Assembly: GCA_024693065.1 (NCBI GenBank)
Contig: JAILLP010000006.1
Location: forward strand, 186,001 to 250,000
Reading direction: 5' to 3'
Length of the DNA: 64,000 nucleotides
From: Paludibacteraceae bacterium
GTDB taxonomy: Bacteria; Bacteroidota; Bacteroidia; Bacteroidales; Paludibacteraceae
Made by a program: the position numbers and the translations under genes. The notes beneath the pieces were generated by a model. It made no database searches, was not told where the DNA came from, and worked only from the letters and a program-made list of their open reading frames with translations. This document shows, piece after piece, positions 1-64,000 of this stretch; position 1 is the first letter of the stretch, and the number at the start of each line of letters is the position of its first letter.

Positions 1-636
1 TTTTTGTCCGATAATTGAAGCAATTCCTTTTGCGACATCATCGCCTAGTGTATTTGTCGTAATTTTGTCTGCAATGTCATTCGAAAAGACTATAGTTCGT
101 CCGTGCAGTGCACGATATAACCAATTTTCTTTTTCTAGAACGCCTAGTTGTAGTCGATAATTGTTGTAGGTGATTGATGGTCTAATGATAGTAAAGTTAT
201 TTCTCCCTGAATTAAAAAGAAGATTTTCTTGTCGTGCCTTAGCTAATGCATATTCGTTTGTTTTAAGATATTCGTCATCTTTTGATACGTCTAACAATCG
301 TGGGGTATTTTCTGTTATAGGACTGTCTGATTCGGAATAAACTCTTGCGGAGGAGATAAATACGTATTGCTTTGTGCTGTCAAGTATAAATGGCAAAATA
401 TGTTCAAACTTCTCTCCATGAACTAGAAAATCCACTATAGCATCCCATTCTTTTAACTTTAATATATCCATCAAAATGTTATCATCGCAAGCATTTCCTT
501 GAATATATCGAATATTATGCTCTGATATATGTTTCTTCCTTGAAGTAACATATATATTGTTTGTTGCCACTTTCGACAAATCATTAACTAGAGGAACACC
601 CATGGCACCAGTTCCTCCCAATATTAATATATTCAT
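1..636 (-). CDS. NAD-dependent epimerase/dehydratase, 3' end outside window
   Basis: First 212 codons of an extended-SDR sugar epimerase/dehydratase read from ATG at 636; the C-terminal part lies beyond base 1. The N-terminus MNILILGGTGAMG carries the Gly-rich NAD-binding loop (residues 7-13), a Ser pair follows at 95-96 (FISSARVY) and the YxxxK catalytic pair is Tyr129/Lys133 (YALAK), so the enzyme looks intact as far as visible. It overlaps the stop of the upstream flippase gene by four bases (ATGA), which implies translational coupling in a polysaccharide operon. Substrate cannot be assigned: the C-terminal substrate domain is missing. The sequence is distinctly AT-rich compared with the genes at 4-12 kb, as is usual for transferred polysaccharide genes. 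Confidence 0.85.
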   Translation of the reverse strand, partial: MNILILGGTGAMGVPLVNDLSKVATNNIYVTSRKKHISEHNIRYIQGNACDDNILMDILKLKEWDAIVDFLVHGEKFEHILPFILDSTKQYVFISSARVYSESDSPITENTPRLLDVSKDDEYLKTNEYALAKARQENLLFNSGRNNFTIIRPSITYNNYRLQLGVLEKENWLYRALHGRTIVFSNDIADKITTNTLGDDVAKGIASIIGQK

Positions 637-2177
637 TCAATTATACTTGTTATACGAGATGAAATATCTTTAACCTTTTTTACCGCTAACATTCTTTCTT
701 TGAATGTCATCCCTAAGAAAAATGTAATAAGTCCGACAGTTAGCAAACCAACTATGATAGTCAATACTAATCTAAAATAAGATTGTTCAACATAATGACC
801 AATCATAAATAATGGAATTATAGACAATGCTGTAACTCTGAAAATCGGCAAGAAAACTTCTTTGATATACATTTTCGGTTTTAAACCCGTAAGTTCCTTT
901 AAAAGGAACATCCTTGCCACCAAAACGCAGCCTTTTACAAGAATATAAACATAATAAGTACTTTCAATTGCAAAACTGCTGAAAAATAAAATCCAAGTAA
1001 GAGGGAATTCAAATGCACCAATAATGCCAATAACTATAGTATATTTTTTCAGATTTCCTGTTGCCATACAGGCCGTATAACCTGAAGAGCCTATGGAATC
1101 CATCATTCCCAAAACCAAAGATAATTGAACAAACAAAACTGCTTTTTCAGGAACATTTTTCAACCATATATTGAGTACTGTATCAGCTTCAAAAATCAAG
1201 GGTAGCGCGAGCATTAACATGAGGAAATATGAATATTTTGCTGCCGTACACACTAACTTGTACATGTTGTCATATTCTCCCGACGCATAACACTTTGTTA
1301 TCTGTGGATTTACTGCCGTTGTAAAACAATTGACGAAAGAGACAACAGCGGTTTCCACCTGAATGGCAACCGCACGTGCCGCATTAAACACAACACCGAA
1401 GAAAATATTAATCAACATATTAACACCTTGATTGTTGAGCATATGGTTTGCACTCGTGATAAAATTCCACCCCGCAAACCCAAACATTTCCTTCATTAAA
1501 TCTTTATCTAAAAGGAATTTATAGGTTGCTTCCTCGAAGTGTCTTTTAGAATAGATTGCATAGATGGAACGATTAATCAGTCCGACAATCATAATTAACA
1601 ATCCATAATAGACAAGTCTGTCAAATGGATTATATGCGATAATTAAGGCGACAATCAGTTTTAGCGTACAATCTACAATGCTGATATAGGCAAACGCCGA
1701 CATCTTTTCATGAGCAACAATCACCGCATTGTAGGGAACACTCAGAAGATTGATTGCAAATGTTATAACAGAGAACTGGAACACCCAATTTGCCGCAGTC
1801 ATTCTTCCTTCTGGAATCACCATCTTGTAGTTGAGAAACCATAGTCCAATGGTCTCCATCAAAACCGTAATGATTGCTATTAGTATAATCTGGATGTTTA
1901 CAGAGGTCGAAAATATACGCTTTAATCGATCAAAATTTCCTTTCCCTAATTCAAAAGTGATAAACCGACTGATTGCAGTCGAAAGAGATCCACTCAGAAT
2001 CCCAAACATCGCTACAACACCACCAACCACATTGTAGATTCCATAGTCAGCCACTCCCAATGCTTCAAGTATCACCCTCGACGTATACAACGACACACCC
2101 ATTGTTAGAAGCATGCGGAAGTATAGTATCAACGTGTTTTTTGCTATACGTTTGTTATTTGATACGGAGGATGGCAT
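633..2177 (-). CDS. Oligosaccharide flippase (Wzx, MOP superfamily), third copy
   Basis: 514-residue polytopic inner-membrane protein with about 12-14 hydrophobic segments, the size and layout of Wzx/MATE-like lipid-linked oligosaccharide flippases. It would turn undecaprenyl-PP-linked repeat units to the periplasmic face. The N-terminus (RIAKNTLILYFRM ... TSRVILEALG) is clearly paralogous to the flippase at 17,879-19,402, sharing the RIAKNTLxLYxRM and GIYNVVGG stretches. It is coupled to the epimerase downstream (ATGA) and lies 34 bases after a hypothetical gene. Codon use is AT-rich. Function is inferred from fold; the substrate is unknown. Confidence 0.85.
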   Translation of the reverse strand: MPSSVSNNKRIAKNTLILYFRMLLTMGVSLYTSRVILEALGVADYGIYNVVGGVVAMFGILSGSLSTAISRFITFELGKGNFDRLKRIFSTSVNIQIILIAIITVLMETIGLWFLNYKMVIPEGRMTAANWVFQFSVITFAINLLSVPYNAVIVAHEKMSAFAYISIVDCTLKLIVALIIAYNPFDRLVYYGLLIMIVGLINRSIYAIYSKRHFEEATYKFLLDKDLMKEMFGFAGWNFITSANHMLNNQGVNMLINIFFGVVFNAARAVAIQVETAVVSFVNCFTTAVNPQITKCYASGEYDNMYKLVCTAAKYSYFLMLMLALPLIFEADTVLNIWLKNVPEKAVLFVQLSLVLGMMDSIGSSGYTACMATGNLKKYTIVIGIIGAFEFPLTWILFFSSFAIESTYYVYILVKGCVLVARMFLLKELTGLKPKMYIKEVFLPIFRVTALSIIPLFMIGHYVEQSYFRLVLTIIVGLLTVGLITFFLGMTFKERMLAVKKVKDISSRITSIIE

Positions 2178-2211
2178 GGGTTATAAGTGTGTTTTTTTGA
2201 GCCTTAATATA

Positions 2212-3021
2212 TTAGTATTGCTGTTTGTTTAAAACGATATCATAACGCAGCAACACTCTAAAACATTCAAGAATCAATTCAGGTAATTTAGGATCCACAT
2301 CAGATAATAAATCATTATACTTTTTCCTCATTTCAGACATTGTTTTCATGGCATATTTCTTGCTATTTCGCTCATAATCTTCAATATAAACACACTCGTC
2401 ATAGTCGGGGCTCTTGTGATATGAGCCGTCTTCTTTAATACCCATTCCTTTATGAATTTTTACGGCAAATAAAGAAGATCCGAAACTTGGATTTACACTT
2501 GTCATATCATCAGAGGATATGTTTTTTATAGATTCGTTTCTATAATAAAGATTAAGCACATAAAGAGCAGCCAATCCATGAAGTAAGTGCTTGATGCTTC
2601 CTTTTGTTAGATCGTTTACTCTATTATGTTTTATTGCTTGATATGCATCTTTCCAATCAGAAGAATTTGGTCCTCGTTTATCAGCCATATACAAAGGCTT
2701 AAGTACCTTATTTTCTTCCTTTTCAAAATAAATTGCAGGGGAAACCACCATGACAACCTTCTGTTCTAGTTCCCATAATTTGTTAAGATGCTTCAGACAT
2801 ACTGAATCAAAGAACATTTTTTTAGCTTCCTTGACTTCCCCGTCATTGGCTAGATACAGTTCTTTTGCCAAGGCTTCAATCTCTACCGCAGTGCGTATCA
2901 ACAAATCAGCAATCTTCATAGAATACACTTCTTGCTGTTTGTCGTTGATATGTATCGTATCCGCAATTGATAAAAAATCACGTTCCAGATTCAAATATAC
3001 TTGCCAATAAAGTTGTGTCAT
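2212..3021 (-). CDS. Hypothetical all-helical protein with WKDAYxxIKHNR motif
   Basis: 269-residue soluble protein with no signal peptide or membrane segment and mostly helical character. I recognise no named family. The only striking motif is SSDWKDAYQAIKHNR near residues 140-154, followed by a hydrophobic helix (HLLHGLAALYVLNLYY). That W..AY..IKHNR pattern recurs in uncharacterised helical bacterial proteins and recalls HEPN-like folds, but a canonical Rx4-6H ribonuclease motif is not evident. It sits between a repeat-rich gap and the flippase/epimerase pair, is AT-rich, and shows no obvious link to sugar chemistry. It could be accessory cargo in the polysaccharide locus. Confidence 0.7.
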   Translation of the reverse strand: MTQLYWQVYLNLERDFLSIADTIHINDKQQEVYSMKIADLLIRTAVEIEALAKELYLANDGEVKEAKKMFFDSVCLKHLNKLWELEQKVVMVVSPAIYFEKEENKVLKPLYMADKRGPNSSDWKDAYQAIKHNRVNDLTKGSIKHLLHGLAALYVLNLYYRNESIKNISSDDMTSVNPSFGSSLFAVKIHKGMGIKEDGSYHKSPDYDECVYIEDYERNSKKYAMKTMSEMRKKYNDLLSDVDPKLPELILECFRVLLRYDIVLNKQQY

Positions 3022-3054
3022 AGGTTTCTTGGAGTTTGTCCCTTCCTTGTCGTG

Positions 3055-3138
3055 TCGCCCCTTCGGGGCTCTTATGTACCCTTCGTTGCCTTCCTGGGGT
3101 TAACACCCCAGGCTGTGGTATGCCGCCCCTTCGGGGCT
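3055..3138. repeat. Cluster of three short hairpins (GCCCC-TTC-GGGGC type)
   Basis: Two identical GCCCC/GGGGC hairpins with TTC loops (3057-3069 and 3125-3137) flank a third hairpin with an 8-bp stem CCTGGGGT/ACCCCAGG and a TAAC loop (3093-3112). Such spaced GC hairpins are a familiar intergenic element in Bacteroidetes. Lying just upstream of the 3021 start and downstream of the epimerase at 3563, they may end or attenuate transcription or simply be a REP-like repeat. Confidence 0.7.
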
Positions 3139-3399
3139 GTGCGATTGGTGAGGGGTACGCTTCCTTGGGTTGTTGTATGTTTGTTATACCTCACTTATAA
3201 TTCCCTATCCCCACCAACACATTCAGCACTATGACGACATAGTTCAGAACGGCACCCGCTTTCAGTTGGTTGGTTTTCGACATCGTAAATAATGCGTTTG
3301 TCGTTTATCTATATTTTCGTGGATTTCTCCCTATTCAATCTATCGTTACACATCATCCTTTTACAGGCAGGATCTGCGGCGCATGGGGCGCAATATGCT

Positions 3400-3533
3400 G
3401 CATCAGTGCGGTTAGGCAATGTAGAGACGCAAAATTTTGCGTCTGTACAGAGGTCGCCTCGCCTCGTATGTAGGCGCATTATCGTGCATCTGTGCGGTTG
3501 GCATGGTAGAGACGCAATGCATTGCGTCTGTAC
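3400..3533. repeat. Tandem copies of a palindromic GTAGAGACGC...GCGTCTGTAC repeat
   Basis: Two related units (3400-3448 and 3486-3533) each start with GCATCxGTGCGGTT and contain a perfect 20-bp palindrome: AGACGCAAAATTTTGCGTCT at 3425-3444 and AGACGCAATGCATTGCGTCT at 3510-3529. The arms are the same and only the central bases differ while keeping symmetry, i.e. compensatory change. This is the widespread REP-like AGACGCAATGCATTGCGTCT family. No gene is supported in 3022-3562; the rest of the gap shows nothing else recognisable. Confidence 0.85.
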
Positions 3534-3562
3534 GGTGAGGCGTCATTTATGCATCCTTTGAA

Positions 3563-4618
3563 TCATTTGTGGGCATATTGCGCATACCACTCCGCAAAGG
3601 CACGCAGTCCCGTACGCAAAGGGGTGTGAGGCCTAAATCCGAAATCATTCTCCAACGCAGAGATGTCGGCGTAAGTCGCCAAGACATCCCCCGGCTGCAT
3701 CGGGACCAATTCCTTATGCGCTTCAAAATCATAGTCGGCAGGCAACACATTGGCTCGGACTAGTTCCTCCTGCAGAATCGTGACGAAGTCTAGCAGATTC
3801 TCTGGCTTACTGTTGCCGATGTTGTATAATCTGTACGGTGGCACAGGCAAACCATCGTCACCGATGTGTTTTTCGGGAGCACCCTTCATGACGCGGAACA
3901 CACCCTCCACAATATCGTCGATATAGGTGAAGTCCCGTAGGCAATTCCCGTAATTGAATATCTGGATTTTCTGTCCCGACAGTAGTTTGTCGGTGAAGCT
4001 GAAATATGCCATGTCCGGCCTTCCGGCAGGTCCGTAGACCGTAAAGAAACGGAGGCCCGTGCATGGGATATTATAGAGTTTGCTGTAGGCATGAGCCATC
4101 AGCTCGTTGCTTTTCTTGGTGGCGGCGTAAAGGGAGACTGGAGTGTCCACCTTGTCATCCGTCGAATAGGGCACCTTCTTATTCGAGCCGTAAACACCGG
4201 AGGAGGATGCGTAGATGAGGTGCCATATGTTGTGATGGCGGCATGCCTCCAGAATATTGTAGAACCCGATAATATTGCTTTCTATATAGGCGTCTGGATT
4301 ATTGATGCTGGATCGGACGCCTGCTTGTGCGGCCAGGTTGACGACCACATTGGGATGATGATCCTCGAAGAGTTGGTCCACTGCCTGTTTGTCCGCGATG
4401 TCTATCTTCTTAAAGGTCCAATTCCCGCCCATATCCGCGATCTCACGCAACCGATCGTATTTAATGTTCACATCATAATAGTCTGTGACACAATCTATTC
4501 CGATTACTTTGGCGCTAGGTTCCTCCTGCAGTATCCGTTTGACGAGGTTGCCACCTATGAATCCTGCGGCACCTGTGACGAGGATGGTTGAATTCGAAAG
4601 AGATAAATTCACATGCAT
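3563..4618 (-). CDS. UDP-glucuronate 4-epimerase-like SDR protein
   Basis: 351-residue extended short-chain dehydrogenase. The NAD-binding loop GAAGFIG lies at about residues 15-21, followed by NLAAQAGVRSS, the SSSGVYG segment and the catalytic YAATK. Together with RFFTVYGPAGRPDMA these are typical of UDP-glucuronate 4-epimerases (UDP-GlcA to UDP-GalA) and close UDP-hexose epimerases. A longer frame exists from TTG at 4648, but the ATG at 4618 gives the normal family N-terminus. It follows two GT2 genes with a 54-base gap and ends locus A. The likely role is donor-sugar supply in the cytoplasm. Exact substrate (GlcA, Glc or HexNAc) is inferred only. Confidence 0.85.
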   Translation of the reverse strand: MHVNLSLSNSTILVTGAAGFIGGNLVKRILQEEPSAKVIGIDCVTDYYDVNIKYDRLREIADMGGNWTFKKIDIADKQAVDQLFEDHHPNVVVNLAAQAGVRSSINNPDAYIESNIIGFYNILEACRHHNIWHLIYASSSGVYGSNKKVPYSTDDKVDTPVSLYAATKKSNELMAHAYSKLYNIPCTGLRFFTVYGPAGRPDMAYFSFTDKLLSGQKIQIFNYGNCLRDFTYIDDIVEGVFRVMKGAPEKHIGDDGLPVPPYRLYNIGNSKPENLLDFVTILQEELVRANVLPADYDFEAHKELVPMQPGDVLATYADISALENDFGFRPHTPLRTGLRAFAEWYAQYAHK

Positions 4619-4672
4619 GGCAATATCAATGGTTATACCGTACCCCAATATTCGTTATTGTCCCGACCTCGC

Positions 4673-5629
4673 TCAGCCTCTCACCCGGTTCTTGAGACAC
4701 AGCACGATTTGCTTGGTCAGGGAGAAGCCTAGGTTCTTATTCGGGAGGTAGGTCCGAATGCCTTGACAGATAGACTGCCGTTGCTCCCGGGAGATGCAGT
4801 TGTATAGATTATGCCGCATTAGATGATAGCCCATGGCAAATAACATGCGCCCCATCGCACGGTCATGTTTATTGGGCTCCCGGGCCGACACCCGCTGGTA
4901 TACGTTGAATATGTTATGGATCTCTTGCGAGAGTATTTTCCTAGTATCCGCTGAGGAACGGATCGAGGAGGCGTTGCTCCGTCGATAGTGGTACAGCGGG
5001 GTGTGGACGAACTCGATGGTGTGGCAGTTGGCCACCAGTTGCGAAGTGATCACGAAGTCCTCGAACATATTGCAGGTCGGGAACTCCAGTCCGTTGTAGG
5101 CCTCACGTTTCGTCAAGCGGCTCCAAACATAGGCGTCCGTCTCCAAGGAGAGGATCGTCTCGTAGTAGGTGTCGCGGGAGGCTTCGTAGTGGCTGAGGAC
5201 CTCGTCATAGTCCTCATATTCCTCCGACCAGTCGCAGCATACCATGTCCGCACCCGTATCCACCGCCCGTTCATAGAGAATCTCCAACATATCGGGCTCG
5301 ATCCAGTCGTCGGAGTCCACGTGCAGGATGTAATCCCCTGTAGCCTGCTCCACCCCAGCCCGACGAGCCTGTGGCAGACCCATGTTGCGATCGAGGTTGA
5401 TGACCTTGACGACCGCTTCCGGATACTCCTTCCTCACGTCGGAGAGCACGTTCATAGAGCCATCCTTCGTGCAGTCGTTGACGAAGATGAACTCCACGCT
5501 CCTGAAAGTCTGCGAGAAGAGAGAGCGCGCGCAACGTTCGATGTAGTGCTCCACACCATAGATCGGCACGATGACCGACACTTTCGGTGTGGGAACAGTT
5601 TTACTGTCCATTTCAATTCGTTTGTCCAT
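4673..5629 (-). CDS. Glycosyltransferase family 2
   Basis: 318-residue GT-A fold enzyme. The N-terminal VSVIVPIYGVEHYIERC strand, FVNDCTKDGS and HVDSDDW (DxD-type metal/nucleotide-sugar site) identify a GT2 inverting transferase acting at the cytoplasmic membrane on the growing lipid-linked unit. ATG at 5629 is used; an in-frame Met at codon 7 is an alternative. Forty bases separate it from the preceding, clearly related GT2 gene, so the pair probably arose by duplication. Acceptor and donor cannot be deduced. Confidence 0.9.
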   Translation of the reverse strand: MDKRIEMDSKTVPTPKVSVIVPIYGVEHYIERCARSLFSQTFRSVEFIFVNDCTKDGSMNVLSDVRKEYPEAVVKVINLDRNMGLPQARRAGVEQATGDYILHVDSDDWIEPDMLEILYERAVDTGADMVCCDWSEEYEDYDEVLSHYEASRDTYYETILSLETDAYVWSRLTKREAYNGLEFPTCNMFEDFVITSQLVANCHTIEFVHTPLYHYRRSNASSIRSSADTRKILSQEIHNIFNVYQRVSAREPNKHDRAMGRMLFAMGYHLMRHNLYNCISREQRQSICQGIRTYLPNKNLGFSLTKQIVLCLKNRVRG

Positions 5630-5669
5630 TCAAAATAGCGTTTGAAACGAGGAGGGTTTCCCCTCTCCG

Positions 5670-6647
5670 TTAGCCGATAATGAATCTTTTGATTTTCCCG
5701 GCCAGTGTTCTTGCGGACTCTTCCGCAGAGAGCATCTGGCGGTATGCGCCACAAAGCGACGGATGCTTGAGCGCATGGGTCGTCCACCGTCCCACAATGG
5801 ATGCGGAGCGGTTTCCCGATAGGTATATTTCATTCACCTCCGGATAGAGGTCATACAGATCCTTCCCGTTGCCCAACCTGGAATAGAAGAGGCGCTCTTT
5901 CGTGCCCATCTTGAGGTTGTCCAACCACGAGGGATCCGACAATATATGTTCGAAATGACTGATCACCCACTTCTGCGATTCGACGGTTTCCGGGCGGCAG
6001 GTCCGCACCAGGGAGTTTGGGTTCGAAGAGCAGTCGTAGTGATAGAATGCTTTGTTCAAATAGACGATTTTGATCTCCTCCATGCAGAGGGAGGCGTTGA
6101 AGTACATGTCTTCCCAGATGTAGAGTTTGTCGGGGAAGCGGAGGCCTCGGCTCGTGTAGCAGGAACGGCGCACCAGTTTGTTCCAGCATGCGGAGTGGAG
6201 GTCATGGAAGAAACCCTTCATGACCGTTTCGTGATCCAGCGCCTCTGGCTCCTGCTTGGAGTAGTATTGCCTGCCGTTGCGGTTGATGAAGATGTCGCAG
6301 ATCACCATGTCCGCGTCCTCCTCCTTCGCTTTCGCATAGAGTTCCTCCAGCATGGTGGGCTCCATCCAATCATCGGGGTCCACATGGACGGAGTATTCTC
6401 CCGAGATATGGTCAAGTCCCATGTTCCGCACGCTGCAGAGTCCGCCGTTGGGCTTATGGTAGGCATGCACGCGGCTGTCCTTGCGGGCATACTCGTCGCA
6501 CATCTCCCCGCTACGGTCACGGCTACCATCGTCGACCAGCACCAGCTCGAAGTCGGTGAAGGTCTGCGCCAGGATGGATTGCACGCATCTGTCCAGGTAT
6601 GCTTCGGCTTGGTAGACTGGGCAGATGATGGAGATGGAGGGAGACAT
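5670..6647 (-). CDS. Glycosyltransferase family 2
   Basis: 325 residues with the GT2 signature: ISIICPVYQAEAYLDRC at the N-terminus, VDDGSRDRSGE, and the DxD-like HVDPDDW about residue 90. It likely adds one sugar to the repeat unit. It is the first gene after the repeats following wzc copy 1 and is followed at 40 bases by another GT2. Higher GC than the far-left genes. The product is intact; donor and acceptor unknown. Confidence 0.9.
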   Translation of the reverse strand: MSPSISIICPVYQAEAYLDRCVQSILAQTFTDFELVLVDDGSRDRSGEMCDEYARKDSRVHAYHKPNGGLCSVRNMGLDHISGEYSVHVDPDDWMEPTMLEELYAKAKEEDADMVICDIFINRNGRQYYSKQEPEALDHETVMKGFFHDLHSACWNKLVRRSCYTSRGLRFPDKLYIWEDMYFNASLCMEEIKIVYLNKAFYHYDCSSNPNSLVRTCRPETVESQKWVISHFEHILSDPSWLDNLKMGTKERLFYSRLGNGKDLYDLYPEVNEIYLSGNRSASIVGRWTTHALKHPSLCGAYRQMLSAEESARTLAGKIKRFIIG

Positions 6648-6652
6648 GGGAG

Positions 6653-6738
6653 TTAAGAATTAAGAATTAAGAGTTAAGAGTTAAGAAACGTCAGTTCGAC
6701 GAAGTCAATTTTGAAACGTCAGTTCGACGAAGTCAATT
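6653..6738. repeat. TTAAGAR heptamer array plus tandem 26-bp direct repeat
   Basis: Five head-to-tail heptamers TTAAGAA/TTAAGAG (6653-6687) run into two direct copies of GAAACGTCAGTTCGACGAAGTCAATT with ends at 6685-6710 and 6713-6738. The second copy overlaps the stop codon of wzc copy 1. An inverted copy of the same compound element lies at 10,199-10,241, so the wza-wzc pair is bracketed by inverted repeats. Confidence 0.9.
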
Positions 6739-9124
6739 AATTTTCGTGGCCGTAGTAGCCGTATTTGCCTTTGTAGTAGCCGTATTTATAGCCGTAGTGG
6801 CCGATGGATTCGGTACCGTTGAGGACGATGGCTAACTTATTGAACCGTTTTTCCGTGTAATACCGCTCGATGTCCGGCAGAATAGCCTTTTCGAGGAGGT
6901 TGGCGCGGACGACGAAGAGGGTCATATCCGCCCACTGCTTGATGATGTCGGCGTCGGTGACGATTTCAACCGGCGGACAGTCGATGAAGATATAGTCATA
7001 CTCCTTGCGCAGCTCGGCGATCAGGTCGCCCAAGTGGCTGGAGGTGAGCAATTCGGCAGGGTTCGGTGGCAGTTTGCCCGCAGGCAGGATGTCCAGGGTC
7101 TGATGCACGATGAGCCCGTGGAAATCCTTCTCGTTGCCGCTGAGGTAGTCGACCACGCCATGGTGTCTCGGACAGTCGAACGTCTTGGAGAGCGTTGCCT
7201 TGCGGAGGTCCAGGTCGAGGGCGATCACCCGCTTGCCGTTGATGGCGAAGGATAGTGCCAAGTTGCTGGATATGAATGTCTTTCCACTGTTGATATTGGC
7301 GGACGTGATCATGATGGTCGCGGCGCCACCTTCCTTGCACATAAACTCCGTGTTGGTACGGATGACGCGGAAGGCCTCGTTGATGATGTCGCGGCTCTGC
7401 GGTTTGACCACTAGTTCCACCTCCTCATCCGTCTCTTCCTTGCGCAGGAAGGAGAATGGGCTGATATGGTTTTTCTGGGAGACGAGCGGAATCTCGCCGA
7501 CGTATGGGATGGTGAGCGACTCCAAGTCCTTGCGCCCTCTTACCCGTGTGTTCAGCAACTCCCTCACGTAGAGAATGACGAATGGGATGGCCAAGCCCAA
7601 CAGCAACGCAAGGGCGAGCACGTTCTTCTTGTTCGGGGAGAAAGGCTTGTCGCCTCCTCCGTACTCAGGCTCCATGATGACGCGCGTGTCATAGGCGGTG
7701 AAGGCCTGGGAGATCTCGAACTCCTCCTTCTTCTGCAGCAGGAAGAGGTAGAGTCCTTCCTTCACCTTCTGTTGGCGTTCTGCCGAAAGGAGGTGGCCCG
7801 CTTGTCTCGGGTTGGAGCTGATGCGTGAGTTGATCTCGTGGCGGTTCGTCTCGTAGGAGTTCAACTGGAGCTGAAGCGCCGCGATGTAGTTCTCCACGGA
7901 GGAGATGATCGCCCCGCGCAGGGCTAAAAGTTGGTTGTCGATGTCCTTCACGAGGAGGTTTTCCTCGCTACTGCTCTCCACGAAGCGGCTCCGTTGAAGG
8001 GTCAGTTTGTTGTATTCGGCTATTTGCGCCTGGATGCTCTGCTCCGTGACGCCAACGTTAGCCGGCATGAGTTTATCCTTGTTCTCTTTGAGGAAATTCA
8101 GGAGGTATTGCGCCACGGTGAGTTCGTTGGCGTGTTGCTGCAGGTTACGTTCGTTCTCGCCCGCCAAGCTCAGGTCGTAGGATGCGGTGGCTTGGATGTC
8201 GGGGATGCGCTGGCTACTCTTGTAGGTAGCGATCTCACCATCCACGGAGTTCAGGTCGTCCTCCAGGATGCGAAGCCTTTGCGTGATGAAGTTCACGGTG
8301 CTTAGCGTCACCTTGTTCTTGTCCTGCATCCAGAACTCGTCGTAGACGTTCGTCACCATCTTCAGCACGTCGATCGCGCGCTCACGGCTCTGGTCGGTGA
8401 AGGAGAGGTCGAAGACCGTGCCCATCTTGTCACGCAGAGAGACCGAAAGCTTCTCCTTGAACTCGCCGATAGCATCGTAGGCGCTGATGTGAGCCACTTG
8501 GATAGGCTGGGTGAAGCTGTCACCTGTGTAATAGTTGTTGCGTTGCACGGAAATGCGTCCCAGCGGAGAGAGGATCGTGTCGCCCATGTGGACGGTGTAC
8601 TCCTCCTTGAAGAGCGAATCCCCTATGGCGAAGTTGGTGAGATGTACCAAACTGTCCGACTTGAGGCGAGCGACCAGGTTGCCCTCGCCATGGTTCGGCA
8701 TATCGATGAAGGAGAGGGTGAAAGGGAGGGAGGATCCGTAGAGGATCTCGTCACGGAAAGTACCCTTCACCGTATAGCTGTCGTTCAGGTGCAGGCGCTG
8801 GATCACCGTGTGGATGATGTCAGGCGTCTGGAACGTCATGATCACGTTCGAAGTGTTGATTTTGAACTGGGAGAGGCCAATGTCCGTCATGGACATCGCC
8901 ACATCGCCCAAAAGCGACTGTCCGTCCTTATCTTGCTTGATCAGGAGGGAGGAGGTGCATTTATAGGACGGAGGAGTGGTCAGAATGTGGTAGGTGCCAA
9001 TCGCCAAGCAAATGAATAGCGAGAGGAGAATCCACTTCCAGTTGGAGATGTAGATGCTGAAAATGTCCTGCAAAAGGATTTCGTCCCTTTTGATGGGAGT
9101 TTTCGGTGAGGCATTATTCGTCAT
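6737..9124 (-). CDS. wzc: Polysaccharide co-polymerase / BY-kinase, Wzc family (copy 1)
   Basis: 795-residue inner-membrane protein controlling chain length and export of capsule-type polymers. It has a Wzz-type N-terminal domain with a membrane segment near residues 34-54, a long periplasmic coiled-coil region, a second membrane segment near 510-530, and a cytoplasmic BY-kinase domain: Walker A SANINSGKT (about 608-616), Walker A' VIALDLDLR and Walker B IFIDCPP (about 715). The C-terminus (about 777-792) is a Tyr-rich autophosphorylation cluster. It is paired with wza copy 1 upstream (80-base gap). It is the most divergent of the three Wzc proteins in this window and lacks an adjacent initiating transferase. 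Confidence 0.93.
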   Translation of the reverse strand: MTNNASPKTPIKRDEILLQDIFSIYISNWKWILLSLFICLAIGTYHILTTPPSYKCTSSLLIKQDKDGQSLLGDVAMSMTDIGLSQFKINTSNVIMTFQTPDIIHTVIQRLHLNDSYTVKGTFRDEILYGSSLPFTLSFIDMPNHGEGNLVARLKSDSLVHLTNFAIGDSLFKEEYTVHMGDTILSPLGRISVQRNNYYTGDSFTQPIQVAHISAYDAIGEFKEKLSVSLRDKMGTVFDLSFTDQSRERAIDVLKMVTNVYDEFWMQDKNKVTLSTVNFITQRLRILEDDLNSVDGEIATYKSSQRIPDIQATASYDLSLAGENERNLQQHANELTVAQYLLNFLKENKDKLMPANVGVTEQSIQAQIAEYNKLTLQRSRFVESSSEENLLVKDIDNQLLALRGAIISSVENYIAALQLQLNSYETNRHEINSRISSNPRQAGHLLSAERQQKVKEGLYLFLLQKKEEFEISQAFTAYDTRVIMEPEYGGGDKPFSPNKKNVLALALLLGLAIPFVILYVRELLNTRVRGRKDLESLTIPYVGEIPLVSQKNHISPFSFLRKEETDEEVELVVKPQSRDIINEAFRVIRTNTEFMCKEGGAATIMITSANINSGKTFISSNLALSFAINGKRVIALDLDLRKATLSKTFDCPRHHGVVDYLSGNEKDFHGLIVHQTLDILPAGKLPPNPAELLTSSHLGDLIAELRKEYDYIFIDCPPVEIVTDADIIKQWADMTLFVVRANLLEKAILPDIERYYTEKRFNKLAIVLNGTESIGHYGYKYGYYKGKYGYYGHEN

Positions 9125-9204
9125 AATATTCGTTTATAGGAGATACTCATTCCCATTGGGGGAGATTAATTTCTATGTGTTTATAATCAATTAATTAAGC
9201 CTTG

Positions 9205-10035
9205 CTATTTCTTGATGAGCACCGCTACCGAGGTGGCCAGGGAGGCGACGGAAATCCAGAAGGAGGTGGATCGGACGGTGTTACCGTTGACAGAGGACTC
9301 ACGTGCCCGCTTCGAGGTTGGCGCCACATAGACGACGTCTCCCTGTTGAATATAGAACGCAGGGGATTTGTAGATTTCCTTTCCGCTCGTCAGATCAACC
9401 TTATAGACCTGGTCTCCGTCCAAGGTGTGGCGTAAAATTGTGATATTCTGTCTTCTACCGTTGATGTTTAAGTCGCCCGCCATGCTCAATGCGTCGAAGA
9501 TGGAGAAATGGTCACGGTCAATGCGGAAACGTCCCGGACGAGCCACCTCGCCCAAGACAGCGACGCCTAAGTTCATGTATTCGACCGTCACCACCGGGTC
9601 CTTGATTTGATTGCTTTCGATCAGTTTCTGTTTCACCAGCTCGGCGACCTCTTGGCGCCTGAGTCCAGCCACAGGGATTTTGCCGAGAATCGGGAAGTCG
9701 ATGTTGCCCTCGTTGTCGACCGTGTAGCCGACGACGCTGTTGGCGGAAGAGTAGCTGTTGATCGTGAAGTTGGAGGAGCTGAATGACTCCACCCCGCCGA
9801 TACGGTTTGTGTAGTAAGGGAGGTTAAACATGGCGGAGATCTGCGGATCCCGGCAACTCACGATGATGAATACTTGATCTTCGGGCTTCAACACAATGTT
9901 CTGTTCATACGACGCGCGCAATTTCATCATGTTTTCCGTATCTTGGATATAGGTCACATTCTTTTGCGGATTGCAGGATGAAAAGAGTATGACACCTAAC
10001 AGGAGAATCGGTAAAGCCTTAAACAATCTATCCAT
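9205..10035 (-). CDS. wza: Outer-membrane polysaccharide export lipoprotein, Wza family (copy 1)
   Basis: 276 residues. A lipoprotein signal ends in LFSSC (Cys21), followed by a poly-export domain (NVTYIQD ... VIIVSCRDPQISAMFNLP), an SLBB-type domain (PVVTVEYMNLGVAVLGEVARPG) and a C-terminal hydrophobic helix (SFWISVASLATSVAVLI) that in Wza forms the outer-membrane alpha-barrel. It works with Wzc to move polymer across the periplasm and outer membrane. Shorter than Enterobacteria Wza (about 380 residues), normal for Bacteroidetes. A strong hairpin lies in its leader at 10,082-10,106. Confidence 0.93.
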   Translation of the reverse strand: MDRLFKALPILLLGVILFSSCNPQKNVTYIQDTENMMKLRASYEQNIVLKPEDQVFIIVSCRDPQISAMFNLPYYTNRIGGVESFSSSNFTINSYSSANSVVGYTVDNEGNIDFPILGKIPVAGLRRQEVAELVKQKLIESNQIKDPVVTVEYMNLGVAVLGEVARPGRFRIDRDHFSIFDALSMAGDLNINGRRQNITILRHTLDGDQVYKVDLTSGKEIYKSPAFYIQQGDVVYVAPTSKRARESSVNGNTVRSTSFWISVASLATSVAVLIKK

Positions 10036-10081
10036 AAAATTCTAAAAATTAATAATCTAATTGCATTTCTTTCAACCAACG

Positions 10082-10106
10082 GGGGGACCTTCACGGAAGT
10101 TCCCCC
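10082..10106 (-). promoter_or_regulatory. Leader hairpin upstream of wza copy 1
   Basis: An imperfect 11-position stem (GGGGGA/TCCCCC, one C-T mismatch, CTTC/GAAG) with a 3-base loop lies 46 bases upstream of the wza start. No U-tract follows on the minus strand, so a simple intrinsic terminator is unlikely; an attenuator or RNA-stability element is possible. The rest of 10,107-10,198 is AT-rich without a gene. Confidence 0.5.
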
Positions 10107-10198
10107 TATCCACATCTGCTTACGACGCGAAATTACAAAAAATTTTTTGTTATTATTTATAAATATAAATTGCTAACGTCAAACATTGTTCCCGAATA

Positions 10199-10241
10199 GA
10201 CTTCGTCGAACTGACGTTTCTTAACTCATAATTCTTAATTC
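10199..10241. repeat. Inverted copy of the 6,653-6,738 repeat
   Basis: GACTTCGTCGAACTGACGTTTC (10,199-10,220) is the reverse complement of the direct repeat at 6,685-6,738. It is followed by TTAACTCATAATTCTTAATTC, the reverse complement of a degenerate TTAAGAR heptamer run. Order and orientation are mirrored with respect to the left copy. Confidence 0.88.
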
Positions 10242-10249
10242 AAAAATCT

Positions 10250-10957
10250 CTAGTATCTTCCCGTTTTCACATTCCACACGAACTCCAGGAGGCAGATTTG
10301 CCTTTTGATACGGGAAGGCTGGTTGATCAAGCGGTAGAGCCATTCTAGGTTATGGTTCTGCCACCAAGCCGGCGCGCGTTTCACATGACCGGTATAGACA
10401 TCGTACGAACCGCCTAAGCCTTGGTAGATGGCAGGATGTTGCTTGGCCATGTCCATCATCAGCAGTTCCTGTTTCGGGGAACCCATGGCGACGAAGACGA
10501 CGTCCGGCTTCTTTTCCGCCACATCAGCGATAAGAGCGTTGCGCTCCTCGTCGGACTTGATGTAACCGTTGCGGTAACCCACGATGTTGATACCCGGATA
10601 TTCCTTTTTCAACTTTTCGATAGTTTCGTCGATGACCTCCTGTTTGCCGCCCACAAAGTAGAAAGACTTGTCCTTGTATGTGTTGGCGATGATACGAAGC
10701 CAAAGCACACAGCCTGGTATTTTGGTCACGTCATAGTACCCCTTTTTGTGAAGCACCATCACGGCACCCGCACCATCACAGTAACCGATGTTACGGTTGA
10801 TAATCTCACGGGTCTGGTCTGTTGCGTGGAGAATCTTCTCCGCATTGATAGCGACGAGAATACCCTTGTTCTCGTCCACATGAGTCAACAATTGCTCGAA
10901 AGTGGTGAACGGGTAGATATTAAGGCCGTTCACCTCAACACATGCTTCTTTTTGCAT
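10250..10957 (-). CDS. wecG: WecG/TagA/CpsF-family glycosyltransferase (GT26)
   Basis: 235-residue GT26 enzyme. Family blocks are present in order: LVAINAEKI, CDGAGAVMVL (the catalytic Asp region), GYRNGY, VAMGSPKQE, GLGGSYDVYTGHVKRAP and LEWLYRLINQPSRIKRQ. WecG transfers ManNAcA from UDP-ManNAcA to undecaprenyl-PP-GlcNAc, and TagA transfers ManNAc. The presence of wecB and wecC upstream in the same operon favours ManNAcA here. The frame opens further to TTG at 10,990, but ATG at 10,957 is preferred. The conserved C-terminal membrane-targeting region is retained. Confidence 0.9.
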   Translation of the reverse strand: MQKEACVEVNGLNIYPFTTFEQLLTHVDENKGILVAINAEKILHATDQTREIINRNIGYCDGAGAVMVLHKKGYYDVTKIPGCVLWLRIIANTYKDKSFYFVGGKQEVIDETIEKLKKEYPGINIVGYRNGYIKSDEERNALIADVAEKKPDVVFVAMGSPKQELLMMDMAKQHPAIYQGLGGSYDVYTGHVKRAPAWWQNHNLEWLYRLINQPSRIKRQICLLEFVWNVKTGRY

Positions 10958-11070
10958 CTTGGTATCTGATAAATATTGAACTGAAATCAATTTGAAATAT
11001 TTTTAGGTGAGGATGAGTATTTCCAATCCCAAAACTTTTAACCATTTGGTTCAGGTCTAACCAATAGGTT

Positions 11071-12318
11071 TTAGGCCATTCTGTCAAGGATGAAATATGA
11101 CAAGGCATTGAACATGAAGGCGTTGCTCCACCTCATGTAACTGATTTTGCTGCTGATACCCTGTTTCAACTGATAATAGAAATAACCTTCAGGATCCTGC
11201 ATGTTACGGATGGTCCAGTCCAAGACCTTGTCCTCCATGTCATGAAAACCCTCCGTCTTGTGCAGGCGGTGCAGTGTCACGAAGAGCTGTCCGGGGCAGT
11301 GGATGTCGATCGGGTACATCCTGTTGGAGTAGTATTTAGGGGTGCAATTCTCGTCGAACAGGTTCTTGACGTAGAAATCGAAGCCCTTCTCGATACCGTC
11401 GAGGATAGGTTTCGCCACCTCGTCCGGTTCGATACCCTTCACGCAGTTCTCGTAGAAGGCGATGAGTCCGTCGAGGTTGTAACCCGTGTGGAAAGAGTCC
11501 ACCCACTGTTGTACGGGAAGCAGTCCGTAGACCCACGAACCATCCTCCTTTTGCCCGTCCAAAGCGGCGTATACCGAGGCTGCGGCCAATCGCTTGTACT
11601 CCTCGTTGCCCGTGTGCTTATAGCAGAGACTCAACAGTTTACTGCCCAACAGGGAGGCGTTGTAGACCGTGTCGTTTCCCTGCAGGGGGCTATAGGAGAA
11701 GAGGAAGGACTCTCCCCGACCCTCTTTCGCTTCCGTAATTGTATGGCGGTGCAGGTCTTTTATGACGAACTCCGCCGAGGAGAGCGCCACCTGTTTGTAT
11801 TCCTCCACGCCCGTCACCTCGTAGGCGTCGAAGAGTGCGGAGGCGCAGAAGTTCGTGGCGACCACCGTAGGCGTATAAGCGGGGAACAAAAAGAGTCGGC
11901 GTGCTTGCCAATCGAAGTTGTATCCCCAACAGGCACCATGGTAGTTGCCTTGGGAACGCATGGAGAGCAGGAGTTTCGCCAACTCGTTCACCCGTTCCGT
12001 CAAGGCGTTTTTCGTGCCTAATTCCGATTCTAACACAGGGTTTCGTTCCACCGCCTTCACCAGGTTGCAGTAACCTTGCAGGAAGAGGCCGATGCCCTTC
12101 GCGTTATGTTGTTTCGGGACGAGGGCGATCCGTCTTAGGTTGAACGGACAACGCTTGAATCCCTGTATGATGGATAGTCGCAGCAAGGCGGAATGTTTCA
12201 GGGGCAACACCGCATTGAAGAGTTTGGAATTCAACCCGTCATACGGATCCCATCCCTTGAATTGCTCTTTTTCGCAATATGCCTTGAGTTTCTTGAACGA
12301 TTCTAATGCCGCGCTCAT
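11071..12318 (-). CDS. Predicted alpha/alpha-toroid protein of polysaccharide loci
   Basis: 415-residue soluble protein without a signal peptide, made of repeated helical hairpins containing aromatic-rich motifs: CWGYNFDWQARR, SFLFSYSPLQGNDTVYNASLLGSKLLSL, DGSWVYG, DSFHTGYNLDGLIAFYENC, YPIDIHCPGQ and YFYYQ. The pattern resembles six-hairpin (alpha/alpha) barrels such as glycosidases, epimerases and terpene cyclases. Such proteins recur in Bacteroidetes exopolysaccharide clusters and are often misnamed. No catalytic acid pair can be assigned with confidence. Four-base overlap (ATGA) with the acyltransferase gene upstream implies coupled translation. The role could be cytosolic modification of a sugar or lipid-linked intermediate. 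Confidence 0.65.
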   Translation of the reverse strand: MSAALESFKKLKAYCEKEQFKGWDPYDGLNSKLFNAVLPLKHSALLRLSIIQGFKRCPFNLRRIALVPKQHNAKGIGLFLQGYCNLVKAVERNPVLESELGTKNALTERVNELAKLLLSMRSQGNYHGACWGYNFDWQARRLFLFPAYTPTVVATNFCASALFDAYEVTGVEEYKQVALSSAEFVIKDLHRHTITEAKEGRGESFLFSYSPLQGNDTVYNASLLGSKLLSLCYKHTGNEEYKRLAAASVYAALDGQKEDGSWVYGLLPVQQWVDSFHTGYNLDGLIAFYENCVKGIEPDEVAKPILDGIEKGFDFYVKNLFDENCTPKYYSNRMYPIDIHCPGQLFVTLHRLHKTEGFHDMEDKVLDWTIRNMQDPEGYFYYQLKQGISSKISYMRWSNAFMFNALSYFILDRMA

Positions 12319-12752
12319 TCTATTTCCCTTTTCTTTATGAAACGTGCGGGGTTACCAGCCCATACTTCGTAAGCGGGTATGTCTTTGGTCACGACACTCC
12401 CCGCCCCCACGATGGCTCCTTCGCCGATGGTGACAGGTTTGACGACCAATGTGTGCATCCCCAAATATGCCTTTTTCTTGATAAGGACTTTCCCTCGGTC
12501 ATACGTGCCGGTCTTCGGGTTCATGAAATGGGTCACGATGCAGACACCCGTGGTGAGACGTACACCCTCTTCCAAGGTGATATCTTCCGGATAGTTGGTG
12601 TCGAAGATGACGTTCTCGCCCACGAAGGTACGTCGCGGACATAGTACATTGACGCCGCCCCATTTGCAGCAAGTGGCGCGCCAACCCCTAGACTTCATCG
12701 GCAGATGCTGGAGATGAAGGAATATCAGTTTACGTATACGGCTAAGTTTCAT
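12315..12752 (-). CDS. Hexapeptide-repeat (LbH) acyltransferase
   Basis: 145-residue left-handed beta-helix protein. Hexapeptide turns run through FVGENVIFDTNYPEDITLEEGVRLTTGVCIVTH and VTIGEGAIVGAGSVVTKDIPAYEVWAGNPARFIKKR, the classic C-terminus of O-acetyltransferases of the WcaF/NodL type. His in IVTHFMNP is the candidate catalytic base. Acts in the cytoplasm on a sugar of the repeat unit, probably with acetyl-CoA. Ten-base gap to the GT4 gene upstream and overlap with the toroid gene downstream. Confidence 0.85.
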   Translation of the reverse strand: MKLSRIRKLIFLHLQHLPMKSRGWRATCCKWGGVNVLCPRRTFVGENVIFDTNYPEDITLEEGVRLTTGVCIVTHFMNPKTGTYDRGKVLIKKKAYLGMHTLVVKPVTIGEGAIVGAGSVVTKDIPAYEVWAGNPARFIKKREIE

Positions 12753-12761
12753 ATCATAAGA

Positions 12762-13805
12762 TTATATATATCTGCGGAAAATGTTTTCCATCCGTTTTGC
12801 CACCATGGATGCCAAGAAATGATCATGTGCATATTGGTAGTTATGCTCGGATATTTGTTTTGCTTTCTCTTGGTTTTCGATCAATTCCACGATTGGTGGA
12901 ACGAAGTCGGTGGCCTCGAAGGTATTAACTGCATAGCCCATCTTTTCGTCGAAGAAATCCACCATACCGCCTACAGGATGCGTGACGACAGGCAACCCGA
13001 AAGCCATCGCCTCCAGTACGGAGGTAGGCATTCCCTCATGGTAGGAGGTGAAAAGATAGAGGTCCGCCCGTTTGAACTCCTCCACCAGCCTTTCCCCAGA
13101 GAGTGCGCCTGTGAATGTGACGTTCGGGATACCATTATCCTTCACATACGTCTTCGCCTCGTCGAGGTCGGTGCCATCGCCCACGACGGTATATTTCAGT
13201 GTCGGGTATTTATTTGAGAGTTCCTTGAACACCTCTAATGCGAGCATGATTCCCTTGGCTTTCGTGACCCTTGCCAGGAAGAGTATATTCTCCACCTTCC
13301 CTTGTCGCTGATCGATCGAGAACCCCTGTAACATGCGGTCGTCCACCTTTGTTGTGGTCAGTTCGATCGGGACGGTTACCCCCCACTCTTCCAATGTCGT
13401 TTTGAACTCTTTAGCCAATACAAAGATTAGGCTTGTCTTATTGAGTTGCTCGACGATGTAGGGTATCATATCCTTCACCGATTCTGTATGGAATCCGTGG
13501 AACATGGCAGCTCCCCTGAACCCGAGGAAACGGGCGATTTTTAGGTAGGTGAAGTCCCTCTTGACCGCCACTGGTGCCATGGATGGATTCACCATCACCA
13601 TGTCTGGGCGGAAGAGCAATAAACGGAAGATGAACTTCAGAATGTCGTATGGCAAGATAAGATAGGTTAGCCAAGGAGCGTTATGGACACGCTTGCCTAT
13701 GTGATTATATTTCACATGCTCCGTCCAGAAACTTTCCAATCCCATGAAGTGGTTTGCGACTCCCCCACAGAACCTGAAACTTGGTGTATTGATGAATAAT
13801 TTCAT
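12762..13805 (-). CDS. Glycosyltransferase family 4
   Basis: 347-residue GT-B enzyme. The C-terminal donor domain shows ENILFLARVTKAKGI, VVGDGTDLDEAK, VTFTGALSGERLVEEFKRADLYLFTSYHEGMPTSVLEAMAFGLPVVTHPVGG, i.e. the GT4 EX7E element and flanking signature. It should transfer a sugar with retention of configuration at the cytoplasmic face. Preceded by the polymerase gene (47-base gap). Donor unknown. Confidence 0.9.
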   Translation of the reverse strand: MKLFINTPSFRFCGGVANHFMGLESFWTEHVKYNHIGKRVHNAPWLTYLILPYDILKFIFRLLLFRPDMVMVNPSMAPVAVKRDFTYLKIARFLGFRGAAMFHGFHTESVKDMIPYIVEQLNKTSLIFVLAKEFKTTLEEWGVTVPIELTTTKVDDRMLQGFSIDQRQGKVENILFLARVTKAKGIMLALEVFKELSNKYPTLKYTVVGDGTDLDEAKTYVKDNGIPNVTFTGALSGERLVEEFKRADLYLFTSYHEGMPTSVLEAMAFGLPVVTHPVGGMVDFFDEKMGYAVNTFEATDFVPPIVELIENQEKAKQISEHNYQYAHDHFLASMVAKRMENIFRRYI

Positions 13806-13852
13806 ATTCCGAGAAATGTCCGAAAAAAAACGCTACGGAATTTTTAAAAGAT

Positions 13853-15271
13853 TTATTTATTGTCCCCTGTTCCCTCATTGGAGGTTGAGACCGCTTCTGT
13901 CGCCAGTTGCTGTTTTTTCGCATTCGAGGATTGCCTCAAACGCATTAATCTTTCCAACTGTTTGGTACTCAACACAATGCCTCTGTAGTAGAACAACAGA
14001 AACATTGATATGAACAACGAGATGTTTTCACTAAGATCACCACTAATCATGGAACGTACGAGGTACGGGATCCACAAGAGAAGGCAGATGCCTCCGCTCG
14101 GCAGCTCGTTACGTAAGAGGAAATGGTGTGATCGCACATAGGAGAAGACCACCATGCCGACAAATATCATTCCGAAGAAGCCCATTTCGCAAAGGATTTC
14201 AAGGATGATATTGTGAGGGTAGATCTCATGCGTATAGGGATTATTGTAGTTGCCGAAGCCAATTCCATCCAAGAAATGGTATGAAATTATCATCAATGGA
14301 TAATCGTAGTTACGATTCAAATCGCTTCCCATATGCGCTCCACGAGATGAGTTCCCTTGTAGGAACGGCACTTCTAACAGTTGTAAGCATAAGTAGAAGC
14401 CTACGATAACCGCCGATGCCAAAATGACTGTGGTCAACTTAAATCTACCTGTACGGAATACTATCCATACAAAGATCAGGAAGATGAATCCGAAGATAGT
14501 TTGACGGGCACCCGAAAGGACAATCAGCCACAAAGCGCTGAAAAGGAATACGATGTCAAAATAGTTATTGACCTTCTTGCGTTGGCTCATCATGAATGCG
14601 GCGCCTAGGAAGGCGGCGATACCCATGTTGTGGTAAGATAGCACAGGTATGTTCTTCCTCATCATCTCGATACAGGCATTACGGAAGAAGGAGAAATCCA
14701 ACAGTCCGGATGGCCCATGCCCTGAAAAAGACTCCACATACCCCAATTGCATCAACGCAAAGAGAAGGAAAGGCACCGTCAATCGGTTCATCCTGATATC
14801 TTTAAACGTCACTAGGACAAGGAATGCGACGGTATCCACAAAAAGAGAGATAGTCATGACGCTGATTTTCGTCGCCGAATTCTTCGTCTCCCCTGTCAGC
14901 AGGAAGTATATCACAAAGATGAGATATATCGCAAGTATGAATATGAGAGGTTTCTTCGTATGCTTATTGAACAGCATGAAAAGTTCCTTTCTCATGAATA
15001 CGATAATCAGGATGAAGGAAACCACTGTTCCCGGTACGTGAATACCCAATACTGGACCGAATGTTCCTATTAACTTACAGAACACAAGCGCACACACTAC
15101 ACTCTTCTCATGGTTGTTGCACAAGAAGATGAAGGAGAGGAATATCAGTATGGCAATGATAGGGAACTTGATGATATTCAGTAGCACCCCTATTATCAGT
15201 ATGGGGATTATGAATACAAGATATGCGTTTATCTTGTCCCATACTGTGTTATAGACCATTCTCTCTATCAT
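13853..15271 (-). CDS. O-antigen polymerase/ligase-like protein (Wzy candidate, locus A)
   Basis: 472-residue polytopic membrane protein with about 11-12 hydrophobic segments and a larger extracytoplasmic loop about residues 310-360 containing QGNSSRGAHMGSDLNRNYDYPLMIISYHFLDGIGFGNYNNPYTHEIYPHN arranged as in Wzy_C/WaaL proteins: Arg before an HN-type motif and the conserved H-N-x-x-L/I-E (NIILEIL). In this flippase-dependent locus the natural role is polymerising repeat units in the periplasm. The C-terminal 40 residues are polar and cytosolic. Confidence 0.82.
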   Translation of the reverse strand: MIERMVYNTVWDKINAYLVFIIPILIIGVLLNIIKFPIIAILIFLSFIFLCNNHEKSVVCALVFCKLIGTFGPVLGIHVPGTVVSFILIIVFMRKELFMLFNKHTKKPLIFILAIYLIFVIYFLLTGETKNSATKISVMTISLFVDTVAFLVLVTFKDIRMNRLTVPFLLFALMQLGYVESFSGHGPSGLLDFSFFRNACIEMMRKNIPVLSYHNMGIAAFLGAAFMMSQRKKVNNYFDIVFLFSALWLIVLSGARQTIFGFIFLIFVWIVFRTGRFKLTTVILASAVIVGFYLCLQLLEVPFLQGNSSRGAHMGSDLNRNYDYPLMIISYHFLDGIGFGNYNNPYTHEIYPHNIILEILCEMGFFGMIFVGMVVFSYVRSHHFLLRNELPSGGICLLLWIPYLVRSMISGDLSENISLFISMFLLFYYRGIVLSTKQLERLMRLRQSSNAKKQQLATEAVSTSNEGTGDNK

Positions 15272-15300
15272 GACACGTCAAATCTATTTCTATTCTTTGT

Positions 15301-15351
15301 AGCAGCCAGTGGTATCGAACCACGAACCTGCGTTCCACCTGTGTGGCTGCT
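15301..15351 (-). other. tRNA-like hairpin element, acceptor and T-arm only
   Basis: On the minus strand a perfect 8-bp stem AGCAGCCA/TGGCTGCT closes a 51-base element. Its 3' part (AGGTTCGTGGTTCGATACCACT) resembles a variable loop plus T-arm with the TTCGA T-loop core. Only 15 bases replace the D and anticodon arms, so it cannot be a working tRNA. It lies 30 bases upstream of the polymerase ATG, between wecC and that gene. It may be a decayed tRNA end or a leader hairpin. Confidence 0.5.
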
Positions 15352-15374
15352 TCCCTTTGCTTAATGTCCGGTTT

Positions 15375-16601
15375 TTAGATATGATATACACCCTCCAACG
15401 GACAGATGTTATGGCAATCCAAGATGACCTTACCCTTCAACTTGTCCCAATTTTGCTTGATTTGGTCATGTTTCACCATGATGACCACCATGTCCACGTC
15501 GTTGAGGAACTCGTCGAAGTCGTGGAATTGGTTCTTCACGATATCCTGCTTCAGGAACGGGTCATAGCACTTCAGCGGACGAGCCAAATGGCGTTCTTGC
15601 GCTTCGAGCATCTGCAAGGTTGGTGACTCTCGGTAGTCATCCACGTTCTCCTTATAGGTGATGCCGTACAGACCCACTTTCCGGTTGTCTGTGATGTTAT
15701 TCTCCTGCATGATTTCGTAGATACGGTTCAGCACGAAAGTAGGCTGGCTATCGTTCGTCTTCATGGACTCGTCGATCACCTTCGCTAATTGAGGGTAGTC
15801 GCCCACGAGGAACCAAGGGTCCACGGAGATACAGTGTCCGCCGACGCCTGGACCAGGTTGCAGGATGTTCACACGAGGATGCATGTTACAAATCTTGATG
15901 ATCTCATAGACATCCATATTGTCGTGACGACAGATCCTGGCAAGTTCGTTCGCAAAGGCGATATTGACCGCACGGAAAGTGTTTTCCACCACTTTGGTCA
16001 TCTCGGCCGTACGGATATCCGTCACGACGATTTCTCCTTGGCAGAAGGAGGCGTAGTATTTTTTCACCTTCTCTCCTATCGCCTTGTCGTCGGCACCGAT
16101 TGTACGATTGTTGTGGAGCAACTCGTAAACCATGTTGCCTGGGATGATACGCTCAGGCGCATGCACAAGGTTGATGTCCTTGCCGATGACGAATCCGTTC
16201 GCCTCGACAACCGGACGTACGAACTTGTCCATTGTACCTGGACTAACGGTGGATTCCACCACAACGGTTGCGCCTTTCGGACAAACCTTCATTACCTCCT
16301 TAACGGCAGCCACCACATAGCAAGCGTCCACCTTCTTGGAGAACTTATTGTAAGGTGTAGGAACAGAGACGATGTACATGTCCGTCTTCTGATATTCGGT
16401 GGTGAACTTAATGCCAGCCTTGACAGCCGCATTGAAAAGTTCGTCGAGACCATCTTCCTTGAAGGTTGTTTTTCCTTCGTTCAAAGTGGCAACAAGTTCC
16501 TTGTTGTAATCCGTACCAATCACTTCAACACCATGGGATGCCATCATCAGGGCGGTAGGAAGTCCGATGTATCCCAATCCAATTACGTTAATCATAGACA
16601 T
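15375..16601 (-). CDS. wecC: UDP-N-acetyl-D-mannosamine dehydrogenase
   Basis: 408-residue UDP-sugar dehydrogenase that oxidises UDP-ManNAc twice with NAD+ to UDP-ManNAcA. N-terminal Rossmann loop VIGLGYIGLP (residues 6-15), central VESTVSPGT and HAPERIIPG, catalytic Cys257 in PGVGGHCISVDPWFL, and C-terminal nucleotide domain (VGLYGITYKENVDDYRESP). The HAPER form and the neighbouring wecB point to the ManNAc rather than glucose class. ATG 16,601 is used; a second Met is at codon 3. Gap of 82 bases to wecB upstream. Confidence 0.92.
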   Translation of the reverse strand: MSMINVIGLGYIGLPTALMMASHGVEVIGTDYNKELVATLNEGKTTFKEDGLDELFNAAVKAGIKFTTEYQKTDMYIVSVPTPYNKFSKKVDACYVVAAVKEVMKVCPKGATVVVESTVSPGTMDKFVRPVVEANGFVIGKDINLVHAPERIIPGNMVYELLHNNRTIGADDKAIGEKVKKYYASFCQGEIVVTDIRTAEMTKVVENTFRAVNIAFANELARICRHDNMDVYEIIKICNMHPRVNILQPGPGVGGHCISVDPWFLVGDYPQLAKVIDESMKTNDSQPTFVLNRIYEIMQENNITDNRKVGLYGITYKENVDDYRESPTLQMLEAQERHLARPLKCYDPFLKQDIVKNQFHDFDEFLNDVDMVVIMVKHDQIKQNWDKLKGKVILDCHNICPLEGVYHI

Positions 16602-16683
16602 ATAGTATCTTAAAAACGAGCGAATCAGCTATTAGCCAATTGTTTTCGTATGTGTTATAAATATTATTTTAGTTAACAAAAAA

Positions 16684-17832
16684 TCATTCTAAAGCTTTCA
16701 CGATTCTGCCGCAGGCTAGTCCGTCTCCGTAAGGGTTCACTGCCTTGGACATCTTATCGTAGGCTGCCGGGGAATCCAGCAATTCCGAAACATTATCGAA
16801 AATAGCATTGTAGTCTGTGCCAACTAGTTTCACCGTGCCTGCGGAGAGTGCCTCCGGACGTTCGGTTGTGTCGCGCATGACAAGGACTGGTTTACCGAGG
16901 CCTGGCGCTTCCTCCTGGATACCTCCCGAATCTGTGAGCACCAGGGTGGACTTCTCCATCAGGTAAACGAACTCCAAATATTGGAGCGGTTCGATGAAAA
17001 AGAAGTTCTCGTATACCGTAAGGTCTTCGCCGAATACCTGATGGATAGGCCTGCGGACATTCGGGTTGAGGTGCATCGGATAGACGAAATCGACATCAGG
17101 ATATTTCTCCGAAAGATCTTTCATGGCGGTCACCATGCTGATGAAGCCACCACCAAAATTCTCTCGTCTATGACCTGTGATAAGCACGAGTTTTTTTCCG
17201 TTATTGAGGCGTGACACATCATAGCCGGCATTTTTCAATACTTGGATTTGTTCGTCAGCGAGGGCCTTGTCGCCCTTTAATTTGTTGACTACCATATGGA
17301 GAGCATCGATTACGGTGTTGCCCGTTACGAAAATTTTCCCATGGGCCTTTTCTTCCTTGAGATTCTGCTCGGAAAGAGGCGTCGGGGCGAAATTATATGT
17401 TGCGATACGTCCTGTGATTTGACGGTTCATCTCCTCTGGCCATGGACTGTAGATGTTATGTGTGCGTAGACCCGCCTCGACATGGCCCACAGGTATCTGC
17501 TGATAGAAGGCCGCCAATGCTGATGCGGTGGAAGTCGTCGTGTCTCCATGAACCAACACCACGTCAGGCCTGCATTGCGCGAAGACATCCCGCATGCCTG
17601 TCAGAACACGGGCCGTCACATCATATAGATCCTGGCCTTGTTTCATGATGTTCAAATCATAGTCTGGTTTCACATCGAAAATTTTTAACACCTGATCCAA
17701 CATTTCCCTATGTTGTCCTGTCACACATACAATCGTTTCAAAATCTCTTGGATATTTTTGAAACTCTTTAACCAATGGACACATCTTAATCGCCTCCGGA
17801 CGTGTTCCGAAGACCAACATCACCTTTTTCAT
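16684..17832 (-). CDS. wecB: UDP-N-acetylglucosamine 2-epimerase (non-hydrolysing)
   Basis: 382-residue GT-B-like epimerase converting UDP-GlcNAc to UDP-ManNAc. Visible family blocks: MLVFGTRPEAIKM at the N-terminus, VHGDTTTS, HVEAGLRTHN, ITGHRRENFG and DSGGIQEEAPGLGKPVLVMRDTTERPE. ATG at 17,832 gives the conserved start; a GTG 30 bases upstream (17,862) only adds a non-conserved leader. Its product feeds WecC directly downstream, giving UDP-ManNAcA for the WecG-type transferase later in the operon. Confidence 0.95.
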   Translation of the reverse strand: MKKVMLVFGTRPEAIKMCPLVKEFQKYPRDFETIVCVTGQHREMLDQVLKIFDVKPDYDLNIMKQGQDLYDVTARVLTGMRDVFAQCRPDVVLVHGDTTTSTASALAAFYQQIPVGHVEAGLRTHNIYSPWPEEMNRQITGRIATYNFAPTPLSEQNLKEEKAHGKIFVTGNTVIDALHMVVNKLKGDKALADEQIQVLKNAGYDVSRLNNGKKLVLITGHRRENFGGGFISMVTAMKDLSEKYPDVDFVYPMHLNPNVRRPIHQVFGEDLTVYENFFFIEPLQYLEFVYLMEKSTLVLTDSGGIQEEAPGLGKPVLVMRDTTERPEALSAGTVKLVGTDYNAIFDNVSELLDSPAAYDKMSKAVNPYGDGLACGRIVKALE

Positions 17833-17878
17833 CGATATACAAGTATTTATTTTACTATTCACATTTTCAAGCGTATAC

Positions 17879-19402
17879 CTATCGTTTCAACTTCCGCATG
17901 AAACCCGTCGCTTTGTCTTTTACCATTTGCCGTTCCTTGTCGCTCATGCCTATCGCATAGGAAAAGAATCCTGTGACAAGGAGCACCATTATGACAAAAT
18001 AGAAGAGCGAGTACATATTATCGGAAAAGAATCTTGAAAGATAAAATACAACCAATGCGCTACTTACTCCAACCTTCAGAACGGGAAGAATCACATTCTT
18101 CAAGAAACGCCTTAGAGGAAAGTCGATATAACCTCCCAATACCTTCGTAATTGTAAACAAATAAGCCACGCGCACCGCACACATCACTTGGAAAACAATG
18201 GTAGGCTCATGCCCGAACGACAACATCACCCAACTGATCGGGAAGCCCATCAGGAATACAGAACTACCCAACATGAAGAACTTGGCAATCCTTCCTGAAG
18301 CTTGAGCCGCGCACCACACCGGGTTGGACAATACGTTGATCGCGCTGAACAACAACGTCCACACAACGAATTCGGAGGCATACTCTGGCGGGTTTTTCAG
18401 CCATAGATGAAGTATATAATCTGACTTTGCCATAATCGGCAGACAGATCATCCATGTCATGTAGAATGAGAAGCGACAACTCGTATAGATTAGTTTGTTG
18501 AAGTATTCATAATCTTTGGCGGCGAACGATTTGACAATCTGAGGCCTTACCGCTGTGAAGAAATTGAGACTGAAACTGTTGACCGCCTGCGTGACTTGCG
18601 TCGCGATACCATTGGCGGCATTAACTACCGTTCCGAAGAATGTATTAATCAACACATTGATGCCTTGTGAATTGATCATCCACACAGCACATCCGAATCC
18701 ATTCCATCCGATGAAGCCGAACAATTGCTTAACCATCACCTTGTCATAACGCAGGTCGAACTTACACTCCTCGTATTTCCGTATGCATACGATCGCCGGA
18801 ATTAATTTCGACACGAGATGTACTACACAAAGCAATATGGCGTATAGCAACAAACGATCGCTTTCCGAAAGCATCAACGCATAAACAATCAACAACTTCG
18901 AGACTGCGTCGAACACACCCACGAAAGCATAACACTTCATGTTTTCCCTTGCGATCAAAACCGAATCGTAGACAGAAAGCATCATTGTCGCGACGAACAT
19001 AAAGACTGTCACGAAAAACACGCCTATCGCCGCATCCATCCGATCCGCAGGAATCACCAATTTATGCGTAACAAACCAATAACCAATTGGTAACCCTATC
19101 AGCAAAACGACGACCGCCACAAACGAATAGATAAGAAAACTATTATTGAAAACGGCCTTCGCACCTGCCATGTCGTTCTCACCCATCTTGAAATTCAAGA
19201 AACGTTGGGTTGAGTTGGACAATGCGCTAGAAAAGAAAACGAACGAACTCGAGATGCCGCCCACTACATTGTAGATACCGAAATCCTGCTCTCCTAATAC
19301 ATCCAGAATCACCCTGCTCGTAAAGAGGGTGACCAACATGATGAAGAACATCCTCACATATAGAAGTAGCGTATTCTTGGCTATGCGGGTTGAATTAGAC
19401 AT
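17879..19402 (-). CDS. Oligosaccharide flippase (Wzx) of locus A, first type
   Basis: 507-residue MOP-superfamily membrane protein with about 12-14 helices. The N-terminus RIAKNTLLLYVRMFFIMLVTLFTSRVILDVLG ... GIYNVVGG is paralogous to the flippase at 633-2,177. It is predicted to flip the lipid-linked repeat unit. Only four bases separate it from a second flippase gene of another subfamily immediately upstream, an unusual doubling within one operon. Confidence 0.88.
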   Translation of the reverse strand: MSNSTRIAKNTLLLYVRMFFIMLVTLFTSRVILDVLGEQDFGIYNVVGGISSSFVFFSSALSNSTQRFLNFKMGENDMAGAKAVFNNSFLIYSFVAVVVLLIGLPIGYWFVTHKLVIPADRMDAAIGVFFVTVFMFVATMMLSVYDSVLIARENMKCYAFVGVFDAVSKLLIVYALMLSESDRLLLYAILLCVVHLVSKLIPAIVCIRKYEECKFDLRYDKVMVKQLFGFIGWNGFGCAVWMINSQGINVLINTFFGTVVNAANGIATQVTQAVNSFSLNFFTAVRPQIVKSFAAKDYEYFNKLIYTSCRFSFYMTWMICLPIMAKSDYILHLWLKNPPEYASEFVVWTLLFSAINVLSNPVWCAAQASGRIAKFFMLGSSVFLMGFPISWVMLSFGHEPTIVFQVMCAVRVAYLFTITKVLGGYIDFPLRRFLKNVILPVLKVGVSSALVVFYLSRFFSDNMYSLFYFVIMVLLVTGFFSYAIGMSDKERQMVKDKATGFMRKLKR

Positions 19403-19406
19403 TCTC

Positions 19407-20897
19407 TTACTTCTCCTCTAATTCATCAACGTCGATAAATCCTGACAACTTCCCTCTGACAGATGCGGGCAACATGGAGATGATTTCTCTCAGATCATCC
19501 TTTAGGAATAGCTTTGCGCAGCATAAATAGACAAACACACCGATGATGATGTCGCATGGCAAAGCGATGTAGACGTTATGGACATAATGGTTAAATAACA
19601 TGATGATGCTCCACATGACCATGCCGATCAGGAATATTGGGGAGATGTCCCTCATCTGCTTGAAGAAGCCCACATTGATCAGTTTGCCCGTATAGTACGT
19701 GTTGATGGCCAACGCTAGTATGGAGGTCACGATGCCACTCGCCACCATGACGACGATTCCGTGCGGTATTGCGATGGCCATGATGGCCACGCCGATCAGT
19801 TTCTTAAAGATCTCCAATTTGAGGAAGAGGTCGGAACGTCCTTTCACCTGTAGTAGATCCAAATTGATGGCATGTATAGGGTAAAACATCATGTAGAAAC
19901 AAGCTAACTGCAATAGGATAATACATCCCTGCCATTTGTCGCCCAAGAAAACACGCACGAAAGGTTCACCTGCGGAAGACAACCCCATCATCAAGGGGAA
20001 CACGATAAAGGCTGATAGCCGAAGTATCTTCCTATAATTGCGAGCCAAACGCTCATCATCGTTTTGTATGGTGCTCAGTACAGGGAAGGTCACGCGTTGT
20101 AAAACGCCCGTCAGGTTGCTGGACGGTAATGAGGCGAAGTGGTTCGCCGTCGTGTAGTTACCCAAGTCCGCAGGTTTGAAGAGCTTACCGATCACGATCG
20201 GATAGATGTTGATGTAAAGTGTGTCGAGGATAGAGGAGGCCAACATTTTGCTTCCATAGTTCCACAAATAGTGGAAAGATTCGTTCGACCACTTTCCGTG
20301 TGGTCTCCATGTACTTGTGCGCCACAATAAAAATGCGCGAACCGTTTGGGCGAATATGGCTTGGAACACCAATGCCCAGACACCGAAGCCACTCAGCGCC
20401 AAAACTACGCCAATGCATCCTCCTACGATGGAGGCGCACAAAGAGATCTTCGCTTGTCGCTTGAAGTCGATCTGCTTGGTCAGCAATGCCTGCTGCACCG
20501 TGCAGAACGAGCCGATGAGCATTCCCAATGCAGAAACCTTCAGCAAGGAGGTCAAGATCGGTGCCTTGTAGAAGTCTGCGACAAACGGGGATGCGAGGAA
20601 GAGGAGCCCATAACAAACAATGCCCGCTATAATGTTGAAATAGAAGGCTGTCGTGATGTCCTCTTCTTTCAGGTCCGGTTTGCGAATCAGCGCGGAAGCG
20701 AATCCGCTATCCACAAAGCATAACGCCAAGGAAAGGAACACCATTGGCATTGCCACTAATCCGTAATCGTCAGGAGAAAGCAGTCTCGCAAGGAAAATAG
20801 CGAATACAGCGGATATACCCTGTGTTCCGAAACGTTCCAATGCGCTCCAGAAAAGGCCCTTCTTTGTCTTGTTTCTTAGTGATTCTTCCTCTGCCAT
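19407..20897 (-). CDS. Oligosaccharide flippase of WzxC type
   Basis: 496-residue polytopic protein. The N-terminus NKTKKGLFWSALERFGTQGISAVFAIFLARLLSPDDYGLVAMPMVF and SGFASALIRKPDLKEEDITTAFYFN are typical of the WzxC/polysaccharide_synt group of MOP flippases. It differs from the other two flippases in the window. Placed between the acyl-synthesis cassette and flippase one, possibly translating a differently decorated unit. A degenerate ACTAAAGTCTAATGTCTAGTGTCT tract sits in the 56-base gap upstream. Confidence 0.88.
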   Translation of the reverse strand: MAEEESLRNKTKKGLFWSALERFGTQGISAVFAIFLARLLSPDDYGLVAMPMVFLSLALCFVDSGFASALIRKPDLKEEDITTAFYFNIIAGIVCYGLLFLASPFVADFYKAPILTSLLKVSALGMLIGSFCTVQQALLTKQIDFKRQAKISLCASIVGGCIGVVLALSGFGVWALVFQAIFAQTVRAFLLWRTSTWRPHGKWSNESFHYLWNYGSKMLASSILDTLYINIYPIVIGKLFKPADLGNYTTANHFASLPSSNLTGVLQRVTFPVLSTIQNDDERLARNYRKILRLSAFIVFPLMMGLSSAGEPFVRVFLGDKWQGCIILLQLACFYMMFYPIHAINLDLLQVKGRSDLFLKLEIFKKLIGVAIMAIAIPHGIVVMVASGIVTSILALAINTYYTGKLINVGFFKQMRDISPIFLIGMVMWSIIMLFNHYVHNVYIALPCDIIIGVFVYLCCAKLFLKDDLREIISMLPASVRGKLSGFIDVDELEEK

Positions 20898-20953
20898 AAC
20901 CTAGCTCAACAACCTCACAATCATCTAACGACTAAAGTCTAATGTCTAGTGTC

Positions 20954-21715
20954 TCAATATGCGGTGATACCACCATCAATACAAATAGATTGCCCCGTTA
21001 CCCAAGAAGCCGCATCAGACAAAAGGTACACTACCCCTCCGGCGATGTCTTCTGGCTTGCCGTAACGTTTCAAAGGATAAAAGTCCATGTCTTTTTGAAT
21101 CGCCTCCTGGGTGATGTTTTCGGAAAAGCCCTCAACCAAAGGTGTCACCACCATGCCTGGACATACCGAGTTGACACGTATTTTCTTCGGAGCCAATTCG
21201 AGGCTGCACAAACGTGACATGGAGTTTAGCGCGGCTTTCGATGCCCCATAGATTCCATTGCCTACGGAGAAGCCGAAATTGCCTCCCACAGACGATATGA
21301 ACACTACAGATGCCCCGTTGACCAATTTTTTCTTCTTTACCAACAGACGAAGTATTTCAATCGGGGAAAAAAAGTTCACGTCGAACACTTTGTCGAACTT
21401 CTCTCTTGTGGAAAAGGTGAAAGGTGCTGTCATGGAGATGCCTGCGGAAAAGACCACACCGTCCAACGAAGGTGTCTCCGCCACAAGTTTCTCAATGACC
21501 GACTGGTCCGTCAATTCGCCGACGAAAGTCGAATGCCCCTCCCCTGGCATTTGGGAGAGGGTTTCCTTCAGCCTCTCCTCATTCCTGCCACACACGATGA
21601 CCTTCGCTCCCATTTGCGCCGCCATCAACGCACATCCCTGACCGATGCCGGAAGAGGCGCCTGTCATCAATATTGTTTTTCCCTCTAAGGAAAATGGATT
21701 ATTCGTTATACCCAT
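20954..21715 (-). CDS. SDR ketoreductase (FabG-like) of acyl cassette
   Basis: 253-residue classical short-chain dehydrogenase/reductase. Cofactor loop TGASSGIG (18-25), catalytic Asn114, Ser141/142, Tyr156 and Lys160 (YGASK), C-terminal WVTGQSICIDGGIT as in FabG. FabG reduces 3-ketoacyl-ACP to 3-hydroxyacyl-ACP with NADPH. The start overlaps the end of the KAS III gene upstream by 10 bases, arguing for a shared pathway: condensation by KAS III, then reduction. A sugar substrate is the alternative reading, but the context favours an acyl chain. Confidence 0.85.
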   Translation of the reverse strand: MGITNNPFSLEGKTILMTGASSGIGQGCALMAAQMGAKVIVCGRNEERLKETLSQMPGEGHSTFVGELTDQSVIEKLVAETPSLDGVVFSAGISMTAPFTFSTREKFDKVFDVNFFSPIEILRLLVKKKKLVNGASVVFISSVGGNFGFSVGNGIYGASKAALNSMSRLCSLELAPKKIRVNSVCPGMVVTPLVEGFSENITQEAIQKDMDFYPLKRYGKPEDIAGGVVYLLSDAASWVTGQSICIDGGITAY

Positions 21716-22782
21716 GTTAAATTTTCAAATTGATTGTCATCCACTTCTATCAGGTCTGAAATCACAATGTCCTTTGTCGAGAAGGAAACGGACCCCCATG
21801 AGAGACCCACACCGAATCCGCAACAGATAAAACTGGTGTTTTTCCCTTCAATCTTACCTTTGAGTTGCGTTGTGATGGTGATAGGAATACTTGCGGACAG
21901 CGTGTTCCCGAAATGTTCGAAGGATGAGATGACCTTTTCCTGTGCCACATCCAATTTCTCGACAATATGCTGATTGATGCTTTTATTTGCCTGATGAAGA
22001 ACCAAATAGTCACAGTTTTTATAATCGATGTTGTAATGTTCGCACAATTCGTTGATGGTCTTCGGTACACTATTGATGCAAAACGACAAGAACTCCTTTT
22101 CTTTCATCTCAGCCTCCATGGAATGTTGCATGAACGGGTCGTCGAATCGCTTGATGAGTTCCTCGTCGTACTCCATCTTACGCATACCACTCTGTGGCAT
22201 TATCACAACATCAAATCCACTGCCATCTGTTCCAAAATTGAATTTGAAACCCTCGTCGCCTGGAGCATATTCCAAGGCTGTCACACAACCGGCATGACCG
22301 AACTGAAGCGCATTCCGGCCTTTCCCCCATGTCATTCGTCCATCTCCCGTCAACAACAATCCACGTTTGATGTTACCGTCACGCATGATGGATGAGAGTA
22401 CACTTAATCCATATACCCAACCAGAACATCCCAAACAGATGTCTTGCGCATAACATTCTTTGCTTAAGCCTAAACGGTCCTGAATGAGGCAAGCGTTGAC
22501 AGGCAACGGATAGTCAGGAGTGAGGCTTACGCAAAGTATGGCATCCACACTATCTTTCTCCCATCCTAAATCCACCAACATACGTTCGGCCGACATGACT
22601 TGAAGGTCGGAGACCGTGAGTTCGAGGCTTTCCCTTCTCTCAATGATACCGATCTGTTCGATATATTTGCTGTTGTCTTCTTCGCCGCACGCCTTCAGAG
22701 CGTCATTGTTATGGACAACCCTTTTGGGCACAGCAGTGGACATGCCGGCAATCCGAACATTTTTTATATCTAGAAACGCCAT
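21706..22782 (-). CDS. 3-oxoacyl-ACP synthase III-like enzyme (KAS III, copy 1)
   Basis: 358-residue thiolase-fold condensing enzyme with a complete Cys-His-Asn triad: Cys119 (LGCSGWVYGL), His263 (LVLHQAN) and Asn293 (HFGNTLSAS). KAS III enzymes condense an acyl-CoA starter with malonyl-ACP. Slightly longer than housekeeping FabH (about 320-335). It pairs with a second KAS III gene 24 bases upstream, and is translationally coupled to the SDR downstream. Both starts share MAFL(D/E)xKNV, showing they are duplicates with diverged starter pockets. Confidence 0.92.
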   Translation of the reverse strand: MAFLDIKNVRIAGMSTAVPKRVVHNNDALKACGEEDNSKYIEQIGIIERRESLELTVSDLQVMSAERMLVDLGWEKDSVDAILCVSLTPDYPLPVNACLIQDRLGLSKECYAQDICLGCSGWVYGLSVLSSIMRDGNIKRGLLLTGDGRMTWGKGRNALQFGHAGCVTALEYAPGDEGFKFNFGTDGSGFDVVIMPQSGMRKMEYDEELIKRFDDPFMQHSMEAEMKEKEFLSFCINSVPKTINELCEHYNIDYKNCDYLVLHQANKSINQHIVEKLDVAQEKVISSFEHFGNTLSASIPITITTQLKGKIEGKNTSFICCGFGVGLSWGSVSFSTKDIVISDLIEVDDNQFENLTWV

Positions 22783-22806
22783 GTTTTTTTCTTAGTTGAT
22801 TACTTG

Positions 22807-23880
22807 TTAAGAGACAACAACACCTTCCTCATTGACTTCCACAAGATCGGAGATGAGAAGGTTTTCCGTCATAAAATAGACTGTAGCCCATGATAATCCT
22901 ACACCAAATCCACAACACAGGAAATTCCGTTTTCCTGTTGTCGCCTTATCTTTTAGTTCCGTCACGATTGTCAACGGGATGGAGGCGGAAGATGTATTAC
23001 CGAAATGATGCATGCAGGAAGGGACCTTTTCTGCAGGAAGTTTCAGTTTCTTGGCGATCATGCTATTCATCGCCATATTCGCCTGATGTAGCACCAAATA
23101 ATCACATTCCTGGTAATCGAAGCCATAATTCTCCGCCAATTTTTTCACGGATTTCGGTGCGGTCGTGATGCCGAAAGAGAAAACATCCATTCCCTTCATG
23201 CGGGACTGCATTCTGGACTTTTTCCCGCCCTCACATTCCTCGTATTGAAATGTGCGCGGAGTAATCAGATTGCGGCATCCGCTATCAGGTATGATGATCG
23301 CATCATAACCACTACCATCCGTTCCGCAATGGAACTGGAACCCTTGTGCTCCAGGTTTAAATTCCAAAGCTGTCACTGTGCCCGCATGTCCGAACAATGG
23401 AGACAATTTTAACGGACGAACCGCCTTGGAGTCTCCAGCCATTAACAGTGCTTTCTTCATGCATCCGGTAGAGAGCAGGGAGGATACGGTGTTCAAACCA
23501 TAGACCCATCCCGAACATCCTAATGTCAAATCGATGCAATAGGTGTTCTTGCTCAAGCCTAAACGGTCTTGAAGCAAACCTGAAGTGGCCGGTGTGGCAT
23601 AATCTCGTGTCTGGGAAACAAATATAAGCGCATCAATTTCCTCTTTTTTCCAACCCAGGTCGGCAATAAGACGTTCCGCCGCATGGTAGCATAGGTCAGA
23701 GGTGGTCTGCGTATAGGTTATGCGACGTTCCAACACGCCCGTATTCTTCACAAAGTCCTCGGGAGAATAGTCGGACGACACGTCGTCGTCAGGCAAAGGC
23801 CGCAGGTTGTTCGCCACAAAACTGGGAACACCTGCCGCCATACCTACTAAATTCACGTTTTTAAATTCCAAGAAAGCCAT
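22807..23880 (-). CDS. 3-oxoacyl-ACP synthase III-like enzyme (KAS III, copy 2)
   Basis: 357 residues with intact triad Cys122 (LGCSGWVYGLN), His265 (LVLHQAN) and Asn295 (HFGNTSSAS). Paralogue of the following gene. Its start overlaps the stop of the acyl-carrier-protein gene by one base (TAATG), so ACP and KAS III are made in step. Expected role: loading or elongating an acyl group on that ACP. Starter specificity (acetyl, propionyl, branched) cannot be read from sequence. Confidence 0.92.
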   Translation of the reverse strand: MAFLEFKNVNLVGMAAGVPSFVANNLRPLPDDDVSSDYSPEDFVKNTGVLERRITYTQTTSDLCYHAAERLIADLGWKKEEIDALIFVSQTRDYATPATSGLLQDRLGLSKNTYCIDLTLGCSGWVYGLNTVSSLLSTGCMKKALLMAGDSKAVRPLKLSPLFGHAGTVTALEFKPGAQGFQFHCGTDGSGYDAIIIPDSGCRNLITPRTFQYEECEGGKKSRMQSRMKGMDVFSFGITTAPKSVKKLAENYGFDYQECDYLVLHQANMAMNSMIAKKLKLPAEKVPSCMHHFGNTSSASIPLTIVTELKDKATTGKRNFLCCGFGVGLSWATVYFMTENLLISDLVEVNEEGVVVS

Positions 23881-24113
23881 TATATCTTAGAAACAACTAT
23901 GTTATACACATCCTCTATTGTTTCGGAGTTCTTCACGTCATCCCCTTTCAATGCCACGTCAAATTCCTCGTCAATCATGGAAATCAATGAGAGCGCCAAA
24001 AGAGAAGACCATTCGTCCAATTCACGGAATTTTGTCTGAGCAGTTACACTTGATGGATCTGTTTCGTCCAATTGTTCTGCAAATAAAGCAACAAATTCAT
24101 CCAAACTTTTCAT
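23880..24113 (-). CDS. Acyl carrier protein dedicated to polysaccharide locus
   Basis: 77-residue acidic four-helix protein. The segment ELDEWSSLLALSLISMIDEEFDV aligns with the DSLxxxELxxxxEEEF region of ACPs, placing the phosphopantetheine serine at Ser37. It would carry the chain built by the two KAS III enzymes and the SDR. The TAATG overlap with the KAS III gene and 29-base gap from the acyltransferase gene make a tight cassette. Differs from housekeeping AcpP by WSSL in place of DSL. Confidence 0.88.
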   Translation of the reverse strand: MKSLDEFVALFAEQLDETDPSSVTAQTKFRELDEWSSLLALSLISMIDEEFDVALKGDDVKNSETIEDVYNIVVSKI

Positions 24114-24142
24114 TTCGTAATCGTTTAATTAAAGTAAGTAAA

Positions 24143-24778
24143 TCAAATATCTAATACCTTTGCAGGTACTCCAAATACAGTCGTTCGCTCTTTCACGTCC
24201 TTCAGTACGACGCTACCTGAGCCAATCGACGAATAGTCACCCACACGAATCTTCGGCAATATCGTCGAGTGTGGATGGATGGTCACGCATTCACCTAATT
24301 CGGAATACCCTCCTAGTGCCGTGTATGACTCAATCTCTCCGTATCTGCCGACCTTGGCATCATGTCCCAAATTGCAGAACGGATGAATCACGGTGAAGTC
24401 ACCTATGGTCACATCTGCCGAAATAATCGTGTATGCGCCAACAAAAATCCCATTGCCTAATTTAGCCGTGGAATTTATCAAAGCATAGTCGCTTATGCAA
24501 GATATGAAATTCCCTCCATTTTTCAAAATACAATCTATATATTTTTTCCGCTGGAGAGGATCTCCCAATGCACAAAAAAACACATCATCTTTCTGTATCT
24601 GATACGTTTCGACTGGCCCTAAAATCGGCGGATATCCCGTCATTCCATCCAATGCGTGTGCGTTATCATCAAGGAATCCTTTTATTTTGTAGTGCCACTT
24701 ATAGCCTTTTTTGTTTTTAAAAAGGTCATAGCTCTCCCTTCCAAAACCCCTTGCGCCTATAATTACGATTTGCTTCAT
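24143..24778 (-). CDS. Sugar N/O-acyltransferase, NeuD/PglD family
   Basis: 211 residues: N-terminal Rossmann-like nucleotide-sugar domain (IVIIGARGFGRE, FLDDN) followed by a left-handed beta-helix of hexapeptide repeats (about 95-205). Catalytic His lies in NLGHDAKVG, as in PglD. PglD acetylates the 4-amino group of UDP-bacillosamine precursor with acetyl-CoA. Here the neighbouring ACP and KAS III genes suggest that a longer acyl group, possibly from acyl-ACP, is transferred to an amino sugar. The donor is inference. Confidence 0.88.
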   Translation of the reverse strand: MKQIVIIGARGFGRESYDLFKNKKGYKWHYKIKGFLDDNAHALDGMTGYPPILGPVETYQIQKDDVFFCALGDPLQRKKYIDCILKNGGNFISCISDYALINSTAKLGNGIFVGAYTIISADVTIGDFTVIHPFCNLGHDAKVGRYGEIESYTALGGYSELGECVTIHPHSTILPKIRVGDYSSIGSGSVVLKDVKERTTVFGVPAKVLDI

Positions 24779-24830
24779 TCATATTTCTGTTTATCATTCA
24801 ACATTTAACTATTGGATTGCCTATGTGGAT

Positions 24831-27221
24831 TTATTTGACATAATAATCCGAATGGTATCCATAACGGTAGGCAAACTTGCCTTTTTCCATGGAGGTTCCG
24901 TTTAAGATTAACGACATATTCTTGAATCGTTGTTCGTTGTACATGGCTGTCAATTCATCCAACATGGAACGTTCCAACAATCCTGCGCGAACGACGAACA
25001 GTGTTCTATCGACGTATTTTTCAACGATTTGCGTGTCCGCGACAATGTCTATTGGAGGACAATCTATCAAAATATAATCATATTTTGGTTTCATCTTCTC
25101 AATGACTTCAGACAACACACCGTTGCTGATCAACTCTGTCGGATTAGGTGGAATACCTCCCACAGGAAGAATATCCAAACCAACATATCCACTGGCGGAT
25201 TGTACCAATATTCCGTCCAGATCCTTCACCCTGCCGTTCAGATATGCGCTGAGTCCAGTCGTCGGATTCTTCGCCCACTTCGACAAGGATGCGTGTCTCA
25301 TATCGCAATCGATCAGCAAAACTCGCCTGTCTTTCACTGCCAAACTTAAGGCGGTGTTGACGCATATAAAGCTCTTTCCGCTGCCCGCATTGAACGATGT
25401 GATCATCATCACCTTTGAACCCATATTCGTTAGGAACTCCAGGTTCGTACGCATGACACGGAATGCCTCGTTTACAGCGTTTCTATTGCCAGGTTGTACC
25501 ACAGCGGTATGGATTCGATGTGGTTTCTTCCAAAATCGCCACCATTTACGCTGCCGCTGAACCAATGGAATCTCTCCTACTAACGGTATAGGCACCTGCT
25601 CCAAATCTTTTCTTCCTCGTACTGTGTTGTTTGTCGTGAGCCTTGTGTATAGAACTCCCAAAGGAATAATTAACCCGAGCATGAAGGCAACTACCAATAT
25701 GTTACGCTTCTTAGGAGCATCCGGGAATATACTGCCTCCTGGACGTTTGATGATTCGTGTGTTGTAGGCTGTATAAGCCTGTGACAATTCGTTTTCCTCA
25801 CGTTTCTGCAACAAAAAGAGGTAGAGAGCCTCTTTGACCGCCTGCTGACGTTCCGCTGACAGTAGCATTTCCGCCTGTTTCGGGTTGGAGGATATTCTCG
25901 ACAACGCATTACGCTCACTATGTTTCAAGGTGCTGATCCTGTTATCGATAGCGGCGATTTGGTTGTCAATGGATACCAATATGGCACTTCGCATGGAGGC
26001 AAGATCCTCATCCATTCCCTTCACCAAATCGTTCTCCGAACTACTGTTCGACTCCAATCGGTTTCGTTTCAGAAGTTTCTCATTATATTCTGAGATCTGA
26101 TTCTCGATGTTGGCGTTTTGGATACCTGAACTAACCGGCAACACCTTCGTCTGATTCGATTCGATAGCCAAATAATCCCTAATGTATTGGGTCATGTACA
26201 ACTGCGAATTCAAATCGCGCAACTGGTTGGAGATGGCGGCGTTCTCTTGCATGTACATCTCCGCCACAGCCTTTACGTCAGGCAATAGGTTTTTACTTTT
26301 GTAGGAAGATATATTGTTGTCTACACTGGATAATTCCTCTTCGATAATCTTCAGACGCTCATTGATGAACATGGATGTTCCCTCAGCAATCTGGTTCTTG
26401 TCGTTGATCCAATTCTCATTATACACTTTGATGATGCCGTTCAAGAAAGCATCTCCACGCTGCGTGGAAACGTCCCGAACCATCATTGTTATAATGTCCG
26501 ACTTGATATCCTCTTGAGAAACAGACAACCTTGACGACCAATTTTCTTGTGACTTAAATAGATTGGTACGCTTGATTTCTATTGTCGTTAATTGTTTTCT
26601 GTTATTAAACTCCGGCACACGACTCACTAGTACCCTTCCTACCGGTGTGTTTGTCGTATCGCCTATGTGGATCCTACATTTATCGCCACTCTCCATTTCA
26701 TTCCCCTCTTCTAGGTCATGAAAAGTGAAGTCGTAGAGGACGACAAAGTCATTACGATCCAGATCCATCACGCAGGTCACATCCACATAATCCGTGATGT
26801 CCAGGAAATCGACCATCACAGGCAACTTGGAACCGTACAAGACTTGTCCTTTCAAACTACCCACAGCCTTGTATTCCATGTCCAGATGGTATCGTTTTAT
26901 GACCTCACACATCAAATCCGGAGAGATCAGGGCGCGGAGTTCATTGTTCACACTCGTACCCATCGACGACAATCCCATGTCGTTGAATGCGTTCTGAAGC
27001 TTCAAAGCGGAATTGCCCGCAGACTCCGATTTTATCTGAACCTCCGCAGATCTCGTGTATGATGACGGTGTCCTCAGTATATAAAGTACAGCCAAGGATA
27101 ACACGACAAGCATTGAAATGGCGAACCAATGCCAATGCCTTTTAATTTGGACATACAACTCGTCGAAATCCAAAGAGTCCTCTACTATGATATCTTCATT
27201 AAAGGTCCAATTCTGATCCAT
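24831..27221 (-). CDS. wzc: Polysaccharide co-polymerase / BY-kinase, Wzc family (copy 2, locus A)
   Basis: 796-residue Wzc homologue: Wzz domain with a membrane helix near residues 33-52, coiled-coil periplasmic region, second helix about 515-535, then BY-kinase with Walker A SFNAGSGKS, Walker A' LLIDCDMRHASLSK and Walker B YILIDCPP. The C-terminal Tyr cluster is short (FAYRYGYHSDYYVK). Very similar along its full length to copy 3 at 39,359-41,755 and more distant from copy 1. Regulates polymer length through phosphorylation cycles; no phosphatase gene lies in locus A. Confidence 0.94.
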   Translation of the reverse strand: MDQNWTFNEDIIVEDSLDFDELYVQIKRHWHWFAISMLVVLSLAVLYILRTPSSYTRSAEVQIKSESAGNSALKLQNAFNDMGLSSMGTSVNNELRALISPDLMCEVIKRYHLDMEYKAVGSLKGQVLYGSKLPVMVDFLDITDYVDVTCVMDLDRNDFVVLYDFTFHDLEEGNEMESGDKCRIHIGDTTNTPVGRVLVSRVPEFNNRKQLTTIEIKRTNLFKSQENWSSRLSVSQEDIKSDIITMMVRDVSTQRGDAFLNGIIKVYNENWINDKNQIAEGTSMFINERLKIIEEELSSVDNNISSYKSKNLLPDVKAVAEMYMQENAAISNQLRDLNSQLYMTQYIRDYLAIESNQTKVLPVSSGIQNANIENQISEYNEKLLKRNRLESNSSSENDLVKGMDEDLASMRSAILVSIDNQIAAIDNRISTLKHSERNALSRISSNPKQAEMLLSAERQQAVKEALYLFLLQKREENELSQAYTAYNTRIIKRPGGSIFPDAPKKRNILVVAFMLGLIIPLGVLYTRLTTNNTVRGRKDLEQVPIPLVGEIPLVQRQRKWWRFWKKPHRIHTAVVQPGNRNAVNEAFRVMRTNLEFLTNMGSKVMMITSFNAGSGKSFICVNTALSLAVKDRRVLLIDCDMRHASLSKWAKNPTTGLSAYLNGRVKDLDGILVQSASGYVGLDILPVGGIPPNPTELISNGVLSEVIEKMKPKYDYILIDCPPIDIVADTQIVEKYVDRTLFVVRAGLLERSMLDELTAMYNEQRFKNMSLILNGTSMEKGKFAYRYGYHSDYYVK

Positions 27222-27274
27222 ACACGTTATATACTCATCAAAACAACATCAACCGACAAATCGATGTAGCCTCA

Positions 27275-28090
27275 TTATTTATTGTTCAACACAAGTGCGA
27301 CAACCGTAGCCGCCAACGAGGAGATGGATATCCAGAACGAAGTGGATCTCACATTATTACCATTGACGGTAGATTGTTTAACCTTCATCTTGTTTGGTGT
27401 GACGTATATCACATCGTCTTGTTGCAAATAGTATACCGGAGATTGAACAACGTTCTGCAAAGAGTTCAGATTGACGCGGAACGTCTTTTGCTTACCCTCC
27501 TCCATTCGCAAGACAAGCACGTCTTCCCTCTTTCCTTGAATGGTTATGTCTCCTGCACTACTAATCGCCTCCAAAAGGGTCATGTTGTCTTTGTAAATCC
27601 TGTAGATTCCAGGGTGAGCGACCTCACCGATGACGGAAATACTCAGATTCAAGAAATCAACGGTGACAACAGGGTCTTTGGCTTGATTTCTCGACTCTAT
27701 CTCGTCTTTGATTAGGGTGGCCAACTCATTTCTCGTCAATCCAGCGACATTGATCTTTCCTATTGTCGGGAAATCTATATTTCCATCGCTATCGACGGTA
27801 TAACCGGAAACTGCGCTGGACTCCTCACCGAACAATGTGCTGCGGGCACCGGTGCTGACGATTCTCTGTGTCACATACGGCAGATTAAACAACGCTGACA
27901 ACTGTGGATCCTTACAATTCACCACGATTGATATCCTATCCTTAGGTCTTAGCGTGATCTCCTGCACTGCAGAGGTGTTTATGCCTTTAATACGATCCGC
28001 ATCCTGAAAATATGGTATTTTCTTATGCGATGAACAAGAACTCAACAACAGAGCGAGTAGTACATTAAAAATCAACCACTTTGTTTTCAT
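27275..28090 (-). CDS. wza: Outer-membrane polysaccharide export lipoprotein, Wza family (copy 2, locus A)
   Basis: 271 residues. Signal peptide ends LLSSC (Cys19), then KIPYFQDADR, VVNCKDPQLSALFNLPYV, an SLBB-like repeat region and a C-terminal hydrophobic helix (SFWISISSLAATVVALVL). Near-identical in protein sequence over long stretches to copy 3 at 41,808-42,638, although many third codon positions differ. Lies between the initiating transferase and wzc, the standard head order. Confidence 0.94.
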   Translation of the reverse strand: MKTKWLIFNVLLALLLSSCSSHKKIPYFQDADRIKGINTSAVQEITLRPKDRISIVVNCKDPQLSALFNLPYVTQRIVSTGARSTLFGEESSAVSGYTVDSDGNIDFPTIGKINVAGLTRNELATLIKDEIESRNQAKDPVVTVDFLNLSISVIGEVAHPGIYRIYKDNMTLLEAISSAGDITIQGKREDVLVLRMEEGKQKTFRVNLNSLQNVVQSPVYYLQQDDVIYVTPNKMKVKQSTVNGNNVRSTSFWISISSLAATVVALVLNNK

Positions 28091-28114
28091 TGTCTATTCT
28101 ATTATTTATTATTG

Positions 28115-29269
28115 TTATTTCATATTTAGTTTATTCTTCTCAATCTTGGAATGCATCCATATGTTTATCACGGAATAGAATAACACGATACACATGAAGA
28201 GCAACGTAGGATCCATCACCTTAGACAGAATCAAGCTCACCCCGATGATAAACGCCGAGAAGAACAAAATACTAATCATGGCCACATGCTGCGACATTCC
28301 TAGCTTTAATAACTTATGGTGAATGTGGCTCTGGTCTGGCATAAACGGATTCTTCCTGCACTTCAGACGATAAATGAATACACGAACAACATCCATGCAT
28401 GGCACCATCAACGGCGTGAAGGCGAGGAACATCGGATGAACCTTCGACAAACATGTGTGTGTCGGTGCGATTTCCACATTGGCCATCCGGAAACTCAGGA
28501 AACAGAGTATCAATCCGATTGTGAGGGATCCCGTATCTCCCATGAATATCTTCTTCTGTTTCTCTGCCTTCCCGAAGACATTATAAAAGAAGAATGGTAT
28601 GACAGTTCCTAATGTGGCAAACGCGACCAATGAGAAGGTATACTCCCCTATCTCGAGAAACACGAACCCGTAGTATCCCAAAGCGACTCCACTCAACCCG
28701 GAAGCCAACCCATCTATGCCATCGATCAAGTTCATGGCGTTGATGATGAATACAACAAGGAAAATGGTCAGAGGCCAGAACATGAAATTCGGGAGCCTGT
28801 CATTGAGGAAGAACAACCCATGCAGGTCTGATATGTACAATCCTCCAAAAAGGAACAACAATCCGCATCCCAACTGTGCAACGAACTTGGCGCTATATTT
28901 TACACCTATCAAGTCATCCGCTATGCCGACTAGATAAAGAAGAATCAGTGAACACACACAAATGGAAAGACTTAAAATATTTTCCCCTAATTCCTCCATC
29001 AACTGAAGTCTGCCCGTATGTACATCAAAAACCAACAAAATGAAAATCGTGAATAGGATGACTGGTTCAAACGCTAATCCTCCTAATCTCGGTACTGTAC
29101 TATGGTGTATCTTCCTTTCGTCTATCTCGTCGAATAGTTTCTTACGAAAGGCAATCAATAGAATCTGTGGTATCAACACACCAGCTGCGACTATTGACAT
29201 CACTAGCGCAGATGACATTATAAACCACCAAAATATGGTGTCAGGCATTGTGGTGAAAAAATCCAACAT
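28115..29269 (-). CDS. Undecaprenyl-phosphate HexNAc-1-P transferase, WecA/MraY family (locus A)
   Basis: 384-residue polyprenyl-phosphate transferase with about 11 membrane helices. Conserved cytoplasmic motifs: DERKIHHSTVPRLGG, GIADDLIG (Asp-Asp), NAMNLIDGIDGLASG, FMGDTGSL and HIHHKLL. It starts the repeat unit by moving a HexNAc-1-phosphate from UDP-sugar to undecaprenyl phosphate; with WecB/C/G downstream, GlcNAc is the likely sugar. Closely paralogous to 42,651-43,808. Follows the antiterminator gene by 19 bases. Confidence 0.92.
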   Translation of the reverse strand: MLDFFTTMPDTIFWWFIMSSALVMSIVAAGVLIPQILLIAFRKKLFDEIDERKIHHSTVPRLGGLAFEPVILFTIFILLVFDVHTGRLQLMEELGENILSLSICVCSLILLYLVGIADDLIGVKYSAKFVAQLGCGLLFLFGGLYISDLHGLFFLNDRLPNFMFWPLTIFLVVFIINAMNLIDGIDGLASGLSGVALGYYGFVFLEIGEYTFSLVAFATLGTVIPFFFYNVFGKAEKQKKIFMGDTGSLTIGLILCFLSFRMANVEIAPTHTCLSKVHPMFLAFTPLMVPCMDVVRVFIYRLKCRKNPFMPDQSHIHHKLLKLGMSQHVAMISILFFSAFIIGVSLILSKVMDPTLLFMCIVLFYSVINIWMHSKIEKNKLNMK

Positions 29270-29288
29270 ATTTTATTCCAGTCTTAAT

Positions 29289-29825
29289 TCAATCATCCAG
29301 TTTTTCCAAGAATGACCTCGGTATATACGATGTGGCCACAACCGCCACTCCTTCTATCGAAACTATCAATCTTTTCCTCCCTTGTATCCTCTTCACGTAT
29401 CCTTCCGCCCCTTTGAACACACCGTCAATCACCCTAACATGATCTCCGATTTTACACTCAGTGGACATGCCTTCCTGAAGGAGTTCCAATCCCATGTCCC
29501 CGACAGATGTCACCAATATGAAGGAATCCATTTCCTTGTCAGGGATAAGGCGAGGTTGCTTCGTCTCTATGTCCGCATAGACATAAAACGCGTCTCCAAA
29601 CCTCTCCTTCAATGAAACCAGATATTTCGTGCTGCAATTTATGAACAGCAAAGAGGTGATCAGTTGTTTTTTCTCATATACCTTTTGTCCGTCTTTAAAT
29701 GATTCGACCGTCCTCATCGGCACATAATACCGAATTTCGTCCTCATCCAATATGGTAGACATCTTCGTTACCCGATTGAAGAAAACATTCACGGCAAACC
29801 AGCCAAACTCACGTATCTTATCCAT
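29289..29825 (-). CDS. UpxY-family transcription antiterminator (NusG-like)
   Basis: 178 residues. N-terminal NusG-type (NGN) domain WFAVNVFFNRVTKMSTILDEDEIRYYVPM and C-terminal KOW motif GDHVRVIDGVFKGAEGYVKRI. UpxY proteins of Bacteroides head capsule operons and act on the untranslated leader to let polymerase read through the long operon. Position as first gene of locus A fits this exactly. No UpxZ-type partner is seen, and locus B has no such gene. ATG at 29,825 is used; a short overlapping upstream frame is listed separately. Confidence 0.9.
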   Translation of the reverse strand: MDKIREFGWFAVNVFFNRVTKMSTILDEDEIRYYVPMRTVESFKDGQKVYEKKQLITSLLFINCSTKYLVSLKERFGDAFYVYADIETKQPRLIPDKEMDSFILVTSVGDMGLELLQEGMSTECKIGDHVRVIDGVFKGAEGYVKRIQGRKRLIVSIEGVAVVATSYIPRSFLEKLDD

Positions 29826-29911
29826 ACCTCCCTGCTCAAATAATCATCCCTCTCCATGGCGAAGAAAGGAATCACATCAATAGCCTTCTGAGGAATTCTT
29901 GTTTTCATCAT
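29789..29911 (-). CDS. Possible leader peptide overlapping upxY (40 codons)
   Basis: A 40-codon frame from ATG at 29,911 (MMKTRIPQKAIDV...) begins about 20 bases after the predicted transcription start and runs through the upxY start in another frame, stopping at 29,789. Its overlap with the antiterminator start would let its translation influence upxY. No homology is recognised and it could be chance. Confidence 0.25.
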   Translation of the reverse strand: MMKTRIPQKAIDVIPFFAMERDDYLSREVWIRYVSLAGLP

Positions 29912-29933
29912 TATCCTCAGAAACACTATTCTA

Positions 29934-29941
29934 CAAATTTA
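29934..29941 (-). promoter_or_regulatory. Candidate -7 box of locus A promoter
   Basis: TAAATTTG on the minus strand matches the Bacteroidetes -7 consensus TAnnTTTG about 109 bases before the upxY start. No good -33 TTTG is found at the usual 19-21 base spacing. Transcription from here gives a roughly 100-base leader. No inverted repeats suggesting an invertible promoter were seen. Confidence 0.45.
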
Positions 29942-30020
29942 AGCAAAAAACTTTATTTGAGGCGAGGAGATTATAAGAAAAAAAATTAACACACGGATTA
30001 TCTCATATACATCTCATCCG

Positions 30021-30059
30021 AAAAGAGCCAAAAAGCTCGACGTTTCACATCAAAACGTC
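30021..30059 (-). terminator. Double hairpin at the end of locus B
   Basis: On the minus strand a 7-bp stem GACGTTT/AAACGTC spans the stop codon of the last locus B gene (30,039-30,059). It is followed at once by GAGC-TTTTTG-GCTC and TTTT (30,038-30,021). The second, weak hairpin plus U-tract could act as an intrinsic terminator separating locus B from upxY. Confidence 0.45.
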
Positions 30060-31114
30060 TGTTCGTACTGCTCCGCAATCTTTTTCCAAGTGTAGTTCTG
30101 CTCCGCTATAGATCGCATTGGACTTCCATCCAATTCTGTTTTCAATAAATTCAACAGGCTCTTGTCATCCTTGAAGTAATATGCCTTTTCCTGCGTGGTG
30201 GATCGGTTGTAAATACAATCGTAAGCCACAATCGGCATGCCGAAAAACATTGCCTCCACCAAAGACGGGTTGGTTCCTCCTGCGCTATGTCCATGCACAT
30301 AGATGGATGCGTTCGAACGGATGACATAAAGTATATCCAAATCGTATATCGCATCCAACATATGAATGTTCGGGAAGGAAGCGTATTGTTTCTTCAATTT
30401 CCTAGCATATTCACTATGGTTCCAATTCCCGATAAACACAAACGATTTATCGCTTTCAGAGAATGCCTTTAATGAAATGTGGCAATTATTCTCTGGCTCG
30501 ATACGACATACGCAAACCGCATATTCTTTCCGTTTCAGACCATAGTCCGATAGTATCCTGTCACTTTTATCCTCTTCAATCTCCCTGATTACATGATCAC
30601 CTCCATAGGCTATCAATTGGGATGGCTTGCCGTACACCGCACTCACGTAATCTTGTATGCCTTTGTTGTCTGCAATGATCACATCCGCATACTTCACCGC
30701 TTGTTTCTCGGACGTGCGTAGAATCCAACGGGCGAACCATCCCCATTTTGCCCTTTTATGCTCTAACCCGTCGATATTCACAACCAACCTGTTCTTGCTG
30801 AAAAACTTCAGAACCGGAAGGAACATGCATCCGGACACGCCTAATACCAAAATCGTATCATATCCCCTAAAGGTATGCATCATGCAAAATACATCGTACA
30901 AAACACTCAGCATACCATTAGCCTTCACATTAATGTACTTTAACGTACACCCCTTGTATTCATGTAGCCTATCAGGCATATCTACCCCACTACAGAATAC
31001 AGTATAATGGACATCCGCCGATGCATTCTCCCCCACAATGTTCTCCACCATGGATTCGAACCCTCCATAATTGGCAGGAATCCCCTGACATCCCACTATT
31101 GCGACTTGCTTCAT
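30050..31114 (-). CDS. Glycosyltransferase (GT4-type with DUF1972 N-terminus)
   Basis: 354-residue GT-B enzyme. The N-terminus VAIVGCQGIPANYGGFESMVENIV is the signature of the DUF1972/rhamnosyltransferase-type group, and the C-terminal half carries VCRIEPENNCHISLKAF, YVHGHSAGGTNPSLVEAMFFGMPIVAYD with the GT4 donor-site Glu pattern. Probably adds a (deoxy)hexose in locus B. It is the last gene of that operon, 13 bases after another GT4. Confidence 0.88.
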   Translation of the reverse strand: MKQVAIVGCQGIPANYGGFESMVENIVGENASADVHYTVFCSGVDMPDRLHEYKGCTLKYINVKANGMLSVLYDVFCMMHTFRGYDTILVLGVSGCMFLPVLKFFSKNRLVVNIDGLEHKRAKWGWFARWILRTSEKQAVKYADVIIADNKGIQDYVSAVYGKPSQLIAYGGDHVIREIEEDKSDRILSDYGLKRKEYAVCVCRIEPENNCHISLKAFSESDKSFVFIGNWNHSEYARKLKKQYASFPNIHMLDAIYDLDILYVIRSNASIYVHGHSAGGTNPSLVEAMFFGMPIVAYDCIYNRSTTQEKAYYFKDDKSLLNLLKTELDGSPMRSIAEQNYTWKKIAEQYEQTF

Positions 31115-31127
31115 TTTAATGAACTTA

Positions 31128-32234
31128 TTATTTTTTCAATCCAATTACTGATGAAATCCTCTCGTTAATTAACTCTTCGGAGAAAGATTTCGATTTTAGA
31201 AAAGCAGATTTCGATAGACTCTCGTACAACATATAGTCGGTCAAAATAGTCTTTATCCTTTTTTCGATATTGTCTAAATCACCGACATCTATCTTATATC
31301 CATTCTTACCATCTTCCACCATTTCCGCAACACCGCCCTGGGTCGGTACAATAACCGGCAGTCCGGCGGACATGGCCTCCAAAGCTGTCAGTCCGAAGGT
31401 CTCCACCGCCATATTCGAATCCGTCAGATTCAACACGAGGGAAGCATCTGCATAAAATGGCACCACATCGTCCTGACGCGGATAGATCTTGATATTATCT
31501 CCCATGACAATATTGTTCTCTTTCACGAATTCATCGATTGCCTCTGATTCATCATTCACGACCATCACGAATCTAAATAGCGGAAGACGGTTGGATAACT
31601 CGCAGAATTGTACGACTCCCTTGTATTTCTTTAAGGAGGATACCATTAACACACCCTGTTTCGAGTAGGCGACCGACGGATCGAACTCAAATCGTTTCAC
31701 AAATGTGTCAGGCAATGCATTGGGAATCACGTAGACGCTCTCCTGCCTGCTCAAATAGGATTTCTGGTATTCCGAAACACATATAATATCGGAGGCGAGA
31801 TGGGTCATCGCCCATGCTAATTTACGGTAAAAACCGCTCTTGGCGAATGAGTTCTCGTGGTAATGATAGATGACCCGCTTCCCCATCATTCGTCCCGCCA
31901 ATGCCGCACCGACAGGAAGTATGGTGTTGATATAAAAGACAACATCTTTTTGGAAAAAATACCGCCATGCGAAGAAAAACATATAGATCTGCGCATAAGT
32001 GTATCGCAATATGGTGACAATAGGATTCGAGGAAAATCGGTAACTGTAGCGATATTGACGTAGATTAGGACCCTGCAATTCATCCAAAACTCCTCCTCTT
32101 GACGTGAGCACGTCTATCGAGCAATCTTTCCGTAACAAGCCGGTAAGCACTGTCCTCAGCACCTTCGGACTACCCGAATAATCATTGAAGAGATGGAAAA
32201 CCGCAATCCTCATACGCATCTTATTAATTGTCAT
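31128..32234 (-). CDS. Glycosyltransferase family 4
   Basis: 368-residue GT-B protein: IAVFHLFNDYSGSPKVLRTVLTGL at the N-terminus, then GVLMVSSLKKYKGV, IYPRQDDVVPFYADASLVLNLTDS and ETFGLTALEAMSAGLPVIVPTQGGVAEMV (EX7E-type donor site). Retaining glycosyl transfer to the lipid-linked oligosaccharide is expected. The frame opens at a GTG (32,237); the ATG at 32,234, sharing one base with the preceding stop (TGATG), is preferred. Later in-frame Mets at codons 6 and 8 are alternatives. Confidence 0.88.
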   Translation of the reverse strand: MTINKMRMRIAVFHLFNDYSGSPKVLRTVLTGLLRKDCSIDVLTSRGGVLDELQGPNLRQYRYSYRFSSNPIVTILRYTYAQIYMFFFAWRYFFQKDVVFYINTILPVGAALAGRMMGKRVIYHYHENSFAKSGFYRKLAWAMTHLASDIICVSEYQKSYLSRQESVYVIPNALPDTFVKRFEFDPSVAYSKQGVLMVSSLKKYKGVVQFCELSNRLPLFRFVMVVNDESEAIDEFVKENNIVMGDNIKIYPRQDDVVPFYADASLVLNLTDSNMAVETFGLTALEAMSAGLPVIVPTQGGVAEMVEDGKNGYKIDVGDLDNIEKRIKTILTDYMLYESLSKSAFLKSKSFSEELINERISSVIGLKK

Positions 32235-33175
32235 CACCCCATGAAGAAGGAGTACATCCGTTCTATAAAGTAATAAATCTTATGCTTAAACCGCACATCG
32301 GTTAGCAACGATTTCCAATTGTTATTGGAGTTCAATATTCCTAAGAATTTTTTCTGTGTGGCTCGATCAGACTTTAGTATATAATATCTGAACAAAACTT
32401 CATAGGTTCTGCAAGCCGCATCCCTTATAACATCCTTGTACAACGTCCGTTCATCCCCTAACCTTTTAATCAGTTCTTCGGCTACGACGATGGAATCATA
32501 CAATTTCTTTTCCGAGATGGAAGATGTTGTGATAGAATTCTCCCTCAACCTGTATATATATGCTGGCTGCGCATAATAGCAACATTGCTTCGCCATACTT
32601 AAGGCTATCGGGGTGAATAGGCAATCCTCAAAATATATGCCCTCCTTGAATGACAATTCATTGCCCAACAAGAAACTACGTTTAAAGACATAGAAAGGCG
32701 CCCCGCTGTAAGGGAATATGTAGGAATTGTCGTATACATATTTTCCATCTCCCTTATCGGACGGCAAGTTCCTGTCAATCTGTGTGTCCTCGCCACCTTT
32801 CCTCAAAATAGTATTCAAGACGATTATATCGGGCTGATGGTTGGACTCGACAATGTCGTATATCTTGCGGATACAATTGTCCGCAATCCAATCATCGCTA
32901 TCCACAAACCATACATAATCACCTTGGGCGAGCGTAATTCCCCTATTACGGGTTGCGCTCAACCCCCTATTTTCCTGACTGATAACTCGAATGTTAGCGG
33001 AAGGATTTTGTTCCGCGAAACTATTCACCACATCTAATGTGGCATCTTTGGATCCATCATTGATGACTATTATTTCATAATCATCCTTCCCCATGTCAGA
33101 TTGCACGCAACTCGCCAAACAGTCTTTGATATATTGTTCGACATTATAGGAAGGCATTACTATCGAAAGGAACAT
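32234..33175 (-). CDS. Glycosyltransferase family 2
   Basis: 313-residue GT2 enzyme: FLSIVMPSYNVEQYIKDCL, VINDGSKDATL and the DxD-type VWFVDSDDW, followed by the usual ED-containing acceptor segment (YFEDCLFTP). The longer frame starts at TTG 33,181; ATG 33,175 is chosen. One-base overlap with the next GT4 gene shows tight coupling. Donor unknown. Confidence 0.9.
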   Translation of the reverse strand: MFLSIVMPSYNVEQYIKDCLASCVQSDMGKDDYEIIVINDGSKDATLDVVNSFAEQNPSANIRVISQENRGLSATRNRGITLAQGDYVWFVDSDDWIADNCIRKIYDIVESNHQPDIIVLNTILRKGGEDTQIDRNLPSDKGDGKYVYDNSYIFPYSGAPFYVFKRSFLLGNELSFKEGIYFEDCLFTPIALSMAKQCCYYAQPAYIYRLRENSITTSSISEKKLYDSIVVAEELIKRLGDERTLYKDVIRDAACRTYEVLFRYYILKSDRATQKKFLGILNSNNNWKSLLTDVRFKHKIYYFIERMYSFFMG

Positions 33176-33193
33176 AGGCAAATGGTCTTGGTA

Positions 33194-34309
33194 TCAATCA
33201 AAAATGGTTTGCTTTGACGGAAAGATCTCCAAATCGACGAACTCATAAGGAGAGCATGTGGCGGCATGGTTAAACACTGCCCACATACACAAAGCATAGG
33301 TTAATCCACAAAACATCATGATAGGAGTTCGATACAACACGTCCTTCTTTTTCGCCAGCTCATACATCAAGAACGAATAGATGATGATACGGAACGGAAG
33401 GAAGTACATGTTCACACGGTCCAGATAGGTACCACCGATACAATTCTGCAGGAAAATACCTATGAAGTATAGTTTATAATATAACTCGAACCCGACATCT
33501 CCATGCAAACGTTTCAGCTTGTCGTACATCCATATCACCGTCATATCCATCATCAGCCAAATGAAGGTGGCGATACCCATGGAGTTTTTGCTATTGGACC
33601 AATCCAATGTCTTCAGGTAATCCATATTGCTTGTGGCATCACCAAAGCCGATAGCATTAGCAAATGTGCCCAAGTTGGAGAATATGAACTCCTTCAAGAC
33701 TGCACCCGCAACGAATGATCCGAAAAACAAACCATACTGTAACCATTTGTCATCCTTCACTTTGACATTCAAAACAAAATAAAACACACCTAACGGATAG
33801 GCGGTTTTATGGATGGATCCAGCCAATAAGATAAGCAGAGCGAACGGTATCAGCCTTCGTTCATGAATGAATTGTATGGAGTACATGAATATGCAAAAGG
33901 CGACACTCTGACGCAATGCGTTGTTCCATATGAAAAGCTCCAACGTGGCGAACAGGAAGAAGAATGCCCACGGCAAGATAAACTTGAACTTTTGGAATGT
34001 CCTCACAAAGAAATATATTTCGAGACAGGCCACCAACAAGAATATCGTACTATAATGGAACTCCATGTAATGGATGAACTTACAGACATATGTGAACCCA
34101 TACTCCATATTAGGGAATAGCCTCGGGTTGAACAGAAATGCCTTGTAAGCGGGATAGTCATCACCCACATTATATCGAAGACCAATTACCAACGTAAATA
34201 TGCCGATAATCATATATGCGTAGGCCCTCTTGTTCGTCATGGCATACTGATATGCCAAGAACATCAAGGTTACCAACAACAAATTATAGACGTAATATGC
34301 GAGAAACAT
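33194..34309 (-). CDS. EpsG-family polysaccharide polymerase (Wzy candidate, locus B)
   Basis: 371-residue polytopic membrane protein with about 10-12 helices. The N-terminal VIGLRYNVGDDYPAY motif is characteristic of EpsG/Wzy polymerases, and RQSVAFCIFMYSIQFI matches the conserved Arg-Gln-x-x-A segment of the family. It should polymerise locus B repeat units in the periplasm. Sits 18 bases upstream of a GT2 and 9 bases after the GT32-like gene. Confidence 0.85.
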   Translation of the reverse strand: MFLAYYVYNLLLVTLMFLAYQYAMTNKRAYAYMIIGIFTLVIGLRYNVGDDYPAYKAFLFNPRLFPNMEYGFTYVCKFIHYMEFHYSTIFLLVACLEIYFFVRTFQKFKFILPWAFFFLFATLELFIWNNALRQSVAFCIFMYSIQFIHERRLIPFALLILLAGSIHKTAYPLGVFYFVLNVKVKDDKWLQYGLFFGSFVAGAVLKEFIFSNLGTFANAIGFGDATSNMDYLKTLDWSNSKNSMGIATFIWLMMDMTVIWMYDKLKRLHGDVGFELYYKLYFIGIFLQNCIGGTYLDRVNMYFLPFRIIIYSFLMYELAKKKDVLYRTPIMMFCGLTYALCMWAVFNHAATCSPYEFVDLEIFPSKQTIFD

Positions 34310-34318
34310 ATAAACCTA

Positions 34319-35119
34319 TCAATTAAAATAAGAGCCAGTGGTTCTTTTCCTCTCCTTCATTTGAAGTATTTTCCTCACCACACCAGTTGGCAAGCAACGT
34401 AACAAGATATCGTTTTTGACAGTCGAGCAGAGACGTCCCCAAATGGTTTTATCCCTCCAACTAGCATTATAATGATGTATCGTCAACGTGTTTTCCGTAA
34501 TCTCCACATGGTTCGTCACATAATCCTTTGGCCCGAAATATTCTATCGGATAGATATATACACCATCCACACAACGCACGCCCGATTCCATAGTGAGTCC
34601 TTTCTCCGTCAACAATTCTGTCGTGTACGCCACCACTGTCTTCATATTTGGGCTTCCATCGGCGTGAAGGAAGCGAAGGTTGGCATATTTATCCAAAATC
34701 TCCTTATAAATCGGCATGCCAGGCTCTGCGCCGATCCCTAATCCGGGATTAACAGCGAGACCAGTTCCCCGCACGAAAGACCCATTCTCAGTGGGTACAT
34801 AATCCTGCTCACACCCCATGAAAGCGCCTCGTTCGATGACCTCATTCAGTGGTTTAATAATCTCCACGTCCGTATCGAAATACAATCCACCATAGTTGTA
34901 AAGTATCCAGAAACGGGCGTAGTCACTCACAAACGCATATTTTTTCCCCTCATATGCCTCACGAGTATATTGAACGATGTTCACATCAAAATTATCCTCG
35001 TTCCATTCCTTGATTTCATAATCAGGAAGGAACTTCCGCCATGATGCGATGCATTGTTCCGCCAGACTTGGCAATGGATTATGTCCAAACCAACAATAAT
35101 GTACGACCTTAGGTATCAT
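34319..35119 (-). CDS. GT32-like glycosyltransferase (DXD sugar-binding region)
   Basis: 266 residues. N-terminal IPKVVHYCWFGHNPLP, SDYARFWILYNYGGLYFDTDVE (DxD metal site about residues 97-99) and a terminal HHYNASWRDKTIW block identify the Gly_transf_sug/OCH1-like family common in capsule loci. Transfers a sugar, usually with retention, to the lipid-linked oligosaccharide. Overlaps the preceding gene by four bases. Confidence 0.9.
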   Translation of the reverse strand: MIPKVVHYCWFGHNPLPSLAEQCIASWRKFLPDYEIKEWNEDNFDVNIVQYTREAYEGKKYAFVSDYARFWILYNYGGLYFDTDVEIIKPLNEVIERGAFMGCEQDYVPTENGSFVRGTGLAVNPGLGIGAEPGMPIYKEILDKYANLRFLHADGSPNMKTVVAYTTELLTEKGLTMESGVRCVDGVYIYPIEYFGPKDYVTNHVEITENTLTIHHYNASWRDKTIWGRLCSTVKNDILLRCLPTGVVRKILQMKERKRTTGSYFN

Positions 35120-36180
35120 GACTTGTATAGGTGAAGCTTATTCTCTAAAAACGACTCCACGCCATGGATAAGCTTGGCCAAGGTCAATCCATATCGCTTT
35201 ATCAACTGGAAATTATGATTCGCAAGCTTCATTTCCTCAGGCGAACGGTAATCGAACGCATTCAGAGCCTGCTTGTTTTCTTCCATGTAACGGAGCGTAT
35301 CATCCGGCACGAAATCGAATTTGTCGGATGTGTCCATCTCCTGCGATGAATAGTTGAAGTCGAGCGCATGCTTCCCATTTCCCTCTATCGCAGTGCAGTA
35401 TTCACCCGTACCGTCAAAACCATAGTTCCTGGCTTTCGATATGACAGGTGAAATGCAGTACTTGTTTTGGCAGGCGAGGTATGCACGAAGCGCCACGTCT
35501 GAACAAATCAGTAACAATGACGTCTGGCTACCATATGAAAGAGCCGACGAAAAATAATCGCGGAAGCAGGAATCTATCATACGCTTATAATACCCCTCCT
35601 TCACGATTGTGCCGGCATCCCGCAACATCTTTCCTGTCTTGATGTAGGAAGAATATATTTCCTTTTTGGATGCCCAAAATCCTAACCCCCAGGCTGACAA
35701 TGTGAAATTTTGTTTGAAGCATGTGGCTCCTTCATTGGCTTTCCATGCGACAGGATAGGAATAGCCGGACACGAACATCACATCCGGATCATTCCGATAT
35801 TCCCACAAACATTTATCTTCAAACTCCAAAAAGTTCGGAGAAAATTCCACATCATCATCCGTTCGGATCCAACATGGGTAATGTTCATAGGCATACTCTA
35901 TCAAATGGGATGAGTTTCTTGCACTACCGTAATTCTCGGTACGTTTGAAGACGACGAACTTAGCGAAGCAAGAGAAATCGCCGTTATCCACATAATCACA
36001 TATCTCCTGCCACCCTTGCCTATACTTCTCCGATGGAGGATAGTCCAATCCAACATATACATCCGTATATTGGGCCCATGTGTTTCGTTTTAGACTCTCC
36101 ACCAATCTGATGAAGTGTTTCGAACGACATAATGTCGGAATCAACACTGGCGCAAAATATATGTCTTTCCCGTTTTCCAT
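35116..36180 (-). CDS. GT2-like glycosyltransferase
   Basis: 354-residue GT-A-like protein: FAPVLIPTLCRSKHFIRLVESL, VGLDYPPSEKY, YGSARNSSHLIEYAYE and WIRTDDDVEFSPNFL, in which TDDD is the metal/donor motif. Related proteins form a family of capsule GTs separate from classical GT2. A frame from GTG at 36,213 overlaps the ATP-grasp stop by three bases; ATG at 36,180 better matches the short N-termini expected, but the GTG start cannot be excluded. C-terminal 100 residues show no recognised domain. Confidence 0.78.
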   Translation of the reverse strand: MENGKDIYFAPVLIPTLCRSKHFIRLVESLKRNTWAQYTDVYVGLDYPPSEKYRQGWQEICDYVDNGDFSCFAKFVVFKRTENYGSARNSSHLIEYAYEHYPCWIRTDDDVEFSPNFLEFEDKCLWEYRNDPDVMFVSGYSYPVAWKANEGATCFKQNFTLSAWGLGFWASKKEIYSSYIKTGKMLRDAGTIVKEGYYKRMIDSCFRDYFSSALSYGSQTSLLLICSDVALRAYLACQNKYCISPVISKARNYGFDGTGEYCTAIEGNGKHALDFNYSSQEMDTSDKFDFVPDDTLRYMEENKQALNAFDYRSPEEMKLANHNFQLIKRYGLTLAKLIHGVESFLENKLHLYKS

Positions 36181-36209
36181 TGGAACAATTGATTTATAGG
36201 GATTTTTAT

Positions 36210-37418
36210 TCACTCAACGACGACATGAAGCCATTCATTCTGTCGGATAAGATATTTTTCCCTGTTCTCCTCCGTGTCGAACTTAAAGAATACAAAACCG
36301 ATGGTGTTGTTCGCTCCATTGAAGGAATCGATGTGATCACCAGGTTTCACCCAAAGGTCCTCTTCGTAGACATATTTTTTCCGAATCTCTTCATCGATAT
36401 CCAAGCGGACAAATTTCCCCTCCTTCTCTGAGTGTAGAATAACATTTGCCCACAATCCGACATACGGTTTTTGTTTAACCTCCTCTATCGGATCTCCCAC
36501 AGCGGCACGTACAACAGTTGTAATCAGGTCAACACCCGTCGCTAAACGAAGTATCTCACAGATGCGATTTCCTCCACCTCTTGGTGAGACCTCCATGATA
36601 TATGGTTTGCCATTTTTCCCCACACGGGTTTCAATGTTATAAACCGAAGTATTCATGTGGAGAAGCGTAAGCAGACGCTGTAGATCCGATGTGAGTTCTT
36701 TTTCTTGTTCTTTGGTATATGTTGAACCCCAGCTATAAGTGCATGGAACGTAAGGATTAGCCGCATTGCTATCAAAACGCTGAGAGGAGAAGGAAACAAA
36801 CTTTAGCTCTCCTTTTTCCGAGAAGCAATCAGAGTCGGATGAACATCCAGATTGTTCAATAAACTCCTCGACGATGATATGACCCACATGTGAATGATCC
36901 ATCGCTCTTTGAAGCGCAGACATTAAATGCTCTTCATCGTCGACGCGGGTACAACCTTTGCTCCCAGCGGAATCCGTTGGTTTAACAATCATGGGATATT
37001 TGAATTTGTCTTTGCTTTGGAAAGCATCACTAACAGATGTGAAACTAAAAGCCCATGGAACGTTAAATCCATTGTCGCGCAGGAATGCCCTGAATTTATC
37101 CTTGTTTTGAAGAATTTCCACGGATTCGTATGGCCCGAAAGCCGGAAGTCCCATTTTCTCCTGCACATAGGAAGCTGTCACTACACCAGGATCAACCGCA
37201 TGGGATAAGATTCCATCGATTTGTTTCTCTCGTGCGACTTTGAGTACTGCCTCCTTGTCGATAATACTTACATTTACATACTCATCAGAATATTTATGCG
37301 CCTGATTGTCAGGTATATAATCTACCGTGATAACATAATAACCTTGCTTATGGGCAGCTTCAATTACGGGTATGAGGTAATGAATTCCGCCAAGAAGCAT
37401 AAGTTTTTTTTGTGACAT
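36210..37418 (-). CDS. ATP-grasp ligase of locus B
   Basis: 402 residues with the carbamoyl-phosphate-synthase-like ATP-grasp layout. Preceding Rossmann-like domain (KLMLLGGIHYLIPVIEAAHKQGYYV), ATP-binding KYPMIVKPTDSAGSKG, VEEFIEQSG, and metal/catalytic block YIMEVSPRGGGNRI. ATP-grasp enzymes make amide bonds through acyl phosphates. Coming 12 bases after a VioA-like aminotransferase, it is a candidate for N-acylating the 4-amino sugar, e.g. with an amino acid. That pairing is inference. Confidence 0.85.
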   Translation of the reverse strand: MSQKKLMLLGGIHYLIPVIEAAHKQGYYVITVDYIPDNQAHKYSDEYVNVSIIDKEAVLKVAREKQIDGILSHAVDPGVVTASYVQEKMGLPAFGPYESVEILQNKDKFRAFLRDNGFNVPWAFSFTSVSDAFQSKDKFKYPMIVKPTDSAGSKGCTRVDDEEHLMSALQRAMDHSHVGHIIVEEFIEQSGCSSDSDCFSEKGELKFVSFSSQRFDSNAANPYVPCTYSWGSTYTKEQEKELTSDLQRLLTLLHMNTSVYNIETRVGKNGKPYIMEVSPRGGGNRICEILRLATGVDLITTVVRAAVGDPIEEVKQKPYVGLWANVILHSEKEGKFVRLDIDEEIRKKYVYEEDLWVKPGDHIDSFNGANNTIGFVFFKFDTEENREKYLIRQNEWLHVVVE

Positions 37419-37430
37419 AATAAATTCTTA

Positions 37431-38540
37431 TTATTTAACGATTTGCTCTAATACACATTCAATGTCCTCTCTACGTAATGCGTGATGCATTGGAAGACAA
37501 ATAACTGAATTCGCCATCTTGTGCGCATTCGGTAAATTCTTAGGATCAGCGGATTCTAATCCCCTATATGTGGAGAATTCCGAAATCAACGGGTAGAAGT
37601 AACGTCTGCCCAATACTTTTGACTCCCTCATCTTCATGTATAACTCATCACGGGTCATCCCATATTTCCTTTCATCGATGAAGATAGGGAAATAGGAATA
37701 GTTATGCTTGACGCCCGGCATGTCATCGAAGAAGGAAACTCCTTCTACGGAGCGTAAAGCATTGCGGTATGCGACAGCCACTTCCCTTCTCGCCGCGATA
37801 GCCTCGTCCACCTGGCGTAGGTTCAGTATACCATATGCGGCGCGAACCTCATCCATTTTGGAGTTGATGCCCGGACCTACGACGGTCGTTTCACCTGCGA
37901 AACCGAAATTTTTCAAATAGTCGATACGTTGTTTGGTCTTTTCGTCATGCATCACCATCGCACCACCTTCGATTGTGTTGTACACCTTTGTGGCATGGAA
38001 CGATAGTGTGGACATGTCACCAGCGTTCAATACGCTTTCTCCGTCCACTTCGACGCCAAATGCATGGGCGGCATCATAGATGACTTTCAATCCATAACGG
38101 TCCGCAATTTCTTGAATCTTCTTCGTCTCACACGGTTTCCCGTAGACATGAACCGGCATGATGGCGGTAGTCTTCGGTGTGATGGCGGTTTCGATCTTAT
38201 TAGGATCCAAATTACCTGTTTTTAGGTCTACATCCACGAACACTGGTTTTATACCGTTCCACCACAATGCATGGGTGGTCGCCACGAAACTATAAGGAGT
38301 CGTTATCACTTCTCCTGTTACGCGAAGGGCCTGCAATGCGGTTATGAGCGGCAACGTACCGTTCGTGAAAAGACTAACGTATGGCACCTTCAGATAAGAG
38401 GCTAACTCCTTCTCCAATTGTTTGTGGAAGGAGCCGTTATTGGTGATATACTTGGAATTCCATATCTCCTTCAACAACCCATAGAATTCGTCCAAATCGG
38501 GAAGTAACGGAGACGTGACGGTTATCAAACTATTATCCAT
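37431..38540 (-). CDS. DegT/DnrJ/EryC1-family sugar aminotransferase, VioA-like
   Basis: 369-residue PLP enzyme. PLP Lys185 in LSFHATKVYNTIEGG, Asp156 in VIYDAAHAFG, and the N-terminal NSKYITNNGSFHKQLE with LFTNGTLPLITALQAL resemble VioA, which aminates dTDP-4-keto-6-deoxyglucose to dTDP-4-amino-4,6-dideoxyglucose using glutamate. RmlA/RmlB for the precursor are not in the window and would come from elsewhere. Exact stereochemistry is not determinable from sequence. Confidence 0.87.
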   Translation of the reverse strand: MDNSLITVTSPLLPDLDEFYGLLKEIWNSKYITNNGSFHKQLEKELASYLKVPYVSLFTNGTLPLITALQALRVTGEVITTPYSFVATTHALWWNGIKPVFVDVDLKTGNLDPNKIETAITPKTTAIMPVHVYGKPCETKKIQEIADRYGLKVIYDAAHAFGVEVDGESVLNAGDMSTLSFHATKVYNTIEGGAMVMHDEKTKQRIDYLKNFGFAGETTVVGPGINSKMDEVRAAYGILNLRQVDEAIAARREVAVAYRNALRSVEGVSFFDDMPGVKHNYSYFPIFIDERKYGMTRDELYMKMRESKVLGRRYFYPLISEFSTYRGLESADPKNLPNAHKMANSVICLPMHHALRREDIECVLEQIVK

Positions 38541-38579
38541 TTTTGCTTTCTATTGAAATTCAGGCGGGCGTCAAAAGAT

Positions 38580-39302
38580 CTATCTCATCCTCCGTAACCG
38601 TTCCACATCGTTCTTCTTAATTTTCCGTTGTCCCAAATCTGGTTCAAAACGATGGGTATCCGTACCGACGAAGTCATACATGCCCTTCTCCAGCAACATG
38701 CTGGCTTTCTTCCGCACATCGTCACCGTAACGGCCCAATAGTGCGGGCAGATTCAATTGGAACTTGACGCCCTGCGACTTCAGTTGCTCATAACGATCTT
38801 TCTCCATGTAGTTGTAGCGCTCAGGATGAGCCAGCATCGGCCATAATCCCAACGACCTAACTTTCTCCACCACCTCGTCAAAATAGCCGGGAGAAGAGTA
38901 ATAGGAGGTTTCAATCAGCAGATGGTCGCCATTCACGCCATGAGGCAGCAGATCCTTTTCCGACAAACGCTGAAGCAAAAGGTTGTCTATCATATATTCC
39001 GCCGACAGATGAAGTTTGATGCCACCTTTATAGGCATCACACAGTTGAGCGAAACGATCTTTCAGTTTTTCGGTGGAATTCGGAAAATCTTCCATGATAT
39101 GAGGGGTACAATATAACTCTCTCATTCCCAGTTTCTCGAACAAGTCGAGCACTGCGAGTGAATCCTCTATCTTTTGAATTCCGTCGTCCACACCAGGAAT
39201 CAAGTGCGAATGGCAGTCGACCATACCCTTGCACACGCAAGACTCCGACAACGTCACACTATTAGATAAAAATCCGAACAAAGACATATTGACATTATTC
39301 AT
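38580..39302 (-). CDS. PHP-type tyrosine-protein phosphatase, CpsB/CapC-like
   Basis: 240-residue PHP-fold metal phosphatase: MVDCHSHLIPGVDDG (metal ligands), YCTPHIM, LAHPERYNYM and GTDTHRFE. CpsB enzymes dephosphorylate the Tyr cluster of the cognate BY-kinase and so permit polymerisation cycles. Located immediately after wzc copy 3, the likely target. It is the only phosphatase visible for three Wzc kinases. ATG at 39,302 is used; Met6 is an alternative. Confidence 0.88.
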   Translation of the reverse strand: MNNVNMSLFGFLSNSVTLSESCVCKGMVDCHSHLIPGVDDGIQKIEDSLAVLDLFEKLGMRELYCTPHIMEDFPNSTEKLKDRFAQLCDAYKGGIKLHLSAEYMIDNLLLQRLSEKDLLPHGVNGDHLLIETSYYSSPGYFDEVVEKVRSLGLWPMLAHPERYNYMEKDRYEQLKSQGVKFQLNLPALLGRYGDDVRKKASMLLEKGMYDFVGTDTHRFEPDLGQRKIKKNDVERLRRMR

Positions 39303-39358
39303 TTAAAGGCACACCCTCTATCAACATAGGGGATGTGCCTGTTCCTTATCCTCCCCTA

Positions 39359-41755
39359 TCAACTATAGGAATAATAATCACTGTTATAATATCCGTGACG
39401 GTAGCTATACTTGCCTTTCTCCATCGGTGTACCGTTCAGGATCAGTGTCATATTCTTAAACCGGTTCTCGTTATACAATGCGGTGAGGTCTTCGAGCATG
39501 GAGCGCTCCAACAATCCCGTACGAACGACGAACAATGTTCTGTCAGAATAATTCTCCACAATCTGCGCATCAGCCACAATATCGATAGGAGGGCAATCTA
39601 TGAAGACATAATCGTATTGAGTTTTCAGTTTCTCAATGGTCTCTCCCAATATGCCATTTCCGATCAACTCCGACGGGTTTGGTGGAATGGCACCAACCGG
39701 AATCATGTCCAACCCGACGTTGCCGTCCACATTCTTCACCATCACATCCTCCACGCTGTTCACCTTGCCGCTGAGGAAGGTACTCAAACCGATGTTCGGA
39801 CTGTTCGCCCACTTGGAGAGAGAGGCATGGCGCATATCGCCGTCAATCACGAGTACTTTCTTCTCTTTGATCGCCAAACTCAATGCTGTATTCACACAGA
39901 GGAAACTCTTACCGCTACCTGCATTGTAGGATGTGAAAAGTAAGACATTGCTGTCTTTCTTCACCATAAACTCCAAATTGGTACGCAAAATACGGAAGGC
40001 CTCGTTGATTGCATTTCTATTGCCATGTTCCACCACGGCATCCTGCACTTTCTGTTCCTTCCTCCAGAACTGCCACCATTTTTTAGGTTGCTTGGACAAT
40101 GGGATTTCTCCCAACAACGGAACAGGTACATGTTCCAGATCCTTCTTTCCACGGAGGGTCGTGTTCAACGTCTCCTTGATGTAGATGAGTGACAACGGAA
40201 CGATCAAGCCGATGGCGAAAGCCACCAAAAGGATGTTACGTTTCTTAGGCGCATCAGGGCGCATGCTACCACCTGGACGTTTAATCACACGAGTATTGTA
40301 GGCGGTGAAGGACTGTGACAACTCATTTTCCTCACGTTTTTGTAGCAAGAACAGATACAATGCCTCCTTGACTGCCTGTTGACGTTCAGCGGAGAGCAAC
40401 ATCTCAGCCTGCTTAGGGTTAGAGGAGATACGGGACAAAGCCTGTCTTTCACTGTGTTTCAAATTGCGTATTTGGTTGTCGATGGCCGCAATCTGGTTGT
40501 CGATGGAGACCAAAATAGCGCTTCTCATAGAACCCAAATCGATATCCATCTGCCTTACGAGGTCGTTCTCGGAACTACTATTCGACTCCAAGCGATTCCT
40601 TTGTAACAATTTGTCGTTATACTCGGATATCTGCGCCTCGATGTTGGCGTTCTGCAAACCGGAGCTCACAGGCAAAACCTTCGTCTGGTTCTTTTGTACG
40701 GAAAGGTAGTCTCGGATGTAGTTGGTCATGTACAACTGAGCATTCAGGTCACGCAACTGATTAGAGATGTTGGCGTTCTCCTGCATGTACATCTCAGCCA
40801 CAGCCTTCACGTCCGGCAAGAGGTTCTTACTTTTGTAGGAAGATATATCATTATCCACGGAAGAAAGTTCGTTTTCGATGATGTTCAAACGTTCATTGAT
40901 GAACATGGATGTACCATCAGCGATCTGGTTCTTGTCCTTAATCCAATTCTCATTGTAGACCTTGATTAACATATCCAAGATATCGTCGGCACGTTGGATG
41001 GAGACATCCTTCACCTCCAATGTGATAATATCCGCCTTCTCATCATCCTGTGTAACATTCAAAGAGCCCGACCAATTCTCTTGGGAAGTAAACATGTTGG
41101 TACGTGTCACATGCAGACTTTTAATGTCGTTGCCCGTGTATCGCAGGTTGCGTTGGATGACCATACGACCGATAGCCGTGTTGATCGTGTCGCCTAATGA
41201 AGCCATAGCAGGCTCATTCACTTGCTTCACTTCCCCATTCATTGTGTAAGCGATGTTGTCGATTTTCACATAATCCTTGGAAGCTACAGAGTCTCCCAAG
41301 AAAACGTCGCAGAACACATTGTCATAGTCTGTCAGATCAACGAAGGAGACAGTGACCGGCAAGTTGGATCCATACAACACGATGTCGTGGAAACTACCAT
41401 CAATCGTGTAGTTCACATCAAGATTCAAACGCCTAACCACCTCAAACATAACGTCTGAAGAGAGTAAAGCGCGCAACTCGTTGTTGACATTGGTGTTCAT
41501 GGCGAACATGCCACCCATGTCGTTGAACGCGTTTTGGATGTTCATACTCGGTCCGTTCTTCGCTTCCGACTTGATTTGCACCTCAGCTGTCCGAGTGTAG
41601 GACTCTGGGGTCTTCAAAATGTAGAGAATGGCCAAAGCCAATACGATGGCAAAGGATACGGCAAACCAATGCCATTTCCGGACACACAACAGAATCAACT
41701 CACCAAGTTCGATGAAATCTTCCGTTTGACCAGCGTTTTTCTTGTTTTCTTCCAT
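39359..41755 (-). CDS. wzc: Polysaccharide co-polymerase / BY-kinase, Wzc family (copy 3, locus B)
   Basis: 798 residues: N-terminal Wzz domain with membrane helix near 33-52, long coiled coil, second membrane segment near 515-535, and BY-kinase (SYNAGSGKS Walker A, VLVIDGDMRHASLSK A', YVFIDCPP B). Tyr tail YSYRHGYYNSDYYSYS. Close paralogue of copy 2; conserved runs include SYKSKNLLPDVKAVAEMYM. Preceded by wza copy 3 and followed by the PHP phosphatase, so kinase and phosphatase are co-transcribed. Confidence 0.94.
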   Translation of the reverse strand: MEENKKNAGQTEDFIELGELILLCVRKWHWFAVSFAIVLALAILYILKTPESYTRTAEVQIKSEAKNGPSMNIQNAFNDMGGMFAMNTNVNNELRALLSSDVMFEVVRRLNLDVNYTIDGSFHDIVLYGSNLPVTVSFVDLTDYDNVFCDVFLGDSVASKDYVKIDNIAYTMNGEVKQVNEPAMASLGDTINTAIGRMVIQRNLRYTGNDIKSLHVTRTNMFTSQENWSGSLNVTQDDEKADIITLEVKDVSIQRADDILDMLIKVYNENWIKDKNQIADGTSMFINERLNIIENELSSVDNDISSYKSKNLLPDVKAVAEMYMQENANISNQLRDLNAQLYMTNYIRDYLSVQKNQTKVLPVSSGLQNANIEAQISEYNDKLLQRNRLESNSSSENDLVRQMDIDLGSMRSAILVSIDNQIAAIDNQIRNLKHSERQALSRISSNPKQAEMLLSAERQQAVKEALYLFLLQKREENELSQSFTAYNTRVIKRPGGSMRPDAPKKRNILLVAFAIGLIVPLSLIYIKETLNTTLRGKKDLEHVPVPLLGEIPLSKQPKKWWQFWRKEQKVQDAVVEHGNRNAINEAFRILRTNLEFMVKKDSNVLLFTSYNAGSGKSFLCVNTALSLAIKEKKVLVIDGDMRHASLSKWANSPNIGLSTFLSGKVNSVEDVMVKNVDGNVGLDMIPVGAIPPNPSELIGNGILGETIEKLKTQYDYVFIDCPPIDIVADAQIVENYSDRTLFVVRTGLLERSMLEDLTALYNENRFKNMTLILNGTPMEKGKYSYRHGYYNSDYYSYS

Positions 41756-41807
41756 AAAATTTATATTAATCTTTTTTGTTATTGTCTAATTGATAATCGA
41801 TTACAGC

Positions 41808-42638
41808 CTATTGATCGTTTTTCTTGTTGTTGTTCAGGACAATGGCGACAACCGTAGCTGCCAAGGAGGACAATGAGATCCAGAACGAAGTGGAACGAAC
41901 CTCATTACCATTGACTGTGGATTGTTTCGCTTTCATCTTATTAGGCTCAACATATATAATATCATCTTGTTGCAAATAATAGATTGGAGATTGAACCACG
42001 TTCTGCAATGATGTCAGATTCACACGGTAGGTTTTCTGCTTACCCTCTTCCATACGCATGACAAGCACATTCTCGCGTTTACCCTGTATGGTCAAGTCTC
42101 CCGCGCTACTAAGGGCCTCAAGCAAGGTCATATTATCCTTGTAGATTCGATAGATACCCGGATTCGTCACCTCACCCATGACTGTAAAGCTCAGGTTCAA
42201 GAAATCGACAGAGACGACCGGATCCTTCGCTTGGTTTCTCGACTCGATCTCATCCTTTATCAAGGAGGCCAATTCGCTACGGGTCAATCCCGCCACATTC
42301 AGCTTTCCGATTGTCGGGAAGTCGATGTTTCCATCACTATCAACGGTATAACCGGAAACTGCGCTAGACTCCTCTCCGTACAGCGTATTGCGCGCCCCTG
42401 TGGCAACCACACGTTGCGTGACATACGGGAGATTGAACAATGCGGACAACTGCGGGTCTTTACAGTTTACCACGATAGAAATCCTATCCTTCGGACGAAG
42501 CGTGATTTCCTGCACGGCAGAAATATTAATACCTTTGACACGATCCGCATCCTGAAAATAAGGAATCTTCTCGTAAGACGAACATGAGCACAACAGCAAA
42601 CAAGCAAGAGCTGTCAGAATGAATGATTTGACTTTCAT
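41808..42638 (-). CDS. wza: Outer-membrane polysaccharide export lipoprotein, Wza family (copy 3, locus B)
   Basis: 276 residues. Lipoprotein signal ending LLCSC (Cys19), export domain with IPYFQDADRVKG and VVNCKDPQLSALFNLPYV, SLBB-like region, C-terminal membrane helix (SFWISLSSLAATVVAIVL) and a short basic tail. Nearly the same protein as copy 2 with frequent silent differences, so the two have been separate for some time under selection. Confidence 0.94.
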   Translation of the reverse strand: MKVKSFILTALACLLLCSCSSYEKIPYFQDADRVKGINISAVQEITLRPKDRISIVVNCKDPQLSALFNLPYVTQRVVATGARNTLYGEESSAVSGYTVDSDGNIDFPTIGKLNVAGLTRSELASLIKDEIESRNQAKDPVVSVDFLNLSFTVMGEVTNPGIYRIYKDNMTLLEALSSAGDLTIQGKRENVLVMRMEEGKQKTYRVNLTSLQNVVQSPIYYLQQDDIIYVEPNKMKAKQSTVNGNEVRSTSFWISLSSLAATVVAIVLNNNKKNDQ

Positions 42639-42650
42639 ATTTCCGATACT

Positions 42651-43808
42651 TTATTTATTTTCCAAACCTTTTTTTTTCTCAATACATTTGGACAACCAAA
42701 TATTCAAGAATGTATAAAGCGCCACACATGCGAACAACAACAATGTGGGGTCCATAATCTTAGACAAAATCAAGCATACAACGATAAAGAAAGCAGAGAA
42801 GACGAGAATCGAAATCATTGCTTTGTGTTGCGACATGCCTAAGCTCAATAATTTATGATGGATATGGCTCTTGTCCGGCAAGAATGGGCTGTTCCCCATC
42901 CTTATGCGGTGGATGAAGACCCTGACCACATCCATACAAGGCACCATCAGAGGACAAAAAGCCAAGAAAAGAGGGTGTACCCTCGAAAGGCAAGTGTGGT
43001 CGGTAGATATATATACGTTAGCCATTCGGAAACTCAAGAAGCTGAGTATTAATCCAATGGTGAGTGAACCCGTATCACCCATGAATATTTTCTGTTGTTT
43101 CTCCGCTTTACCGAATACGTTGTAATAGAAGAACGGTATCACAGTGCCCAATGTGGCGAAAGCGACAAGTGCGAATGTGTACTCCTCTATCTCGAAGAAT
43201 ACGCACCCGTAATATCCCAAGGCCACGCCACTGAGTCCTGACGCCAAGCCGTCAATACCATCTATCAGGTTCATCGCATTGATGATGAAGACGACCAAAA
43301 TGACAGTCAGCGGCCAAAACAAAACACTTGGCAATCTATCGTAAAGGAAGAATAGTCCATGCAAATCAGATATGTAGAGTCCGCCAAAAAGGAACAACAG
43401 ACCACAACCCACTTGCACGACAAACTTCGCACTATATTTCACGCCGATCAAGTCGTCCGCAATACCGACCAAGTATAGTAGGATGAGAGAACAAACACAA
43501 ATAGATAGGCTCAAAACATTTTCGCCTAACTCGTTCATCAATTGGAACCTGAATGCATGCACATCAAAAACCAAGAGAATGAACATCGTGAATATGATGA
43601 CAGGCTCAAACGCCAATCCACCCAACCGTGGCACCGTACTATGGTGTATTTTCCTCTCGTCAGGTTCGTCGAACAACCTCTTTCTGAACGCAATAAGGAG
43701 GATCTGCGGAATCAAGATACCCGCAGCAACGCTTGAAATCACCAAGGCCGATATCATCATAAACCGCCAGAATGCGGTATCGGACATTGTAATAAAGAAA
43801 TCAGACAT
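42651..43808 (-). CDS. Undecaprenyl-phosphate HexNAc-1-P transferase, WecA/MraY family (locus B)
   Basis: 385-residue polytopic enzyme with the same catalytic blocks as the locus A copy (DERKIHHSTVPRLGG, GIADDLIG, NAMNLIDGIDGLASG, FMGDTGSL, HIHHKLL). First gene of locus B, reached by a leader of about 330 bases from the predicted promoter. The most variable parts relative to the paralogue are the C-terminal helices and the loop at MANVYISTDHTCLSRV, a region that may influence sugar choice. Confidence 0.92.
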   Translation of the reverse strand: MSDFFITMSDTAFWRFMMISALVISSVAAGILIPQILLIAFRKRLFDEPDERKIHHSTVPRLGGLAFEPVIIFTMFILLVFDVHAFRFQLMNELGENVLSLSICVCSLILLYLVGIADDLIGVKYSAKFVVQVGCGLLFLFGGLYISDLHGLFFLYDRLPSVLFWPLTVILVVFIINAMNLIDGIDGLASGLSGVALGYYGCVFFEIEEYTFALVAFATLGTVIPFFYYNVFGKAEKQQKIFMGDTGSLTIGLILSFLSFRMANVYISTDHTCLSRVHPLFLAFCPLMVPCMDVVRVFIHRIRMGNSPFLPDKSHIHHKLLSLGMSQHKAMISILVFSAFFIVVCLILSKIMDPTLLLFACVALYTFLNIWLSKCIEKKKGLENK

Positions 43809-44139
43809 TTATAAAAATATTTAACAAACCATAGAATCGCATATATCAAACGATTCATTTACAACCTTTCTTCCTTTCGATCAACCCCACAGAACCTTCC
43901 ATACAAACAGGTCCTTTCATCCTCAATAATTGACATATTTTCTACCAAAACCCCAAATTCAAAGTGTATATAATTATCTCTCCTCGCAAAAACGTATATG
44001 CGAGCACTCCAAGGTTGTTCGCTAATATTCACCAACTTAAGTAAACATCCCGAAACTCAGCCGATGCACGACAACGCACATCATTGTAAACCGTAACCTT
44101 GAGACTGTTGTAAAGACATACACAATCCAATATTCGCTA
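43809..44139 (-). other. Long untranslated leader of locus B
   Basis: About 330 bases between the predicted promoter and the first gene contain no convincing frame. A 6-bp stem CTCGCA/TGCGAG with a 10-base loop lies at 43,983-44,004 and no U-tract follows it. Long leaders are the sites where UpxY-type proteins act in Bacteroides. Nothing else recognisable was found. Confidence 0.4.
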
Positions 44140-44172
44140 CAAAATTAGTGTAAAAATTTCAATAAAACCAAA
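44140..44172 (-). promoter_or_regulatory. Promoter of locus B (-33 TTTG, -7 TAATTTTG)
   Basis: On the minus strand TTTG (44,172-44,169) is followed after 21 bases by TAATTTTG (44,147-44,140), a full match to the Bacteroidetes sigma-ABfr consensus. Transcription would begin near 44,133. No flanking inverted repeats were found, so an invertible arrangement is not supported. Confidence 0.65.
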
Positions 44173-44357
44173 TAAAATTCAAAAAACAAGCGCACAAATG
44201 GGAGATATCAATAGTCAAAGAAATAAAATTTTGATTTATAGATTATTAAATTTTCAACAATCCATTTCACGCAAGGGAAAAATAAGAATTTCAATAAAAA
44301 AAACGGCCACAACACTCTTTTTTTACCAGGACTTCCCAATCGTATTATTTTAATGAC

Positions 44358-44365
44358 TAACTTTG
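44358..44365 (+). promoter_or_regulatory. Candidate -7 box of the 44,388 operon
   Basis: TAACTTTG matches TAnnTTTG 22 bases before the ATG at 44,388, predicting a very short leader. The -33 element is not well conserved. Divergent to the locus B promoter; the AT-rich bases 44,173-44,357 hold no gene. Confidence 0.5.
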
Positions 44366-44387
44366 AAGCCTGAGATACATAAATACA

Positions 44388-45887
44388 ATGAAAAATAGAG
44401 CAAAATACATTTTAAACAGCTTATTCGTTGGCATATTTCTACTTGGCATCTGTCTTCAAAACAGTGGTTGTAAGGATGATTTCACGACAGATCCCGAATA
44501 CAAATTAACAATGCCAGACTCTCTCCTATTTGACACTATTATCTCAGAGACAATCAGTCCAACCGCCATGTTTAAAATATATAACAAGACGGAAGAGGAC
44601 ATTAAAATCGCTTCCATTTTGCTGGTTTCCCAATTGAATTACTTCAAAATCAACGTTAACGGAAAATCCGGCACCTCCTTCTCAAACGTTGAACTTCTTT
44701 CGGGCGATAGTTTGTACATCTTCGTGCAAATCGTTGCAGACGCAAGCGGAAACGACACTCCATTGCTCATAGAAGATGAAATAAAATTCATGTACAACGG
44801 TAACTGCCAAAGTATTGTACTTTCCGCATATGGACAGGACGCTCATCACTTGAGAGACAAGGTTCACATCTCCTCGGACACCGTTTGGACCAACGAGAAG
44901 CCATTCCTTGTCTATGATTCTATCATCGTGGACTCTTCCGCCACACTGACCATTAAAGAGGGTGTAACGCTTTATATGAAAAAGAAAGCGACCCTATTGG
45001 TGAATGGTTCTCTTCATATCGAGGGGTCCGCAGGAAAAGATGTTGTTTTCCGTACGGACAGGACCGACAACCTAACAACGACAAAATCGTACGACCAGTT
45101 AAATGACCAATGGGGTGGCATCCGCTTCTCTTCCTCTAGTCAGGACAACCGAATCGACCACGCTCTCATCAAAAGTGGCGCCTTCGGGATAGAAATAGAC
45201 TCCTCAGAATTCTCGGAGGATAAATATAAGCTCATCATCGCAAACAGCCACATACATAACGTGCACGAGGCTTGTCTGAAGGCTTATAACGCTAACGTTA
45301 AAGCGTACAATTCCCTGTTCACAAACGGAAATAACGGATGTGTCATATTGGCGGGCGGAAACTACCAATTCGACCATTGCACTATCTCCTCCTACGACAA
45401 GGGAATCGGCGAATACCGTTATGCACTCACCCTATCCAACTCGGGATACCTCAGGCAAGATTTGGCAGAACCCCAATATTTCAAGGCTAGATTCAACAAC
45501 TGCATCGTTTCGGGAGAAAATATGCCTAAGAATAAGCCATGGGACGAAATATTGTTCTCCACAGACACTTTGGACTATCGATTCGACCACTCTCTGATAT
45601 ATACGGACATTAAGGAAGAAGATATGGCGATGGATACCAATCGTTTCAATATGGTTATTTCCAACCAGGACCCGGAATTCATCCTAATCAACAAAAGCGA
45701 GAAGTTATTCGACTTCCATTTGAAGGAAGATTCCCCATGCAAAGAACGAGGTGATCTTGGCTTAGTGATACAAAACGAGGCTTACCAAACGGATAGGGAT
45801 GGTTTTGTCAGAGACTTGGAGGCTGCGCCTGATTTAGGTGCCCTACAAATTGTCGTGGATGTAGACTCAAGTGCTGTAAATCAATAA
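44388..45887 (+). CDS. Surface lipoprotein with parallel beta-helix
   Basis: 499 residues. A hydrophobic signal (SLFVGIFLLGICLQNSGC) ends at Cys28; the lipobox is loose but the following K-D-D fits the Bacteroidetes lipoprotein export signal for surface display. An N-terminal beta-rich domain (about 40-155) precedes a right-handed beta-helix-like region (about 175-420) with repeated turns such as HIHNVHEACLKAYNANVKAYNSLFTNG. The C-terminus ends in a PDLGALQI motif often seen in such proteins. No catalytic residues identified. First gene of a six-gene operon. Confidence 0.8.
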   Translation: MKNRAKYILNSLFVGIFLLGICLQNSGCKDDFTTDPEYKLTMPDSLLFDTIISETISPTAMFKIYNKTEEDIKIASILLVSQLNYFKINVNGKSGTSFSNVELLSGDSLYIFVQIVADASGNDTPLLIEDEIKFMYNGNCQSIVLSAYGQDAHHLRDKVHISSDTVWTNEKPFLVYDSIIVDSSATLTIKEGVTLYMKKKATLLVNGSLHIEGSAGKDVVFRTDRTDNLTTTKSYDQLNDQWGGIRFSSSSQDNRIDHALIKSGAFGIEIDSSEFSEDKYKLIIANSHIHNVHEACLKAYNANVKAYNSLFTNGNNGCVILAGGNYQFDHCTISSYDKGIGEYRYALTLSNSGYLRQDLAEPQYFKARFNNCIVSGENMPKNKPWDEILFSTDTLDYRFDHSLIYTDIKEEDMAMDTNRFNMVISNQDPEFILINKSEKLFDFHLKEDSPCKERGDLGLVIQNEAYQTDRDGFVRDLEAAPDLGALQIVVDVDSSAVNQ

Positions 45888-45896
45888 TTTGGAAAT

Positions 45897-46946
45897 ATGA
45901 AGCGAAGGTCGTTGACAATATATCTCCTAACTTGTCTCTGTTGCCACACGATGGCTCCCCTTCCCTGCTTCGCCGAAGGGAAAGGAACCGAAACCATCCG
46001 TATTGTCAGCTACAACGTCGAGAACCTTTTCGACTGCGAGGATGATCCTTTGACGGACGACAACGCCTTTACTCCCGAAGGGGAATATCAATGGACGGAA
46101 GGGAAATATAAAAACAAACTGAATAACATATCGAGAGCCATCACCGCCGCTGGAGGATGGACGAAGCCTGTGATCATCGGACTTTGCGAAGTGGAGAACA
46201 AAAAAGTGCTGACGGATTTGACGCAGCGTACCCAGCTGAAGGTGTGTGGCTACCAGTTCGTCCACAAGGACTCTCCCGACCAGCGTGGTGTGGATGTCGC
46301 CCTTGCCTATTTGCCGGACCGTTTCCGCATCGTTAGTGAGGATTTCATCCCTGTGCCCATCGAAGAGGGTCGCCCGACTCGCGACATTCTCCATGCCACC
46401 GGCATTCTCTTCAATGGAGACACGCTCCACGTCTTCGTGAACCACTGGCCATCCCGATATGGAGGGGAGCTTGAGTCGGAGCATAAACGCTTCACAGCGG
46501 CGAAGGCGCTCCGTAAAGTGACGGATAGCCTACAGAACGCCCAACCTCGATGCAATATCATCATCATGGGCGACTTCAACGACTACCCCTACAACGCTAG
46601 CATCAAGGAGGTGCTCGGAGCGGAAAAGCCAACGTCTCACCCCTCTAAGCAAAAGCTCTACAACCTCTGCGAACAATTTGTGGAAAGAGGAGATGTAGGA
46701 AGCCACAAGTTCGGAGGGGAATGGGGCATGCTGGACCAACTGATCGTCTCGGGTCCTCTATTGGACACCAAGCATTCCATCCACACCTCCGTCTATGATA
46801 TTCATATTTGCCAAGAGGATTTCCTGCTAAAGGAGGACAAAACGGGCAAGGCTCCTAAAAGAGCGTTTATGGGGGCCTTCTACGCCTACGGATATAGTGA
46901 TCATTTACCCATTTTTTTAGACTTAGACATTATCAACCATGAGTAA
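45897..46946 (+). CDS. Secreted endonuclease/exonuclease/phosphatase-family enzyme
   Basis: 349 residues with an N-terminal signal peptide (ending near CFAEG). The DNase I-like fold motifs are all present: RIVSYNVENLFD, IGLCEVENKKV (metal Glu), VNHWPSR (His), IIMGDFNDYP (Asp/Asn) and YSDHLPIFLDL (terminal Asp-His pair). It is therefore likely an active Mg-dependent nuclease or phosphodiesterase outside the cytoplasm. Nine bases after the lipoprotein gene, and overlapping the kinase gene by eight bases. Confidence 0.9.
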   Translation: MKRRSLTIYLLTCLCCHTMAPLPCFAEGKGTETIRIVSYNVENLFDCEDDPLTDDNAFTPEGEYQWTEGKYKNKLNNISRAITAAGGWTKPVIIGLCEVENKKVLTDLTQRTQLKVCGYQFVHKDSPDQRGVDVALAYLPDRFRIVSEDFIPVPIEEGRPTRDILHATGILFNGDTLHVFVNHWPSRYGGELESEHKRFTAAKALRKVTDSLQNAQPRCNIIIMGDFNDYPYNASIKEVLGAEKPTSHPSKQKLYNLCEQFVERGDVGSHKFGGEWGMLDQLIVSGPLLDTKHSIHTSVYDIHICQEDFLLKEDKTGKAPKRAFMGAFYAYGYSDHLPIFLDLDIINHE

Positions 46947-48138
46947 ATCCATATTTCCACACAAAAAAGAGTTTATTATTTCGATCCATGTGATAGCGTG
47001 GCTACTAATCTTCGTCATCCCTATCTTCTTTTTTAGCAGAAGTGACGACACGCAATGGGTCGTCTATTGGTGGAAGAATGTCTGCACGCCGCTCTCCTTC
47101 ATGATTATCTTTTACGTCAACTATTGTTGGCTGATAGAAAAATACTTGTTCGCCAATCGGTTAAAAAACTATATCACGCATAACGTGGTGCTCATTGCCT
47201 TGCTTTGCGGATTGAGTTACTGCTGGCAGAATTATCTGACGCCGGAAATTCAACCCCGAAGCGTTCGCCTACAAGAGAAAATAGAACTGTTGGAGAAGGA
47301 AATCAAAGACTTAAAACAGAGCGAATCCACCATCACGGTGATCGAGCAGGCGGAGGTGCCTGTCACCCAAACGGACATCTCCAAAAATATCCAGAGGGAC
47401 CGCAAACGGTTCAGATGGTGGCATATCATCACTGATATCTTCTCTTTCATCTGCATGGCGGGCATCGCGGTCGCCATCAAAACAACTTCAAGGTGGTTCC
47501 AGACCGAGGAGAAACGCCAAGAGGAGGAGAAACAAAAGGTGGAGGCGGAGTTGAAGAACCTGAAGAGCCAAATCAACCCGCACTTCCTGTTCAATACGCT
47601 GAACAACATCTACGCACTAATCGCCATCAGTCCGGAGAAGTCGCAGGAGGCGGTCATGGACCTCAGCAAGATGTTGCGATACGTCCTCTACGATGATGGA
47701 CAGCAGTATGTGCCGATCCAGAAGGAGATCGATTTCATCAATAACTACGTCAAACTGATGAGACTCCGGTTGAGCAGTTCCGTCAGGGTGGATGTCTCGA
47801 CGGATGTCTCCCTCGACCCGATGATGCCGATCGCCCCGCTTCTCTTTATCTCTTTGATAGAGAACGCTTTCAAGCATGGAATATCCAACAACCAATCGTC
47901 ATTCATCGAATTCTCCATCAAGGAAACCGATGCGAACACCGTACGATGTGAGCTGCGGAACAGCTATTTCCCGAAGTCCGCCGAACACGACAAGAGTGGT
48001 TCGGGCATCGGTATGGAGAACACGAAAAGGAGGCTGGAACTCATATACCCGAATTCGCACGTCTTCGAATATGGTGTGGAGGGTGATGTATATCACTCAT
48101 TATTAATCATTAACACGAAAAAGGAGGAGAACGCATGA
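46939..48138 (+). CDS. LytS-type sensor histidine kinase
   Basis: 399 residues. Hydrophobic N-terminal segments (about 12-32, 50-70, 80-100), a charged coiled-coil region, another membrane helix about 165-185, then the His_kinase domain with phospho-acceptor His215 in QINPHFLFNTLN and the ATPase N-box LIENAFKHGIS. The fold lacks a periplasmic sensor of size, so it probably senses a membrane or intracellular cue. Its start overlaps the nuclease gene and its stop overlaps the LytTR regulator gene, an obvious two-component pair. Confidence 0.92.
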   Translation: MSKSIFPHKKEFIISIHVIAWLLIFVIPIFFFSRSDDTQWVVYWWKNVCTPLSFMIIFYVNYCWLIEKYLFANRLKNYITHNVVLIALLCGLSYCWQNYLTPEIQPRSVRLQEKIELLEKEIKDLKQSESTITVIEQAEVPVTQTDISKNIQRDRKRFRWWHIITDIFSFICMAGIAVAIKTTSRWFQTEEKRQEEEKQKVEAELKNLKSQINPHFLFNTLNNIYALIAISPEKSQEAVMDLSKMLRYVLYDDGQQYVPIQKEIDFINNYVKLMRLRLSSSVRVDVSTDVSLDPMMPIAPLLFISLIENAFKHGISNNQSSFIEFSIKETDANTVRCELRNSYFPKSAEHDKSGSGIGMENTKRRLELIYPNSHVFEYGVEGDVYHSLLIINTKKEENA

Positions 48139-48869
48139 CACTCAATTGTATCGTAGTAGACGACGAGCCATTGGCTTTGGGACTCATCGAATCTTACGTG
48201 AAGAAAACCCCTTTCCTGAACCTGATTGGGAGCTACTCGAGCGCGGTGGAAGCCGCGAAAGCCTTTGCGGAGAAAACGCCTGACCTGATGTTCCTCGACA
48301 TCCAGATGCCGGAGATGAACGGCTTGGAGTTCTCGAAGCTCATCGGTGACAAGACAAAGGTGATCTTCACCACCGCCTTCCAGCAATATGCCTTGGACGG
48401 ATTCAAGGTGAATGCCTTGGACTATCTGTTGAAACCCATCAGCTACGATGATTTCCTGCAAGCCGCCAACAAGGCGCTGAGTTGGTTCGAGATGGCCGCT
48501 AACGCGAATAAACCAGCCGTCACGGAGCAACCCGAGACGGAAAGGTCGATCTTCGTGAAGACGGATTACAAACTCGTGCAGGTGCAGTTCGACAAGATCC
48601 TCTACATCGAAGGCATGAAGGATTACGTGAAGATATTCCTGGAAGACCAGCAATACCCTATCCTCTCGCTGATGAGCATGAAGTCGCTGGAGACCACGCT
48701 CCCAGCCAGCCAGTTCCTGCGCGTCCACCGCTCCTACATCGTGAACGCAAGCAAAATCAAGGAAGTGGAGCGCAACAGGATTATCTTCGGGAAGACTTAC
48801 ATCCCAGTCTCCGACTCCTACAAAAACGTATTCCAGGAGTTCATTGACAAGAGGATGTTAGCCAACTAA
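48135..48869 (+). CDS. LytTR-family response regulator
   Basis: 244 residues: receiver domain with acidic pocket VVDDEP, phospho-acceptor Asp55 (LMFLDIQMPEMNGLEF) and Lys in LLKPIS, then a LytTR DNA-binding domain (FVKTDYKLVQVQFDKILYIE ... FLRVHRSYIVN). Partner of the upstream kinase by four-base overlap. Target sites (usually paired 9-bp repeats) are not recognisable in the nearby intergenic regions. Confidence 0.94.
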   Translation: MTLNCIVVDDEPLALGLIESYVKKTPFLNLIGSYSSAVEAAKAFAEKTPDLMFLDIQMPEMNGLEFSKLIGDKTKVIFTTAFQQYALDGFKVNALDYLLKPISYDDFLQAANKALSWFEMAANANKPAVTEQPETERSIFVKTDYKLVQVQFDKILYIEGMKDYVKIFLEDQQYPILSLMSMKSLETTLPASQFLRVHRSYIVNASKIKEVERNRIIFGKTYIPVSDSYKNVFQEFIDKRMLAN

Positions 48870-48884
48870 ACAAGTAGAATCGAA

Positions 48885-50450
48885 ATGGCTTTTTTACCCA
48901 ACATACAACTCACCGTATTGCCCGAACAGGCGGGAGACGAGGCTCGGCTGAAGGAGCAGGTGGCCCAGAAGATCCACGTCGCTCCCAGCCAAGTGACGAC
49001 CGTGCGGATTGTCCGCAAATCGATCGACGCGCGTTCCCGCACGCAGGTGAAGATCAACCTCTGCGTGAATGTCTATACCCAAGGGACGCAACCGGAGCCG
49101 ATCACCTACCCGTTCCATTACCAGGACGTCTCGAGGGGTGAACCTGTACTCATCATCGGTGCGGGGCCAGCTGGCCTTTTCGCAGCCCTTCGTCTCATCG
49201 AGCTAGGGCTCAAACCGGTTATCATCGAGCGAGGCAAGGAGGTGAGCGAACGTAAGAAAGACATCGCCCAACTCAACCGTAACAACGGACTGAACCTGGA
49301 ATCCAACTACTGTTTCGGGGAGGGCGGCGCCGGCACCTTCTCTGACGGCAAACTCTTCACCCGCTCCAAGAAGAAGGGGGATTGCAGCCGCATCCTGCTC
49401 ACCTTCCACCAGCATGGGGCGCAGGACGAGATACTCTATGAGGCACATCCGCACATCGGGACGGACCGTCTGCCGGTCGTCATCAAGAACATGCGGGACA
49501 CCATCCTCCGTCATGGCGGGGAGATCCATTTCGAGAAGAAAATGACCAAGATCCTGACGAAGGACGACCATGTGGAAGGCGTGGAGACAGCCGATGGAGA
49601 GCGATTCTTCGCCGACAACATCATCTTAGCCACCGGCCATTCGTCACGAGACATCTATACCCTACTCCACCAAGAGGGCATTCTCATGGAGTGCAAAGGG
49701 TTTGCCATGGGTGTCCGTGTGGAACACAAGCAAGCGCTTATCGACAGCATACAATACCATCGCAAGGAGCGGGGGAAATACCTTCCCTCAGCCGCCTACA
49801 ACGTCGTCACGCAAGTGAAGGAGCGAGGCGTATACTCCTTCTGCATGTGTCCGGGAGGCTTCATCGTACCCGCCTCTACGGGTGAGGGTGAGTGTGTCGT
49901 CAACGGCATGTCCCCTTCGCATCGTAACTCACCTTTCGCGAACGCAGCCATCGTGGTGGAGATCAGGCCGGAGGACCTCAAGGAGTACGAGCAGTTCGGG
50001 GCGTTGGCAGGCCTGAAGTTCCAAGAAGAGTACGAAAGGCTCTCCTACCAGAACGGTGGCGGGATGGCGGTGGCGCCCGCACAGAGGCTGCTCGATTTCG
50101 TGAACGGAAGATCTTCCGCTTCACTTCCGGAGACCTCCTATCTCCCAGGCATCGTACCATCCGACATGCACAAATGGATGCCTAAATTCATCAGGGAGCG
50201 CCTGCAATTAGGCTTCAAGGATTTCGACAAAAAGATGAGAGGATATCTCACCAACGACGCCGTCATCATCGGGGTGGAGTCACGCACCTCCTCACCCGTC
50301 CGCATTCCGCGTGACCCGGAGACGATGCAGCATGTGCAGATCAAGGGGCTCTACCCTTGCGGCGAGGGAGCCGGCTATGCGGGAGGAATCACCTCCTCCG
50401 CCATGGACGGAATATTGTGTGCGGAAAAAATTGGAGAACAAAAAAAATAA
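48885..50450 (+). CDS. FAD-dependent dehydrogenase (NAD(P)/FAD oxidoreductase)
   Basis: 521 residues. An N-terminal ferredoxin-fold-like domain (about 1-85) precedes the FAD-binding GAGPAG (92-97) and ERGKEVSERKKDI. GEGGAGTFSDGKLFTR and IILATGHSSRDIY follow, and the C-terminal YPCGEGAGYAGGITSSAMDG closes the FAD fold. This is the widespread uncharacterised 'FAD-dependent dehydrogenase' family; the substrate is unknown. Sixteen bases after the regulator gene, apparently in the same operon. Confidence 0.85.
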   Translation: MAFLPNIQLTVLPEQAGDEARLKEQVAQKIHVAPSQVTTVRIVRKSIDARSRTQVKINLCVNVYTQGTQPEPITYPFHYQDVSRGEPVLIIGAGPAGLFAALRLIELGLKPVIIERGKEVSERKKDIAQLNRNNGLNLESNYCFGEGGAGTFSDGKLFTRSKKKGDCSRILLTFHQHGAQDEILYEAHPHIGTDRLPVVIKNMRDTILRHGGEIHFEKKMTKILTKDDHVEGVETADGERFFADNIILATGHSSRDIYTLLHQEGILMECKGFAMGVRVEHKQALIDSIQYHRKERGKYLPSAAYNVVTQVKERGVYSFCMCPGGFIVPASTGEGECVVNGMSPSHRNSPFANAAIVVEIRPEDLKEYEQFGALAGLKFQEEYERLSYQNGGGMAVAPAQRLLDFVNGRSSASLPETSYLPGIVPSDMHKWMPKFIRERLQLGFKDFDKKMRGYLTNDAVIIGVESRTSSPVRIPRDPETMQHVQIKGLYPCGEGAGYAGGITSSAMDGILCAEKIGEQKK

Positions 50451-50460
50451 CAGGAAAGAG

Positions 50461-51603
50461 ATGGACATCACAACGTTATTTCAATTGTCGCACATGAATA
50501 TTTTAGCCATAAACATCGAAACCGACGTCAATGTAGTTGTAGCTGTTGCCTGTTTCATATACTCTATCCTTACATTGTATTTCTTAGTGAGAGGAAACCT
50601 ATTCGTATTTGAGCGACGGAATGAAAAGAAGCACTTCGAATCCACACTAAAGGAAAAAGATTTACTGAATAGGATGGTCGTTCTGCTCATGTGCAAGCTC
50701 TTACAGAGCGATGAAAAAGACATGTATGCCAACAAATTAGCTTTTGTCGTCAATTACATCCGCACATCATTCGACAAAGAAGCAGACATCGACTATCTTG
50801 TCCACCACTACGTGTTAAAGTATACTTCATCACAATCCCTCACTCTCGAGATGAAGATTTTCACACACATAAGAAAAATTAGACGAACCCTCTTCAACCC
50901 TAAAGGATGGCTCCGTGATTTGAAAAGGAAACAGGACTATTCCGTATATGGAGGGATGCACAATCTTAATGAATATTTTGGTTTGCCCGACGATGATGTC
51001 AAGGACCTTGCCTTTTCATTAACGGATTACCTCAGTGAAGAGCGAAAGAAATACCTTTCGTACCTGCTTTTCCAACTGGCCTACATGGATGGCAACATCA
51101 ATAAACGCGAAGAAACTGACTTGAAAAGAATATGCGTGAACCAATTCCTGACAAAGGAGGAATTTTACACGCTAAAGGATTCCTTCGAATCAAAATCCGA
51201 AGACAAATGGTTCTATGAGAATCTGAGAGAGAAAGATCCAGAACTCTATTCTGACCCTGAAGTGGTTCTCAACATCTTCCCTAAAAGCACAGAAAACGAC
51301 AAAGAAACAAATACTAAGTTCATCATCAAAAACGACAAACGTTCGATTTCATTTTTACTTCTTTTCATTCAAATGGTAATTTCGAATATTGTGCTCGATA
51401 TCACAGCACCGACTCGAGAAACTGTTTCATGTACAATAATGATGGTGATCATATTCTTCATAATCACCTATTACAACGTTTGTAATATTTCGGACAAATA
51501 TTACACTGCTTTTACACGCAAAGACTACAACTATCTTGTGAAAGAATTTTTTTATTCGGATATATTATACTTGTTCAGCCTCATCTTTATTTTCTTCGCA
51601 TAA
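50461..51603 (+). CDS. Membrane protein with TerB-like domain
   Basis: 380 residues. The start at ATG 50,461 is chosen because an upstream extension would overlap the FAD enzyme. An N-terminal helix (VVVAVACFIYSILTLYFLV, about 22-40), a cytoplasmic helical region with TDYLSEERKKYLSYLLFQLAYMDGNINKREETDLKRIC (a TerB-like acidic DGxIxxxE repeat near 185-215) and two C-terminal membrane helices (about 300-380). It shares the TerB theme with the two convergent genes. Function unknown. Confidence 0.75.
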   Translation: MDITTLFQLSHMNILAINIETDVNVVVAVACFIYSILTLYFLVRGNLFVFERRNEKKHFESTLKEKDLLNRMVVLLMCKLLQSDEKDMYANKLAFVVNYIRTSFDKEADIDYLVHHYVLKYTSSQSLTLEMKIFTHIRKIRRTLFNPKGWLRDLKRKQDYSVYGGMHNLNEYFGLPDDDVKDLAFSLTDYLSEERKKYLSYLLFQLAYMDGNINKREETDLKRICVNQFLTKEEFYTLKDSFESKSEDKWFYENLREKDPELYSDPEVVLNIFPKSTENDKETNTKFIIKNDKRSISFLLLFIQMVISNIVLDITAPTRETVSCTIMMVIIFFIITYYNVCNISDKYYTAFTRKDYNYLVKEFFYSDILYLFSLIFIFFA

Positions 51604-51613
51604 TTACAAGCCC

Positions 51614-52519
51614 TTATTTATTCAAGAGCACAACCTGCTCTAGCAGAAACTCATAAGCCTCATGGATTGAGCGGAAGCGTTCGGTGGCCTCTTCCTTCTC
51701 CTCTTCGGAGGTGTTAGCGGGAAGCGTGTCCGGGTGGTACATCTTCACCAATCTGCGGTAGGCGGATTTGATTTCTTGTTCGTCCGCATTCTCCGTGATC
51801 TCCAGGAGTTGGAGAGCCTCCTTTGTGCGGGTGTTCGTGACATTCTCGAAACGGGTCTCATGCGTTTTGCGACGCTCGTTTTCCTCACTTTCCGTCCGTT
51901 TCTTCTTTTTCGTCCGCTTTTTCTCCTCTTTTTGTTGCTTTTGTTCTTGCTGTTCTTTCTTCAGGTACTCGTATTTGTACAGGAAGGCGGTGAAGTCCCA
52001 AGACTTGATGTCCAGATAATGCGCCACCTCACGCAGGAAGTCCACCTCCACATCGCTCACACCATCCTGCGAATAGGCGATTTGGAACAAAACATCCATG
52101 AACTCCATTCGATCGGAGTACTTCTGCATATATTTCTCAAGCAGATGGGTTGTAAGGCTTGAAACCTTTTCTGTTGTCCATTGTTTTTCATCTATCTTCC
52201 TTTTTATGATGAAAAGAGGTAATCCTTCAGATTCGTAACCAAGGAAACGAACCTGCGTGTTTTTCAGTTCCACATTCAAACAACTTATAATCTGCTTATG
52301 ATTTGTGCTTAAACGAGGGGACCTGCAGATATGTGATTTAACACACAACACCTCCAACGGATCATCTTTTCCATCACATTTGGCAAGAGCCACAAATAGA
52401 TCGACAAACCTCGCTTCCATATCAGACAGATCCTTGCGTGGGTCACCAGAAATCTCCGTCAGAATTATGTATATCACAATAAGACTGATTATAGCCGCCA
52501 ATGGAAATATATAAATCAT
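51614..52519 (-). CDS. DjlA-like TerB-J-domain membrane protein (copy 2)
   Basis: 301 residues: N-terminal membrane anchor (about 2-22), TerB-like helical domain with two half-repeats (LFVALAKCDGKDDPLEV and LFQIAYSQDGVSDVEVDFLREVA), a lysine/glutamate-rich linker (about 190-225) and a C-terminal J-domain with HPD at 262-264 (MYHPDTLP). The layout matches DjlA co-chaperones, which stimulate DnaK ATPase at the membrane. 31 bases after its paralogue. The C-terminal J-domain is nearly identical between copies while the N-terminal parts diverge. Confidence 0.88.
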   Translation of the reverse strand: MIYIFPLAAIISLIVIYIILTEISGDPRKDLSDMEARFVDLFVALAKCDGKDDPLEVLCVKSHICRSPRLSTNHKQIISCLNVELKNTQVRFLGYESEGLPLFIIKRKIDEKQWTTEKVSSLTTHLLEKYMQKYSDRMEFMDVLFQIAYSQDGVSDVEVDFLREVAHYLDIKSWDFTAFLYKYEYLKKEQQEQKQQKEEKKRTKKKKRTESEENERRKTHETRFENVTNTRTKEALQLLEITENADEQEIKSAYRRLVKMYHPDTLPANTSEEEKEEATERFRSIHEAYEFLLEQVVLLNK

Positions 52520-52550
52520 AGAATCAATGAATTACAATATAACTACATTA

Positions 52551-53444
52551 CTATTTGGCACGGACCATCTCCAAGGAAAGTAAAAACTCATAAGCTTCAT
52601 GGATTGAGCGGAACCGTGCGGCAGCCTCTTCCCTCTCTTCTTCGGAGATGTTAGCGGGGAGCGTGTCCGGGTGGTACTTCTTCGCCAATCTGCGGTAGGC
52701 GGATTTGATCTCCTGCTCGTCCGCATTCTCCGTAATCTCCAGGAGTTGGAGAGCCTCCTTCGTGCGGGCGTTCGTGACGTTCTTGAAACGGGCCTCATGC
52801 GCTTTTTTTCGTTCGTTTTTCCCCGCTGATTCTTTATCCTTTTCAGTACGGTTCCGTTCCTCCTCTTGCCTTTTCTGCTTCTTCTGTTGCTCATCCATCA
52901 TGTACTCGTACTTGTACAAGAACCCTGTGAAATCCCATGATTTGATGCATAGGTAGTGAGCCACCTCACGTAGCATGTCCACCTCCACATCGCTCACACC
53001 ATCTTGGGAATAGGCGATTTGGAACAAAGCATCCATGAATTCCATCCGTTCGGAGTATTTGCGGAAGAGCTTTGAAATGGCTTTGGAAGAGAGGTCGGAA
53101 AGACTATATTTGGTGACAGAACCATCTTTTTCCTTCCTATTCAACAAGAACAACGGAATTCCGGAACTTTCATAGCCTAAGAACTTGACATTCGAAGCGT
53201 TCAGTTCCTGATCAAAATATTTGATGATATAAGTTCCCCAACGAGGCGATGAATTGATATACGATTTGGCGGCGGCTATCTCCTCCGCATCCGCTTTCCC
53301 ATCGCACCTGATAACCGAGACGAGCAGACGGATCAGGCACGCCACATCTTCTTCCATGGGATACTTATTACTCGCCATCAATATCCCCATGCCAACAATC
53401 ATGAGCAAAGCGATCATGAAGAGCACAACTGCCAATACAACCAT
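52551..53444 (-). CDS. DjlA-like TerB-J-domain membrane protein (copy 1)
   Basis: 297 residues with the same domains as the next gene: membrane anchor (about 2-22), TerB-like domain (LLVSVIRCDGKADAEEI ... QIAYSQDGVSDVEVDMLREVAHYL), charged linker, and J-domain with HPD at 258-260 (KYHPDTLP). Probably a tandem duplicate; the shared C-terminal half suggests gene conversion or strong constraint on the DnaK-facing part. Downstream of the hydrolase gene by 80 bases with no promoter identified between them. Confidence 0.88.
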   Translation of the reverse strand: MVVLAVVLFMIALLMIVGMGILMASNKYPMEEDVACLIRLLVSVIRCDGKADAEEIAAAKSYINSSPRWGTYIIKYFDQELNASNVKFLGYESSGIPLFLLNRKEKDGSVTKYSLSDLSSKAISKLFRKYSERMEFMDALFQIAYSQDGVSDVEVDMLREVAHYLCIKSWDFTGFLYKYEYMMDEQQKKQKRQEEERNRTEKDKESAGKNERKKAHEARFKNVTNARTKEALQLLEITENADEQEIKSAYRRLAKKYHPDTLPANISEEEREEAAARFRSIHEAYEFLLSLEMVRAK

Positions 53445-53524
53445 ACAGGGGAATAATGTTTTAATTTAATACTCTATAAAATGGGGTCTCCATCAGAAGG
53501 TCTTTTTTCCTCAAACAGAGGGGG

Positions 53525-54319
53525 TCATTTTTTCTTCTTCTCGAATAGCCACTCCATGAAATCAGATGCGCTGATGGCCATTTCCCAAGCGTCGTCGTGC
53601 TTCGTGTCTTGGAACTCCACCAAGTCGGAGCCATTGGAATTGGACTTGAGGACCGTCTCCAAATCACGCGCATACTGAATCGGAACGATAGGATCCTCCA
53701 CCCCATGGTAGAGGCGTACAGGAACTTTCTTCTTTTTCATGCGGGAAGGCTCGATTACCCCCGACACGGCAATCACAGCCGAATACAGCTTAGGGTTTCG
53801 GGCGGCGAGGTCCAACACCCCGAACGCACCCATATCCTTGCCCACCAAATAGACGCGGGAAACATCGATCTCGTTCTCCTTCTTCATGAAATGTTGGATC
53901 AGCTTCTCCACGATGATGCTACTCTTTGTCTGCTCCGGATTCTCACGCAAGACAATCGAGCCATCATCCAACTTGTCATATTTTGCCCAAAAATCATCCT
54001 TCGGACACTGAGGCATGATGACCACCGCCGATTGGTAATTACGCGCCTCCTCGCTCATGTATAGGCTCGCGCCGTATTTCAGTTGCATCAGATTGTCATT
54101 GCCGCGTTCCTCCTCACCGTGAAGATAGATGAAGAGAGGAAATTTCAGACCCTCGACACCATAACCCTTCGGATAGAGGATACGGTAGCGAAGCGTGTCA
54201 CCTTGGTAGCGGTACTCCCTCGCATAGAAATAGTCTGAGGAATATTCGTTTTCCTCTGCCTGGACGTTATAGAACAGGGACATCAGAAGCCCCAACAGTA
54301 AAAACCGAAACTTTGCCAT
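53525..54319 (-). CDS. Exported alpha/beta-hydrolase with Asp at the nucleophile position
   Basis: 264 residues: signal peptide (MAKFRFLLLGLLMSLFYNVQA), YLHGEEERGNDN (oxyanion region of the esterase/PHB-depolymerase-like group), nucleophile elbow VGKDMGAFG, then Asp in HGVEDPIVP and His in TKHDDAW. The elbow normally reads G-x-S-x-G; here the codon at 53,834-53,836 is GAT, giving Asp. ATG at 54,319 is chosen because a GTG start at 54,352 lies upstream of the predicted promoter and ATG 54,328 is almost on the transcript start. Either an Asp-nucleophile hydrolase or a pseudo-enzyme. Confidence 0.82.
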   Translation of the reverse strand: MAKFRFLLLGLLMSLFYNVQAEENEYSSDYFYAREYRYQGDTLRYRILYPKGYGVEGLKFPLFIYLHGEEERGNDNLMQLKYGASLYMSEEARNYQSAVVIMPQCPKDDFWAKYDKLDDGSIVLRENPEQTKSSIIVEKLIQHFMKKENEIDVSRVYLVGKDMGAFGVLDLAARNPKLYSAVIAVSGVIEPSRMKKKKVPVRLYHGVEDPIVPIQYARDLETVLKSNSNGSDLVEFQDTKHDDAWEMAISASDFMEWLFEKKKK

Positions 54320-54338
54320 ATTAATCATACTTATTTCG

Positions 54339-54346
54339 CAAAGATA
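54339..54346 (-). promoter_or_regulatory. -7 box of the hydrolase promoter
   Basis: TATCTTTG on the minus strand fits TAnnTTTG, with start of transcription expected near 54,332. It decides the start of the hydrolase gene. No clear -33. The rest of 54,347-54,586 is AT-rich; GAATTAAGAATTAA-type heptamers lie at 54,478-54,493 and nothing else is recognised. Confidence 0.5.
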
Positions 54347-54586
54347 ATGCACTCTCGCTTTTTTATGGCGGTTAATTGTAAAAAAATATGTGAAGCCATG
54401 CGTTTTTATGTGTTGGACTTCCGATGAGGTGAGTATGTGGCAATGCTTATTTCAACGCATAATTTTTAACTCCTATCTCTTAATTCTTAATTCCTAAATC
54501 TATTTTAATAGAGAATATTTTTATAAATTCGCGGTTCAGGAATAGAGGTGGGCGGAGTTGCCGACCGAAAATAATATTTTGTAGTA

Positions 54587-57052
54587 ATGAACATTTCGTA
54601 CAATTGGTTAAAAAAGTATATCAATCTTGATATAGAGCCGGAAGAAGTCTCAAAGGTTTTAACCTCGATAGGCCTTGAGGTCGGTGGAGTTGAAGAGATA
54701 CAATCCATCAAAGGAGGATTGGAAGGATTAGTAGTGGGTGAGGTATTGGAATGCGTGGCGCATCCAGACTCCGACCATCTTCATGTCACGAAAGTCAACA
54801 TAGGACAGGGCGAGCCCCTGCAGATCGTGTGCGGCGCCGCCAACTGCCGTACAGGGATCAAAACCATCGTCGCCACCCTCGGCACGAAGTTGTACGAAGG
54901 CGACAAATGTTCCACCATCACCAAATTCAAGCTACGCGGCGTGGATTCCTACGGAATGCTCTGCGCGGAGGACGAGATCGGTGTCGGTACCAGCCATGCG
55001 GGCATCATCGAGTTGCCGGCGGACGTGCCAGTGGGCACATTGGCCAAGACCTATTACGGCATCGAGACCGATTATGTGATCGAGGTGGACATCACCCCTA
55101 ACCGTATCGACGCGACCTCCCATTACGGTGTGGCGCGCGACCTCGCCGCCTATTTCCAATACCATCAGCCTGGCAAGTACAAGCTCAGCAAACCGGACGT
55201 TTCCGCCTTTAAGGTGGATGACAACAGCTGTCCTGTGAAAGTGGACGTGGAGAACACGGCCGCATGCACCCGCTACTCCGGCGTCGCCATCTCTGGCATC
55301 ACGGTGAAGGAGTCCCCTAAATGGATGCAGAATGCGCTGAAGGCCATCGGCCTTAGGCCAATCAATAACGTGGTGGACGCCACCAACTATCTGCTGCATG
55401 CCCTTGGACAGCCGCTCCATGCCTTCGATTTGGACAAGATGGCAGGCAAACATATCATCGTCAAGACATTGCCCGACGGAACAAAGTTCACCACGCTCGA
55501 TGGTGTGGAGAGGACATTGACATCCAACGACCTGATGATCTGCGACGAGAAAGGCGGTGCTTGTCTCGCCGGCGTGTTCGGAGGTTTGGACTCCGGCGTC
55601 ACCGATTCCACCCGCAACGTATTCCTCGAGAGCGCATGTTTCAACCCTGTATACATCAGGAAGACAGCCCGCAGATTCGGTCTCAATACCGATGCGTCGT
55701 TCCGTTACGAGAGAGGTTGCGACCCTAACAATACGATTTACATCCTGAAGTGCGCCGCACTCCTCATCAAGGAGTTGGCGGGCGGTAACATATCGAGCGA
55801 AGTGCACGACATCTACCCTAGCCCAGTGGCGCCATTCCCTGTGGATATCACCTACAACAAGATCAACTCCCTCATCGGCAAGGAAATCAAGAAGGAAGAG
55901 GTGAAGACCATCCTTTCTGGTCTTGAAATAGAGATCAAGAAGGAGGACGAGAACGGACTTTCGCTCGCTGTGCCAACCTACAGGGTCGATGTGACCAGGG
56001 ATGTAGACGTGATCGAAGACCTGCTTCGTATCTATGGCTACGACAACGTGCAGGAGGGCTTATCCCTCAGCTCGTCCATCGCCTATTCGCCACGTCCGAA
56101 CAGTCTGAAGCTCCAGAACCTCATCTCCGAGCAATTGACAGGCTGCGGATTCAACGAGATACTCAACAACTCGCTCACGAAGATCTCCTATTACGCCGAA
56201 TCAGAGAAATATCCTCTCAAGAACGGAGTGACAGTGATGAACCCATTGAGCGCCGATTTAGGATGCATGAGGCAATCATTGCTTTTCGGCGGATTGGAAA
56301 GTGTGGCCTACAACGTGAACAGAAAGAATGCGGACATCAAGTTCTACGAGTTCGGCAACTGTTACCACAAGAATCCTGAGAAGGAATCCACGGAGGAGGC
56401 TCCGTTGAAACCATACTCGGAGGAACTCCACCTCGGCATGTGGCTGAGCGGTAACAAGACCACCCAAAGTTGGGTATTGAAGCAAGAGAAGGCCTCCTTC
56501 TACCAGTTGAGGGCATATGTCGAGAACATATTCGCAAGGCTCGGATTCGAGAAGAAAGGCTTGGTATACGGTGGCTACGACGACGAATTCATCTCGGAAG
56601 GAATGACCATCATGACCCATGCAGGCAAACTGCTCGCCACGTTGGGAGTAGTCTCCAAGAAAGCGTTGAACATCTTCGGATTGGAGAACAATGTATATTA
56701 CGCCGATTTGGAATGGAACAAAATCCTATCCGAATTGAAGAACCACAAGGTTACCTACAAGGAGATCTCCAAGTTCCCTGAAGTGAAGAGAGATTTGGCG
56801 TTGTTGATCAACAAGTCGACCACCTTCGAGGACATCGTCAAAGTGACCATGGAGACGGAGAAGAAATTCATCAAGAACATCTATCTCTTCGACGTGTACG
56901 AGGGAAAGAACCTCGAGGCGGGCAAGAAATCGTATGCGGTAAGTTTCATTTTGCAAGACGAGGCGAAGACGATGAAGGATGGACAAATCGACGCCATCAT
57001 GAACAAGTTGATGAAGAATTTCGAAGAGAAATTAGGCGCAAAAATCCGTTAA
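54587..57052 (+). CDS. pheT: Phenylalanyl-tRNA synthetase beta subunit
   Basis: 821 residues, full length. Start MNISYNWLKKYINLD; tRNA-binding OB domain (about 40-155, VLECVAHPDSDHLHVTKVNIG), B3/4 editing domain with NVVDATNYLLHALGQPLHAFD, B5 domain, catalytic-like core and C-terminal anticodon-binding FDX-ACB domain (FPEVKRDLALLIN ... SYAVSFILQDEAKTM). Works as (alpha-beta)2 with PheS, whose gene is not here. Ends before a strong terminator. Confidence 0.97.
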   Translation: MNISYNWLKKYINLDIEPEEVSKVLTSIGLEVGGVEEIQSIKGGLEGLVVGEVLECVAHPDSDHLHVTKVNIGQGEPLQIVCGAANCRTGIKTIVATLGTKLYEGDKCSTITKFKLRGVDSYGMLCAEDEIGVGTSHAGIIELPADVPVGTLAKTYYGIETDYVIEVDITPNRIDATSHYGVARDLAAYFQYHQPGKYKLSKPDVSAFKVDDNSCPVKVDVENTAACTRYSGVAISGITVKESPKWMQNALKAIGLRPINNVVDATNYLLHALGQPLHAFDLDKMAGKHIIVKTLPDGTKFTTLDGVERTLTSNDLMICDEKGGACLAGVFGGLDSGVTDSTRNVFLESACFNPVYIRKTARRFGLNTDASFRYERGCDPNNTIYILKCAALLIKELAGGNISSEVHDIYPSPVAPFPVDITYNKINSLIGKEIKKEEVKTILSGLEIEIKKEDENGLSLAVPTYRVDVTRDVDVIEDLLRIYGYDNVQEGLSLSSSIAYSPRPNSLKLQNLISEQLTGCGFNEILNNSLTKISYYAESEKYPLKNGVTVMNPLSADLGCMRQSLLFGGLESVAYNVNRKNADIKFYEFGNCYHKNPEKESTEEAPLKPYSEELHLGMWLSGNKTTQSWVLKQEKASFYQLRAYVENIFARLGFEKKGLVYGGYDDEFISEGMTIMTHAGKLLATLGVVSKKALNIFGLENNVYYADLEWNKILSELKNHKVTYKEISKFPEVKRDLALLINKSTTFEDIVKVTMETEKKFIKNIYLFDVYEGKNLEAGKKSYAVSFILQDEAKTMKDGQIDAIMNKLMKNFEEKLGAKIR

Positions 57053-57079
57053 TCAATCGGACAAACCATAAAATCGAGG

Positions 57080-57109
57080 AAGGGGACTCCTGCTTGGAAT
57101 CCCCTTTTT
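57080..57109 (+). terminator. Intrinsic terminator after pheT
   Basis: Stem AAGGGGACTCC/GGAATCCCCTT (one mismatch) with a TGCTT loop followed by five T, 28 bases after the pheT stop. Confidence 0.85.
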
Positions 57110-57162
57110 CATTGGCTTCCGTCACCAATAAAGGGGCGAAAAACAATCATAAAGAATTTTGG

Positions 57163-57193
57163 TTTGTAGGAATAGAAAAAATCATTACCTTTG
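57163..57193 (+). promoter_or_regulatory. Promoter of tig (TTTG-19-TACCTTTG)
   Basis: TTTG at 57,163-57,166 and TACCTTTG at 57,186-57,193 with 19-base spacing: a full Bacteroidetes consensus. The start of transcription near 57,199 lies downstream of an in-frame TTG at 57,159, confirming ATG 57,234 as the start of tig. Confidence 0.8.
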
Positions 57194-57233
57194 CACCCTG
57201 ATTTACAAAAGAATTATACTTAAAATAAACAAT

Positions 57234-58601
57234 ATGAATATCGCTAGAAAAGACATCGACGCTACGAACGCGATCATCACAATGCAAGTTGTGAAGGCAG
57301 ATTACCAAGAAGCGGTGGAGAAGACGCTCCGCAAATACAAACAAAGAGCTAACGTGCCAGGATTCCGTCCGGGAAATGTTCCGATGACGATGGTAAAGAA
57401 GCTGTACGGTAAAGCTGCCATGGCAGACGAGATCAACAACATCATTTCAGAGAAATTGATGGATTACATCAAGGAGAACAACATCGAGATCCTCGGCCAA
57501 CCACTTCCTAACAAAACAGAGCAGAAAGAGATTGATTTCAGCAAGGAGGAAGACTTCGAGTTCAAATTTGACATAGCGATAGCGCCAGAGAACAAGTTGG
57601 TTTTGAGCGATAAGATTGTTGCTCCATACTATGAGATCGAGGCCAGCGATGACATGGTGAACAACGCCGTGAAGTCATACCAAGACCGTTTCGGATCTTA
57701 CGACGAGGCTACGGACGTGGTTGAGTCCGACGTAGTGAAGGGCGACATCGTGGAGATGCGCACCAAGACGAAGGAGAAGGAAGACGGCATCAAGGTAGAG
57801 GACGCTGTTCTTTGCCCTAAATACATGAAGGACGCAGACCAGAAGGCACTCTTCGTAGGCGCTAAGGTAGGCGCATCCGTTTCGTTCAACCCTAAGAAGG
57901 CGTTCGAGAACGAAGGAGAGATCGCTTCCCTCTTGAAGATTAAGAGAGAAGAGGTTGCTTCTGTAGATGCGGATTTCAAGTTCATCATCAAGAGCGTAAC
58001 CCGTTTCAAGGCGGCTGAGTTGAACCAAGAGTTGTTCGACAAGGCTCTCGGAGAGGGCGTTGTGAAGAGCGAGGAGGAGTTCAAGGCTCGCTTGGCGGAT
58101 GACGTCAAGAAATCACTCGTGGCAGACAGCGACTACAAGTTGTTGCTCGATTCCCAAAAGGTATTGGCTAAGGAAGCGTTCGGTGACGCGGCATTCCCAG
58201 ACGCATTCCTGAAGCGTTGGGTAGCAGAGACCAACGAGAAGATCAGTGCGGAAGATTTGGAGGCACAATATCCAATGATGTTGGACGATTTGAAATGGCA
58301 ACTGACCAAGAACAAGATCGCCACGGACAACCAAATCAAGATTGAGGAAGGCGACATGATGGAGTTCGCCAAGAAGACTGCCCAAGCACAATTCGCTCAA
58401 TATGGCATGTCGACTGTTCCAACCGACGTTTTGGAGAACTACGCGAAAGAGATGTTGAAGAAGAAAGAGTCCATCCAGCAGATCGCGGAGCGCGTCATGG
58501 AAGAGAAAGTGATGAGCGTTGTGAAGTCCAAGATCAAATTGGATGTGAAGAAAGTTTCGCTTGAAGAGTTCAATAAACTCTTTTCTGAGCAAGGGAAATA
58601 A
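57234..58601 (+). CDS. tig: Trigger factor
   Basis: 455-residue ribosome-associated chaperone and prolyl isomerase-like protein. The N-terminal ribosome-binding signature appears as VPGFRPGNVPMTMVKKLYG (about residues 36-54); the rest is acidic/lysine-rich helical C-terminal domain. A PPIase signature is not well conserved, usual for Bacteroidetes. Helps fold nascent chains. Stands in the conserved order before clpP and clpX. Confidence 0.93.
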   Translation: MNIARKDIDATNAIITMQVVKADYQEAVEKTLRKYKQRANVPGFRPGNVPMTMVKKLYGKAAMADEINNIISEKLMDYIKENNIEILGQPLPNKTEQKEIDFSKEEDFEFKFDIAIAPENKLVLSDKIVAPYYEIEASDDMVNNAVKSYQDRFGSYDEATDVVESDVVKGDIVEMRTKTKEKEDGIKVEDAVLCPKYMKDADQKALFVGAKVGASVSFNPKKAFENEGEIASLLKIKREEVASVDADFKFIIKSVTRFKAAELNQELFDKALGEGVVKSEEEFKARLADDVKKSLVADSDYKLLLDSQKVLAKEAFGDAAFPDAFLKRWVAETNEKISAEDLEAQYPMMLDDLKWQLTKNKIATDNQIKIEEGDMMEFAKKTAQAQFAQYGMSTVPTDVLENYAKEMLKKKESIQQIAERVMEEKVMSVVKSKIKLDVKKVSLEEFNKLFSEQGK

Positions 58602-58620
58602 CAATTTACAATAAAAAATC

Positions 58621-58654
58621 AATCCCGACAACAAAAATTGCCGGGATTTTTTTT
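58621..58654 (+). terminator. Intrinsic terminator after tig
   Basis: AATCCCG/CGGGATT stem, extended inwards by CAA/TTG after a C-C mismatch, followed by a run of eight T. It separates tig from clpP. Confidence 0.85.
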
Positions 58655-58729
58655 GGTTTTAAATAAAAAAGTTTTATTAATTTAGTAAACAAAATAGAAG
58701 CGTAACCAGACAGATTAATATTTAACAAA

Positions 58730-59407
58730 ATGATGGAAAAAAATGATTTCAGGAAATATGCGGTAGGTCATCTTGGAATGAACGGATTAGCCTTAGACCA
58801 ATACACCTCACGCATATCCAACAGTTACATATCACCCAGCATCTTGGAGGAACGTCAACTGAACGTAACGCAGATGGACGTCTTTTCAAGGCTTATGATG
58901 GACCGCATCATATTTCTCGGAACGGAGGTGGACGATTATTCCGCCAACGTGATTCAGGCGCAACTGCTCTATCTGGACTCGTCCGATCCGGGGAAAGACA
59001 TCTCGATATACCTGAACACCCCTGGAGGATCGGTATACGCAGGCCTAGGCATCTATGACACGATGCAGTACATCGGATGTGACGTAGCGACCATCTGCAC
59101 CGGCATGGCGGCATCCATGGGTGCGGTTCTACTGGTGGCCGGGACGAAAGGGAAGCGCTCCGCATTGAAGCACTCCCGCGTCATGATCCACCAACCCATG
59201 GGAGGAGCCCAGGGACAAGCGTCGGATATTGAAATCACCGCGAGGGAGATCCAGAAACTGAAGAAAGAGCTATATACAATCATAGCGGAACATTCCGGGA
59301 ATCCGTACGACAAGATATTTCAAGACTCCGACAGGGATTATTGGATGACAGCCGAAGAAGCGAAAGCGTACGGCATGATCGATGAAGTATTAGTGAGGAA
59401 CAAATAA
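58730..59407 (+). CDS. clpP: ATP-dependent Clp protease proteolytic subunit
   Basis: 225 residues with the complete triad Ser129 (GMAASMGAV), His154 (VMIHQPMGG) and Asp203 (DSDRDYW). Forms tetradecameric barrels fed by ClpX, encoded 7 bases downstream. The N-terminus is about 25 residues longer than in E. coli mature ClpP and may be processed. No strong promoter motif was seen in the 75-base gap upstream. Confidence 0.96.
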
Positions 59408-59414
59408 GGCAGAG

Positions 59415-60653
59415 ATGGCAGTTAACACGAAAAGCACAAATAGGTGCAGTTTCTGTGGCAGGTCACAGAAGGAAGTGAACATGCTGATCACGGGACCTTC
59501 CGTCAACATCTGCGACGAATGCGTGCGAATGGCTTACGAAATAGTCGAAAGCAACAAAAAAGGTTATGGAGACAACTCCGACTTCGATGCGAAAGACCTT
59601 CCTAAGCCAATTGAGATAAAGCAATTCCTCGACCAGTACGTCATCGGGCAGGATGTGGCGAAGAAAACCCTTTCCGTTGCAGTCTACAACCATTACAAAC
59701 GGCTCATGCAGCCTAAGGACGACGAGGGTGTTGAGATTGAAAAATCCAACATCATCATGGTTGGAGCGACGGGAACAGGGAAGACTTTGCTTGCGAAGAC
59801 CATCGCAAAACTTTTGAAGGTACCATTCGCAATCGTAGACGCCACGGTTTTGACTGAAGCGGGATATGTGGGCGAAGATATCGAGAGCATTCTCACCCGA
59901 TTGTTGCAAGCGTCGGACTACGACGTCAAAGCGGCTGAGCGAGGCATTGTATTCATCGATGAGATAGACAAGATCGCCCGCAAGGGAGACAATCCGTCCA
60001 TCACGAGGGACGTGAGCGGAGAGGGTGTCCAGCAAGGCTTGCTCAAGTTATTGGAAGGTTCCATCGTGAATGTGCCGCCGCAAGGAGGCCGAAAGCATCC
60101 GGACCAGAAGATGATACCGGTGGATACGAAAAACATCCTCTTCATCTGTGGAGGAGCGTTTGACGGAATCGAGCACAAGATAGCCCATAGGCTCAACACC
60201 AAAGTGGTGGGATACGCCGCGGCGAAAAAACAGGGAGTTGTGGACATGGAGAACATACTGCAGTACGTCTCCCCGCAAGACCTGAAATCCTTCGGTCTCA
60301 TCCCGGAAATCATCGGCAGGTTGCCGTTGCTCTGTCACCTGAACCAATTGGACCGTAAAGCGTTGCGTTCCATCCTGACAGAGCCGAAGAACTCCATTAT
60401 CAAGCAATACGTCAAGATGTTTGATATGGACGACGTGAAGCTCACGTTCGACGAAGATGTATTGGAATATATCGTGGACAAAGCGGTAGAGTTCAAGCTC
60501 GGGGCGAGAGGGCTCCGCTCCATCGTGGAGACCATCATGTTGGACGTGATGTTCGAGATCCCCTCCTCTGGAAAAAAGAAGGTCAGCATCACCAAAGCGT
60601 ACGCTGAATCGAAGATCCAGAGCGCCAATATAGAGAAATTGAGGGTGGCATGA
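59415..60653 (+). CDS. clpX: ATP-dependent Clp protease ATP-binding subunit
   Basis: 412 residues. N-terminal zinc-binding domain [13 protein letters not shown] ... NICDECV, AAA+ Walker A GATGTGKT (117-124), Walker [12 protein letters not shown], sensor/pore segments ([15 protein letters not shown]) and a C-terminal small domain ([12 protein letters not shown]). Unfolds tagged substrates for ClpP. In the same operon as clpP. Confidence 0.97.
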
Positions 60654-60696
60654 TAAAATTTAACATTTTTATGATGCCAATTAACGTACTGTAATA

Positions 60697-60704
60697 TACA
60701 TTTG
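60697..60704 (+). promoter_or_regulatory. -7 box of the recQ promoter
   Basis: TACATTTG matches TAnnTTTG between clpX and recQ. Transcript start near 60,710. A -33 TTTG is not evident. Confidence 0.5.
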
Positions 60705-60786
60705 CGCCTACAATTGCACGCCACCCTTGATGTACGGGACAGCTAATGTCCAAGGGATGATTTTAACGATTAATTGTGTTCCGATT

Positions 60787-62973
60787 ATGAAAGACAATGA
60801 ATTGGCAAAACAACTGAAGTTGCATTTTGGTTTTGATTCCTTCAAAGGAAACCAAGAGGCAATTATCACCAACCTTTTGGCTGGGAAGGACACGTTTGTC
60901 CTCATGCCAACAGGTGGTGGCAAGTCATTGTGCTATCAATTACCGTCATTAATGATGGCAGGCACTGCAATTGTGATTTCTCCGCTCATTGCGCTGATGA
61001 AGAATCAGGTGGATGCGATGAGGAACTTCAGCGAAGAGGATGGTATCGCTCACTTCATCAACTCATCCCTCAACAAGGCGGCGATAGACAACGTGAAGAC
61101 GGACATCCTGGAGGGTAGGACGAAATTACTCTACGTGGCTCCGGAGTCGTTAACCAAGGAAGAGAACGTGGAATTCCTCAGACAAGTGAAGATATCCTTC
61201 TTCGCCATAGACGAGGCGCATTGTATCTCGGAATGGGGACATGACTTCAGACCGGAATATAGAAGGATTCGCCCGATAATCAATGAGATAGGACAAAAAG
61301 TCGCCGTCATTGCATTGACAGCGACAGCCACCCCTAAGGTGCAACACGACATACAGAAGAGCCTCGGCATCACGGATGCGACTGTGTTCAAATCGTCGTT
61401 CAACCGCCCGAACCTCTACTATGAAGTAAAGCCTAAGCGGGACGACATCGACAAGGAGATCATCAAATTCATCCGAAGCCAGGAAGGCAAGTCCGGCATC
61501 ATCTACTGCCTCAGCCGCAAAAAGGTGGAGGAGTTGGCGGAGACCCTGCGCGTGAACGGCATCAACGCCTTGGCATATCATGCGGGCATGGATAGCGCGA
61601 CACGTTCAGGCAATCAGGACTGCTTCTTGATGGAGAAGGTGCAGGTGATTGTAGCCACCATCGCATTCGGTATGGGAATCGACAAACCAGACGTGCGGTT
61701 CGTCATCCACTACGACATACCGAAGAGTTTGGAAGGCTACTACCAAGAGACGGGAAGGGCCGGACGTGACGGTGGCGAAGGACGCTGTATCGCCTTCTAT
61801 TCCAACAGCGACTTGCAGAAGCTGGAGAAATTCATGCAAGGCAAGCCTATCGCGGAACAGGAGATCGGCAAGCAGCTGCTTTTGGAGACTGCAGCATATG
61901 CGGAGAGCGTAGTTTGTAGAAGAAAAGTATTATTACACTACTTTGGTGAGGAATACTCTGAAGATAATTGTGGAAATTGTGATAATTGTTTAAATCCGAA
62001 AAAACAAGTGGAAGCGAAAGAGTTGCTATGTACCGTTCTGGAGACGATCATAGCGTTGAATGAAAAGTTTAAAACGGAGCATGTTATTGATGTCATCATG
62101 GGAAATGAGACATCAGAAGTTAAATCTTACGGACATGACGAGGAAATCGATACGTTTGGTGAAGGCAAGGATGAAAGTGAAAGGACGTGGCAAAATGTGA
62201 TCCAAAAAGCGATGATATGCGGATATATCACCAAGGACATAGAGAACTACGGTATCCTGAAAATCACCCCGGAGGGTAAAGCGTTCCTCAAAAAACCTAA
62301 ATCGTTCGAAATCGTCAGCGAGGACGAGGAAGACGTGGAGGAAGTGGACATCCAGCTGAAGGGTGTGGCGTCTTGTTGCGCCGACCCTGCCCTATTCTCC
62401 ATGCTGAAGGATTTGCGTAAGAACCTTTCCAAGAAATTGGGGTTGCCTCCATTCGTGATCTTCCAAGATCCATCTTTGGAGGCGATGGCCACCACCTACC
62501 CTATCACCATTGAAGAATTACAAAACATTCCTGGTGTGGGTGCCGGCAAGGCAAAACGCTTCGGTGAGGAGTTTGTCCAACTCATCAAGAAACATGTTCA
62601 GGAGAACGAAATCGAACGCCCGGAAGACCTTCGCGTACGTTCTGTGGCGAACAAATCCAAACTGAAGGTCTCCATCATCCAAGCCATCGACAGAAAGATC
62701 GCTTTGGACGATATCGCTGAATCGAAGGGTTTGGATTTCGACGAGCTGTTGGATGAAATCGAGGCTATTGTCAACTCAGGTACGAAGATCAACATCGATT
62801 ACTTCCTTGTCCAAATCATGGATCAGGAGCGTATCGACGAGGTGTTCGATTACTTCAAGGAGGCGGAATCCGAGGATGTCGAGGATGCGCTGAAAGAGTT
62901 GGGTGAGAACGATTACTCTGAAGAGGAAATCAGACTTGTCAGAATTAAATTCATCTCCGAGATGGGTAATTAA
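60787..62973 (+). CDS. recQ: ATP-dependent DNA helicase RecQ
   Basis: 728 residues. Helicase motif I PTGGGKS (41-47), DEAH box AIDEAHCISEWGHDFRPEY (from about 142), motif VI QETGRAGRDG, zinc-binding Cys cluster (CRRKVLL ... CGNCDNC), winged-helix and HRDC domain (IEELQNIPGVGAGKAKRFG), and an extra C-terminal acidic helical tail. A 3'-5' helicase in recombination repair. The frame opens at TTG 60,727, but ATG 60,787 fits the family N-terminus (MKDNELAKQLKLHFGFDSF). Confidence 0.95.
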   Translation: MKDNELAKQLKLHFGFDSFKGNQEAIITNLLAGKDTFVLMPTGGGKSLCYQLPSLMMAGTAIVISPLIALMKNQVDAMRNFSEEDGIAHFINSSLNKAAIDNVKTDILEGRTKLLYVAPESLTKEENVEFLRQVKISFFAIDEAHCISEWGHDFRPEYRRIRPIINEIGQKVAVIALTATATPKVQHDIQKSLGITDATVFKSSFNRPNLYYEVKPKRDDIDKEIIKFIRSQEGKSGIIYCLSRKKVEELAETLRVNGINALAYHAGMDSATRSGNQDCFLMEKVQVIVATIAFGMGIDKPDVRFVIHYDIPKSLEGYYQETGRAGRDGGEGRCIAFYSNSDLQKLEKFMQGKPIAEQEIGKQLLLETAAYAESVVCRRKVLLHYFGEEYSEDNCGNCDNCLNPKKQVEAKELLCTVLETIIALNEKFKTEHVIDVIMGNETSEVKSYGHDEEIDTFGEGKDESERTWQNVIQKAMICGYITKDIENYGILKITPEGKAFLKKPKSFEIVSEDEEDVEEVDIQLKGVASCCADPALFSMLKDLRKNLSKKLGLPPFVIFQDPSLEAMATTYPITIEELQNIPGVGAGKAKRFGEEFVQLIKKHVQENEIERPEDLRVRSVANKSKLKVSIIQAIDRKIALDDIAESKGLDFDELLDEIEAIVNSGTKINIDYFLVQIMDQERIDEVFDYFKEAESEDVEDALKELGENDYSEEEIRLVRIKFISEMGN

Positions 62974-63001
62974 TTTAGTCTGACGTAGATATATCAATGG
63001 G

Positions 63002-63035
63002 AAAGGGAGTTCCGGAGGGCCGGGATTCCCTTTTT
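63002..63035 (+). terminator. Intrinsic terminator after recQ
   Basis: AAAGGGA/TCCCTTT stem around a GC-rich loop with five T, 28 bases after the recQ stop. Confidence 0.75.
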
Positions 63036-63040
63036 GTATA

Positions 63041-63060
63041 GTTAATAGTTAAGAATTAAG
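63041..63060. repeat. TTAAGAATTAAG heptamer tract
   Basis: GTTAATAGTTAAGAATTAAG is another short run of the TTAAGAA heptamer seen at 6,653-6,687 and, inverted, at 10,221-10,241 and 54,478-54,493. Confidence 0.5.
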
Positions 63061-63093
63061 TGTTTTAAAGTTTAGGTTTAGATGTGGAATAAA

Positions 63094-63129
63094 CAAGGGC
63101 GAAGCAGATATCATTCCGCTTCGCCCTTG
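63094..63129 (-). terminator. Intrinsic terminator of the flavodiiron gene
   Basis: Perfect 12-bp inverted repeat CAAGGGCGAAGC/GCTTCGCCCTTG with a 12-base loop, flanked by A/T-rich bases on both sides. It lies 26 bases after the minus-strand stop at 63,155 and may work in both directions. Confidence 0.75.
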
Positions 63130-63154
63130 CGTTTATCGTTAGATGTTCTCTTGC

Positions 63155-64000
63155 TTATTTGCGCACGATAGCCTCCGCCAATGCCTCTATCTGCGGTTTG
63201 TCCGCCTCCTTCATGCGGCTCTTAATCGTCACGACTGGCTCCACGATCTCCACCGCCTTCATCTTCTCCAGCATCTCACGCATGATGCGTGCCGCCTGTG
63301 GCGCCCATGTGCCGTTCTCGATCAGACCGACACGGCGACGCTGGTATCCCTTGATGGAGAGCTTGTGCAGGAAGTTGTGCATAGGAGGGAAGATGCCTCC
63401 GTCGTAGGTGGCGCAGGCCAACACCATGGATTCCATCCTGAAAGCGTCTTCTATCGCCTCAGCGACGTCATCACGGCTCAAATCAGTAATAGCTACCTTG
63501 GTGGCTCCTTTTGCGCTTAGAGAGGCTGCGATCGCCTCCGCCGCCGCACGTGTGCCTCCGTGGATGGATGCGTATGCGACCAACACACCGCCTGGCGTCT
63601 CCACATCATACTTGCACCAGATGGAATAGAGACGGATAGCCTCTTTCAACAAATCGTTCTCAAGAACCGGTCCGTGCAATGGACAAATCTTCTCGATCGT
63701 CAACGCAGATGCTTTGCGCAACAGGGCGTCCACCTGCGCACCGTACTTTCCGCAGATGTTGAAGTAGTAGCGACGGGCTTCGCATGCCCAATCGTCCGGG
63801 TCTGCTCCGTACACGCCGAACTTGCCGAATCCGTCGGCCGAGAAGAGCGTTTTCTCACTCTCCAAGTAGGTGACGATCACCTCTGGCCAGTGGACCATCG
63901 GTGCGGTGAAGAAACGTAGCGTATTGTTGCCCAAAGAGAGGGCGTCGCCTTCTCCCACGGCTTTCGTCGTGAAGGTTTTTCCCTCGAAGAATTGTCCCAT
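63155..64000 (-). CDS. FprA-type flavodiiron protein, 5' part outside window
   Basis: 281 residues visible of a family of about 390-400; the start and N-terminal metallo-beta-lactamase strands lie beyond base 64,000. Diiron ligand regions seen: APMVHWPEV (His), LFSADGFGKFG (Asp) and CPLHGPVLE (His). The C-terminal flavodoxin-like domain starts at VLVAYASIHGGTRAAAEAIA (FMN loop). Such enzymes reduce O2 to water or NO to N2O in anaerobes, fitting a Bacteroidales host. The Met at 63,998-64,000 is internal. Confidence 0.9.
   Translation of the reverse strand: MGQFFEGKTFTTKAVGEGDALSLGNNTLRFFTAPMVHWPEVIVTYLESEKTLFSADGFGKFGVYGADPDDWACEARRYYFNICGKYGAQVDALLRKASALTIEKICPLHGPVLENDLLKEAIRLYSIWCKYDVETPGGVLVAYASIHGGTRAAAEAIAASLSAKGATKVAITDLSRDDVAEAIEDAFRMESMVLACATYDGGIFPPMHNFLHKLSIKGYQRRRVGLIENGTWAPQAARIMREMLEKMKAVEIVEPVVTIKSRMKEADKPQIEALAEAIVRK

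Follow-up and report, generated by a model that had tools for sequence, protein, structure and literature searches.

Why does the capsule operon of a Paludibacteraceae bacterium carry its own small set of acyl-synthesis genes, and what would they make? The window (the whole 64,000-nucleotide stretch that was analysed) was described in preliminary form as holding five co-oriented, overlapping genes of this kind, and an ORF check confirmed this five-gene cassette: all five lie on the minus strand (Table 1), and the TAATG junction of ACP and KAS III A and the 10-base overlap of the KAS III B and SDR genes are both present in the sequence. The surrounding operon also encodes UpxY, a WecA-like enzyme, Wza, Wzc, two flippase-like proteins, WecB, a UDP-ManNAc-dehydrogenase-like protein, Wzy_C, a glycosyltransferase, a hexapeptide protein, a GH88-like protein and a member of the WecG family. 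Pfam scans found no dehydratase (hotdog) family member among the 18 operon genes, and none of the 18 encodes an aminotransferase, a 4,6-dehydratase or PglF. An invertible promoter ahead of the operon was considered and rejected, as no inverted repeat of length 12 or more was found in 29700-30200; the Bacteroides promoter pattern matches three times in the window versus 1.24 expected, which is not significant.

Table 1. Features of the window discussed in the text, with the basis of each assignment.
Feature	Coordinates	Strand	Basis
Host capsule operon, 18 genes	10250..29825	-	inferred from spacing and strand
SDR 3-oxoacyl reductase, 253 aa	20954..21715	-	adh_short_C2; Tyr156/Lys160
KAS III B, 358 aa	21706..22782	-	PF08541/PF08545; triad intact
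KAS III A, 357 aa	22807..23880	-	PF08541/PF08545; triad intact
Dedicated acyl carrier protein (ACP), 77 aa	23880..24113	-	PF00550; Ser37 in WSSL motif
NeuD/PglD/VioB-family acyltransferase, 211 aa	24143..24778	-	TIGR03570, PglD_N, Hexapep
DegT aminotransferase, DesI-like, adjacent operon	37431..38540	-	2po3 match, TIGR04427 best family

The family assignments of the preliminary description largely held. Its PglD/NeuD-like acyltransferase passes the curated NCBIfam cut-off of TIGR03570 (165.5 versus 160.8 bits), has VioB (7txp) as its closest PDB sequence match and carries His139, which we take to be the catalytic residue, within a GHD motif. The ACP passes the Pfam cut-off of PF00550 (31.0 versus 20.8 bits) while scoring below the NCBIfam ACP cut-offs (25.7 versus 66 bits), and its Ser37, also described previously, is present and is Ser in 116/116 aligned ACP matches (L037, L038, L044 and matches outside 60-110 aa left out). 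Both KAS III proteins match PF08541 and PF08545 above cut-off, and the Cys-His-Asn triads reported for them were found intact in each. The reductase had been called FabG-like, and it does retain Tyr156 and Lys160, which are kept in 114/114 aligned SDR matches (L037, L038, L044 and matches outside 200-300 aa left out), with a 3-oxoacyl-ACP reductase, 3f9i, as its closest PDB sequence match (132 bits); at 148.1 bits, however, it falls under the FabG equivalog cut-off of TIGR01830 (297.75). We read it as a ketoreductase because of its YxxxK motif and FabG-like relatives. In Pfam it scores 184.5 bits with adh_short_C2; PF13561, its top Pfam family, carries an enoyl-ACP reductase name.

Housekeeping FabH, FabG and AcpP belong to the same families as the cassette proteins and have the same catalytic residues, and with KAS III being the family of FabH itself, the two cassette enzymes might simply serve membrane fatty-acid synthesis. 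We regard this as extremely improbable. The genome encodes a separate FabH on another contig that keeps W32, R36, R151, K214 and R249, which we take to be CoA/ACP-site residues of E. coli FabH, and in a KAS tree with FabH (sequences <280 aa and identical copies were left out of the KAS trees) the cassette KAS form a clade of their own with a support of 0.937. KAS III A and B are without equivalents of W32, R36 and R249. Across cassette-type KAS the five residues occur in 0/165 (W32), 3/165 (R36), 26/165 (R151), 0/165 (K214) and 0/165 (R249), versus 30/30, 29/30, 30/30, 28/30 and 30/30 in FabH controls chosen by similarity to the genome's own FabH (E <= 1e-50), a set in which more divergent FabH is unrepresented. 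(FabH of this type was found in 31/41 genomes, and the 30 given as loci are the controls.) K256 and K257 of E. coli FabH, presumably involved in ACP docking, show the opposite trend, being present in 144/165 and 147/165 cassette-type KAS versus 7/30 and 0/30 FabH. Because the FabH CoA-site residues are missing clade-wide, it is doubtful that the cassette KAS use plain FabH chemistry from acetyl-CoA. Location in a capsule operon and a patchy distribution further distinguish the cassette from housekeeping FabH: no cassette-type KAS was found in 7/16 same-genus genomes (one 88% complete, the rest >=93%), and such KAS occurred in 21/395 genomes sampled across Bacteroidota (E <= 1e-100). The housekeeping lipid role, which the preliminary description had itself raised against its proposal, is thus rejected in view of the separate FabH and the separate clade.

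The KAS pair is carried by nine of the 16 same-genus genomes (that of the window and eight others), with the NeuD-ACP-KAS-KAS-SDR order kept in all nine. The preliminary description had suggested looking for this order elsewhere, and its retention in eight further genomes of the genus makes the cassette more than a chance arrangement. KAS III B is less conserved across the genus than KAS III A, to which it is 47% identical. In a wider set of loci, the best 80 of 579 confirmed and therefore leaning towards close relatives, genes on the same strand and <=3 kb from the best KAS encoded an ACP in 78/80, an SDR in 75/80, a second KAS in 49/80, NeuD in 36/80 and DegT in 19/80, counts that are not independent because relatives share ancestry. 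A cultured example is the Flavobacterium cupreum type strain (L122), which carries an ACP, two KAS, an SDR and NeuD.

The claim that this is an undescribed modification system did not survive comparison with published work. Our literature search, which covered few subscription journals, gave one gene-level precedent, wfpC-wfpG among the R1-group O-polysaccharide genes of the fish pathogen Flavobacterium psychrophilum (Cisar, Bush, Wiens 2019; PMC6519341). According to the available part of that article, wfpC-G and the window cassette share an ACP, two KAS, a 3-ketoacyl-ACP reductase and a PglD-type acyltransferase, and both lie inside a surface polysaccharide cluster; the likeness is one of gene set as published (WfpC-G accession in the article, MK214915). 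The same part of the article reports a 3,5-dihydroxyhexanoyl group determined by NMR, with a pathway that was predicted, not tested, and proposes that a 6-deoxy sugar receives the acyl group at its 4-amino position, the acceptor being UDP-Qui2NAc4N. Since the fish bacterium has the same gene set and an NMR-determined chain, the cassette does not look like a new trick. The sugar modules differ, F. psychrophilum having a PglE/PglF module and a PglC-type transferase, whereas the window has a WecA-like primer enzyme and a DesI-like nearest aminotransferase encoded in the neighbouring operon, with no PglE/PglF in the cassette's own. What sets the window apart from F. psychrophilum as so described is the DesI-like sugar module; in addition, the KAS III enzymes of the window, with their triads intact, are without residues of the FabH CoA/ACP sites.

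For the two KAS III enzymes the preliminary description had offered two condensations, a heterodimer or two starters, and the first of these fits best, with the others kept as less probable options. The second KAS genes of related cassettes appear, from the trees, to have their origin in three or more distinct clades, and the chain reported for the published cassette with two KAS is a six-carbon dihydroxy one (available part of PMC6519341); on these two grounds we prefer two condensations. A variant of the same main reading, in which a KAS III heterodimer, or the use of different starters, yields one condensation only and a 3-hydroxybutyryl-type or branched product, is in our judgement fairly unlikely. 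It would accord with the existence of single-KAS cassettes (L049, L050, L247 and L248), with KAS III A and B falling within one 35-sequence clade of the KAS tree and with 3-hydroxybutyryl on Qui4N and on bacillosamine being known chemistry (available part of PMC3210612), but the triads are intact in both enzymes, and a second KAS drawn from several clades is more in keeping with a distinct function than with a partner that arose by duplication.

The DegT aminotransferase of the adjacent operon is closest in the PDB to 2po3, at 225 bits versus 163 for the next entry; 2po3 bears the deposition name '4-dehydrase', and we take it to be DesI. Among 12 NCBIfam families, the best for this DegT is TIGR04427 (DesI) at 295.9 bits, under that family's cut-off of 650, followed by PseC at 216.5. 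A DesI-like DegT lies <=15 kb from the cassette in 9/9 cassette genomes of the genus, and is also present in 4/7 cassette-free ones (Fisher p 0.06). Orthologues 63-81% identical directly precede NeuD in L082, L084, L088, L089 and L091, and NeuD and DegT subfamilies covary over 41 loci: both are window-like in 14 and neither is in 21, with 3 + 3 mixed (left out were the window, L067-L072 and, as duplicates, L038 and L044). An RmlB gene lies in another part of the genome (444 bits, above cut-off), and the acceptor would most likely be dTDP-Qui4N, formed from the RmlB product by the DesI-like DegT. Because contig 34 of the same genome carries PglF, DegT and PglC genes, UDP-bacillosamine (Qui2NAc4N) supplied in trans is an alternative acceptor, again as a variant of the main reading and one that we find distinctly unlikely. 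Several relatives' cassettes do sit with PglC, PglE-like and PglF genes (L040, L041, L045, L049, L247, L248 and L252); in a Flavobacterium-like genus, of which 299 genomes were searched for relatives, 3/7 loci fetched (L247, L248 and L252) have an unbroken PglC-ACP-KAS-SDR-NeuD-DegT-PglF run with a single KAS, and F. psychrophilum uses this acceptor in the available part of PMC6519341. The window NeuD, however, groups with the DesI-like and not the PglE-like DegT, and it is the former that is next door in 9/9 cassette genomes. An ATP-grasp gene follows DegT in 3/9 of these genomes, and its product might acylate the DegT product itself; it was dropped as a member of the system, an orthologue (E <= 1e-60) being present in 3/9 cassette genomes only.

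The WecA-, WecB-, UDP-ManNAc-dehydrogenase- and WecG-like genes of the window are reminiscent of enterobacterial common antigen (wecA, wecB, wecC, wecG, wecE) and suggest a GlcNAc-ManNAcA core. The 4-amino sugar of that antigen is N-acetylated Fuc4N; in contrast, for the window we propose a hydroxyacyl group and a sugar made by a DesI-like enzyme. The VioA/VioB and PglE/PglD pathways are similar in pairing an aminotransferase with a left-handed-beta-helix acyltransferase on a nucleotide sugar. They N-acetylate Qui4N or bacillosamine from acetyl-CoA and, to our knowledge, have no ACP, KAS or SDR genes.

Members of TIGR03570 of known function are mostly acetyl-CoA enzymes, VioB included, and it is conceivable that NeuD is a plain acetyltransferase and that the ACP-KAS-SDR product is used elsewhere, in O-acylation or a small molecule. 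This would be in line with the absence of NeuD within 9 kb in 25/55 loci (those among the best 80 of 579 with >5 kb on each side), but 17 of these 25 have a GNAT-like gene, as detected with a profile built from three proteins of these very loci and with weak matches in L104 and L105 (27 bits each). Overall, the 55 comprise 30 loci with NeuD, 17 with GNAT instead, none with both and eight with neither. The corresponding figures are 40, 21, 0 and 19 for the best 80 of 579 with any flank, and 26, 0, 1 and 2 for 29 other loci (the window, L033-L052, L073 and L247-L253), where the one locus with both, L251 (not among the 55), has its NeuD 7 kb off beside another DegT. Within the genus NeuD leads the tight gene run in 9/9 cassette genomes. 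Taken with the near-exclusive occurrence of the two enzymes, this makes the plain acetyltransferase very unlikely; in 17/55 related loci, among the best 80 of 579, a non-homologous GNAT stands in for NeuD. A NeuD residue marker for acyl versus acetyl donors, a His nine residues past the catalytic-type His, was dropped. It was found in 7/60 cassette NeuD (L037, L038, L044, L067-L072 and NeuD <150 aa left out) versus 14/19 controls (30 loci, 11 excluded for KAS or ACP nearby, with ~1.5 kb of flank visible), and is not diagnostic because the acetyltransferase VioB also has Thr there.

Gene order, linkage to 4-aminotransferases, the separate FabH and the replacement of NeuD by GNAT give good comparative-genomic support to the part of the first proposal that stands, namely that the cassette is dedicated to making short acyl chains on an ACP, from which a sugar N-acyltransferase would pass them to an amino sugar. 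The genes, active-site residues, conserved order and aminotransferase linkage are features of the DNA itself; we infer every substrate and product of the cassette. As a minimal dedicated type II fatty-acid/polyketide-style cassette within a capsule operon, it would use its KAS III enzymes to join short acyl chains and malonyl units on the dedicated ACP and its SDR to reduce the 3-oxo group and, because nothing dehydrates the chain, would give a short hydroxyacyl-ACP, the most likely chain being 3,5-dihydroxyhexanoyl because there are two KAS. From ACP the chain would then be passed by the NeuD-type enzyme to a nucleotide-linked 4-amino-4,6-dideoxy sugar, at its amino group, and the acylated sugar would enter a WecA-primed capsule repeat, probably also with ManNAcA. 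We hold the general mechanism, a dedicated hydroxyacyl-ACP route to an amino sugar, to be probable, and the exact pair of 3,5-dihydroxyhexanoyl on Qui4N to be a tentative assignment.

A broader proposal, which we consider somewhat unlikely in its entirety, is that the cassette family is widespread in capsules and O-antigens as a KAS III-only, acyl-ACP-primed, modular 'mini polyketide' code. In such a code the KAS would no longer use acetyl-CoA and their number would set chain length, one giving 3-hydroxybutyryl and two giving 3,5-dihydroxyhexanoyl, while there would be free exchange both of sugar modules (DesI-like or PglE/F) and of acyltransferase modules (NeuD or GNAT).

Most likely, then, the capsule cluster of this gut bacterium builds a short hydroxylated chain for an amino sugar, and a prediction made for the O-antigen of one fish pathogen now extends to many Bacteroidota. 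A KAS III clade in which the CoA site is lost and the triad intact poses a concrete question of enzymology, and the relations of KAS count to chain length and of DegT type to sugar, with NeuD or GNAT as the transfer enzyme, provide a testable code. As LPS antigenicity in F. psychrophilum varied together with the genes for the acyl group (available part of PMC6519341), acyl groups read from DNA could help to predict serotypes.

The five-gene acyl cassette of the preliminary description was confirmed: all five genes lie on the minus strand where they had been placed, and Pfam and NCBIfam concur with the names given to them, a NeuD/PglD-type acyltransferase, an ACP, two KAS III enzymes (KAS A and KAS B) and an SDR. 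The cassette belongs to a capsule gene run that opens with an UpxY antiterminator and a WecA-like transferase. Wza and Wzc come next, ahead of the cassette itself, two flippase-like proteins, WecB and a UDP-ManNAc-dehydrogenase-like enzyme; the remaining genes encode a Wzy_C protein and a glycosyltransferase, then hexapeptide, GH88-like and WecG-family proteins. The top Pfam family of the SDR, PF13561, is named for enoyl-ACP reductase; despite that name, we read the enzyme as a ketoreductase because of its YxxxK motif and FabG-like relatives. Pfam scans matched no dehydratase (hotdog) family in any of the 18 operon genes, and a hydroxyl made by the SDR would therefore persist.

Features of the window and of two related loci (L106 and L134)
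Feature	Position	Strand	Content
Polysaccharide gene runs	633-43808		three in succession, Wza- and Wzc-like genes in each
Capsule gene run	10250-29825	minus	18 genes; UpxY antiterminator and WecA-like transferase first
Acyl cassette	20954-24778	minus	NeuD, ACP, KAS A, KAS B, SDR
Adjoining capsule operon	30050-43808		own WecA-like, Wza, Wzc and CpsB genes; DesI-like DegT; ATP-grasp protein with L-amino-acid-ligase-like end
DegT aminotransferase	37431-38540	minus	DesI-like
Neighbouring gene pair	51614-53444		each with TerB domain fused to C-terminal DnaJ domain
Rieske oxygenase	L106 11053-12138		within cassette (Flavobacterium poyangense)
Asp/Arg hydroxylase-like gene	L134 13433-14191		after cassette

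A search of the genome with KAS A identified three KAS III enzymes, the cassette pair and one housekeeping FabH on a different contig. In an alignment to E. coli FabH and to 30 FabH from 30 family genomes, the 165 cassette-type KAS formed a single clade (support 0.937) in which the catalytic triad is kept (Cys 165/165, His 164/165, Asn 165/165). In contrast, residues at what we take to be CoA- or ACP-binding positions of E. coli FabH are largely lost: W32 (0/165), R36 (3/165), R151 (26/165), K214 (0/165) and R249 (0/165), compared with 30/30, 29/30, 30/30, 28/30 and 30/30 of the FabH controls. The opposite trend was seen at K256 (144/165) and K257 (147/165), presumably ACP docking positions, which are kept in 7/30 and 0/30 FabH; because both lysines are commoner in the cassette enzymes, ACP binding may be retained. 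Judged by these sequences, the cassette KAS are likely active yet primed otherwise than FabH, and our guess is that acyl-ACP is the primer. Second KAS genes span at least three clades, one of the window genus (nine members, support 0.896), one of the type in loci L079, L084, L085 and L086 (0.985) and a deep one of 30 members including L089, L101 and L104 (0.972), which speaks for a distinct second job.

The KAS pair is present in 9/16 genomes of the window's genus. The gene-order search proposed in the preliminary description returned the NeuD-ACP-KAS-KAS-SDR order in all nine (the window, L033-L039 and L073). It was seen in this genus only: two of the named loci (best 80 of 579 confirmed relatives) have it, both of the same genus. 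KAS matches were found in 31/150 family genomes at E <= 1e-40, the weakest of which (31-36% identity) could belong to other KAS III, in 21/395 phylum genomes at E <= 1e-100, and in 31/299 genomes of a genus taken to be Flavobacterium. MAGs with the labels Fibrobacter, Lentisphaeria, Treponema, Methylotenera and Akkermansia (L084, L090, L110, L118, L143) contain relatives too, which would point to lateral transfer or to an error in binning.

On the same strand and no more than 3 kb from their best KAS, the best 80 of the 579 relatives encode ACP (78/80), SDR (75/80), a second KAS (49/80), NeuD (36/80), DegT (19/80) and PglC (16/80). In the 55 of these 80 loci with >5 kb on each side, the acyltransferase within 9 kb was NeuD in 30, a GNAT-like protein instead in 17 (two of them weak matches, 27 bits), both in none and neither in eight (Fisher p 1.6e-8, a value that shared ancestry of the loci makes look too good). 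Run against Pfam, the GNAT-like proteins of L140 and L251 scored above the cut-off and that of L134 slightly below. L251, from outside the 55, has both enzymes, its NeuD being 7 kb distant and adjoining another DegT. Even so, that a cassette has a single N-acyltransferase of one fold or the other supports the proposed transfer of the acyl chain onto an amino group. Some cassettes (L040, L041, L044, L045, L047, L095 and others) also contain a second, divergent ACP and an AMP-binding-type ligase (called by Pfam for L040, by our own profile for the rest), which perhaps loads a free acid as starter. The oxygenase of L106 and the hydroxylase-like gene of L134 may serve extra hydroxylation of the chain.

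As a source of the amino sugar, the DegT of the adjoining operon is DesI-like in sequence, its best PDB match being 2po3 (225 bits; runner-up 163), which we take to be DesI. In 9/9 cassette genomes it is no more than 15 kb from the cassette, and 4/7 other genomes of the genus have it as well (p 0.06). Orthologues 63-81% identical stand immediately ahead of NeuD in L082, L084, L088, L089 and L091; ACP and KAS follow at once in four of these loci and 2 kb further on in L088. Across 41 loci with both genes, NeuD and DegT were both window-like in 14, both unlike those of the window in 21 and mixed in 3 + 3 (p 1.2e-5), the 14 including two from the window's own genus and five close Flavobacterium relatives whose DegT is no more than 37-39% identical and on the opposite strand. 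RmlB, required for the substrate, is encoded on another contig. Counting against dTDP-Qui4N, a PglF/DegT/PglC set is encoded in the genome as well, and three of seven fetched loci (L247, L248, L252) contain unbroken PglC-ACP-KAS-SDR-NeuD-DegT-PglF runs with a single KAS. Weighing the DegT evidence against these, we rank dTDP-Qui4N as first choice of acceptor and UDP-bacillosamine second.

An orthologue of the ATP-grasp protein was found in 5/16 genus genomes (3/9 with the cassette), and some strains may make an aminoacyl sugar. L067-L070 come from genus genomes that lack the cassette; in these loci the same aminotransferase, DegT (81-83% identical), adjoins a Wzx 49-55% identical to that of the window, ATP-grasp-like proteins and enzymes that by eye alone resemble fumarase and MmgE/PrpD. 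The arrangement looks as though another small acid were placed on the same sugar.

The preliminary description had seen in the cassette a candidate for an undescribed modification system; its outline was right, but the kind is already known. Cisar et al. (2019; PMC6519341) describe wfpC and wfpE as 3-ketoacyl-ACP synthases, wfpD as ACP, wfpF as reductase and wfpG as a PglD homologue, together predicted to synthesise the 3,5-dihydroxyhexanoyl group observed by NMR on Qui2NAc4N and to transfer it. A 2011 review (PMC3210612) lists (3S,5S)-3,5-dihydroxyhexanoyl bacillosamine as well as a Shewanella capsule in which Qui4N carries 3-hydroxybutyrate. The acyl chemistry and gene set are known from these reports; relative to wfpC-G, the cassette shares the gene set and differs in its pairing with a DesI-like sugar module. 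Neither this pairing, nor loss of the CoA site in a KAS III clade, nor how widely the family extends was found in the open-licence papers searched. From the gene count and the precedent, we infer that the product would be 3,5-dihydroxyhexanoyl on Qui4N.
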